Part shown: piece after piece, positions 1 through 38,209 of the stretch
Numbering within the stretch: position 1 is the stretch's first letter
How the letters are laid out: each line of letters opens with the position of its first letter
Program-made: the position numbers and the translations under genes
The notes under the pieces: generated by a model
What the model was told of the DNA's origin: nothing
The model's input: only the letters and a program-made list of their open reading frames with translations
Database searches by the model: none
Source: Armatimonadota bacterium
GTDB taxonomy: Bacteria > Armatimonadota > UBA5829 > DTJY01
Assembly: GCA_017993055.1 (NCBI GenBank)
Contig: JAGONM010000036.1
Location: forward strand, 1 to 38,209
Length of the DNA: 38,209 nt
Reading direction: 5' to 3'

Positions 1-929
1 CCCAGCGCGCCCACACGCGGGAGGGCCAGCTTCAGGTCGAGCTGGCCCAGTTGACCTACCTCCTCCCTCGCATCACCAGCCTCTACACCCAGTTTGAGCG
101 GCAGCAGGGAGGCATCGGCATCCGCGGTCCGGGCGAGACAAAGCTCGAGAGCGACCGCAGGCGGATTCGGAAGCGCATCTCCGACCTGGAGAAAGAGATC
201 GAAGAGGTGCGCCGCCATCGGCACGTCCAGAGGCAAGCCCGGGGCAAGCTTCCGTTCCCGACGGCCGCGCTCGTCGGCTACACGAGCGCCGGCAAGTCAA
301 CGCTCCTCAACACCCTCTCCGGGTCCGATGTGCTCGTAGACCGCAAGCTGTTCGCCACCCTCGACCCGACTACCCGGCGCGTCGTCCTGCCGGACGGCTG
401 GGCCGTGCTGATGACCGACACCGTCGGGTTCATCCGCGACCTTCCCCACGATCTCGTGGCGGCATTCCGGGCGACCCTCGAGGAGGTGACCGAGTCGGAC
501 TTCCTGATCCACGTGGTAGACGCGAGCCATCCGGACATGCAAGAGCAGATGGCCGCGGTTCACCAGGTGCTCCGCGAACTCGACGCCGACGACAAGCCGA
601 CAGTCACGGTCTTCAACAAGAGCGATCTGATCCAGGACCAATACGTGCTCCGGAAGCTCGTCGCCGATATCCCGAACAGCGTCTACATCTCCGCCGAAGA
701 GCGCGACGGCATCGCGTACCTGATGGACGTGCTCGTCAAGACGATCCGGGAGCTGCTCGTTCGCGTCTCGCTGGATCTGCCCTACGAGCGGAGCGACCTG
801 CTCTCCCTCTGCTACGACAGCGGCCGCGTGCTCGGCGTCGAGTACACGCAGGACCGCATCCTCGTCGAGGCGGAAGTATCGGGCGAGATCGCGGGCAAGC
901 TCGAGAAGTACAAGCGGGCCGCGGAGTAG
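1..929 (+). CDS. hflX: GTPase HflX, 5' partial
   Basis: The reading frame is open from the left edge (first full codon at position 3), so the start and part of the N-terminal domain lie outside the window. HflX is a ribosome-associated GTPase of the TRAFAC class that splits stalled or stress-inactivated 70S ribosomes in the cytoplasm. Visible landmarks are the HflX hallmark GIGIRGPGETKLE, the long charged helix after it, the P-loop GYTSAGKST, the switch II motif DTVGF and the G4 motif NKSD. A short C-terminal domain ends at the TAG at 927-929. The acetyltransferase gene starts 9 nt later, so the two are probably co-transcribed. Family assignment is secure. Confidence 0.96.
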   Translation, partial: QRAHTREGQLQVELAQLTYLLPRITSLYTQFERQQGGIGIRGPGETKLESDRRRIRKRISDLEKEIEEVRRHRHVQRQARGKLPFPTAALVGYTSAGKSTLLNTLSGSDVLVDRKLFATLDPTTRRVVLPDGWAVLMTDTVGFIRDLPHDLVAAFRATLEEVTESDFLIHVVDASHPDMQEQMAAVHQVLRELDADDKPTVTVFNKSDLIQDQYVLRKLVADIPNSVYISAEERDGIAYLMDVLVKTIRELLVRVSLDLPYERSDLLSLCYDSGRVLGVEYTQDRILVEAEVSGEIAGKLEKYKRAAE

Positions 930-938
930 GGAGCCGTC

Positions 939-1421
939 ATGTCCACCATCCGCCGAGCCGCAATCGAAGATGCCGATCTCCTCGCTCGGATCATTCGCGA
1001 GTCGTTCGCCGGCCCGGCGAAGGAGTTCGGCCTGACGCCGGAGAACGCCCCGACTCACCCATCGAACTGCACACCCGAGTGGATCGAGCGCGACTTCGGC
1101 AAGGGTGTGCGGTACTTCATCCTCGAAGACGACCGCCTACCCTGTGGATGCGTCGCCATGGAGATCCCCGATCCCGAGTTCTGCTACCTCGAACGCCTCG
1201 CCGTCCTGACCGGGCGTCGCCGCAAGGGATTCGGTCGCCTGTTGGTCCAGCACGTGCTCGATCGGGCATGGGCTCACGGTCTCCGGCGAGTCGAGATCGC
1301 CATCATCGCCGTCAACACCGACCTCCAGCTCTGGTACGAGCAGCAGGGATTCGCCGTCACCTCAACGAAGTCGCTCCCGAGTCTACCGTTCGACGTCACC
1401 TTCATGTCCCTCGACCTCTGA
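939..1421 (+). CDS. GNAT-family N-acetyltransferase
   Basis: A 160-residue protein with the full GNAT fold: an N-terminal TIRRAAIEDADLLARII helix, a central strand ending in LERLAVLTGRRRKGFGRLLVQ, and a C-terminal LWYEQQGFAVTST. The RRRKGFG loop matches the Q/R-x-x-G-x-G/A pyrophosphate-binding loop for acetyl-CoA. GNAT enzymes transfer an acetyl group from acetyl-CoA to an amine; the substrate cannot be told from sequence. The start at 939 is supported by a GGGAG about 6 nt upstream and by being only 9 nt after hflX. Likely cytoplasmic and co-transcribed with hflX. Confidence 0.88.
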   Translation: MSTIRRAAIEDADLLARIIRESFAGPAKEFGLTPENAPTHPSNCTPEWIERDFGKGVRYFILEDDRLPCGCVAMEIPDPEFCYLERLAVLTGRRRKGFGRLLVQHVLDRAWAHGLRRVEIAIIAVNTDLQLWYEQQGFAVTSTKSLPSLPFDVTFMSLDL

Positions 1422-1516
1422 CTCCGACACAGGAAAAACTCTGAAGGATCTCGTCGCCAGCGGGGTCAAACAGTGCAAGTGAAGCCGCAATCCTGCGTGC
1501 CAAGGAGGCAACTGGC

Positions 1517-2221
1517 GTGACCAAGTCACATAGAGCATTGACGCGTGCCCTGCTGGCCATCTTGGCAATGGGCTTGCTCTCGATCATTCCGCTGACGGCC
1601 GCTCGTGACCTCGGAACGTCCGAGGACTATGCTGAGAAGTGTCGCCTGGAGATAGAGCGGTTCCGTGTGGACATTGACCGCACGGCCGTGCTGGTTGATC
1701 GCCTCTCCGACGGCAAGAGCCGGCTGCTCATCAAATCACCCAAGACCCTGGATCCGCCTTGTGTGGCCATGGTAAACCGCGACGGCGGTCGTGAGTTCGT
1801 GATGGTATATCGGGTCACTCAACCGTTCGATGCCGAACTGGGCAATGCCGGCAAGTGTCGGGTGCTCGGTGCGGTGTACCTGCAGAGCGGCGGCCGGATC
1901 GCAGGCACGATGCATGAACTCGGCTCAGGTACTTACATCCTTGCGTATCAGGAGAAGACGAGGACGCGCGACGAGGGGGTCGCAGTCTTTACCTTCGCCG
2001 TCAGTGACCACGGGCGCCTCGAGTATAAGGAGATCGGTCGAGCCCGGCTCGACTCCCACAGCGCTACCCAGGGAACGTCGAAGCCGTATGTGGCGGTGTG
2101 GTTTCCGAACGACATGCTTATCTTGGAGCAGAATCCGTTCAATCGGGCAACCGTGGACATGGCCTGGGAGCGGGAGAGCTACTCGTTCAAGTTGGTGGAT
2201 ATCCGTGTTGAGTGCGGATGA
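1517..2221 (+). CDS. Secreted protein of unknown function, tandem paralogue 1
   Basis: A GTG start at 1517 follows AAGGAGG. The 234-residue product begins with a basic stretch and a hydrophobic segment (ALLAILAMGLLSIIPLTAA), a clear signal peptide, so it is probably exported. I do not recognise the mature domain. Its middle segment (VTQPFDAELG through RVLGAVYLQSGG and a GTYIL strand) lines up with the equivalent segment of the next gene (VYVPVNAQLEG, RILGAVALLVEG, GVYMLYM). The two therefore look like diverged tandem duplicates. A pair of cysteines sits in the mature part and one near the C-terminus. No enzymatic motif is visible. Confidence 0.7.
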   Translation: MTKSHRALTRALLAILAMGLLSIIPLTAARDLGTSEDYAEKCRLEIERFRVDIDRTAVLVDRLSDGKSRLLIKSPKTLDPPCVAMVNRDGGREFVMVYRVTQPFDAELGNAGKCRVLGAVYLQSGGRIAGTMHELGSGTYILAYQEKTRTRDEGVAVFTFAVSDHGRLEYKEIGRARLDSHSATQGTSKPYVAVWFPNDMLILEQNPFNRATVDMAWERESYSFKLVDIRVECG

Positions 2222-2264
2222 CCCGACGATGGACGGAGCGAAAGCTCCGGCGAAGGAGTCGACC

Positions 2265-2993
2265 ATGAGGACGTCAGCGCGCATCATGTTTCTCATTCTG
2301 ATGATGGGACTGCTTGGCTCAGCTCATGCCGCCCGGTGGCGTGACGAGATTGCGGCACTTACGAAAGAAGTGCACAGCATTCGACTCGAGCAGATAGCCA
2401 TTGTCGTGGCCGACGAATCCGCGAACGAGAGCGGTTTGTTGATCAGAGACGGAGTCGGCGCGAACCCGGACCTCAAGTACCCCTGGCGCGAGGAGAAGTG
2501 GGGCGATATCCCTGCGATCAAGGTCACCCAGGTGTATGTCCCGGTCAACGCCCAGTTGGAGGGTATCGATCCCGGACGCATCCTCGGTGCCGTTGCGCTG
2601 CTCGTCGAGGGGTCCTCGGCGAAGGATGCGACCAAGAAGGTGAGACCCGGCGTGTATATGCTCTACATGTTGGACCGTCCGAGTCTGACCACCACAGGAG
2701 AGACCGATCTGGCGCTGATCTCCGTTGCAGTCGGCGACAAGCCCGATTCCGGGGACGAGGGGAAGGTGTCATACAGTGAGGCGCTTCGCATTCCCGCCAA
2801 AGTCGTGAAGGTTTCCTCCCAGCGTCTGCTTGAGAAGACTGAAGAAGTCACCGTGACGTTCCCGAAGTCGAAGGACGTCACCCCGGAGAAGCCGGCGGAC
2901 CGCGCGGCCGCCGTTCTCAGGTGGGGCGAGCAGTCCCTCCGCTTCGACCTCGATCTCGCCCTCAAGCTGCTGCAGAGGACTGACAAATCGTAG
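2265..2993 (+). CDS. Secreted protein of unknown function, tandem paralogue 2
   Basis: The frame is open further upstream, but that part overlaps the previous gene. The start at 2265 has GAAGGAG 6 nt before it and is followed at once by a signal peptide (MRTSARIMFLILMMGLLGSAHA). The predicted product is 242 residues. An ATG at 2229 is a less likely alternative. The core (VYVPVNAQLEG, RILGAVALLVEG, GVYMLYM, LALISVAVGDK) mirrors the preceding gene, which ends 43 nt upstream, so the two probably form one transcript. There are no cysteines in the mature part, unlike paralogue 1. Function unknown. Confidence 0.72.
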   Translation: MRTSARIMFLILMMGLLGSAHAARWRDEIAALTKEVHSIRLEQIAIVVADESANESGLLIRDGVGANPDLKYPWREEKWGDIPAIKVTQVYVPVNAQLEGIDPGRILGAVALLVEGSSAKDATKKVRPGVYMLYMLDRPSLTTTGETDLALISVAVGDKPDSGDEGKVSYSEALRIPAKVVKVSSQRLLEKTEEVTVTFPKSKDVTPEKPADRAAAVLRWGEQSLRFDLDLALKLLQRTDKS

Positions 2994-3088
2994 ATGATTC
3001 CATACACCATACATCGGTGTGGGCCGACATATGGCCTGTCCTGAGAACACCGGTGCTCACGTCACTCCCTCTCCCATCCACGGTGTGC

Positions 3089-3094
3089 TATACT
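3089..3094 (+). promoter_or_regulatory. Extended -10 promoter element for the flavodoxin-fold gene
   Basis: TATACT preceded by GTGTGC gives a TRTGn extended -10. No convincing -35 box is present at 16-18 nt. Transcription would begin near 3100, leaving a short leader that contains AAGGAGG before the ATG at 3128. The same GTGTGCTA core occurs at the promoters near 25190 and 30553. Confidence 0.6.
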
Positions 3095-3127
3095 AGCACC
3101 ATCTCCACCCACCAAGGAGGGCATACG

Positions 3128-3679
3128 ATGAAGGTACTCATCATGTCCGGCAGTCGAAACCCCGAGGGCCAAACCGCCCGGGCCGCCAATGCGTTCCTCG
3201 ACGGCGTCAGGGAAGCCGGCGCCGAGTGCGAATTGATCTTCCTCCCGCCGATGAAGATCGAGCGTTGCCTCCAGTGCGAGAACGACGGCTGGGGCATCTG
3301 CCGCTCCGAAGGCCGATGCGTTATCGATGACGATCTCGCGTCCGTCGCCGACGAGATCCGCGGCGCCGATGCGGTAGTGTTTGCCACGCCCGTCTACTGG
3401 TCCGACCTCAGCGAGAGCCTCCAGGCGTTCCTCAACCGCCTGCGTCGGATCTGCATCGCCGACTCGGGCCGAGCAGGCATCGAGGGCAAGCCCGCGATCG
3501 GTATCTGCGTCGCAGGCGGAGGAGGGGGTGGCGCGCCGGAGTGCACCACCCGCATGGAGTGGATACTTCGCACCTCGGGCTTCGACATCGTCGATCTCAT
3601 CCCGGTTCGCCGACAGAACCTCGAGTCCAAGGTCAAGACGCTGAAGAACACCGGCAAGTGGTTCGCATTGAAACGCTAG
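3128..3679 (+). CDS. NAD(P)H-dependent FMN reductase / flavodoxin-fold protein
   Basis: A 183-residue flavodoxin-like protein. The first strand and FMN phosphate loop read MKVLIMSGSRNPEGQT, and the second flavin loop reads ATPVYWSDLSESLQAFLNRL, as in the NADPH-dependent FMN reductase and iron-sulfur flavoprotein group. A cysteine cluster (CLQCENDGWGICRSEGRC) lies between them and resembles the compact cysteine motif of iron-sulfur flavoproteins, so an Fe-S cluster is possible but not shown. The frame extends upstream to 3017, but the promoter at 3089 and the AAGGAGG just before 3128 fix the start at 3128. Expected role: cytoplasmic electron transfer from NAD(P)H through FMN to an unknown acceptor. 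A strong hairpin follows the gene. Confidence 0.85.
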   Translation: MKVLIMSGSRNPEGQTARAANAFLDGVREAGAECELIFLPPMKIERCLQCENDGWGICRSEGRCVIDDDLASVADEIRGADAVVFATPVYWSDLSESLQAFLNRLRRICIADSGRAGIEGKPAIGICVAGGGGGGAPECTTRMEWILRTSGFDIVDLIPVRRQNLESKVKTLKNTGKWFALKR

Positions 3680-3698
3680 TTACAGGCTCGATAACGAG

Positions 3699-3742
3699 TG
3701 GGAGAGTGGGCGACGGGGTGATCCGAATCTCCCACTCTCCCA
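3699..3742 (+). terminator. Strong hairpin after the flavodoxin-fold gene
   Basis: A perfect 12-bp inverted repeat, TGGGAGAGTGGG paired with CCCACTCTCCCA, has a 20-nt loop and starts 19 nt after the stop codon. It is followed by a mixed pyrimidine tract (including TTTT), not a clean T run. It is most likely an intrinsic or Rho-assisted terminator that isolates this gene from the sigma-factor unit. Confidence 0.55.
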
Positions 3743-3816
3743 TCCTCTCATTTTCACTTGAACCTCCCGCCTCCCGCGCGCGACTGTATGAGTGAACGCG
3801 CAAGGGGAACCGACGT

Positions 3817-4374
3817 ATGAGTACCGAGAGAGAACAGATTTACTACGAACTCCTCGTTCTTCGCTGCCGGCGCCGTGACAAGGGCGCGATGGAGGAGCTG
3901 ATCCGCCACTGGGAGCGGCGGCTCTTCTACTACATCCGACGGCTGCTCGACAGCGAAGAGGACACATGGGATGTCCTCCAGGAGACCTGGCTCAAGGTCA
4001 TCGGGAGCATCGGCGATCTGCGCGAGCCGCGCAGCCTGCCGATGTGGCTCTACCGCATAGCCCGAAACACCGCGATGAGCCGCCTGAGAGGACGGTATGC
4101 CGACAGGGCATTGCTTGATGACAGCGAGGATGTTTCCGAAGTAGATCAGACCACCGACACCTTCAGCTTCGAAGATGCCGAAATGGTTCACTACGGGCTC
4201 AGTCAGTTGTCCTTGCCGCACCGGGAGGTGCTCACCCTGTTCTTTCTCAAGGATCTTTCGATCGATGAGATTGCGGAACTGCTGGGTGTCGCACCTGGAA
4301 CGATCAAGTCACGGCTCCATTTCGCGAAACGCGCACTGCGAGCCGTGCTGGAGCAGGAGGAGGCCATGCGATGA
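3817..4374 (+). CDS. ECF-type RNA polymerase sigma factor
   Basis: A 185-residue sigma-70-family protein of ECF layout. Region 2 spans about residues 20-95 (LIRHWERRLFYYIRRLL, EEDTWDVLQETWLKV, LPMWLYRIARNTAMSRLRGR). Region 4 spans about 125-180 (LSQLSLPHREVLTLFFLKDLSIDEIAELLGVAPGTIKSRLHFAKRALR), with the helix-turn-helix near the end. It would direct RNA polymerase to a dedicated regulon. The start has AAGGGG upstream. Its stop overlaps the start of the next gene (ATGA at 4371), so the two are translationally coupled, the usual arrangement for a sigma factor and its regulator. Confidence 0.93.
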   Translation: MSTEREQIYYELLVLRCRRRDKGAMEELIRHWERRLFYYIRRLLDSEEDTWDVLQETWLKVIGSIGDLREPRSLPMWLYRIARNTAMSRLRGRYADRALLDDSEDVSEVDQTTDTFSFEDAEMVHYGLSQLSLPHREVLTLFFLKDLSIDEIAELLGVAPGTIKSRLHFAKRALRAVLEQEEAMR

Positions 4375-4934
4375 ATAGACCAGATTCCTTCACGGACAGA
4401 CTGCTGGCATCCGAGGCCATGACTCCTTCGCTCCGTGAGAGATACGAAAGGGAGGTAGAGGCAATGCTTGAGAGAACTCTTACACCGGCCCAGCGATTCG
4501 GCTTCGGGTTCACAATGCTCGCGTGCCTGGGATGGGCCATGTACTGCGCCTACTCGGCGATCACACAGAGCAGTTGGCCCGTATTCGTCCGTGCGACCTT
4601 CGGTTTCGGATCGTTGTCGGGGCTGATCGGAGCGGCGATCGTCGGAAAGTCGTTTCTGCGCGGCAAGATGCACCGGAGGGCTACCCCCAACACAATCACA
4701 GGGTTGGTTTGGGTGCTCGTCGTATTCATGGTTACGCTATTCCTGGTCTTCACAGGTCGGCAGCCCGATGCCGCCAAGTCGACGTATGTGCTCCTCACGG
4801 GTCTCGTCTTCCTGGTCTCTGCGGCGGTATCACTGATTACCAACCGAATCGACCAGGCGCAGATCAAGACCGAAGAGCAGTTCCTTGAACTCAAGCTCCG
4901 TCTGGCCGAACTGGCAGAGAAGGTCGAGCGGTAA
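4371..4934 (+). CDS. Four-helix membrane protein coupled to sigma factor (candidate anti-sigma)
   Basis: A 187-residue protein with a charged cytoplasmic-type N-terminus of about 45 residues (DSFTDRLLASEAMTPSLRERYEREVEAMLE). Four hydrophobic segments follow, at roughly residues 47-67, 72-92, 107-127 and 138-158, then a charged, coiled-coil-prone C-terminus (QIKTEEQFLELKLRLAELAEKV). Position and coupling suggest it controls the upstream sigma factor, but it has no HxxxCxxC zinc anti-sigma motif, so the role is inferred from context. A structural or transport role is possible. The start is set by the ATGA overlap. Confidence 0.75.
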   Translation: MNRPDSFTDRLLASEAMTPSLRERYEREVEAMLERTLTPAQRFGFGFTMLACLGWAMYCAYSAITQSSWPVFVRATFGFGSLSGLIGAAIVGKSFLRGKMHRRATPNTITGLVWVLVVFMVTLFLVFTGRQPDAAKSTYVLLTGLVFLVSAAVSLITNRIDQAQIKTEEQFLELKLRLAELAEKVER

Positions 4935-5013
4935 GTGGACGGCATCGGAGTGTGCACCTACCTAGCCCCGATGTGCGCCTAACATAGTGAGAACGTCGAT
5001 CGGGGGTGTACTG

Positions 5014-6105
5014 ATGAGAAAACTGGCTGTCGCAGCCATCGCGCTGATCGTATTCGTGCTGTTTGCATTCGGTCCGGGAATCGTGTACAGACCTGCGACT
5101 CTGGTGCATATCGAAGCTGACCGCACCGGGCCGAGCCGCCGGATCATCGCCCGCGACTTCAGACTGAAGGAGTACTCCAGGGAGTTCACGCTCAGCGTCA
5201 AGAGCGGCATAGATCGATCGGACTTCCTCGTTCAGTTGTTCGATGGCTCCGGCACGATGCTTGTACAGATGAGCTTCAAGCCGCAGTACAACAACAGCTT
5301 TCCGTTCAACGTCGGCCGCGGCTTTGCCCCCGGACGGTATCAACTCCGTGTTGTAGAGAAGGGCATTGTCGGACGCTACTCGGTCAGTCTCTACCAGGGC
5401 AGGCTTCCAGACGCCTCACCGAGCCAACTGCTCCTCGTTACGCTCGGGGTGGTCATCAGTGCGGGGTGCTACGGCTATGCTCTCCGACGGAGCGGCGGCG
5501 ATCGTCGGGCTCCGGGCGTCCGGAAGGCACGGTACGTCCTCGGCTGCCTGCTGTTTTCTTTCACGATGATCGTCGGCTATCCTCTTGTGCACGAGACCGG
5601 CCACGCCATCGCGCTTGCGTCATTCCACAGACTCGACCTGCGGGGCTGCGACTTCATTGGCCTGCACGGCGAGCCCCACGTCAGTTGGACGGCCGGTCCG
5701 GATCTGCCCGGCTGGCCTGGGGCGATAATCGGCATCTCCGGGCCGATGCTTCCGAACATCGTGGGCTACCTGATGTTCGCGTTCTGGCTCAGTCCTCTCG
5801 GTCGCCGGTGGCTTGCCCGGTCGTCGGCGCGAGATGTGTTCTGGTCCGGCATCACCGCCTGCATGTTGTTCGCACAGGTGGGCGCCTTCGCGCCGATGTC
5901 GGGCCTGGTGCACGATGGTGACTACTCAGGCTACATCGGCAATATCCCGATCCCTCACTGGCAGGCGAACGCGTTCCTGCTGCTGCTTTCGACGGTCAAC
6001 GCGGTCATCATCTACACGATCGTGAAGCACCTGGTGAAGACCCACGCGAGAAAACTCCCGCCCGCAGGTGAAGGTATTCGCCGTGGGTCGGGTCAAACGG
6101 TGTGA
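5014..6105 (+). CDS. M50-like membrane zinc metalloprotease
   Basis: A predicted 363-residue protein. The ATG at 5014 has GGGGGT 6-7 nt upstream and leads into a signal-anchor; a GTG at 4987 would add nine residues without a better ribosome site. After the first helix comes a beta-rich domain that is probably outside the membrane (about 30-130: EFTLSVKSGIDRSDFLVQLFDGSG, APGRYQLRVVEKG). Further helices follow. One carries HETGH (193-197), an HExxH zinc site in a membrane helix as in M50 proteases. Later come GPMLPN (243-248) and HDGD (300-303), plausible counterparts of the M50 GPxxN and Asp third-ligand motifs. It lies 79 nt after the candidate anti-sigma gene, so cleavage of that protein is an attractive inference. 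The substrate is unproven. Confidence 0.72.
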   Translation: MRKLAVAAIALIVFVLFAFGPGIVYRPATLVHIEADRTGPSRRIIARDFRLKEYSREFTLSVKSGIDRSDFLVQLFDGSGTMLVQMSFKPQYNNSFPFNVGRGFAPGRYQLRVVEKGIVGRYSVSLYQGRLPDASPSQLLLVTLGVVISAGCYGYALRRSGGDRRAPGVRKARYVLGCLLFSFTMIVGYPLVHETGHAIALASFHRLDLRGCDFIGLHGEPHVSWTAGPDLPGWPGAIIGISGPMLPNIVGYLMFAFWLSPLGRRWLARSSARDVFWSGITACMLFAQVGAFAPMSGLVHDGDYSGYIGNIPIPHWQANAFLLLLSTVNAVIIYTIVKHLVKTHARKLPPAGEGIRRGSGQTV

Positions 6106-6129
6106 AGTCATCACTTCAGGGAGGGTATC

Positions 6130-7248
6130 ATGTCCAGGTTTGGGGCTCTTCTTATCACGATTATCAGCTGTTCCGCACTCGTCTGCCCGCCCGCATTCGC
6201 GCTCGCGAGCGAGTATGACCTGAATCAGCGGATCGGTCAGCAGCCGGAATGGCCCGGAGGAGTGGCTGACCTGCTCAACTCGCAGAAACCCGTCTACGCG
6301 TACTTTGTCAACTTGCAGGACAACTTCTACTACTCCGGCGATGCAGCCGCATTCAACTCCTTCATGGAGAGGTACAGCAAACTGGAGGCCGTTCCGCATA
6401 CCCTCGTCCTGCATTGCGGGAAGGGCGAGGTCAAGGCATTCATGGAGCCCAAGACTCATGCCTTCGACTGGCATGTCTTCGTCGTCCCGCCGATGATCCC
6501 GGACGGCGGACTGGACAAGACGAGCCCGTACAAGCGATACGTGACCGTCAACCTCTATCTCGGCTGCGGCATCCAGCTCAGCGAGATCAAGGTCCCGGGC
6601 AACGTCACAGTGAAGCCCGGCAAAGAGATCGACGGGTTCATCAGGAAACATGAGAAGATGTTCCCAAACACCGCAAGTCCGCCTGAACCGTCCATATCCA
6701 ACTTCGGCGCTCGACCGGCCCTCTCACCGGTAAGCATCTATCTGGCGGAAGACGAGACGCTCACAGCCCTTGATGCGCTCAAGATGGACCTGCGCGAGAT
6801 CAAACTTCAGTGGAAGCCGCTCTTCACACTCGATGATTTCGCATGCTATTCCTGGAAGGATCACTGGTTCAAGCTCACGCCTGAGGCTCTGAAGAGGCTC
6901 CCCAAGGCCGCTCCGCCGGAGAACCGCTTGCTGAAGGGCATCCCGTTCGTGCTCTTCGTGAACGGCGAGCGGGTCTACATGGGGGCATTCTGGACCTGGA
7001 TCTCGTCTCTCACGTTCCCGAACCCGGTGATCGTGGCCGATGAGATGTGGCTGCCCTCGAGGCTTAACTGGCTGACGATAGACAGAGCCTATCCCGGCTG
7101 GACGGAGGAGCAGAACGAGGACGATATCCGCAACTCGCCCGCACTACAGAAGGCTCTCGAGGCTGCCGGAAAGTTCGAGGCCTGCAAAGGCATAATGCGG
7201 CCGCCGCCCGGAGGATTCTCGTCAACACAGCCGCTCGATGAACGGTGA
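6130..7248 (+). CDS. Secreted protein of unknown function
   Basis: The ATG at 6130 follows GGAGGG and lies 24 nt after the metalloprotease gene, so it is likely the last gene of that operon. The 372-residue product has a signal peptide (LLITIISCSALVCPPAFALAS) and no other clear membrane span. The N-terminal half contains an alpha/beta-looking stretch (KPVYAYFVNLQDNFYYSGD, PHTLVLHCGKGEVKAF). The C-terminal half is rich in Trp and Pro (WLPSRLNWLTIDRAYPGWTEEQNEDD). I do not recognise the family and see no catalytic motif. Its last 27 nt overlap the convergent transporter gene. Confidence 0.75.
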   Translation: MSRFGALLITIISCSALVCPPAFALASEYDLNQRIGQQPEWPGGVADLLNSQKPVYAYFVNLQDNFYYSGDAAAFNSFMERYSKLEAVPHTLVLHCGKGEVKAFMEPKTHAFDWHVFVVPPMIPDGGLDKTSPYKRYVTVNLYLGCGIQLSEIKVPGNVTVKPGKEIDGFIRKHEKMFPNTASPPEPSISNFGARPALSPVSIYLAEDETLTALDALKMDLREIKLQWKPLFTLDDFACYSWKDHWFKLTPEALKRLPKAAPPENRLLKGIPFVLFVNGERVYMGAFWTWISSLTFPNPVIVADEMWLPSRLNWLTIDRAYPGWTEEQNEDDIRNSPALQKALEAAGKFEACKGIMRPPPGGFSSTQPLDER

Positions 7249-8478
7249 GGCGAGCAGGAGCGCGGTCAGGAGGATCATCAGCGCGACCGTTGCGACGGCC
7301 ACGACGTTGAAACCGCGCGAGTTCGTGTGTCTGCCCATGAATGCGGCATCGTTAGTGATCTTCAGGACGAAAACCAGGACGATGGGTAGGAGCATCCCGT
7401 TCAGCACCTGAGGCAACAGCATCATCATCAGAAGCGGAAGGTTCGGCAAGAGTACGATCACGGCGGCGAAGAAGATGAAAAACGCCAGTATGCCGTAGAA
7501 GATCGGAGCTTCGGAGAACCGCTTGTCCATTCCGGACTCCCAGCCGAAGGTCTCGCTCGTCGCGTAAGCGGTTGTCAGCGGGAGTATCGCCGCCCCGAGA
7601 AGCGATGCATTGAGCAGTCCGAACGCGAATAGGCCGGACGCGAACCTGCCCGCTAGCGGTCTAAGCGCGACGGCAAGTTGGGATGCCGACGCGACAGAGT
7701 CAACTGTCGATCTCGTCGCCCAGATGGTTGCGGCGCAGGCGACTATGATAAAGAACGCGACAAAGTTCGTGAGAACCGCGCCGAGATAGACATCCGCCCG
7801 CGCGTACCCGAGGTCCTCGGCACTAAGCCGCTTGTCCACGACGTACGACTGTATGAAGAACTGGCCCCACGGTGTGATGGTCGTGCCAACGGTAGCGACG
7901 AACATCAGCAGGTACGCGGTGCTGGTCCACGGGATGTGCGGCTGAAAGACGCTCCGGGCCGCCAGCCCCCAGTCGGGTCGCGCGAGGACGCCGGATATGA
8001 TGTAGGAGATGTAGAGAACGCTGCTCAGAAGGAACACCTGCTGGACACGGCGGAAGTCGAACTTCACCATCAGGAGGTAGACTCCAACGGCGGCGAGGGG
8101 CACGCTGAAGTACGTCGGGACGCCAAAGATGCTGAGGCTTGACGCAATCCCGGCGAACTCGGCCACGGTAGTGAAAAGGTTGGCCACTAGCATCACGAGT
8201 ATCGCCAGCGCCGCCCACTTCGCGCCGAACCGCTCGCGTATCAGCCCGCCGAACCCCTTGCCGGTGACGACACCCATGCGCGCACCCATCTCCTGGGTGA
8301 CCGCAAGGCTGAAGGTGATAAGAATGAGTACCCACAGCAGCCCGTAGCCGAAGCGCGCACCTGCCAGGCTGTAGGTGGCAATGCCGCCTGCGTCGTTGTC
8401 CGCCGCCGCCGCTATGAGTCCTGGACCGATCGCGGCGAACAGCAGGGCAAGTCTCGCCTTCGTGAATCGCCTTCGCAT
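7222..8478 (-). CDS. Nramp-related divalent metal transporter with altered metal site
   Basis: A 418-residue, about 11-helix membrane protein of the Nramp/LeuT-fold family, which moves divalent metals into the cell, usually with protons. The first helix has the Nramp frame GPGLIAAAADNDAGGIATYS, but the canonical metal motif DPGN reads DAGG here (residues 29-32). In helix 6, canonical MPH reads ITPW (201-204). The metal-binding Asp is kept while the Asn and the soft Met are lost. Such changes fit a hard ion such as Mg2+ better than Mn2+ or Fe2+; that is inference. Its ATG shares one base with the stop of the upstream PRC/MgtE_N/CBS gene, so translation is coupled. Confidence 0.85.
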   Translation of the reverse strand: MRRRFTKARLALLFAAIGPGLIAAAADNDAGGIATYSLAGARFGYGLLWVLILITFSLAVTQEMGARMGVVTGKGFGGLIRERFGAKWAALAILVMLVANLFTTVAEFAGIASSLSIFGVPTYFSVPLAAVGVYLLMVKFDFRRVQQVFLLSSVLYISYIISGVLARPDWGLAARSVFQPHIPWTSTAYLLMFVATVGTTITPWGQFFIQSYVVDKRLSAEDLGYARADVYLGAVLTNFVAFFIIVACAATIWATRSTVDSVASASQLAVALRPLAGRFASGLFAFGLLNASLLGAAILPLTTAYATSETFGWESGMDKRFSEAPIFYGILAFFIFFAAVIVLLPNLPLLMMMLLPQVLNGMLLPIVLVFVLKITNDAAFMGRHTNSRGFNVVAVATVALMILLTALLLASPFIERLC

Positions 8479-9767
8479 CAGGCCCCTACCTCATGTTCGA
8501 GGGTATGATCGTCCGCCGTCTGACGCCTTCCCGGCCTGCCGCTCCACGCGCGCACAGGGACGTGTTCGAAGATGTCGTCCACGGTGATGATCCCCTTCAG
8601 TTCGTTGTCGTAGTCCACAACCGGAAGGGCGAGGAGGTTGTACTTGGTGAACAGCTCTGCCACTTCCCTCAGGCTCGCCTCGGGGTGGAGGTGGATGACT
8701 CGCTTGACCATGAACTCCTCAACAGGGGTGTCCGGGAGCGCGACGATCAGGTCTCTGAGCGAGATCACGCCGACGAGCTTTTCACCGGAGTCGACGGCGT
8801 ACAAGTAGTAAATCGTCTCGGCATCCGGGGAGAGTTCGCGCACACGCTCGATTACCTGCTGAGCGGTGAACTGATCTGAAATGGCCAGGAACTCGGTCGT
8901 CATGAGGCCGCCCGCCGTTTCGTCCTCGTAGACGAGCAGCTCGCGGACGTCGGTGGCCTCTTCCGGCTCCATCTCCTTCAGTATCTCCTCTGTGCGCTCC
9001 TCGGGAAGGTCGCCCAGGATGTCTGCAGCCTCGTCGGGCTCCATTTCTTCCAGGATATCGGCCGCGTCGTCCGTGTCCAGGTCATCTATGATCTCGGCCT
9101 GTATCTCCGGAGCGGTCTCCGGCAGGACGTCAGCGGCAGTCTGGACGTCGAGGCTCTCGATGATATCGGTTCTCTGCATCGGGTTCATCTGCTCGATGAT
9201 ATCCGCTATGTCGGCTGGGTGGAGCTTCGACAGCTTCTGGAGCGGAATCTTCAATTTGATGGGGCCGTCCTGCTTCTGTTCAAGCGTTTCCACGTCTTCC
9301 CAGGGGATGATCTTCTCGGGCAGGGGCTTGTGGAAAATGTTGCGCAGAAGGTTGGAGAGCCACTCAACGCCGATCTCGCGGAGCAGGCCGCGCGTGGACG
9401 CGTCGACCCCGAGTAACCTGATCTCGCCGGGCGTCTCCACAAACCGCACGTCGTTGACACGCACGACTTTGTAGTCGTGGATGTCAACGATCTGCCTGTC
9501 CAGCACTTGTCGCTTGAGCCAGATGTCGTCGGGCCGCGGTGAGTAGGCCAGGAGGCGATCACCGCGAACCGGCAGGGCGAACCCGTCTACCTCCTCTCTC
9601 ACCTGAGCCCAAGGGATCAGCAGCATTCCATGGCTGTTCTGGACGACCATGGCCGAGACAATGGGAAGCGGTTCGGCGGGCGTGGCGATAACATCGCGCA
9701 CCTTGCCGATCGGTTCGCCGATGCTGTCAATGACCGCTCGACCGAGTGCCTGAGTCAGGAACTGCAT
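8478..9767 (-). CDS. Soluble PRC-barrel / MgtE_N / CBS-pair protein
   Basis: A 429-residue protein with no membrane helices. Residues 1-155 hold two PRC-barrel-like segments (ALGRAVIDSIGEPIGKVRDVI and a second near 85-150). Residues about 175-290 match the MgtE N-terminal superhelical domain, with repeated acidic units (HPADIADIIEQM, DDAADILEEMEPDEAADILGDLPEE). Residues about 290-405 form a CBS pair (FLAISDQFTAQQVIERV, VGVISLRDLIVALPDTPVEEFM, LPVVDYDNELKGIITVDDIFEHV). In MgtE the N and CBS domains sense cytoplasmic Mg2+ and gate the channel; here the channel is absent and an Nramp-like transporter follows. A regulatory role is inferred. The start has GGGGG 7 nt upstream. Confidence 0.88.
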   Translation of the reverse strand: MQFLTQALGRAVIDSIGEPIGKVRDVIATPAEPLPIVSAMVVQNSHGMLLIPWAQVREEVDGFALPVRGDRLLAYSPRPDDIWLKRQVLDRQIVDIHDYKVVRVNDVRFVETPGEIRLLGVDASTRGLLREIGVEWLSNLLRNIFHKPLPEKIIPWEDVETLEQKQDGPIKLKIPLQKLSKLHPADIADIIEQMNPMQRTDIIESLDVQTAADVLPETAPEIQAEIIDDLDTDDAADILEEMEPDEAADILGDLPEERTEEILKEMEPEEATDVRELLVYEDETAGGLMTTEFLAISDQFTAQQVIERVRELSPDAETIYYLYAVDSGEKLVGVISLRDLIVALPDTPVEEFMVKRVIHLHPEASLREVAELFTKYNLLALPVVDYDNELKGIITVDDIFEHVPVRAWSGRPGRRQTADDHTLEHEVGA

Positions 9768-10233
9768 GATGATCCCCCCTGTTCGGCGGCGAACTGCGAA
9801 GATTCCTGGCGGACGCGAGACTACGCGTGCTGGAAAAGATCCACGATCGCCTGCGGCAATGCGAGAGCTACTGGTCTAACGAAAAACTGGTCTGAGTCAG
9901 GTTGATGTGAGCCGAGCGGGGGGCGGTTAGCGAGAGGATTGAGGAGAGTGGTCGGACGGATCAGTCTCTGCGAGTCCTCCTGCTTCCACTGCCCGCGCAT
10001 CGGCAGCACAGTTTTGTACTATTGGCCGGGTCGGTGTCCACCAACCATCACCTCATATAGCTAGGATGCATGCGCCGTCATCGGCAGCCGACTAGCAGTA
10101 TACCCTTGGCCGGCCTTCGTGTCAAGGAATGACAATCCGGGGAGGAGAATCACCGGTCGTGGGCCAAAGAGGGTGATGTACCAGACCGACGGGCGGCTGG
10201 AATATCTGTGTACATAAGGGGATTCCACAGGAG
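9768..10233. other. 466-nt intergenic region holding a long 5' leader
   Basis: No convincing gene. A minus-strand promoter at 10097-10125 implies an RNA leader of about 320 nt (about 10090 down to 9768) before the MgtE_N/CBS gene. The leader can form local hairpins, for example CTGCC/GGCAG (about 9989-10006) and GGTTGG/CCGACC (about 10029-10046). I could not match it to the M-box, yybP-ykoY or other riboswitch consensus by eye. The plus-strand side (10126-10233) holds an AAGGGG and a CAGGAG just before the sulfotransferase start, but no clear promoter. Confidence 0.5.
10097..10125 (-). promoter_or_regulatory. Sigma-70-type promoter for the MgtE_N/CBS-Nramp operon
   Basis: On the minus strand TTGACA (10125-10120) is followed after exactly 17 nt by TATACT (10102-10097). 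Both boxes are near consensus. Initiation near 10090 would give an unusually long leader before the first codon at 9767. Confidence 0.72.
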
Positions 10234-10947
10234 ATGCTTGTCACTGTTATCGGTAGAGGGCACGGGGGCACCCGGGCGATGTCTCAGACGCTCGTGGAGA
10301 GCGGTGTCTACATGGGTGGGCAACTGAACGGGTCATATGATCTCGTCCCGCCGGGTGACATGTACGAGGCGTGTCGGGTGATGGCGCGCCACGTCGTTCA
10401 TCTGGGCGGCGTGCGTTGGGACTTCTCGGCCCTCGATGCCGTGCCGGTTGATGCGGAGTTCGCCCGACTGGTTGATTCGTATCTAACTTCCGTTCTGGGC
10501 AGCGTGGAGAGCCGCAGGGGCTGGAAGCTTCCCGAGACCACGCTGATCTACCCCTGGATAGTGCGTATGTTCCCCGAGGCGTACTACATTCACTGGAGCC
10601 GCGACCCTCGCGATTCGATTCTCGGTGCGCACATGACCGATGATCTCGCCGCGTTCGGCGTTTCCTACGACCCCACCGATGACGAGCGGCTTCGGCGCGC
10701 GATAAGCTGGAAGTACCAGCGGGAGATCGTAAAGGCGACTCAGGCGCCCAAGAACACCATAGACGTCCGGTTCGAGGATTTCGTTCTTGATCAGGAGCGT
10801 ACACTGGCGCGTCTGGAGAGGTTTCTCGGTTTCCCGCTTGCCCGCATAGAGGTCCGTCCTGAATCCGTCGGGCGTTGGCAGAGCGCCGAGGGGCCGACAG
10901 TCTTCGATTTTCTTCAGGACGATATGGCGGAGTTGGGGTATCTCTAA
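10234..10947 (+). CDS. PAPS-dependent sulfotransferase family protein
   Basis: A 237-residue protein with the two PAPS-binding landmarks of the sulfotransferase fold. The 5'-phosphosulfate loop is VIGRGHGGTR (residues 5-14) and the 3'-phosphate site is WSRDPRDS (121-128). There is also a C-terminal RFEDFVLDQERTLARLERFLGFPL segment typical of the family. It would move a sulfuryl group from PAPS to a hydroxyl or amine of an unknown acceptor. No signal peptide is seen, so it should act in the cytoplasm. The opposite strand makes PAPS (cysD, cysNC), which supports the call. The ATG has CAGGAG immediately before it and AAGGGG about 13 nt away, so the exact start is less certain. Confidence 0.85.
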   Translation: MLVTVIGRGHGGTRAMSQTLVESGVYMGGQLNGSYDLVPPGDMYEACRVMARHVVHLGGVRWDFSALDAVPVDAEFARLVDSYLTSVLGSVESRRGWKLPETTLIYPWIVRMFPEAYYIHWSRDPRDSILGAHMTDDLAAFGVSYDPTDDERLRRAISWKYQREIVKATQAPKNTIDVRFEDFVLDQERTLARLERFLGFPLARIEVRPESVGRWQSAEGPTVFDFLQDDMAELGYL

Positions 10948-12692
10948 CGCTTGTGTGCCTCAAGCCGGTAGTGCGGCTCGGCGATCGGGCCTTCGTCGCT
11001 GAGTAGCGGATGAAGCATCGGGTCGGCGAGCACTTCGCGGATGTCCTTCGGTTGGCCGTCGATAATCATCGCGCGCTTCACCAGTCTAATCCCGTGACTG
11101 TAGTCCACATACCAGTTGACGTGAACCGTAGTCAGGGGCTGGATCGGCTTACCGTCGAGCTGATGCCAGCCGTAGATCGCCACGTGATCGGTTCGGTCGA
11201 GCGAGAGATTGGTGATCACCACATCCTTCTTGATGCCAGCCACGAGTTTCCCGAGCGGATTTCCCTTCCTCTGCTCCTCGACGATCGAGTTGTGCGCGAT
11301 GAAGGTCTCGACTGTCGTGCGCGGCTCCCCGAGTGGTTTGGGTCCGAGCCTGACTGTCGCCTGTGCTGAGATGTCGTTCACTATCTTGCGCGTCGGAAGA
11401 GAGCAGTCGAAGGCATCCGCGACCTTCTGAGCGGCCATCGGGGTAAGCGGCGTGCGCACGAAATCCGCATCCGAGCCGACTGAGAGGTAGTCGGGCATGA
11501 CCTGAAAGACCACGGCGCGCTCCCGGTTGTTCGCATCCTTCGCTTTGACCTTGATCGTCACGAACTGCCGCAGGAACTCAGGCAGGTTGCCCTGTTTGAA
11601 CTCCTTAAGCAGTGTCGCCTCACGCTCGATGAGAGGCATCTCTAAGACCGAATGCATGACGGCCGTTCCCCCTCTCGCGCTCTTGCGCCGCGTAGGAATG
11701 TTGACCATCGAGATCTGTGCCGGCTGGATCCACTTCGTGTAAGCCCTGGGGCCGCCGAACGTTCCCCATTTCGACTCCAGCGGCGTCCCCAGAGTGATCG
11801 CCTCGAGGAAACCGTTCATGTCGCCGACCAGCGCGGTGTGCAGGATCTTGTTCGCCGGGTTCGGATGAATGAAGAAGCTTATCTGGCCGTCCATGAAGGC
11901 GTACGTGTCGAACGGCGCCAGTCTGCCCTGCTTCACGAGGAGGTCTTTGGCGAGACGGTCGATCATGCGGTGGGAGGCACGGTAGGTGCCGCCTGTCGGG
12001 CCAACCACCTTCTTCCCGTCGTATGTGATCTCCCTGTCGTCGTACGCAACCACGACAAGCCGCCGCTTGTCATCTCCGTTGAGCCAGGCGAGGAGCTTGT
12101 CTCCATGCTTCTCCCCGTCGGAGTAGGAGTAGTTGGCGTCAAGGTAGGCGACTCGCTCGCACCACTCAGGAATCGCATCATAGGAGTTGATGAAGCCGGT
12201 GATCAGACTCCCTCCGCCGCTGTGACCGGTGACGACGCCGCTGACCTGCGTTCCCGGCATTTCCTTCAATATGCGCTCCAGCGTCTCACGGATGATCGCC
12301 TGATCGTGCTTCGACCGCCATGTCGGCCAACTCAGACCCTCTGCCTCCATGCAGACGAGCACGATGTTGCAGGTGCGATCGAGGTCCCGAAGGACGCGCG
12401 TCTGGGCCGCGATGTGCTGGATGTCGAAGTGCCAGTCGAGGTCGGGCACCATCGCGCATCCCATCGTCTGCTCGATGGTGTTCCCGTTCGGTGTGGCGAA
12501 GAAGATTACGAGGGTAGGGCGGTCGGCGTGCATCACTTGCGGGAGGTTGGTGAGCATCCGGATGCCCTCCACCGTCTTCTCCAACCGCACCTGCTCATGG
12601 AAGAAGGGGCTCCTCGTGAAGCCGCCCAGAGTCGCTCCAGTTGCGGCCAGTGACACCATCAGCAGCGCCGGAATGATGATCTTGACAGGCAT
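10944..12692 (-). CDS. Secreted alpha/beta-hydrolase-like protein with unknown C-terminal domain
   Basis: A 582-residue exported protein (signal peptide IIIPALLMVSLAATGATLG). The N-terminal half has an alpha/beta-hydrolase layout: RPTLVIFFATPNG strand and oxyanion region, then a nucleophile elbow VVTGHSGGGS with Ser158, and a HPNPANKILHTALVGDMNGF segment where a late catalytic His could lie. The C-terminal half (about 390-560) carries a separate conserved-looking module (VAIYGWHQLDGKPIQPLTTVHVNWYVDYSHGIRLV) that I cannot name. An esterase or related hydrolase activity is likely; the substrate is unknown. The start follows GGAAGGTAGGG. It lies 6 nt after the preceding gene of the operon, and its stop overlaps the end of the sulfotransferase gene by 4 nt. 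Confidence 0.75.
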   Translation of the reverse strand: MPVKIIIPALLMVSLAATGATLGGFTRSPFFHEQVRLEKTVEGIRMLTNLPQVMHADRPTLVIFFATPNGNTIEQTMGCAMVPDLDWHFDIQHIAAQTRVLRDLDRTCNIVLVCMEAEGLSWPTWRSKHDQAIIRETLERILKEMPGTQVSGVVTGHSGGGSLITGFINSYDAIPEWCERVAYLDANYSYSDGEKHGDKLLAWLNGDDKRRLVVVAYDDREITYDGKKVVGPTGGTYRASHRMIDRLAKDLLVKQGRLAPFDTYAFMDGQISFFIHPNPANKILHTALVGDMNGFLEAITLGTPLESKWGTFGGPRAYTKWIQPAQISMVNIPTRRKSARGGTAVMHSVLEMPLIEREATLLKEFKQGNLPEFLRQFVTIKVKAKDANNRERAVVFQVMPDYLSVGSDADFVRTPLTPMAAQKVADAFDCSLPTRKIVNDISAQATVRLGPKPLGEPRTTVETFIAHNSIVEEQRKGNPLGKLVAGIKKDVVITNLSLDRTDHVAIYGWHQLDGKPIQPLTTVHVNWYVDYSHGIRLVKRAMIIDGQPKDIREVLADPMLHPLLSDEGPIAEPHYRLEAHKR

Positions 12693-12698
12693 ATCGCC

Positions 12699-14438
12699 CT
12701 ACCTTCCCTCGAAATGGTAGTTGAACCGGCGGTCGGGGGCACTGTCGCCGCTGATCGAGAACTCGATGATGTCGTCCAACTTCTGGATGTTGTCCGCCCA
12801 GTGGAAATCGAGCTTGACGGGTTTCCCCAGGAGGCCGAGGATCGCCCGAGAGACGCTGACCTCCAGCTTGTGCCCATGCGTGCTATAGGTCACGTCAGTT
12901 CCATGCGTCCCATTCCCCTGAGAGAGCGGCCCCCGGTTAGCCATCGCGAAGTGAAGCACATTCCGGTCCACGATGAAGTCGTAGCCGTGCCAGCCGGTCT
13001 TGGGATCGCTATCGGTGTCGAGGTAGAGGAGCATCCACTTCGGATCGGTGGGCGGCGTGATCGGGTCCTTCGTCTCCGCGTAGAAATAGACGTTCTCCTT
13101 GTCATAGGCAACCTTCAACCGCACGAAGTCGTTCCGTCCGGTCGTATTGACGTAGTGCAGCGTATCGTTCCAGCCCTGGGAATCGCGATGCTCGGTGTCG
13201 CCGACCCAGTCGAGGTACTCCGGCTTCACGAGCGTCCAGTCTGCGAACCGGCCGTCGATCCGGACCGTCCTCGGGCCGCTCGACTTCTCAGGTGCCCGGA
13301 TGCCCTTGAACCGGCGGATGCCGGCGATCATCTGGTAATAGTAGTTGTCGGTATGCCCACCCTTCATCGGCTCGATGTCGCGGCTGTACTCCTGGTCGTA
13401 CTGGTCGACGAAGAACGTCTCGCCCTTCTCCGGCTTCCGACCGGTCATCAGGTTGTAGACACCGTCCGCGAGGAAGCGCTGAGCGACCCATTCGTTCCAC
13501 CCCGTGATGAAGATGAACTCGGGATCGACCTCCAGCGCCCGCTTCCACTGCTCCGCGAAGAACAGGCCCTGTTCGGGCTTTCGGTCCGCCGGCTCCGGCT
13601 CCTTCCCGTCGTGGAAGCTGCGCCCGATGTTCGTCATCGGGTGCTGGGCCGCGCTCACGGACACGTATTCCGCGAAGCCCTTCTCGTGCCAACCGATGGA
13701 CTGCGGGTAATGGTCCACCCACGGCCACTTGTCCTTCCCGTCACCGAACCAACCGTTGGGGTCGCTCCACGCCCAGGAGTGCCGGAAGGTGAAGGAGTCC
13801 TTGATATCCTGGCGCATGTTGTCGGGGTTGGCCATGATCAGGGGCTTGCCCTTCCACATGAACCAGAGGTCGCGGTATAGGCCCTTGGAGTAGAAGTCGT
13901 CGTAGAGCTTCTCGACGGTCTTCTCCTCGTGGGAGTGGGCTATGAAGCCGATCTGGGGGGTGCGGCCGCCATTCATGCGCATCTGCGTGTAGATCTCGCA
14001 GAGCCTCATGTAGACGTTCGGGTATGTAAATGAATTCGTCACGTCAAATACGACCACGTCAATCCCTGCGTTGGCGAGCATCCTGGCATGGCTGCGAATG
14101 ACATAGTCCTCGGTGGACACGTAGTAGCCAAGTTCCGGCTCGCCCCAGTGGTGGAAGTGGTTGACGGGGCCCCACTGGGGATCGGTCGGGTTGTCGGCAG
14201 TGATCTTGCTGATGTCGTACGGGCCGGAGGTCGTATGCTGACCGAGCCAGATGAAGTAGAAGATACCGACGGTCTTACCTTCGCGGGGCGGCCCGCATTC
14301 CTCGAAACCTGGCAGCGTCCGGCCGAGCGCGTCCGTGGCAGTCCACGTATCGCTCATCAGATTGCGGTCGTTCCATGCGAGGCAGTCCCCAGCAGCCGCG
14401 AAAGCGACTACGAGCATCAGCCAGCAGAACCTGTGCAT
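12699..14438 (-). CDS. Secreted GH99/GH71-like barrel protein with CBM9/DOMON-like C-terminus
   Basis: The open frame reaches 14462, but the ATG at 14438 has TTGGAGG 5 nt upstream and begins a signal peptide (MHRFCWLMLVVAFAAAGDCLA). The predicted product is 579 residues. Residues about 40-370 look like the TIM barrel of GH99/GH71-type proteins: TVGIFYFIWLG, HARMLANAGIDVVVFDVTN, PQIGFIAHSHEE, GKPLIMANP, FIFITGWNEW. Residues about 395-575 form a beta-rich domain (VRIDGRFADW, FVRLKVAYDKENVYFYAETKDP, YLDTDSDPKTGW) like CBM9/DOMON-type sugar-binding domains. It probably acts on a polysaccharide outside the cytoplasm. Which linkage is cut, if any, cannot be read from sequence. Confidence 0.75.
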   Translation of the reverse strand: MHRFCWLMLVVAFAAAGDCLAWNDRNLMSDTWTATDALGRTLPGFEECGPPREGKTVGIFYFIWLGQHTTSGPYDISKITADNPTDPQWGPVNHFHHWGEPELGYYVSTEDYVIRSHARMLANAGIDVVVFDVTNSFTYPNVYMRLCEIYTQMRMNGGRTPQIGFIAHSHEEKTVEKLYDDFYSKGLYRDLWFMWKGKPLIMANPDNMRQDIKDSFTFRHSWAWSDPNGWFGDGKDKWPWVDHYPQSIGWHEKGFAEYVSVSAAQHPMTNIGRSFHDGKEPEPADRKPEQGLFFAEQWKRALEVDPEFIFITGWNEWVAQRFLADGVYNLMTGRKPEKGETFFVDQYDQEYSRDIEPMKGGHTDNYYYQMIAGIRRFKGIRAPEKSSGPRTVRIDGRFADWTLVKPEYLDWVGDTEHRDSQGWNDTLHYVNTTGRNDFVRLKVAYDKENVYFYAETKDPITPPTDPKWMLLYLDTDSDPKTGWHGYDFIVDRNVLHFAMANRGPLSQGNGTHGTDVTYSTHGHKLEVSVSRAILGLLGKPVKLDFHWADNIQKLDDIIEFSISGDSAPDRRFNYHFEGR

Positions 14439-14454
14439 CGTTACCTCCAAGAGA

Positions 14455-16362
14455 TCAGCCAAGCAAGCTACGACCGGTCAGGAGAGCCATGATAGCCTCG
14501 ACGGAGTCTTCGACCGACATGTCACCAGCGTCAACGCGTAGTTCCGGCGCCTCGGGCGGCTCGTACGGGGAGGACACACCAGTGAACTCTTCGATCTCGC
14601 CCGCGCGTGCCTTCCTGTAGAGCCCCTTCGGATCGCGTTTCTCGCAGATCTCCAGTGGCGTATCGAGGAAGACCTCGACGAACCGGTCGCCGCCGATGAC
14701 CTCACGCGCCGCCCGGCGGTCCTCGCGATATGGCGAGATGAACGAGGTGATCATGATCAGCCCCGCCTCGTTGAACAGCTTCGATACCTCTGCGACCCTT
14801 CGTATGTTCTCGGTGCGGTCATCGGGCGAGAACCCGAGATCCCGGTTAAGCCCATGACGCACGTTATCGCCGTCGAGCACGAAGCAAGCGTGGCCCTCTT
14901 CCATGAGACGCTTTTCAAGTGCATACGCAATGGTGGATTTGCCCGAGCCGCTGAGACCCGTGAACCAGATGGTGACAGGCTGTTGGCCGAGAACGCGCGC
15001 CCGGTCGTCCGACGCCACCAGACCGAGGTGGCGAGTGATATGCCGATCCGCCGGTGTGTCGTCCGCCGTCGGGCGGACCACATCGTACCTGTGGGAGCGG
15101 TCGATAATCATTCCCGCGCCGACGGTGAAGTTCGACTGCGGATCGATCACGACAAAGCTGCCCGTCTGCCGGTTGCGCTGATACTCATCGCAGAAGATCG
15201 GCTTGAAGAGCCGCATCGAGACGCGCCCGATGTCGTTGAGCCCGAGACTCTCCACGTGCTCGCGGTGAAGCGTGTTAGGGTCGATGCGATAGCGCAGTTC
15301 GGATAGCCGGCCGCGAACGGTCTGGGTCGTATGCTTGATGTAGTAGTGCTTGCACGGATCGAGCGGCTCGTCGTGCATCCAGATCAGGATCGCCTCGAGT
15401 TCGTGGGCTACCCACGGCACGTTCGCGGGGTGAGCGAGCATATCGCCCCGCGCGATGTCGATCTCATCCTCTAGGCAGATAGTAACCGCCTGCGGAGGGA
15501 AGGCGTACTCGACGTCCTCGCCGTTCACGAGCACGCGCGATATGCGGCTCATCCTGCCCGACGAGAGCACGAACACCTCATCGCTTATGCGGGCGACGCC
15601 GGAAGCGATAGTGCCACAGTATCCCCGGAAGCCGCCGTGCGGGCGCAGCACGAGCTGGACAGGGAACCGGAAGTCGATCAGGTTCTGGTCGCCCGCAATA
15701 TGGACGCTCTCGAGGTGCGAGAGAACGGAGGAGCCGTGGTACCACGGCATGTTCTCGCTTCTGCGGACGACATTGTCGCCCCTGAGGGCGCTCATCGGGA
15801 TGAATGTTATGTCGCGCGACTGCAGCTTGGCGCAGAACTCGCGGTACTCCTCAGTTATGTCGTCGAACACCTGCTGCGAGTAGCCCACCAGGTCCATCTT
15901 GTTCACCGCGACTACGAGATGCGGGATGCCGAGTAGCGACGCGATGAACCCATGCCGCTTCGACTGGGTGAGCACCCCGTTCTGCGCATCTATGAGGATG
16001 ATCGCGAGATTCGCCGTCGAAGCGCCGGTCACCATGTTGCGCGTATACTGCTCGTGGCCGGGCGTATCCGCGATGATGAAGCGGCGCTTAGGTGTCGAGA
16101 AATGGCGGTAGGCGACATCAATGGTGATCCCCTGCTCGCGCTCGGCCTTGAGTCCGTCGGTGAGTAGCGCGTAGTCGATCTCCACGCGGCCCGCCTTGAT
16201 CGAGTCTTTGTGAAGCGACGCGAGGTGATCCTCGTAGATTGACTTTGCGTCGTGGAGCAGGCGGCCGATGAGCGTCGACTTACCGTCATCGACGCTGCCC
16301 GCCGTGGTGAAGCGCAGGAGGTCGGCCTCCCGGACCTGAGTGAGGAGATCTTCGATCGCCAT
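14455..16362 (-). CDS. cysNC: Bifunctional sulfate adenylyltransferase GTPase subunit / APS kinase (CysN-CysC fusion)
   Basis: A 635-residue fusion. The N-terminal two thirds is an EF-Tu-like GTPase: P-loop GSVDDGKST near residue 22, DTPGHEQYTRNMVTGAS, and NKMDLVGY, followed by beta-barrel domains. The C-terminal part from about residue 455 is APS kinase: P-loop GLSGSGKST near 467, DGDNVRHGLNRDLGF, and FISPYREDR. With CysD it turns sulfate and ATP into APS using GTP hydrolysis, then phosphorylates APS to PAPS. Its ATG overlaps the cysD stop (TGATG), so the two are coupled. Both halves keep their key motifs. No PAPS reductase is present in this window. Confidence 0.97.
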   Translation of the reverse strand: MAIEDLLTQVREADLLRFTTAGSVDDGKSTLIGRLLHDAKSIYEDHLASLHKDSIKAGRVEIDYALLTDGLKAEREQGITIDVAYRHFSTPKRRFIIADTPGHEQYTRNMVTGASTANLAIILIDAQNGVLTQSKRHGFIASLLGIPHLVVAVNKMDLVGYSQQVFDDITEEYREFCAKLQSRDITFIPMSALRGDNVVRRSENMPWYHGSSVLSHLESVHIAGDQNLIDFRFPVQLVLRPHGGFRGYCGTIASGVARISDEVFVLSSGRMSRISRVLVNGEDVEYAFPPQAVTICLEDEIDIARGDMLAHPANVPWVAHELEAILIWMHDEPLDPCKHYYIKHTTQTVRGRLSELRYRIDPNTLHREHVESLGLNDIGRVSMRLFKPIFCDEYQRNRQTGSFVVIDPQSNFTVGAGMIIDRSHRYDVVRPTADDTPADRHITRHLGLVASDDRARVLGQQPVTIWFTGLSGSGKSTIAYALEKRLMEEGHACFVLDGDNVRHGLNRDLGFSPDDRTENIRRVAEVSKLFNEAGLIMITSFISPYREDRRAAREVIGGDRFVEVFLDTPLEICEKRDPKGLYRKARAGEIEEFTGVSSPYEPPEAPELRVDAGDMSVEDSVEAIMALLTGRSLLG

Positions 16363-17267
16363 CAGAAGTACCCCTCCCGCTTCTTCTGCTCCATCGAGCT
16401 GTCCTGGTCGTGGTCGATCAGCCGGGTGATGCGCTCGGAGTGTCGCACGACCATCATCTCCTCCACGATCTCGGCGACGGTCGCGGCCTTCGAGTCAACG
16501 GCACCGGTGCACGGGTAGCACCCAAGCGTTCGGAAACGGCAGACCATTCTCTGCGGCACCTCGCCGGGAGCCAGTCGAGTACGCTCGTAAACCGGGATCA
16601 GCCTTCCGTCGCGCGGTACGACCTCTCGCTCGGCGGCGAAGTACATCGGGACCACCGGGATCTCCTCAAGATGGATGTAGAGCCAGACATCGAGTTCCGT
16701 CCAGTTGGAGAGCGGGAATATCCGGATGCTCTCGCCCTTCTTGATCCGCCCGTTGTAGAGGTTCCACAGCTCGGGCCGCTGGTTCTTCGGGTCCCACTGC
16801 CCGTGGACATCCCGGAAGGAGTAGACTCGCTCCTTGGCCCTCGACTTCTCTTCGTCGCGGCGGGCGCCCCCGAAGGCCGCATCGTATCCCCCCTCACGAA
16901 GAGCGTTCAGGAGCGCCTGCGTCTTCAGTTGCGCGCAGCACCTCACCGTGCCCCAGTCCCATGGGTCCGCGCCTTCAGCGATCGCCTCGTCGAACGTGTA
17001 GACGCGAAGGTCGGCCCCGATCTCCGCGCAGAACCGATCGCGGAACTCGTACATCTCGGGGAACTTCATGCCCGTGTCTACGTGCAGGAGCGGGAAGGGG
17101 ATCTTGCCTGGGGCGAACGCCTTCTGCGCGAGCCTGACCATCACGGATGAGTCTTTGCCGATAGAATAGAGCATGACCGGCCGCTCAAACTCGGCGACTA
17201 CCTCGCGAAGTATGTGTATGCTCTCTGCCTCGAGAGTTCTCAGGTTCGACAGATGCAGTCTTTCCAT
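16362..17267 (-). CDS. cysD: Sulfate adenylyltransferase subunit 2
   Basis: A 301-residue CysD, the catalytic subunit that adenylates sulfate. It has the PP-loop SIGKDSSVM (residues 35-43), the [18 protein letters not shown] strand-helix, the conserved [22 protein letters not shown] segment and the C-terminal [16 protein letters not shown] region. Length and motifs match the family. It follows the GHMP kinase by 37 nt and is coupled to cysNC. No good ribosome-binding site precedes the ATG at 17267, so its translation may depend on upstream ribosomes. Confidence 0.97.
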
Positions 17268-17304
17268 GTCGGGTGAATTAACTTCAGACGCGACCCGCCG
17301 GGGC

Positions 17305-19179
17305 CTATCTCACATCCGGGAGGTCCAGGGCGCAGGCTCCTCGGCTGAAGGTGATGACCCGACGCTGCTCCGGGATGGATGAGAGCGCACGATTGAGGTT
17401 ATCGAGTTGCTCCGCCGCCGACATGCGCTCGAACGAATCGGGTTCGTAATAGCGAAGGGCATCGTCGAGAATCTGGCGGTAGTCCTCGAAGTTCTCGAGT
17501 TTCCCATAGTACTCCCGGTCTAGGTACTCACACATACCTTGAGAGTCGGTATCCCGGACTAAGATCGAGACGCAGCCGCCCTTGCCCGCGCCAGTCAGTT
17601 TGCCGCCCAGATACCCGGGTCCACGGCGCGCGATGTTGATCAGGCGGTCGAGTTGAGCGTTGGAGACCCGGAAGTCGTAGCACAGGATATGCTGTAGTTG
17701 CTCGACCAGTTCTCCTACGGTCATCCTGTACATATCGTACTCAGGCGAGTCCGGCTTGAGATCGCCTGAGGAGACTCGCCCGTCGGCCTCGATGAAGATT
17801 CGCTCGAGCGCCCTGCCGATGACGTTCTCCTTGTGGAAGAACCTCGCCGTCGTGCGCGCATGGTATCCACCGATGCTTCTTCTGGGTTTTGTGTACATGC
17901 GCATGATGGTATCGACGTCCCTTCGCAGGAGCCGTGCGGCTTCAACGGGTGTAATCTTCATCGGCAGCAGAAGAACCATCTCTTCGATGGCCTCGTTCGG
18001 TATGCCCAGTATACTCTCGTCGAGGCTTCCGAGCATGTTGTAGTTGGACTCGATTCTCTCCCAAGCCTCAGGATGCGATTCCAGATAGGGCGTCGGTCCG
18101 CCGGGGGTAATGCGGAAGCGTCTTTTCAACAGGTCGGCCAGCCAGCCCTCATCGGACGCCTTGCCCTGCTTCTGCGCCTTCCTGACGGCGGAGATAATGA
18201 GTCGCATCAGCTCGTCGCCGATCTCCATCCACCCCTTTCGCATGTTGAAACTCTGATTACCTGTAAGGGACTTGTTGACCTCCCATAGGGAGTTGGCTAG
18301 CACGACGTGAACGCCCCTGAGGAAGGGCAAGGGCGTCGAGTCGAGGGGAGTGCGTGAGTGGCGATTGTACAGCACCATGTTCGGCCCGTTGCGAAGGATC
18401 GTCGTCTGGTCGTTCGCGCCGCCGTGCGTGCCGACGTACCACTCAGCCTCGCCCAGAAGCCTGCACATCTCGGGTAGGTCCCAATGAGGAAGCAGGTCCT
18501 GGTTGCAGATGTACATGCAGAGGAAGGATAGAACCACAACTGCGGATGAGGAACTGGTGCCGGCTCGAAACGGCGCGGTAGCGGGGCCGAAGGTCATGTC
18601 GGCCCCTCTCAGAGTTGCGTCGTTCTGTTCCCACATCCCACGTAAGTACGGGCCGAGGATATAGTTCGACCAGATTCCCTTCTGCCTCCCGAAGTGCGGG
18701 AGGATCTTGGTGCGGTTGTCCCAGTTGTCGAGTAGCCCTCGTGCATGCTGGTGCAACGGCTCTCCTGCGAACTGCTTAAACTCGCGCGATAGCGAGATCC
18801 GCTCTGTCGGGAACAGAGGATTGACATTCGAAATCCAGAGCTCGTCGTCGTCTCTCGGCGACACGGCGACCGGGATGTCGCCATCAATGGTCGTGGACAT
18901 GTGGTCGCCCGCGCACATATCGAGGTATTCGAGAAACGCGTTGAGCCTGCCCGGGGCACGGAGAATGTAAGTCGGGCGATCGCCGACTCTCACCGCGTGG
19001 AGGCGGACCGTTTCGGCCAACCTGCATCGCTGAGCGGCGAGATACTCCGGGTTTGCGTTCGCGTATATCTCGTCCGCGAGGTAGCGGTTGACCCTTGGAT
19101 CGCCCGACTCGAGCCTTCGGATGATCTCGGCGGGACTCATCGCCTGCGCGGTCATGACTAATCTAGCCTGCTCGTTCAT
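17305..19179 (-). CDS. Large GHMP-family sugar kinase, galactokinase-like
   Basis: A 624-residue protein with the three GHMP-kinase motifs. Motif 1 is [15 protein letters not shown] (74-88), motif 2 is the ATP loop [14 protein letters not shown] (202-215), and motif 3 is LTGAGKGG (528-535). Motif 1 resembles the galactokinase signature GRVNLIGEHxDY and keeps the Glu and Asp but replaces GEH with LEY. The protein is also about 200 residues longer than typical galactokinase, with the extra length between motifs 2 and 3 and after motif 3. It should phosphorylate a sugar or related alcohol in the cytoplasm, but the substrate is uncertain. The start at 19179 has AGGAGG 8 nt upstream. First gene of the operon with cysD and cysNC. 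Confidence 0.85.
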
Positions 19180-19223
19180 AGCCGACGCCTCCTGTGCGGA
19201 ATGGTCATGGAATGGTTGTTCAA

Positions 19224-19252
19224 AGCTTACAGCATCACGGCGTCCGGGTCAA
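19224..19252 (-). promoter_or_regulatory. Probable promoter of the GHMP kinase-cysD-cysNC operon
   Basis: On the minus strand TTGACC (19252-19247) is followed after 17 nt by TAAGCT (19229-19224). The -35 box is good and the -10 box is weak. The position suits transcription from near 19217 into the AGGAGG and ATG at 19179. Confidence 0.5.
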
Positions 19253-19332
19253 CATGCGCCCGGCAGTGATTTCGTGTAGAATGGATGGGGCCTCTCCTTC
19301 GGCGGTCCGCTTGGATGGGTGTGCGGGAGCTA

Positions 19333-20286
19333 ATGAGTACTTATCTTAGACAGGCGCGGTTTTTCATTTTGCTGTCATTGCTGGCAGCCTCAGCGGCGGT
19401 GCGCGTGGCAGCGGGCGAGTTCGCGTTCAGCTATGCCGTGGCGGGTCCGACTAAGGACCTGCGATTCGGCCAACCGTCCGGGATCGTGGTCTCAGAGCGC
19501 TTAGACGCGCTGTACCTGGCCGACATCAAGGAGTCGGCTGTCTACTCGATGGATCTGCACGGCGTGTCGAGGCCGACCGACATGAGCAATGAGAAGTTCG
19601 TCGAACCTTATGCCCTGGCGCTTGACGCTGAGGGCTCGCTCTACGTCACCCTGTCGGAAACGGCCCCGATCAAGGTCATCGCCCCCGGTGGGAGGACGTC
19701 TTCCATCGAACTCCCGCGTCCTGAGGGAGATGCGCCTCCGAGTCCCGGGCGAATGGCTTTTGATCGCGAAGGCAACCTCTATGTAGTGGATCGCGCCAAC
19801 TGCCGGCTATACGTGCTGGACAGGGACCGCAAGCTCAAGTTGCGGTTGGGTGGCGAAGGGAGCAGGCGCGGTGAGTTTCGCCGGCTCCAGGATGTTGCCG
19901 TTGACCGCCAGGGGCGGATCTATGCTCTCGACTCGGTCGGTGTCCCCGTCCAGGTCTTCGACAGGAAGGGCAAGTATCTCTATCGTTTCGGCTTCCACGG
20001 CGAAGGCTCGCAGGACATCGGCAACCCAAGCGCGATCGCACTCGATCGGAACGAACAGGTTTGGATCGCCGACAGGGGCAGGCACTCGCTGGTGGTGTTC
20101 GACCGCGCAGGCGAGTTCCTTCGCAGGTTCGGTGTGTACGGAGTGGGAGAGGGGATGATATTCGACCCCGTTGACATTGAGATCGACGCCTTCGGGAGGG
20201 TCTACATCGTGGAGGGCGAGGCACGGCGCATGCAGGTATTCACCGTCGGCCACCCGTACGAATCGTTTGGGACCTTCGACTTTTGA
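19333..20286 (+). CDS. Secreted NHL-repeat beta-propeller protein
   Basis: The frame is open from 19285. I chose the ATG at 19333 because it starts a standard signal peptide (MSTYLRQARFFILLSLLAASAAVRVAAG), although its GGGAG lies only 2-3 nt away; 19315 and 19285 remain possible. The rest consists of repeated NHL-type blades of about 40-45 residues: PSGIVVSERLDALYLADIKESAVYSMD, PGRMAFDREGNLYVVDRANCRLYVLD, LQDVAVDRQGRIYALDS, PSAIALDRNEQVWIADRGRHSLVVFD, PVDIEIDAFGRVYIVEG. Such propellers bind ligands or proteins outside the cytoplasm. The ResB gene follows 66 nt later, with its promoter overlapping this stop codon. No heme motif is seen. Confidence 0.82.
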   Translation: MSTYLRQARFFILLSLLAASAAVRVAAGEFAFSYAVAGPTKDLRFGQPSGIVVSERLDALYLADIKESAVYSMDLHGVSRPTDMSNEKFVEPYALALDAEGSLYVTLSETAPIKVIAPGGRTSSIELPRPEGDAPPSPGRMAFDREGNLYVVDRANCRLYVLDRDRKLKLRLGGEGSRRGEFRRLQDVAVDRQGRIYALDSVGVPVQVFDRKGKYLYRFGFHGEGSQDIGNPSAIALDRNEQVWIADRGRHSLVVFDRAGEFLRRFGVYGVGEGMIFDPVDIEIDAFGRVYIVEGEARRMQVFTVGHPYESFGTFDF

Positions 20287-20311
20287 CACGCCTGCTCTAG
20301 TCCGCTATACT
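20283..20311 (+). promoter_or_regulatory. Consensus sigma-70-type promoter for the ResB gene
   Basis: TTGACA (20283-20288), then exactly 17 nt, then TATACT (20306-20311). The -35 box overlaps the TGA stop of the NHL-repeat gene. Initiation near 20318 leaves a leader of about 35 nt with AGGGGAG before the GTG start. Confidence 0.78.
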
Positions 20312-20352
20312 CCCAACGGGGATACACGAGTGACCGATCGCTAGGGGAGCAG

Positions 20353-21777
20353 GTGAACGTGGAAGAGGAACTGAGCGGAACGCCGGGATCAAGACAGAGC
20401 GGTGAAACAGGTCTGATGCGCGCGCTGTGGGTCTTCTTCAGTTCGATGAAGACTGCGATCGTGCTGCTTCTCGTCCTTGCTGTCGCTTCGGTCATGGGCA
20501 CGGTCGTGCCTCAGGGAGGCCCGCCGGAGCAGTATGTCGAGCAGTACGGTCGCGCGAAGGCGGCGGTCATCCTCGGCCTCAGCCTGCACGACGTCTTTCG
20601 CTCCGCATGGTATTCAGCTCTGCTGACGTTGATCTCGATTAACCTCATCGTGTGCACCGTCAACCGGTTCAGGGTATCTTGGACAAGGTTCTTTCGGCCG
20701 ACTGTGGCGGCGACCGTGAAGCAGATCGAGAACATGCAAGTGTCAGAGCGTGTCGCCTTCAGTGGATCGGCCGACGGCGCGCGAGACCGTGCAGCTTCGG
20801 CCCTTCGGTCCTCGGGATACCTGGTCAGACTGGATGGGGACTGCGTGTACGGCGCGAAAGGGCGGTTCGGCATCTGGGGCCCTTACCTGACGCACCTCAG
20901 CCTGCTAGTGATCTTCGCAGGGTATATGCTCGGCAACCGGCTTGGTTTCGAGGGCTACGCCTTGATCTCGGAAGGCTCGCAGGTCAGCTCCTACTTCCCG
21001 GCGGATTCGCAGGAGATGCGTCCGCTCGGCTTTGATGTGAAACTGCTTGACTTCCAGATCGAACTCGACAAGGACCGGTCGCCGTCGGCATACAAGAGCC
21101 GGTTGGAGGTATATGAGAAGGGGAGGCGCGTCGTTGAGAAGACGATTGATGTCAACCACCCGCTGATATATCGGGGCATCACGTTCTATCAGAGCGATTT
21201 CGGCGTGGACCGACTTGTCCTACGGGTCACGCGACCGGATGGGGGATTTGATCGGATCGCTGTCCGAATGGAGACCGCCTCAGATGCACACGGGAAGCAG
21301 TTCGTGCCCGAGCTTGTGCCGGTGGAGTTCATGACTGGCGGCCGGAAATGGTCGTTATTCGTTCATGACTTCGCGCCTGACTATGTCGGCCCGCCGCGTA
21401 TCAGCGCTTCGAGTCTGCCCGTTAACCCGGCGGCGCAGGTCTACGTCAACGAGAACTTCGAGGAGAATCGTAGCGACTGGAAGCGGATCGGGTGGGTATC
21501 GAGCGGGAACCCCGGCGAGTACAAGGGCCACAAGGTCGAGTTGGAACGCGTTGTTGACTACACGGGATTGCAGGTAGCCAGCAATCCTGCCCTTCCGATC
21601 GTGTACATTGGTTTCGCATTGATGCTTCTCGGGATAACGGTCTCGTTCTATGTGCGCCGGAGTGTGGTCCGTATAATGACATCGTCGGAGCGCGCGCTCT
21701 ACATCGGAGGATCGTCGCACACGGACTGCGAGGCGGCTCAGCGGGACGTCGCTAGACTCACGGATGCGCTGAAGTGA
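20353..21777 (+). CDS. resB: ResB-like cytochrome c biogenesis protein
   Basis: A 474-residue membrane protein of the ResB/Ccs1 family, part of system II cytochrome c maturation, which presents heme to apocytochromes outside the membrane. It opens with MRALWVFFSSMKTAIVLLLVLAVASVMGTVVPQ, whose SMKTAIVLLL-to-GT.VPQ pattern is the ResB signature. Further helices lie near residues 85-105 (LLTLISINLIVCTVNRFRVSW) and 180-200. A large extracytoplasmic domain (about 210-420) contains NHPLIYRGITFYQSDFG, and the last helix is VYIGFALMLLGITVSFYVRR. The start is GTG at 20353 or GTG at 20359; the second has better spacing from AGGGGAG. The usual partner CcsA/ResC is not next to it. Confidence 0.88.
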   Translation: MNVEEELSGTPGSRQSGETGLMRALWVFFSSMKTAIVLLLVLAVASVMGTVVPQGGPPEQYVEQYGRAKAAVILGLSLHDVFRSAWYSALLTLISINLIVCTVNRFRVSWTRFFRPTVAATVKQIENMQVSERVAFSGSADGARDRAASALRSSGYLVRLDGDCVYGAKGRFGIWGPYLTHLSLLVIFAGYMLGNRLGFEGYALISEGSQVSSYFPADSQEMRPLGFDVKLLDFQIELDKDRSPSAYKSRLEVYEKGRRVVEKTIDVNHPLIYRGITFYQSDFGVDRLVLRVTRPDGGFDRIAVRMETASDAHGKQFVPELVPVEFMTGGRKWSLFVHDFAPDYVGPPRISASSLPVNPAAQVYVNENFEENRSDWKRIGWVSSGNPGEYKGHKVELERVVDYTGLQVASNPALPIVYIGFALMLLGITVSFYVRRSVVRIMTSSERALYIGGSSHTDCEAAQRDVARLTDALK

Positions 21778-21808
21778 GGTTGCCCGTTGGTGTGGAGGTC
21801 GAAGGGTC

Positions 21809-23011
21809 GTGAACGCGGCACAGTCCCACCGCTCACGCGGTTTCAGTTTCGCCATCCCCGCACTGATGGACGGCTGTATAGGATTGGTACAGACCGCGAT
21901 CCCTCTGCTCGCCCTCCGATTCGGTGCAAACGCGCTGTTCCTCGGAACGATGGGCTCGATGGCACAAGGAGCCAGGCTTCCCGTCTGCATGACGACGGGT
22001 ATGCTGTCTGAGAAGATCGGGAGGACTAGGGTTATCATCCCGGCGGCGGCGATGGCGTCGGTCGCCTGTCTCGGACTCTCGATCTCTCGGAACAACCTGC
22101 AAGTTCTCGCGCTCTACGTTGTGTTTATGATCTCTGTTGGCGCGTTCTATCCGTCATTGCAGGCCTTCATCGGCGATAGGAGTCCTAGGGGCGAACTGCG
22201 GAAGAACCTCTCAGCGTTCAATGTCGGTTGGACCGTAGGTGGGGCGGCATTCACCCTGATGGCGGGGTACATGTTCGCTACGAGCGAGGCATGGCCGTTC
22301 GTCGCGGCGGCCCTGCTGGCAACGGGCTCGATCTATGTCGTGCGCGCATGGTCTCGCATCCCCGTTGATCCAAGTTACTCGGATCAGCAGGAGCCCATTA
22401 CCGCCGCATCCGTGATGGGAGATGTGGAGCGTCCTCGGGCACTTCTGCAGATCGCGAGGTCGGCGCATTTCACAGGGTTCTTCGGCTACTCGGCAATCAG
22501 AAGTCTGTTCCCTAAGCTGGGGTACAGCATCGGGTATTCCGATGGTACGATCGGCCTGCTCCTGGGTGTAATGCTTATCGGTCAGGCGGCCGGCATATTC
22601 GTTACGAGCGCGGGCCCGTGGTGGCGAGGGAGACTGTGGCCGCTGGTGATGGCGCTCGTCATGGGCGTGGTTTCGGGGATCGGGATTGTGTTCGCCGAGT
22701 CGAGGATGATGTTTGCGGCGGCATTCCTTCTTCAGGGAACTTCGCTGGGGATCGCATACACGCAGGCGCTCTACTATGGACTGCAGTCGAGGATGAAGAT
22801 GGGCAGGAACACCGGGATACACGAGTCACTGGTCGCCGCCGGGAACATATCCGGGGCGTTTGTCGGCGGGGTCGTTGCCCAGTATATCTCCCTCCGCACG
22901 CCCTACACCGCTCTCGCCGGATTGTCGGGTGCTGTGCTCGTCGTGGTCGGGCTCTACTGGAAGTTCGGCCGGCGGCAACTCAATGCTGGCTCGGGCGATA
23001 GAGGCGGCTGA
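21809..23011 (+). CDS. MFS transporter
   Basis: A 400-residue protein with about 12 hydrophobic segments and the major facilitator layout: a GTMGSMAQGARLPVCMTTGMLSEKIGRTRVIIPAA loop carrying an atypical motif A, a central basic loop (VVRAWSRIPVDPSYSDQQEP), and a second half starting at GFFGYSAIRSLFP. The substrate is unknown. The GTG start at 21809 has AAGGG 4-5 nt upstream and lies 31 nt after the ResB gene, so it may share the ResB promoter. It is one of three MFS carriers in this window; the three are not obviously close copies of each other. Confidence 0.85.
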   Translation: MNAAQSHRSRGFSFAIPALMDGCIGLVQTAIPLLALRFGANALFLGTMGSMAQGARLPVCMTTGMLSEKIGRTRVIIPAAAMASVACLGLSISRNNLQVLALYVVFMISVGAFYPSLQAFIGDRSPRGELRKNLSAFNVGWTVGGAAFTLMAGYMFATSEAWPFVAAALLATGSIYVVRAWSRIPVDPSYSDQQEPITAASVMGDVERPRALLQIARSAHFTGFFGYSAIRSLFPKLGYSIGYSDGTIGLLLGVMLIGQAAGIFVTSAGPWWRGRLWPLVMALVMGVVSGIGIVFAESRMMFAAAFLLQGTSLGIAYTQALYYGLQSRMKMGRNTGIHESLVAAGNISGAFVGGVVAQYISLRTPYTALAGLSGAVLVVVGLYWKFGRRQLNAGSGDRGG

Positions 23012-23107
23012 CTGGTAGTGACCTCGGAGGATTTCCGAAGTAGACAGGCTAATGGCTACATTGTCACGGATGGTCGTATGCGAACCTTGCAGGAGGATGA
23101 TTGACCC

Positions 23108-24427
23108 ATGAGACGGATATTGCCGGCACTGGTCGTGATACTGGTTGTAGTACTGCTGATGGGATGCGGGAAGAGACAGGCGACGGGGCCGTCGGCGGGA
23201 CAGATCGAGTTGGAGGTTGCGGTCTTCCAAGGTGGATTCGGGCTCGACTTCTTCGAGTACGCCGCCCACGAGTATGAAAAGGAGCACCCGAATGTGACCA
23301 TCAAGATCTGGGGAAACCCGCGAATCTGGGAGCAGCTTCGTCCGCGTTTCGTCGCGGGTGATCCGCCCGACCTTACGTGGCCCGGGTGGGGCATGGACTA
23401 CTGGGCTCTCGTGATGGAGGGTGAGGTCTTGGAGATGGACAAGTACTTGGACGAGAAGGCGTACGACCGAGACGTGAAGTGGAAGGACACCTTCGTTCCG
23501 AGCTTGCTGGACAAGGGAAAATACAACGGGCACTACTACATCATGCCTTACAACAACAACGTCTTCGGTTGGTGGTACAATGCCGGAATGTTCGAGAAGA
23601 ACGGCTGGTCGCCGCCGAAGACCTTCGACGAGTTGCTCTTGCTGTGCGAGAAGATCAAGCGCAAGGGCATAGCGCCGATCACCTACCAGGGGAAGTATCC
23701 TCAGTATATGTTGCGTGGCTTCCTGATCCCATGGGCGATCAGCGCCGGCGGGATGCAGGCATGGAAGGACGCCCAGAACCTGAAGACCGGCGCCTGGAAC
23801 GGTCCTGCATTCCTCAAGGCAGCGCAGATGGTTGACCAGCTCGCGAAGAGGGGCTACTTCCAGACCGGCGTCAATGCGCTGACGCACACTGAATCGCAGA
23901 TGGAGTTCCTTCTCGGCAACGCGGCGATGATTCCTTGCGGCACGTGGCTGGGATCGGAGATGAAGAACCAGATGCCCCAGGGCTTCCGGATGCGATACTT
24001 CAATCCGCCTGTCCTCCCAGACGGCAAGGGCGACCCGACGGTTACCTCTACCGGTGTTGAGACGTGGATTGTTCCGAAGAAGGCGAAGCATCCCGACGAA
24101 GCCGCGGACTTCTATAGATTCATGACGTCGTTGGCGATGGCAAAGGAGTTCGTCCGGGAGAAGAACACGCTCATGTCCATCGTCGGCTCGGACGAGGTTG
24201 AACTGCCTCCCGATCTCGTGGAACCGGCGAGGTGCATGCGAGAGGCGGCGGACACATGGGATACCGACTATGCCGATTGGTACAAGTCGCTGGGGACCGA
24301 GACCGAGAACGCGATGAACGCGCTACTGAGCGGAAAGAACACGCCGAGACAGTGCGTGGACAGGATGGAAGCAGCGGCGACAAAGGTGCGGAACGACAAG
24401 TCCATTCCGAAGCACAATCTTGAATAG
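23108..24427 (+). CDS. ABC-transporter sugar-binding lipoprotein, family 1
   Basis: A 439-residue lipoprotein precursor. The signal peptide ends in the lipobox LLMGC with Cys20 as the lipidated residue. The mature part has the family 1 solute-binding layout: FEYAAHEYEKEHPNVTIKIWG, RFVAGDPPDLTWPGWG, YIMPYNNNVFGWWYNAGMFEKNGW, PKTFDELLLLCEKIKRKGIAPI, then ETWIVPKKAKHPDEAADFYRFM. These bind oligosaccharides or other polyols outside the membrane and hand them to an ABC permease. No permease or ATPase gene is next to it; the next gene runs the other way. AGGAGG lies 11 nt before the ATG, slightly long spacing. Confidence 0.9.
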   Translation: MRRILPALVVILVVVLLMGCGKRQATGPSAGQIELEVAVFQGGFGLDFFEYAAHEYEKEHPNVTIKIWGNPRIWEQLRPRFVAGDPPDLTWPGWGMDYWALVMEGEVLEMDKYLDEKAYDRDVKWKDTFVPSLLDKGKYNGHYYIMPYNNNVFGWWYNAGMFEKNGWSPPKTFDELLLLCEKIKRKGIAPITYQGKYPQYMLRGFLIPWAISAGGMQAWKDAQNLKTGAWNGPAFLKAAQMVDQLAKRGYFQTGVNALTHTESQMEFLLGNAAMIPCGTWLGSEMKNQMPQGFRMRYFNPPVLPDGKGDPTVTSTGVETWIVPKKAKHPDEAADFYRFMTSLAMAKEFVREKNTLMSIVGSDEVELPPDLVEPARCMREAADTWDTDYADWYKSLGTETENAMNALLSGKNTPRQCVDRMEAAATKVRNDKSIPKHNLE

Positions 24428-24461
24428 GATGGCGCCCTGATGGGCAGTATCCGAGGGACAA

Positions 24462-24493
24462 CGGGCCAGCGGATCGTTCGATCCGCTGGCCCG
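24462..24493. terminator. Bidirectional hairpin terminator between convergent genes
   Basis: A perfect 14-bp stem, CGGGCCAGCGGATC with GATCCGCTGGCCCG, closes a GTTC tetraloop. It lies 34 nt after the lipoprotein stop and 23 nt from the end of the convergent gene. There is no long T run on either side, so it may need Rho or act by blocking readthrough. Confidence 0.72.
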
Positions 24494-24516
24494 AGTGCTT
24501 TGTCGCAGACAGAGCT

Positions 24517-25164
24517 CTATGTCTTGTGTTTGAGGGCCTTCTCGCGCTCTTTGAGGAAAGCAAGTTCGGCGGCGGTCAGGCCGTTCTTCTCGGCGGACTT
24601 CTCAGTAGCGTTGGCTCTTGCAGCCGAATGTGCACGCTCCGCTTGCGCCGGAGTAGACGGCGACTCGAGTTCTGGTGCCTCGGAGGTCTCGAGTGGCGAT
24701 GTGACCACCTCGATGGGGGAAATCTCTTCCTGGGGATGACTCTCGAAGAAGTCGTCCTCGCCAAGCGGATCGTCGGCGGGGATCACGGGCTCGATGCTTT
24801 TGATGGCCAGCGGTTTCGCTTCGCCCTTCTTCGCCTTGGCAAGGTCCGATGACTGCACAAGGATGGTGTAGGCCAAGTTGAACTGCCTCTCCTCCGGGGT
24901 CAGCCTGTGTCGCGCCTCTCCCGAGAGACCGTTCAGCCACTTGCGTCGCATCGACTCCTGGATCTCTAAGTGCCTCTTAGAAATGCCGTCAGGAAGGGTG
25001 TCGGGGTCGACGTTTATGCAGACCTCATCACCGTAGACACGGTCTACCGTGCCCGCGAGGCCGGAGAAATGCTGGTAGTAGAGCCCGCTCTTGGCATCCG
25101 CCGGAGTAGACTCCCTCGCGATGATCTTCACGTATTCGCCCTCTCTGAACTTCATTTCAGGCAC
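24517..25164 (-). CDS. Protein of unknown function with SH3/KOW-like N-terminus
   Basis: A GTG start at 25164 follows GGGAGGA. The 215-residue product has no signal peptide. Residues 1-70 look like a small beta-barrel of SH3/KOW type (FREGEYVKIIARESTP, GLYYQHFSGLAGTVDRVYGDEVCINVD), and residues 70-105 are helical and basic. From about 115 on the chain is low-complexity and charged (PADDPLGEDDFFESHPQEE, APELESPSTPAQAERAHS), ending in a helix (LTAAELAFLKEREKALKHK). KOW-like folds often bind RNA or protein, but no function can be assigned. It lies downstream of rpoN with its own promoter at 25190-25219. Confidence 0.72.
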   Translation of the reverse strand: MPEMKFREGEYVKIIARESTPADAKSGLYYQHFSGLAGTVDRVYGDEVCINVDPDTLPDGISKRHLEIQESMRRKWLNGLSGEARHRLTPEERQFNLAYTILVQSSDLAKAKKGEAKPLAIKSIEPVIPADDPLGEDDFFESHPQEEISPIEVVTSPLETSEAPELESPSTPAQAERAHSAARANATEKSAEKNGLTAAELAFLKEREKALKHKT

Positions 25165-25189
25165 ACTCCTCCCTAATCGAACTGTACAT

Positions 25190-25219
25190 ATTGTAGCACA
25201 CCGAGGGCAGTGCTGCCAA
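25190..25219 (-). promoter_or_regulatory. Promoter of the SH3/KOW-like gene
   Basis: On the minus strand TTGGCA (25219-25214), 18 nt, then TACAAT (25195-25190) preceded by GTGTGC, giving an extended -10. Initiation is expected near 25183, about 20 nt before the GTG start. It shares the GTGTGCTA core with the promoters near 3089 and 30553. Confidence 0.62.
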
Positions 25220-25226
25220 TGTCAGT

Positions 25227-26648
25227 CTAGACCCTGGCGACTGTGCGGCGGCGCTGGCGGGACGAGAGTATCTTCTGGGCTTCCCGGTACTTGACGACCG
25301 TGCGCCTAGCGACCTGGATACCCTGCTCAGTGATGATGTCCGCGATCTCCTGATCGCTAAGCGGGTTCGCCGGGTCTTCGTGCTCGATCAACTGCACTAT
25401 CATATCCGTCAAGGAGTGCGCGTGGCTGAAGAAGAAGTCGAAGGGCACCACTTCTTGGCTCGGAAGCTGGATGTACTTGTTCGCAGTAGCCCTGCTCACC
25501 GTAGACTCATGCATGCTGATCATCTCGGCGAGTTTCACCCGAGTGAGGGGGCGAAGGAACAGCCTCGATCCGGTATCCAGGAATCCGTGCTGAACCTCCA
25601 CTATACTCTTGGCAATCATGCGCATAGTCTTCCGCCGCTGGTTCAGGTTCTTGATGAAGAGATCGGCGCGCTCAACGTATTCCACGATGTGCTTCTTGTC
25701 CTGCTCCGAGTACCGTCGCGCCTTTCCGTTCTTCATCTCGTTGTACATCTGGCGGTAGTAGGGGCTTACGGCGAGCGAGATGTGGTCGTTCGATACCACC
25801 TCGATCTCGTATCCAGTAGGCGTCCTTCGGACGATGACGTCAGGTCGAACGGCGTTCCTGTTGTCGGCGGGTTTGTTGTCCCAGGGCGGGCGGAACCCCG
25901 CCGCAGGATATGGATTCAGTCTGGTGCGTATGAACTTGAGGGCATATCGCGTGAGTTCGGGCTTGACCTTCAGCCGCCGCGATATCCTGTTGACTTTCTG
26001 GGCGATCATCTCGTCCCAACATTCCGAGACGATGCGCTCTGCGGTAGGGCTGCCGGCCCCTTCATCTGCGAGATACTTGAGCTGGTTCAGCATGCATTCC
26101 TGTAGGGTGCGCGCACCGACTCCAGGAGGGTCGAGTGCCTGGATGAGTTGGACCGCTTGCTCGAGTTCCTCATCGGTCGCTTCGAGTTCAAGAGTGATCT
26201 CAAGGAGGTCGCATTCCAGATAACCGCTCTCGTTTATATAGTTTACGAGATAGTCCGCGATCTCAGAAACATGCCCCGCCGGGCCGTTCCGAATCTGGTT
26301 GCGGAGATGCTCGTGCAGGCTGATCTCAGACTGTATGCGGCCGATGGGGTCTTCTTCGTCCTCGGGGTCGGTGGCAAAATCGAACGGCACTTCGATATCG
26401 TGGACTGTGAGGTCAACGTCAACCGTCTCTCTCTGCTTCTGGATACTGCAGTCATTGCAGCCGAAAGGAGCAAGTTCGCAACCGGCGCAAGGATCCTCAT
26501 CCTCGGCCTCGAGGGCCGGATTCTCGACGAGCTCCTGCTCGATGGTCTGCTGCAACTCCAGGCTTGAGAGCTGGAGCACGGCGTTGGCCATGATGATCTT
26601 CGGGTCTATTCGCTGTTGCTGTTGTTGGACTTGGTCCTGTATCAACAA
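25227..26648 (-). CDS. rpoN: RNA polymerase sigma-54 factor with cysteine insertion
   Basis: A 473-residue RpoN, which binds -24/-12 promoters and needs an AAA+ activator. The Gln-rich region I (QDQVQQQQQRIDPK, LQLSSLELQQTIEQELVENPALE) is followed at residues 54-67 by CAGCELAPFGCNDC, four cysteines spaced like a zinc knuckle, then an acidic stretch. The core-binding region spans about 95-310. The helix-turn-helix reads LAEMISMHESTVSRATANKYIQLP, and the RpoN box reads ARRTVVKYRE (447-456). No ATG is available in frame; the TTG at 26648 has AAGGT 8 nt upstream, and TTG at 26645 is the alternative. No sigma-54 activator gene is visible in the window. Confidence 0.95.
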   Translation of the reverse strand: MLIQDQVQQQQQRIDPKIIMANAVLQLSSLELQQTIEQELVENPALEAEDEDPCAGCELAPFGCNDCSIQKQRETVDVDLTVHDIEVPFDFATDPEDEEDPIGRIQSEISLHEHLRNQIRNGPAGHVSEIADYLVNYINESGYLECDLLEITLELEATDEELEQAVQLIQALDPPGVGARTLQECMLNQLKYLADEGAGSPTAERIVSECWDEMIAQKVNRISRRLKVKPELTRYALKFIRTRLNPYPAAGFRPPWDNKPADNRNAVRPDVIVRRTPTGYEIEVVSNDHISLAVSPYYRQMYNEMKNGKARRYSEQDKKHIVEYVERADLFIKNLNQRRKTMRMIAKSIVEVQHGFLDTGSRLFLRPLTRVKLAEMISMHESTVSRATANKYIQLPSQEVVPFDFFFSHAHSLTDMIVQLIEHEDPANPLSDQEIADIITEQGIQVARRTVVKYREAQKILSSRQRRRTVARV

Positions 26649-26861
26649 TAGCCGATACCTTGCGGAGGCAGCAATCCCTTCGTCGTTGACGCCCTGATCG
26701 GTGAGCGGGCTCTATATCTCATTTTCGGCAATAGTTCGGAAAACCTGAAGAAAGGGCTGCGCGGTTGATACACCGAGGGGGGTGGGATGCGGCGATTCAC
26801 GGTCCACCGAGCGTCGAATGCCGAGCGACCGACAGCCATTTCCCGAGTCTTCGTTACCTTC

Positions 26862-26890
26862 ATTATAGATGCTTTTCGACTGGCGGTCAA
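26862..26890 (-). promoter_or_regulatory. Sigma-70-type promoter of rpoN
   Basis: On the minus strand TTGACC (26890-26885), 17 nt, then a perfect TATAAT (26867-26862). Initiation near 26855 gives a leader of roughly 205 nt before the rpoN start codon. Confidence 0.75.
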
Positions 26891-26960
26891 GAGGATTCGT
26901 ACCGCGAGACTGCGATGTCGTGGGAGTACGCTGCCTTCAGTGCCGTTCCAGTACAGGTGG

Positions 26961-26990
26961 TTGACCAGGCGTTCAGGTCGTCCCTATAAT
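26961..26990 (+). promoter_or_regulatory. Sigma-70-type promoter of the MFS gene
   Basis: TTGACC (26961-26966), 18 nt, then a perfect TATAAT (26985-26990). The ATG that opens the longest frame (26989) lies inside the -10 box, so it cannot be the start of a transcript from here. This supports the TTG start at 27073. Confidence 0.75.
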
Positions 26991-27072
26991 GTGCGAGGCT
27001 GATGGCTGCCTTCGAGAGACCAGGACAGGTCGCGGATTTGGGGTTTCGCCGTCGCTGGAGAGGCTTACCTGC

Positions 27073-28374
27073 TTGTCATCCGGTATACCTAACAAAGGCC
27101 TGAATCAGATTCGACGACTCGCATATCGAGGATCGCGCGACCTTCGCCTGCTCTCGTTCACCGTATTCTGCGTATCGTTCGGGTGGGGTGCGTATTTTTC
27201 AACCTTCAACAACTTCGCCGTGGAAACCCTGAACCTGAGAGCCGACCAGTTGGGCATGCTGGAGTCGCTCAGGGAAGTGCCGGGGTTTCTGATGGTCTTC
27301 GTGGCCGCGCTGATGATGCGCGTTGCGGAGCCGATACTGGGCGCAATTGCCCTCGGACTGGTGGCGCTGGGCATCTGTGGGTACAGCACGGTAAACAGCG
27401 TTCCTACCCTCATCGTGTTCTCTCTAGTGTGGAGCGTTGGGATACATGGATGGATGCCTCTCTCGCCTTCGATGACGCTGAGTCTGGCGGCAGAGGGGAG
27501 GCAGGGAAGGCGACTCGGACAGATGGGTTCCATCGGGGCGTTGGGGACCATCTGCGGGATGGCGATGGTCTTCATCCTCGCGAAAGTTCTCCACTTCAGC
27601 AGCATATTCGTGATCTCAGGAACGGTGGTCGGGATCGGGGCGGTGGCCGTCTCCATGATATCGAGGGACATCGGGCATAAGCAGAAGCCGAGGTTTGTCT
27701 TCAGGAAGCGTTTTTCGCTCTACTACCTGCTTGTGTTCCTGGAGGGATGCCGCAAACAGGTCTTCATCACGTTCGCGATCTTCGTGCTGGTGAGGCAGTT
27801 CGGGGCATCGCTTCGCACGGTGGCGTTGCTCATGATAGTTAACAGCGTCACGAATCTGATCCTTGCCCCCAGGTTCGGGCGGTTGATAGACAGGATCGGC
27901 GAGAAGAAGGTGCTTCTGGTATGTTACTCGTTACTGATACCGGTGTTTATCGGCTACGCGACCGTCAATAGCAAGCTGGTGATGAATGCGTTGCACGGTA
28001 TCGACGCCATGTTTGCGATGGATCTGACGTCATGGATTCTGCGGTACTACACCGCCGGTGAACTGACTCTTGGTGCGCTCTGTTGTCTATACTTTGCCGA
28101 TAGTCTGCTGTTCCTGGGGAGCATTGGACTCACAACGTACCTGCACAAGATCGCTGATCCTTCGGACGTGATGCCGAGCCTTGCCATGGGGATATCGGTG
28201 AATCATGCCGCTGCGGTCATAGTGCCGGTCGTTGGAGGCCTGCTGTGGACGAGGCTGGGGTATCAAGTAACGTTCTACGGGGGTGCGGGTATAGTGGCGC
28301 TCTCCGTCCTTGCGGTGTGCCGAATGAGGATATCCGCCCGCAGAGTCATCTCAGAGAGTCCGCCACCTTCGTGA
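27073..28374 (+). CDS. MFS transporter
   Basis: A predicted 433-residue, about 12-helix membrane protein of the major facilitator superfamily, substrate unknown. The frame is open from 26989, but that ATG is part of the promoter. The TTG at 27073 has GGAGAGG 9 nt upstream and gives a sensible short N-terminus before the first helix (LLSFTVFCVSFGWGAYFSTF). Family features include DQLGMLESLREVPGFLMVFVAALMMRV, the GQMGSIGALGTICGMAMVFIL helix, a basic central loop (RDIGHKQKPRFVFRKRFS) and a motif-A-like GRLIDRIGEKKVLL in the second half. It overlaps the end of the convergent RseB-like gene by 29 nt. Confidence 0.85.
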   Translation: MSSGIPNKGLNQIRRLAYRGSRDLRLLSFTVFCVSFGWGAYFSTFNNFAVETLNLRADQLGMLESLREVPGFLMVFVAALMMRVAEPILGAIALGLVALGICGYSTVNSVPTLIVFSLVWSVGIHGWMPLSPSMTLSLAAEGRQGRRLGQMGSIGALGTICGMAMVFILAKVLHFSSIFVISGTVVGIGAVAVSMISRDIGHKQKPRFVFRKRFSLYYLLVFLEGCRKQVFITFAIFVLVRQFGASLRTVALLMIVNSVTNLILAPRFGRLIDRIGEKKVLLVCYSLLIPVFIGYATVNSKLVMNALHGIDAMFAMDLTSWILRYYTAGELTLGALCCLYFADSLLFLGSIGLTTYLHKIADPSDVMPSLAMGISVNHAAAVIVPVVGGLLWTRLGYQVTFYGGAGIVALSVLAVCRMRISARRVISESPPPS

Positions 28375-29353
28375 TCACCGGCCCCGGAAGGTCGCCTAGG
28401 ACAACGTGTGATATGCCGTCTCTCGTTACGGTGGCGGCGTTGCCCTGGTCGGACTTCCTGAGTACGCAGGAGCCTTTCCGCGCATCCTCACAGGATGCCG
28501 AGCATGGGCGTGCGCTCGTCGATTTCGACTGGAAAAGCGAAATGCTGGTCACGCCGTTTGTGTAGCGAATGCAGGCGCAACGGTGCGGAAATTCGCAGGA
28601 GCACGAGTGAAGGCGGCACGATTCGAGCTCAAATCCCTTCGGGACATACCCCGGCATGCGGACCTTGAACCCAAGTTCCCTGGACAACTGCCCGGGCGTC
28701 ATCTCGGTGCCGTCACCGGCATCCCTGCTTATCATCCTGCTGTCCTTGGGTAGCTCGAATACGTTGTCCGGGATCGCCTCCTCAAATCGAATGGACACGA
28801 AGTGCGTGGAGGACCGGACTCTGCCTCGGCAATCACGGTCCTCCTGGCCCAGGACCGCATACGTCTCGGCGTCAATCCAGAGACGTTTTAGGATTGTCCG
28901 AGACCGGTTTCCGCGCACAACGATGAGGTGGGCCGGGCGTCCGGCGATCGTCTTGATGCCGGTCGAGGTCACCCGGTGATTGGCAAGCAGCAGGTCCAGC
29001 CTATCGCCCAGGCGAGAGCACCGGACGCTTGGGGTGACGGTGATCGTGTGGGACGTCGGGTCATAGGTTCGCATTTCATTCCCATCGCTCGACATGACGG
29101 TCCCCTTGAGCGGCCCGGAGGTATATTCCATGCGGCATCTGTCGGCCACTCCATGTACGATCTCCATCGTGCTGGCGACCGTATTTCCACAGGAACTCAC
29201 ACTGGTGCGGGCCGTCGCGGAGAAACAATGCTGGAATCCGTCGTCACAGGCGCGGCGAATGACCCACGAAGCCTCGCTCTCTGAGTTTCGGGAGAGGATG
29301 ATTGCTGTCGCAGCGCCCGCGAGAATGACAGGTATCCAGAGTCTGGGCCTCAA
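28346..29353 (-). CDS. Cysteine-rich RseB/MucB-like sigma-regulatory protein
   Basis: A TTG start at 29353 follows GGGGAAG and overlaps the anti-sigma stop (TTGA). The 335-residue product has an N-terminal export signal or anchor (LWIPVILAGAATAIILS). Residues 30-205 resemble the MucB/RseB and lipoprotein-sorting fold (ASTMEIVHGVADRCRMEYTSG, MRTYDPTSHTITVTP, PAHLIVVRGN, RLWIDAETYAVLGQE). A C-terminal domain resembles DUF4367 (GFKVRMPGYVPKGFELESC, ISHVVLGDLPGPVITKVADSL). RseB-type proteins bind an anti-sigma factor outside the membrane and tune its degradation. It has 14 cysteines, eight within about 50 residues of the C-terminal domain, which is unusual. It is the third gene of the sigma operon. 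Confidence 0.78.
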   Translation of the reverse strand: MRPRLWIPVILAGAATAIILSRNSESEASWVIRRACDDGFQHCFSATARTSVSSCGNTVASTMEIVHGVADRCRMEYTSGPLKGTVMSSDGNEMRTYDPTSHTITVTPSVRCSRLGDRLDLLLANHRVTSTGIKTIAGRPAHLIVVRGNRSRTILKRLWIDAETYAVLGQEDRDCRGRVRSSTHFVSIRFEEAIPDNVFELPKDSRMISRDAGDGTEMTPGQLSRELGFKVRMPGYVPKGFELESCRLHSCSCEFPHRCACIRYTNGVTSISLFQSKSTSARPCSASCEDARKGSCVLRKSDQGNAATVTRDGISHVVLGDLPGPVITKVADSLR

Positions 29354-29829
29354 GGTGTCTTCCCCTCAAGCTTTTGGTGCGCCGCGTCGGCGAGCAGAGA
29401 CGCCGTGTATAGAGCCGGCCGGTCGGCTAGTATCTCCTGACCGGCGTAGAACATGTGGCCCTGCGCATACTCGTACAGGGAGGGATCAGTCTGCTGGGGT
29501 GGCATGAGGGTGGTTCGCGCAAGAATTAGGACAAGCGCGGGAACGCTGAGTGCAAATGCCCAGCGCGCCCGCTGCAGGAGTAGTGCTCTGTGCCCCGCAC
29601 TTAATGCTCGCCGAGATGTGATGTGATTCGGAAGCGGAGGGTAGAGTCCTGCGGGCGGATCGAGCGGCTGGAGGTTCTCCACCATCTGCATCACCATGCG
29701 GTCAAGTTGCAGCACGGCGCGGCACTCGGAACATTCTTCTAGATGAGTGGCGATTCTGCCGGAGAAACGCTTTGACAGCGACTCCGCAGCGTACGCGGAT
29801 ATGCGTCGTTGCACCTTCTCGCAGTTCAT
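29350..29829 (-). CDS. Zinc-type anti-sigma factor, single-pass membrane protein
   Basis: A 159-residue protein with the ZAS motif HLEECSEC (His29, Cys33, Cys36) in an N-terminal cytoplasmic domain that begins MNCEKVQRRISAYAAESLSKRFSGRIATH. A membrane helix spans about 88-107 (ARWAFALSVPALVLILARTTL), and about 50 residues follow outside. Such proteins hold their ECF sigma factor at the membrane until a signal releases it. The ATG at 29829 overlaps the sigma stop (ATGA), and its own stop overlaps the RseB-like start, so all three are coupled. Confident by motif and context. Confidence 0.9.
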   Translation of the reverse strand: MNCEKVQRRISAYAAESLSKRFSGRIATHLEECSECRAVLQLDRMVMQMVENLQPLDPPAGLYPPLPNHITSRRALSAGHRALLLQRARWAFALSVPALVLILARTTLMPPQQTDPSLYEYAQGHMFYAGQEILADRPALYTASLLADAAHQKLEGKTP

Positions 29830-30494
29830 GGCAATCCTCGCTGTTGGCCAGGTGGTTCGGTCAGTACGTAATGCCCGAGCTTGCGCCTGAGTTCCTCGCG
29901 GGCGCGAGCCAGTCGGGACTTCACCGTGCCTGAGGGCACCTTGAGCATCTTCGCTATGTCTCTCACGTCGACCCCTTCGATGTGATGCAGGGCAACCACC
30001 GTTCGATGATCTTCTGACAGAGTGTCGATCGCCCGCTGAACCGCCTCCTGAATGTCCTTGCGTCCGAACAGCCGCTCCGGGTTCGCGGACCAGTCTTCGA
30101 CTTCTCGCTCTACCTCGCCGTCCTCCAACTTTACAGTCTTATCCAGGGATTCGCCTCGGATCGTCCGGGCGGACTTGCGGAAATGGTCCCGAGTGATATT
30201 TACGGCGATCGTCCGAAGCCACCCGAGGAGCGCCTCATCCGATCTGAGCCTCTCCAGAGATTTGTAGACCCTCAGGAAGACCTCCTGCGTAAGATCAGCC
30301 GCATCATGCTCGTTGCCTACCATTCGATAGATCAGGTTGAAAACCCGTTTCTGATACCTGGCGAATAGTAGCTCAAACGCTGCAACGTCGCCGCGTTTTG
30401 ACGCGTCTATCAGCTCACCGTCGGAGTGCTGGGAATAGCTTCTCGCCGCGACTTTGGATTCCTGAGTTCCAGACTCTATAGACGAGGGGCTCAT
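29826..30494 (-). CDS. ECF-type sigma factor (RpoE-like)
   Basis: A predicted 222-residue ECF sigma factor. Region 2: LFARYQKRVFNLIYRMVGNEHDAADLTQEVFLRVYKSL and LLGWLRTIAVNITRDHFRK. Region 4: AIDTLSEDHRTVVALHHIEGVDVRDIAKMLKVPSGTVKSRLARAREELRRKL. The frame is open to 30593, but the promoter at 30553-30561 starts transcription near 30546, so the ATG at 30494 is the likely start even though its ribosome site is weak (GGAA). It has a Ser-rich N-terminal extension of about 25 residues. It is held by the zinc anti-sigma factor encoded next, and probably autoregulated, as is usual for this group. Confidence 0.93.
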   Translation of the reverse strand: MSPSSIESGTQESKVAARSYSQHSDGELIDASKRGDVAAFELLFARYQKRVFNLIYRMVGNEHDAADLTQEVFLRVYKSLERLRSDEALLGWLRTIAVNITRDHFRKSARTIRGESLDKTVKLEDGEVEREVEDWSANPERLFGRKDIQEAVQRAIDTLSEDHRTVVALHHIEGVDVRDIAKMLKVPSGTVKSRLARAREELRRKLGHYVLTEPPGQQRGLP

Positions 30495-30552
30495 GGGGTG
30501 GTTCCACAAATCTGGCGCGCCGGTCGTTGGTTTCTCCGTCGCGAACCGATGT

Positions 30553-30561
30553 ATTATAGCA
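30553..30561 (-). promoter_or_regulatory. Extended -10 promoter of the RpoE-like sigma operon
   Basis: On the minus strand TGCTATAAT (30561-30553) lies within GTGTGCTATAAT, a perfect extended -10. No convincing -35 box is seen. Initiation near 30546 rules out the upstream ATG at 30593 as the start of the sigma gene. Confidence 0.62.
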
Positions 30562-30739
30562 CACTCTGCCCGGCGCGTCGCCATCGCCCCCAACTCCGTG
30601 TGCTCAGTCGGACAAAGTAGTGGGCCCGTTGGAAGGAAATCGACGGAGTGATGTTGAAACTACCCCTCGTGCGGCTGACTGGTGTTCATGCCGCGTGTCG
30701 TTGGCTCCATGATTCCGCTGAACAGGAGGTGAAGAGGGT

Positions 30740-30958
30740 ATGCCGAAGGAAGAAGCCATGCGCGTAGACGGTGTTGTCGAGGATGCGCTGCCGAATGCGG
30801 TATTCAAGGTGAAGCTCGAGAACGGGCATGAGGTTCTCGCTCACATATCCGGCAAGATGCGCATGAGGTTCATACGCATTCTTGCAGGGGATAGGGTGAC
30901 CGTCGAACTCTCACCGTACGATCTCACGCGTGGTCGAATCACGTGGCGGTACAAGTAG
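30740..30958 (+). CDS. infA: Translation initiation factor IF-1
   Basis: A 72-residue OB-fold protein of the usual IF-1 length: [68 protein letters not shown], nearly the textbook sequence. IF-1 binds the A site of the 30S subunit during initiation. AGGAGG lies about 10 nt upstream. Here it stands alone, not in a ribosomal-protein operon. Its last 20 nt overlap the end of a convergent MFS gene. Confidence 0.97.
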
Positions 30959-32120
30959 CCCCCCGGCGGAGAAGAATCACGAGCAATATCGCCGAAAAGC
31001 CTGCCATGGTCGCGCCGAAGTAGAAGGGTGCGGCCGGGCTGACTGACTGCCAGAGATATCCGGCGATCAGACTGGCTGGTAACAGAGCCAGACCGGTTAC
31101 CGTGTGATAGGCCCCCATTCCGGTTCCCATTGCATCCGCGCACGCAAGGTCCGCCGCGAATGCCCTCTGCACCCCCTGGGTGAGAGCGTTGTAGACGCCG
31201 TACGTTGCGAATAGCGCCCAAACCGCGGAAGTGGATCGGGTGAGTCCGAAGCCCGCGTATACGCATGCGTACACCAAATACCCCGCGACGATAACATTCC
31301 GCCTGCCGATTCTGTCGGACAAGGCGCCTGCCCACATCGAAAGAGCAGCCTCCACCGTGTTGAACAGCGCGAAGGCTAGTACTATCCCGCTCGCCGCCAT
31401 CCCCAGATTCCGCGCTCTCAGAATGAGAAACGCGTCAGAGGAGTTGCCGATTGAGAAGACGGCGGTCGCTACGAGAAAAAGCTTGAACTGGACAGAGGCA
31501 TCCTTCAGCGTGAGAGAGGGGCGTTTCGCATCGCGAGTACGGTTGCACGCGGGTTCGCTGATGAAGGCGATAAGTACGAGTAGGGCTGCGGTCGCCGGTA
31601 TGGCGGACAGAACAAATATGACGCGGTAGTTGCCGCCCAGTACCGCCAACAGCCAGAATGCAAGGAGCGGCCCTGCGACCGCCCCCAAAGTATCCATCGC
31701 GCGGTGAAACCCGAATGAGACCCCTCGACGGTCCGGAGAACACGCATCTGCAATGAGAGCATCTCGGGGTGCCGTACGGATTCCCTTGCCGAGCCTGTCC
31801 GCGAATCTCAATGCGAAGACCGACTGCCAGGTGTTCGACAACGAGAGCAAAGGCTTGCTCAGGGCCGATATCGAGTAACCGGACACCGTCAACCATTTGC
31901 GGTTGCCGAGCACGTCGCTGAACCACCCGGAGAAGACGCGGAGTATACTCGCCGTGCTGTTGGCGATCCCTTCGATCAAGCCGACCGCAGCCATGTTGGT
32001 GCGAAGCACCTCGGTCAGGAAGAGGGGTATCAGCGGGTATATGCCTTCGCTCGAGATATCGGTGAGCAGACTGACTATACCGAGCGTAACAACGGTGCGG
32101 CCGAGACGCGGACTTTTCAT
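30939..32120 (-). CDS. MFS transporter
   Basis: A 393-residue, about 12-helix major facilitator protein. It has the N-terminal pattern [26 protein letters not shown], the motif-A-like [23 protein letters not shown], the loop [22 protein letters not shown] and a second motif [17 protein letters not shown]. The [14 protein letters not shown] loop is typical of a multidrug or unknown-substrate MFS clade. The ATG at 32120 has no visible ribosome-binding site. Instead it sits inside an 18-bp perfect palindrome. It lies 66 nt after porD and may be read from the same transcript. Substrate unknown. Confidence 0.85.
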
Positions 32121-32134
32121 TCTAGCTAGAATGA
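32117..32134. promoter_or_regulatory. 18-bp perfect palindrome across the MFS start codon
   Basis: TCATTCTAGCTAGAATGA is perfectly self-complementary, AT-rich in a GC-rich genome, and includes the minus-strand start codon (32120-32118). It could be an operator for a dimeric repressor or an RNA hairpin that hides the start. Either half also contains TAGAAT, a -10-like hexamer, but no -35 box lies at the right distance. Confidence 0.5.
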
Positions 32135-32186
32135 GGTCGGGCGCAGAACCCTATCTGCCCCGGACTCATAGGATGCTCAGTGCAGC

Positions 32187-32525
32187 TCATTTGCCGCGGA
32201 AATCCGACTCCGGCACCATCTCGATGGCCTTGACCTTCGGCGGACACTCCCTGGCGCAGATACCACAGCCCTTACAGTGGTCCATGTCGATCCCGATCAT
32301 CTTGCCTTCCTCGTTCACGAGGACGGAACTGTCCGGGCAGTAGGCCCAACAGGCCAAGCAACTGATGCACTTCTCCGCACTCCATATCGGGCGCTCGATG
32401 CGCCAGTCGCCGCTCAAATACTTGGCCGCGCCTCCAGCCTCGGGAAGCACTCCTCCGATCGGAAGCTCGCGCCACCCGGCATCCTTCCGAACTTCCTTCT
32501 TCTCGTTCTTTACGTTTGCAGACAC
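32187..32525 (-). CDS. porD: 2[4Fe-4S] ferredoxin-type delta subunit of 2-oxoacid:ferredoxin oxidoreductase
   Basis: A 112-residue protein with two [4Fe-4S] motifs, CISCLACWAYCP (Cys53, 56, 59, 63) and CKGCGICARECPP (Cys84, 87, 90, 94). They are separated by DSSVLVNEEGKMIGIDMDH, and an N-terminal extension WRIERPIWSAEKC precedes them. This layout is that of PorD/VorD delta subunits, which carry electrons from pyruvate or another 2-oxoacid to ferredoxin. The GTG start at 32525 has AAGGAG 7-8 nt upstream. The alpha, beta and gamma subunits are not next to it; an MFS gene follows. A stand-alone ferredoxin role is possible. Confidence 0.85.
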   Translation of the reverse strand: MSANVKNEKKEVRKDAGWRELPIGGVLPEAGGAAKYLSGDWRIERPIWSAEKCISCLACWAYCPDSSVLVNEEGKMIGIDMDHCKGCGICARECPPKVKAIEMVPESDFRGK

Positions 32526-32685
32526 CGTGCACTCTCCTTATTCTCAGAAACAGGGCTAACTGACCGTCGCGCTACGCATCGCCTCCACCGCCGATCTCCT
32601 GCCGATGCGGTGGCTCTGCGGTACGACAACCGCAGTGTATCAAATCTCCGAGGACGCGGTCAAGCCGCCAATCTCGGCACGAACT

Positions 32686-32714
32686 TGACTGTGCCGATGC
32701 CCGCTACTATACTG
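32686..32714 (+). promoter_or_regulatory. Sigma-70-type promoter of the IMPase-family gene
   Basis: TTGACT (32686-32691), 17 nt, then TATACT (32709-32714). Initiation near 32721 excludes the upstream frame opening at 32719 and leaves a leader of about 43 nt before the ATG at 32764. Confidence 0.75.
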
Positions 32715-32763
32715 GGGCGTGTGGGGTACGTCAACTCACTTCGTCGCATCTCAAAGGGGCACC

Positions 32764-33690
32764 ATGGAAATCAGTGACTCACTCTCCGATCTCGCTCACG
32801 CTATCCGTGACTCTGTCCGACCTCACCTCGGGTTGCTCTCTTCCAGGGAGTCGGTCGGAAAGGCAAGCAGCGGCGATGAGTCCTTCGCCATAGACGAAGT
32901 TGCTGAAAGAGCGATTGTTGATTTCATAGAGACGCGCGGGATTTCCGTCGCCTATTACTCCGAGGATCGCGGAATTGTGGAGTTCGGCGATCCGAAGGAA
33001 GTGTTGATAGTGGACCCGATTGACGGCAGCCGCCCCGCAATGGCCGGTTTCGAGCAGTGTGTAGTGTCGATTGCTCTGGCGCCGTATGCCGTCGGCGCGC
33101 GCCTCGCAGACGTTTCCTTCGGCTGTATACTCGACATCAAGAACGACAGAATGTACACCGCCACCCGGGACTCTGTTCGCATCGTGGACAAGGGAGCCGA
33201 GGTTCCGGTTACCCTGTCACCTGAACGGGACTTGGGTCGGATGGCGTGGAGCGTCGAGATAGCTGGACGTCCGGCGGATCTGGTGTTCGGTTCCGTGGCC
33301 ACGCTTGTTGACAAGTCTTCGATCCGCGGAGGCTTCTTCGTCTACAGCAGCACGGCATTCTCACTAACGAGACTCGTCACCGGCCAACTCAATGCGGTCG
33401 TGGATGTCGGCAACCGTATCCTGAAGGACTATCCGGGGTCCAGAGAAAAGTTTCTGGAGGCCGGGCTGGGAACAGTTATGGGACTGTTCCCCTATGACAT
33501 TGCCGCCGCTGTGCTCATCGCCCGGACAGCCGGTTGCGTCGTCACGGATGCGTACGGCAGAGATATCTGCTCTATGCGGTTGCTCGACACGTCTGAGGCT
33601 AACATCCAGTCCATCGCGGCCGCATCTAATCCCTGGCTGCATGAGGCGCTGTTGAAGGAGATAGACCAAGGTGTTCGATCACTCGCGTGA
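32764..33690 (+). CDS. Inositol-monophosphatase-family protein
   Basis: A predicted 308-residue member of the Li+-sensitive, Mg2+-dependent phosphatase family. Metal-site motifs are present: Glu67 in YYSEDRGI, DPIDGS (84-89), and the second site PYDIAAAVLIARTAGCVVTDAYG from residue 243, a variant of WDIAAG. Family members remove a phosphate from inositol phosphates, fructose bisphosphate, NADP or PAP. Because the window makes PAPS, a PAP phosphatase role is conceivable but unproven. The ATG at 32764 has AAAGGGG 4 nt upstream. Its end overlaps the next gene by 20 nt. Confidence 0.82.
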   Translation: MEISDSLSDLAHAIRDSVRPHLGLLSSRESVGKASSGDESFAIDEVAERAIVDFIETRGISVAYYSEDRGIVEFGDPKEVLIVDPIDGSRPAMAGFEQCVVSIALAPYAVGARLADVSFGCILDIKNDRMYTATRDSVRIVDKGAEVPVTLSPERDLGRMAWSVEIAGRPADLVFGSVATLVDKSSIRGGFFVYSSTAFSLTRLVTGQLNAVVDVGNRILKDYPGSREKFLEAGLGTVMGLFPYDIAAAVLIARTAGCVVTDAYGRDICSMRLLDTSEANIQSIAAASNPWLHEALLKEIDQGVRSLA

Positions 33691-35275
33691 CCCTGCAGGA
33701 TTCCGGTTGCTCGTGATCCTCGTTGCGCTCTGTGCGAGATGCTTGGCCGCATCATCCGATCGTGCCTCAGAAACGCCAGCGGATTCCCCGGACGGGCTGG
33801 CCTGCTCCGTGTCCGCGTTTGGAGTCGGGCTGCGAGTCGCGAACGAAGAGACTCATCCGGGCCGGATAGACGTTCGCGGAACGGGGTTCTCTCGCCCGAT
33901 CGCGTTCGAGCTCGGACGCGATAACAGTCACCTTCGGAGGGTGACCATCTCGAAATCGGGGGATCGCCTGAGCATCAGTGCCGGTGCGTCGTCGGCATAT
34001 GCGGTCTACGAGAGCGATTGCTTCGTCGGGTCGGTAGTTCGGGAGCTATACTCCGCAGATGCCGGGTCGCTCACGGCTAGAGAGAAGATTCGCCTCCTGG
34101 TTTCCACGTCGGGCTGTGAACTGGCGGGAGAGCGCCGATCCACGCTCTTGCGGATGCACGCTCTACAGGCCGTGCTGGGCGTTGAGTTCACTGCAAGCAT
34201 GGAATACCCGTCAGAGGAGGGTGGCGACTACCGGGTCTACGCCGGTGGCGACTTTCGTGTGCGCCTTCTGGCAAAGAACTCGGGAGAGGAGGCACTTACC
34301 GACCTCAGGTTCGGCCTGGTTGTGCCTGACGAATGGCAGTCGCGGTCTGTGATCTCTCCCGCGGCGGACGAACTCCGTCCGGGGGGCATTGCGGAGAGCG
34401 TGTACTCGATGCGTGCTTCCGGGAGAAGCCTTGTCCGTGCACCGGTCTTCCCGCTGATCGCCACAATGACTTTTCGAAGTGACGGGCGAGCATGTACGAT
34501 TCACTACCCATTCGGAGTCAGGCTCTCCGATCCCTTTGCCGCGACACTCACTATCAACAGCGCGAACGAGAGGACGATCAAGGCGCGCATCAGGCTGAGA
34601 TCGGTTTACCCGGGACGGGAGATGAAGAGCATATCGATGTATCCGTGGCTCAGCACCGCGCTCACCGTCGCACCTAGCCAGAGGACCACCGGAATGTCGT
34701 TCGGGCAGGGCGGGTTTCGGCTCGACTACGTGGCGCTGCCGACTTCTTCCACATATCGCGCCGTGACGGTCGTCATGAAACTCGATGAGCATCTTGTTCG
34801 TCTGCGGTCGGTTATGGAAGCGACGCTTGACGTCGGAACGACGATTCGGGGTCCGGCACTGTGGCTGGACGGCACTGACGATAGACGTACTGTTGTTGCC
34901 GAAATCGGGGGGCGAAGGTGTCGGAAGATCGTCGGCGACTTGGTCGGAACGATCAGATACGTGAACTTCGGCGCGAGCCCGAACTTCCCTTGGGTCGGTC
35001 GGACTTGGGTATCGGTCACATACTACGACTATCGTGTCGGCCGTCTTGTTGTTGAACCCGGATACGTGACAGGGAAAGAGCCGGGTCTGCGCTCAGCACA
35101 GGCCATCCGACTCGAAGGTACGGGGGAATGGAAGACGACTGTGTTCTCACTCGACGAAGCGGAACGCGAGAACCGCCTGTCGACGGGATTCGGGTTCCGG
35201 CTGGCGGTGGACTGCGACTTGAATGTCAGCAGGATCGTACTGTCGAAGTTCGCTCCCGAGACCGCCATACACTAA
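33671..35275 (+). CDS. Secreted protein of unknown function with jelly-roll-like C-terminus
   Basis: A GTG start at 33671 has GGAG 9 nt upstream and lies inside the end of the phosphatase gene, so the two are probably coupled. The 534-residue product has a signal peptide (FRLLVILVALCARCLAASS) and is beta-rich throughout, with no catalytic motif I recognise. The middle (about 190-260) resembles an immunoglobulin-like domain (DFRVRLLAKNSGEEALTDLRFGLVVPDEW). The C-terminal part (GTGEWKTTVFSLDEAERENRL, FGFRLAVDCDLNVSRIVLSKF) follows the pattern of the jelly-roll modules at the ends of secreted sugar-active proteins. Probably cell-surface or secreted. Function unknown. Confidence 0.75.
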   Translation: MFDHSRDPAGFRLLVILVALCARCLAASSDRASETPADSPDGLACSVSAFGVGLRVANEETHPGRIDVRGTGFSRPIAFELGRDNSHLRRVTISKSGDRLSISAGASSAYAVYESDCFVGSVVRELYSADAGSLTAREKIRLLVSTSGCELAGERRSTLLRMHALQAVLGVEFTASMEYPSEEGGDYRVYAGGDFRVRLLAKNSGEEALTDLRFGLVVPDEWQSRSVISPAADELRPGGIAESVYSMRASGRSLVRAPVFPLIATMTFRSDGRACTIHYPFGVRLSDPFAATLTINSANERTIKARIRLRSVYPGREMKSISMYPWLSTALTVAPSQRTTGMSFGQGGFRLDYVALPTSSTYRAVTVVMKLDEHLVRLRSVMEATLDVGTTIRGPALWLDGTDDRRTVVAEIGGRRCRKIVGDLVGTIRYVNFGASPNFPWVGRTWVSVTYYDYRVGRLVVEPGYVTGKEPGLRSAQAIRLEGTGEWKTTVFSLDEAERENRLSTGFGFRLAVDCDLNVSRIVLSKFAPETAIH

Positions 35276-35314
35276 GAGCAGCACGTCGGCCGCCAGCACC
35301 ACCCGGTAGAGATA

Positions 35315-35515
35315 CTACGTGAGGCTGACGTTCGCGGCCTGCGGTCCCTTGGCTCCTTCGACTATCTCGAACTCCACGTTCTGGCCTTCTGCCAGGCTCT
35401 TGAACCCATCGGTCTGTATGGCGGAGAAGTGTACAAATACATCCCTGCCTTCCTCAGTCTCAATGAACCCGTAGCCTTTGGAATCGCTGAACCATTTGAC
35501 TTTCCCTGTAGGCAT
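35315..35515 (-). CDS. Cold-shock domain protein
   Basis: A 66-residue CspA-type protein: [23 protein letters not shown] with RNP1 KGYGFIE, RNP2 VFVHFSAI, then [27 protein letters not shown]. It binds single-stranded RNA and DNA and acts as an RNA chaperone. The frame is open eight codons further, but the ATG at 35515 is the normal family start and has AGGAAGG upstream. A consensus promoter sits about 55 nt upstream, giving a leader of about 48 nt. Confidence 0.96.
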
Positions 35516-35570
35516 ACTATTGAACCTTCCTAACCCCACCTCTAGTTATGTGGGTGTGATCATTTAGTCT

Positions 35571-35599
35571 ATTCTACTGCGGGTATTTGGGGTTGTCAA
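35571..35599 (-). promoter_or_regulatory. Sigma-70-type promoter of the cold-shock gene
   Basis: On the minus strand TTGACA (35599-35594), 17 nt, then TAGAAT (35576-35571). Both boxes are close to consensus, as expected for a highly expressed cold-shock gene. Confidence 0.75.
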
Positions 35600-35728
35600 C
35601 AGAAAATGCCGTGTTTTTTGGCCCGCACCTTAAAAAGATGAGCCTATCATATCCGTGGCGCTCAGCGGACAAACGTATGGCGCGACAAGGGATTCCGATC
35701 CGGCTTGGTTGGAGTTCTCAACCGGAGC

Positions 35729-35757
35729 TTGAAACCCGCAGGGAAACGCGCTACAAT
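35729..35757 (+). promoter_or_regulatory. Sigma-70-type promoter of the ThuA-DUF1080 gene
   Basis: TTGAAA (35729-35734), 17 nt, then TACAAT (35752-35757). Initiation near 35764 excludes the long upstream frame from 35587 and supports the TTG start at 35788, preceded by AGGAGG. Confidence 0.65.
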
Positions 35758-35787
35758 AAGGTCATCATTGCCGCAGGAGGTGGGGAC

Positions 35788-37158
35788 TTGGATATATCGA
35801 GCGTGATTAGCTTGCGAAGGATGATATTCGGCTTATGCGTCTTAGTGGCGTTGGCGGTGCTTGCGACTTCCGGGGGGGAAGCAGCCTCGCCGAAGAAACA
35901 TCTGTTGGTCGTGTCGGTGACGGCGGGCTTCCGTCATTCCTCGATTGCACTGGGTGAGAAGATCATCAACGAACTGGGCGAGAAGAATGGCAAGTGGGAC
36001 GTGGACTACGTCCGGTCGGATGAAGACATGGCTCGGATGATGACCGCTTCCGCATTGAAGAAGTACGACGCGGTAGTGTTTAACAACACAAGTGGCGAAC
36101 TGCCACTGCCTGACAGAAAGGCGTTTCTCGACTTCGTAAGAAACGGCAAAGCGTTCGTTGGCATCCACGCCGCAACAGACTCCTACAGAGACCAGGGCGA
36201 CAAGCCGGGTTGGAAGGAGTACATCAATATGGTCGGCGCGCAGTTTGTTACTCATGGCGCGCAGTCGGACGTAAGCTGCATCGTCGAGGATCGGAATCAC
36301 CCCGCGACCAGGCATCTCCCGGCGACGTGGACCGTTCGCGAGGAAGTCTACCAGTTCAAGGACTTCTCCCGTGACAGAATGCGCGGACTCCTCAGTCTGG
36401 ACAAGCATCCGAATACCCAGGAACCAGGCGACTTTCCGATAGCATGGTGCAGGAACGAGGGTAGGGGTCGCGTCTTCTATACGGCGCTCGGCCACCGTGA
36501 GGATCTCATGGAGGGCGAGTTGTATAGGAAACACCTGGAAGGTGGTATTCTCTGGGCCCTTGGACTCGAAAAGGGGAGCGCGGAACCGGTCAAGCCGCAG
36601 CCACTCAGGGGGATGGACAGGAAGCAGGGTTTCCGGCCCCTGTTCGACGGCGTCAGCCTCGACGGATGGCATGCCCGCGATGAAGGGCGCACTCCTTGGA
36701 CCGTACAGAACGGCATGCTGGTCATGGGGCACGGCGGAGCGGATCTGATCAGTAACCGTCAGTTCAGGAACTTCGTCATCCGTTACGACTATCAGGTGCC
36801 TAAGGGCGGCAACAGCGGGGTTTATCTGCGCGGTCGCTACGAGATTCAAGTGCTCGACGACTACGACAGCAAGACCGCCGACATCCACGGCAACGGCTCG
36901 GTGTACGGTGCTATCAAGCCGAGTTCATTTGCTAGCCGACCTGCGGGTGAATGGCAGACCGTAGAAGCCACGATGATCGGCGACCGGATCACTGTGGTTC
37001 TTAATGGCGTCACAATCGTGGACAACCAGGCGGTTACTGGCGTGACCGGAGGCGCTATTGACGGCAACACCGAGGTGCCGGGGCCGATAATGCTTCAGGG
37101 CGACCATGGTCCGATAGCGTATCGGAACATCCGTGTGAAGACTCTTCCGGGACGGTAG
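35788..37158 (+). CDS. Secreted ThuA-like / DUF1080 (3-keto-disaccharide hydrolase-type) fusion
   Basis: The frame is open from 35587, but the promoter and the AGGAGG 7 nt before TTG at 35788 point to that start; ATG at 35821 is an alternative. The predicted product is 456 residues with a signal peptide (MIFGLCVLVALAVLATSGGEAA). Residues about 38-270 match the ThuA domain, a class I glutamine-amidotransferase-like fold (LLVVSVTAGFRHSSIALGEKI, YDAVVFNNTSGELPLPDRKAFLDFV, GKAFVGIHAATDSY, YTALGHREDLM). Residues about 285-455 match DUF1080, a concanavalin-like domain (FRPLFDGVSLDGWHA, FVIRYDYQVPKGGNSGVYLRGRYEIQVLDDY). Such proteins work in extracytoplasmic disaccharide and 3-keto-sugar breakdown. 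The oxidoreductase gene starts 93 nt downstream. Confidence 0.88.
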   Translation: MDISSVISLRRMIFGLCVLVALAVLATSGGEAASPKKHLLVVSVTAGFRHSSIALGEKIINELGEKNGKWDVDYVRSDEDMARMMTASALKKYDAVVFNNTSGELPLPDRKAFLDFVRNGKAFVGIHAATDSYRDQGDKPGWKEYINMVGAQFVTHGAQSDVSCIVEDRNHPATRHLPATWTVREEVYQFKDFSRDRMRGLLSLDKHPNTQEPGDFPIAWCRNEGRGRVFYTALGHREDLMEGELYRKHLEGGILWALGLEKGSAEPVKPQPLRGMDRKQGFRPLFDGVSLDGWHARDEGRTPWTVQNGMLVMGHGGADLISNRQFRNFVIRYDYQVPKGGNSGVYLRGRYEIQVLDDYDSKTADIHGNGSVYGAIKPSSFASRPAGEWQTVEATMIGDRITVVLNGVTIVDNQAVTGVTGGAIDGNTEVPGPIMLQGDHGPIAYRNIRVKTLPGR

Positions 37159-37251
37159 GGATTTGCTAACCACGCGGGGCTGCGCGTCGTATTAATGTGT
37201 GACGGACCGCGCGTGCGGCCGGAGAAGTACAACCATCCTAAGGAGTGCTCG

Positions 37252-38209
37252 ATGAGTAACGGAAACATAGACAGGCGCGACTTCCTGAAGGGGGCCGCCG
37301 CCACCGTCGCCCTGCTCCTCACCGCTGAGCAGGTACTGGCCGCCGAGGCTGGAGAGGAGTCCCCCGTGAAGGGGCCGCCGGTCAGGATCGCTGTGATTGG
37401 GCTGGGGCTCTGGGGCAAGGAGATACTGACCTCGCTCACACTGCTGCCCTCGGCGCAGGTTACCGCAGTGTGCGATACCTACGAACCGTACGTGAAGAAA
37501 GCCCTTGAGATCGCGCCGAACGCGGCGCCGTTCTCGGATTACAGGCAGGTTCTGGCTTCCCCTGAGGTAGAGGCCGTGGTGTTAGCTACGCCGACGCATC
37601 TTCACAAGGACATTGCGTTGGAAGCGATGCAGGCCGGGAAACATGTGTATGTGGAAGCTCCGCTGGCAGGCAGCATCGATGATGCAAAGGCCATAGCGCT
37701 TGCGGGACTCGGGTCGGGGAAGGTCTTCCAGGGTGGTCTGCAGAGCCGATCGAATCCGCTCTACAAGCACGTGCTTCAGTTCGCTAGGGCCGGAGTTCTT
37801 GGCAACCCAGCGCAGGTGATGGCTCAGTCGAACAACAAGCTTAGCTGGCGCCGGATGGCTCCCACTCCGGAGCGGGAGTCCGAACTTAACTGGAGACTTG
37901 GGAAGGCGACTTCAATCGGGCTTCCCGGCGAACTTGGGGTGCATCGCTTCGATATGGCATCCTGGTTTCTCAACGGCCTGCCGAGATCCGTGAGCGGTTT
38001 CGGCTCGATAACTGCGTGGAACGACGGCCGCGATGTGCCCGATACGGTGCAATGCGTACTCGAGTACGCAAACGGCGTGAACTTGGTATTCTCTTCCACG
38101 CTTGCCAGTTCGTTCAGCAATACGTACATCTTGTTTCAGGGCAGCAACAACTCCCTGCTGCTCAGGGAGAAGAGGGGGTGGATGATCAAGGAAGACGATG
38201 CACCCTTGC
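37252..38209 (+). CDS. Tat-exported Gfo/Idh/MocA-family oxidoreductase, 3' partial
   Basis: The ATG at 37252 has AAGGAG 6 nt upstream; the frame is still open at the right edge, giving 319 residues here. The N-terminus carries a Tat signal, [26 protein letters not shown], so the folded enzyme is exported with its cofactor. The Rossmann motif is [10 protein letters not shown], followed by [15 protein letters not shown] and [34 protein letters not shown]. The usual EKP motif reads EAP here, so the conserved lysine is missing. The [17 protein letters not shown] segment matches the family's second-domain histidine region. Expected role: NAD(P)-dependent oxidation of a sugar or polyol, probably with the upstream ThuA-DUF1080 protein. 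Confidence 0.9.

Follow-up and report, generated by a model that had tools for sequence, protein, structure and literature searches.

An NRMT operon of an Armatimonadota bacterium pairs an Nramp-type carrier with a soluble MgtE-like protein

Introduction

Most NrmT genes have as a neighbour a gene encoding the N-cytosolic domain of MgtE, and feedback regulation or gating of the carrier by this detached domain was already proposed in 2014 (Shin et al. 2014, PMC4072509). In that study the C. acetobutylicum NrmTs transported in B. subtilis without the partner, the A. capsulatum carrier restored Mn2+ uptake in full and acted on Mg2+ only in the low millimolar range, and co-expression of the A. capsulatum pair made the Mg2+ rescue no better (PMC4072509). 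These are the only tests of gating by the partner so far and they do not support it; our literature search found no later paper testing the MgtE-like partner. The role of this ancillary gene beside NrmT has been a question since then. The NRMTs are defined by the binding-site signature DxxG-TxxA/T (Ramanadane et al., PMC8806188), and EleNRMT of Eggerthella lenta, which also carries Mn2+, is crippled by the substitution Q379A (PMC8806188).

Here we describe a locus that is an NrmT/NRMT operon, whose metal site and pairing have both been published already. Our analysis adds to the 2014 work the genome-level co-occurrence of the two genes, the retention of sensor ligands in the partner, M-boxes on the operons of relatives, a genome without an MgtE channel, and differing histories of carrier and partner.

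Results and Discussion

Organization of the locus and metal site of the carrier

The stretch analysed (the window) comprises 38,209 nucleotides of an Armatimonadota genome (assembly GCA_017993055.1, contig JAGONM010000036.1). Its minus strand encodes a soluble partner of 429 aa (8478..9767) and, downstream of it, an NRMT-type Nramp carrier of 418 aa (7222..8478). Pfam searches identified the carrier as an Nramp protein (E 1.7e-88) and the partner as a protein with MgtE_N and CBS domains, at the positions and with the identities given by the initial annotation. The stop codon of the partner gene and the start codon of the carrier gene overlap by one base (TGATG) and the carrier ATG is preceded by a purine-rich Shine-Dalgarno-like stretch, which makes translational coupling plausible. 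The gene order is identical to that of ACP2976-2977 in A. capsulatum (PMC4072509), and both this operon and Ca_c0685 of C. acetobutylicum likewise pair an Nramp-related carrier gene with an adjacent one for the N-cytosolic domain of MgtE, although the Ca_c0685 partner is split over two genes. Unlike the operons described in 2014, the window has no M-box, and its leader holds a different conserved element.

To compare the metal sites, we aligned the carrier with EleNRMT and canonical Nramps. The canonical proteins read DPGN in helix 1 and AVVMPH in helix 6, whereas the carrier reads D29-A-G-G32 (8383..8394, minus strand) and T199-T-I-T-P-W204 (7867..7884, minus strand), with Met replaced by Thr and the first His by Trp. 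The DPGN and MPH motifs of canonical MntH/DMT proteins are absent, and the alignment bears out the altered site earlier read as DAGG and ITPW. Both proton-relay histidines of helix 6 are gone (TPWGQFFI in the carrier versus the canonical MPHNxxLH). The helix-1 columns are conserved in alignment A1, in which Gln357 (7408..7410, minus strand), the equivalent of helix-10 Gln379 in EleNRMT, is invariant. With D29xxG32 and T199xxT202 the carrier bears the NRMT signature and, as judged from the alignment, its Thr at the old Met position falls inside the published motif. EleNRMT (7qia, 7qic, 7qji, 7qjj; PMC8806188) shares DAGG in helix 1, TTIxPW in helix 6, Trp at the first His position and the helix-10 Gln. 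It differs from the carrier in having Ala instead of Thr where canonical Nramps have Met, either residue being allowed by DxxG-TxxA/T, and Asn instead of Ile at the second His position.

A phmmer search of the PDB returned EleNRMT (7qia) as the nearest solved structure with 350 bits, the next Nramp scoring 83 bits. In a FastTree phylogeny of 192 sequences the carrier and EleNRMT fell into one 159-row clade (SH-like 98), with the canonical Nramps outside. The match to 7qia, together with the MgtE cytosolic fold of the partner, excludes a chance origin of the observation.

Domains and predicted ligands of the partner

The partner consists of a PRC-like N-terminal part (residues 8-59; 9591..9746), an MgtE_N domain (residues 182-283; 8919..9224; E 7.7e-29) and two CBS domains (residues 285-403; 8559..8915; E 6.4e-21), all on the minus strand. 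Of the PRC/MgtE_N/CBS architecture proposed initially, MgtE_N and CBS stand and the PRC assignment falls just below the Pfam cut-off (19.7 versus 21.2 bits), which the relatives L214 and L216 exceed. The proposed lack of a channel also holds, since the MgtE transmembrane domain (PF01769) was found neither in the partner nor anywhere else in the genome. Some Armatimonadota proteins (L214, L216, L072) have a front half corresponding to the PRC/MgtE_N/CBS parts of the partner but, in contrast to it, carry an attached MgtE channel domain (PF01769).

In an AlphaFold model built from a 65-sequence alignment (mean pLDDT 89.7, pTM 0.69), residues 177-406 adopt the fold of the cytosolic part of MgtE, with 243 residues aligned at an rmsd of 2.4 (Z 23.2). 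Outside this region the fold search gave no separate match for the PRC-like N-terminus, folded as part of the longer chain. The cytosolic domain of Thermus thermophilus MgtE (2yvy, 2zy9) has the same N domain and CBS pair, 36% identical across 243 residues, and shares most of the N/CBS Mg2+ ligands, but the partner differs from it in its additional PRC-like N-terminal 170 residues, in the absence of the channel domain and plug helix, and in an Asn at the D226 position. MgtE gating operates via a covalent plug helix. The partner cannot use this route unchanged, because it ends soon after the D250 position, has Asn in place of D226 and lacks the plug helix.

Alignment of the ligand positions showed that the window partner has acidic residues at the equivalents of MgtE E59, D91, D95 (D213, D245, D249) and of D247 and D250 (D398, E401), while N377 replaces D226. 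Among 93 partners the equivalent of D95 is present in all, D91 in 77 and D247 in 78, and the E59 and D250 positions hold Asp or Glu in 85 and 75, respectively. The D226 position is Asn in 65 of the 93, and the chain stops shortly past the D250 position without a plug helix. In MgtE, mutation of these ligand sites abolishes Mg2+-dependent closure (PMC5882242). It is plausible that the predicted sensor has retained the N/CBS Mg2+ clamp and lost its covalent output.

Co-occurrence and gene order

We searched 291 Armatimonadota genomes for both proteins. The assignment to this phylum rests on loci of G230 and G275, which over the stretch compared are identical to Armatimonadetes records. Carriers with at least 42% identity to that of the window, which we count as NRMT proper, were found in 77 genomes, two of them as truncated matches, and partner-type proteins, matching the whole partner or part of it where a contig end cuts it, were found in 79. 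Both occur in 73 genomes, the carrier alone in 4 and the partner alone in 6, so that the partner type is present in 73/77 genomes with a carrier and in 6/214 without one (Fisher p 4e-56, without correction for kinship). Among the partner-type proteins counted are some that bear the MgtE channel domain, recognized by Pfam in L214, L216 and L072 and by length in others; when genomes seemingly having the channel-bearing form alone were left out, the numbers became 70 with both, 7 with only the carrier, 5 with only the partner and 209 with neither. The co-occurrence holds even for unlinked genes. A large Armatimonadota group, recognizable by DA[TS]G, TTITPWGQFY[IV] and the change of the helix-10 Gln to Asn, has carrier and partner unlinked, and a scan of five unlinked loci revealed no recurrent neighbour of the partner (HD-GYP, UPF0182, fucosidase and ABC genes were seen).

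Additionally, we examined 80 named loci spread over many phyla of bacteria and archaea; 58 of them have the partner gene upstream of the carrier gene on the same strand. Pooling these with the Armatimonadota loci, 73 of 93 same-strand upstream pairs are separated by an approximate gap of 150 nt or less. Of 16 named genomes checked because no same-strand partner lay nearby, 14 contain a match at some other place, which in two cases is partial. No natural fusion of carrier and partner was seen among the loci read. The pair is conserved across phyla, as expected from the initial annotation.

Histories of carrier and partner

Trees of 49 carrier-partner pairs placed the partner proteins of the window's family with their own Armatimonadota class (SH-aLRT 100) and its carriers with types from Actinomycetota and Chloroflexota (96). 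A constraint moving the carrier into the Armatimonadota class was rejected (AU p 0.0005), as were constraints moving the partner out of it (p 0.0003 and 0.0007); the constrained groups were named after the similarity lists had been viewed, which makes these p-values somewhat optimistic. The simplest reading of these trees is that the carrier was swapped and the partner kept, and that the pair survived the swap. Such incongruent trees speak against a tightly co-evolving interface.

M-boxes and the likely substrate

An M-box, which is a Mg2+ riboswitch, lies directly upstream of the partner-carrier operon in four Actinomycetota loci (L114, L115, L117, L118) whose carriers have the helix-6 motif TTITPWGQFFI, identical to that of the window, and also in L157, L177, L178 and L181, which include Bacillota and Geobacteraceae. 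The M-box of L163 and L169 stands just before the carrier. The M-boxes found in Armatimonadota are mostly placed just before Nramp-related genes, including those of the TxxT carriers in genomes G056, G057 and G209. M-boxes accompany a subset of NrmT operons, and none was detected in the window, whether at the gathering cut-off or with E values up to 5. A single CorA is encoded in the window's genome, in which no MgtE channel, ZnuA-type binding protein or canonical DPGN/MPH Nramp was found and the partner is the sole MgtE_N protein.

The M-boxes on the operons of relatives favour Mg2+ over Mn2+ as the substrate of the TxxT type, and Mn2+ is, by analogy with EleNRMT, likely a second substrate. 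Mg2+ transport by the carrier itself is inferred from its published homologues. The view that this is a Mg2+-type Nramp is well supported by the NRMT signature, the position in the NRMT clade and the M-boxes on relatives' operons with the same site.

Proposed mechanism and alternatives

As a whole the locus is best explained, in our view with modest confidence, as a Mg2+ importer of the NRMT type accompanied by a soluble MgtE-type sensor that damps it. The Nramp-fold carrier would act as a uniporter-type Mg2+ importer, having lost the proton-relay histidines; Gly and Thr in place of Asn, Ala and Met would widen its site for partly hydrated Mg2+. The upstream gene would supply the soluble sensor, whose N and CBS domains would close on each other at high cytosolic Mg2+, and this closed form could dock non-covalently on the carrier and damp it. 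Three steps of this scheme we infer only, namely Mg2+ binding by the partner, docking, and gating of the carrier. The initial annotation had proposed a two-part Mg2+ uptake system gated by a detached sensor; its Mg2+-type carrier finds support here, and its gating finds none in the 2014 tests (PMC4072509). The co-expression of 2014 was scored for a better rescue, whereas a brake would be expected to lower uptake in Mg2+-replete cells. Besides the 2014 results, a damped Mg2+ importer has against it the partner's lack of a plug helix and of D226, the unlinked partners of many Armatimonadota genomes, the incongruent trees and the window's lack of an M-box.

A different reading, which we consider unlikely, is that the carrier mainly imports Mn2+, as A. 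capsulatum NrmT does, and that the partner senses Mn2+ or lacks any metal-specific response. The A. capsulatum carrier, together with its MgtE fragment, rescued a Mn2+ mutant fully and Mg2+ only in the low millimolar range (PMC4072509), EleNRMT carries Mn2+ too (PMC8806188), and TxxT is common to many Acidobacteriaceae relatives; moreover, in a genome without a canonical MntH or a ZnuA-type binding protein this carrier may be the Mn2+ route. Against this, in close relatives a carrier with the identical TTITPWGQFFI motif and its partner lie behind M-boxes, as do the TxxT carriers of G056, G057 and G209, and the carrier retains the Thr through which EleNRMT interacts with Mg2+ (T224).

We likewise give little credence to a partner that is merely co-expressed and works by itself or with a different protein, for example as a Mg2+ buffer, a chaperone or a CorA regulator. 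It would fit the dispensability of the partner for transport in B. subtilis (PMC4072509), its separation from the carrier in many Armatimonadota genomes and the incongruent trees, but not so well the very strong genome-level association, the gene order conserved over many bacterial and archaeal phyla or the absence of a recurrent neighbour at the unlinked partners inspected. That the partner is a decayed, functionless MgtE gene is hardly credible: loss of the channel would be a simple origin, since channel-attached PRC-MgtE_N-CBS proteins exist (L214, L216, L072), yet the detached form is an intact protein with 29-75% identity between phyla and invariant ligand positions, is confidently folded in the AlphaFold model and co-occurs with NRMT. 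With near one-to-one co-occurrence, ligands kept without a plug helix and no MgtE channel, the pair offers a clean system for testing whether a transporter of unrelated fold can be regulated in trans by a soluble MgtE sensor.

The operon leader and promoter

Sequence comparison uncovered a conserved, family-specific element (9935..10057, minus strand) in the 5' leader of the operon (9768-10090). The leaders of the window and of G223 and G224 align with a local score of 44 (best of 500 shuffles, 16). The similarity of G224 to G225 is weaker (21 versus 16), and the direct comparison of the window with G225 gave 14, not above shuffles (17). The core pattern occurs once per genome and solely at this operon in 3 of 291 genomes; the one further match, with three mismatches, is at the level of the reversed-pattern control. 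A model built from four leaders gave no other convincing match in the class and missed a family member without the operon. No Rfam family matches the leader. Its folding stability is no better than that of shuffles (z -0.28), so a claim of structure stays weak. We also considered a degenerate M-box, and rejected it, since a permissive scan of the four leaders gave no match and the sequence has no M-box core. The leader might carry an undescribed structured cis-element of about 120 nt, at the position taken by the M-box in sister operons, and could represent a new metal-responsive RNA controlling NRMT and sensor; with the carrier swap, this would suggest a module of interchangeable RNA sensor, protein sensor and carrier, an idea we regard as something of a long shot. 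Upstream of the leader lies a sigma-70-like promoter, TTGACA-17-TATACT (10097..10125, minus strand; 11/12 matches), which is also present in G223, G224 and G225.

Evolution of the NRMT carrier and its partner

The trees of the carrier and of the partner (window 7222-9767 and relatives at loci L004-L006 and L114-L118) are incongruent, and it seems that an NRMT of the Actinomycetota/Chloroflexota type replaced the carrier of the window's family, while the partner was retained. At another locus, L072, a PRC-MgtE_N-CBS protein (1078-3243) that still bears an MgtE channel domain is encoded with an NRMT directly downstream (3434-4705), an arrangement that is possibly an intermediate of the detached partner form.

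One Armatimonadota NRMT subgroup (L021, L025, L033-L035, L037-L039, L043 and others) is marked by DA[TS]G and by the change of the helix-10 Gln to Asn (PN motif), and most of its genomes encode the partner, unlinked to the carrier gene. An Nramp subgroup with DAGA and TTIAPWQLFFQ (L080-L092, L094 and L096) falls outside the NRMT clade and is without the partner; its genes are often preceded by an M-box, a Mg2+ riboswitch. The window's own genome also encodes a second Nramp-family protein (L002, contig C22, 1417-2628), which has GPGS in place of DPGN, lacks the metal-site Asp and is without MPH.

Leader element and other genes

A conserved element was identified in the NRMT-operon leader (window 9935-10057, minus strand), with counterparts at L194 (2037-2157), L195 (916-1036) and L196 (785-907). 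It is single-copy, confined to the window's family and resembles no family in Rfam. Alternative pairings could form among a purine-rich block, a pyrimidine tract and the Shine-Dalgarno sequence.

Elsewhere in the window, a 372-aa protein without a Pfam match (4987-6105, plus strand) bears a zinc-protease-like HETGHA motif. Positions 10234-19179, possibly a sulfation cluster, encode a sulfotransferase, a CysN/APS-kinase fusion, a CysD-like protein and a GHMP kinase.
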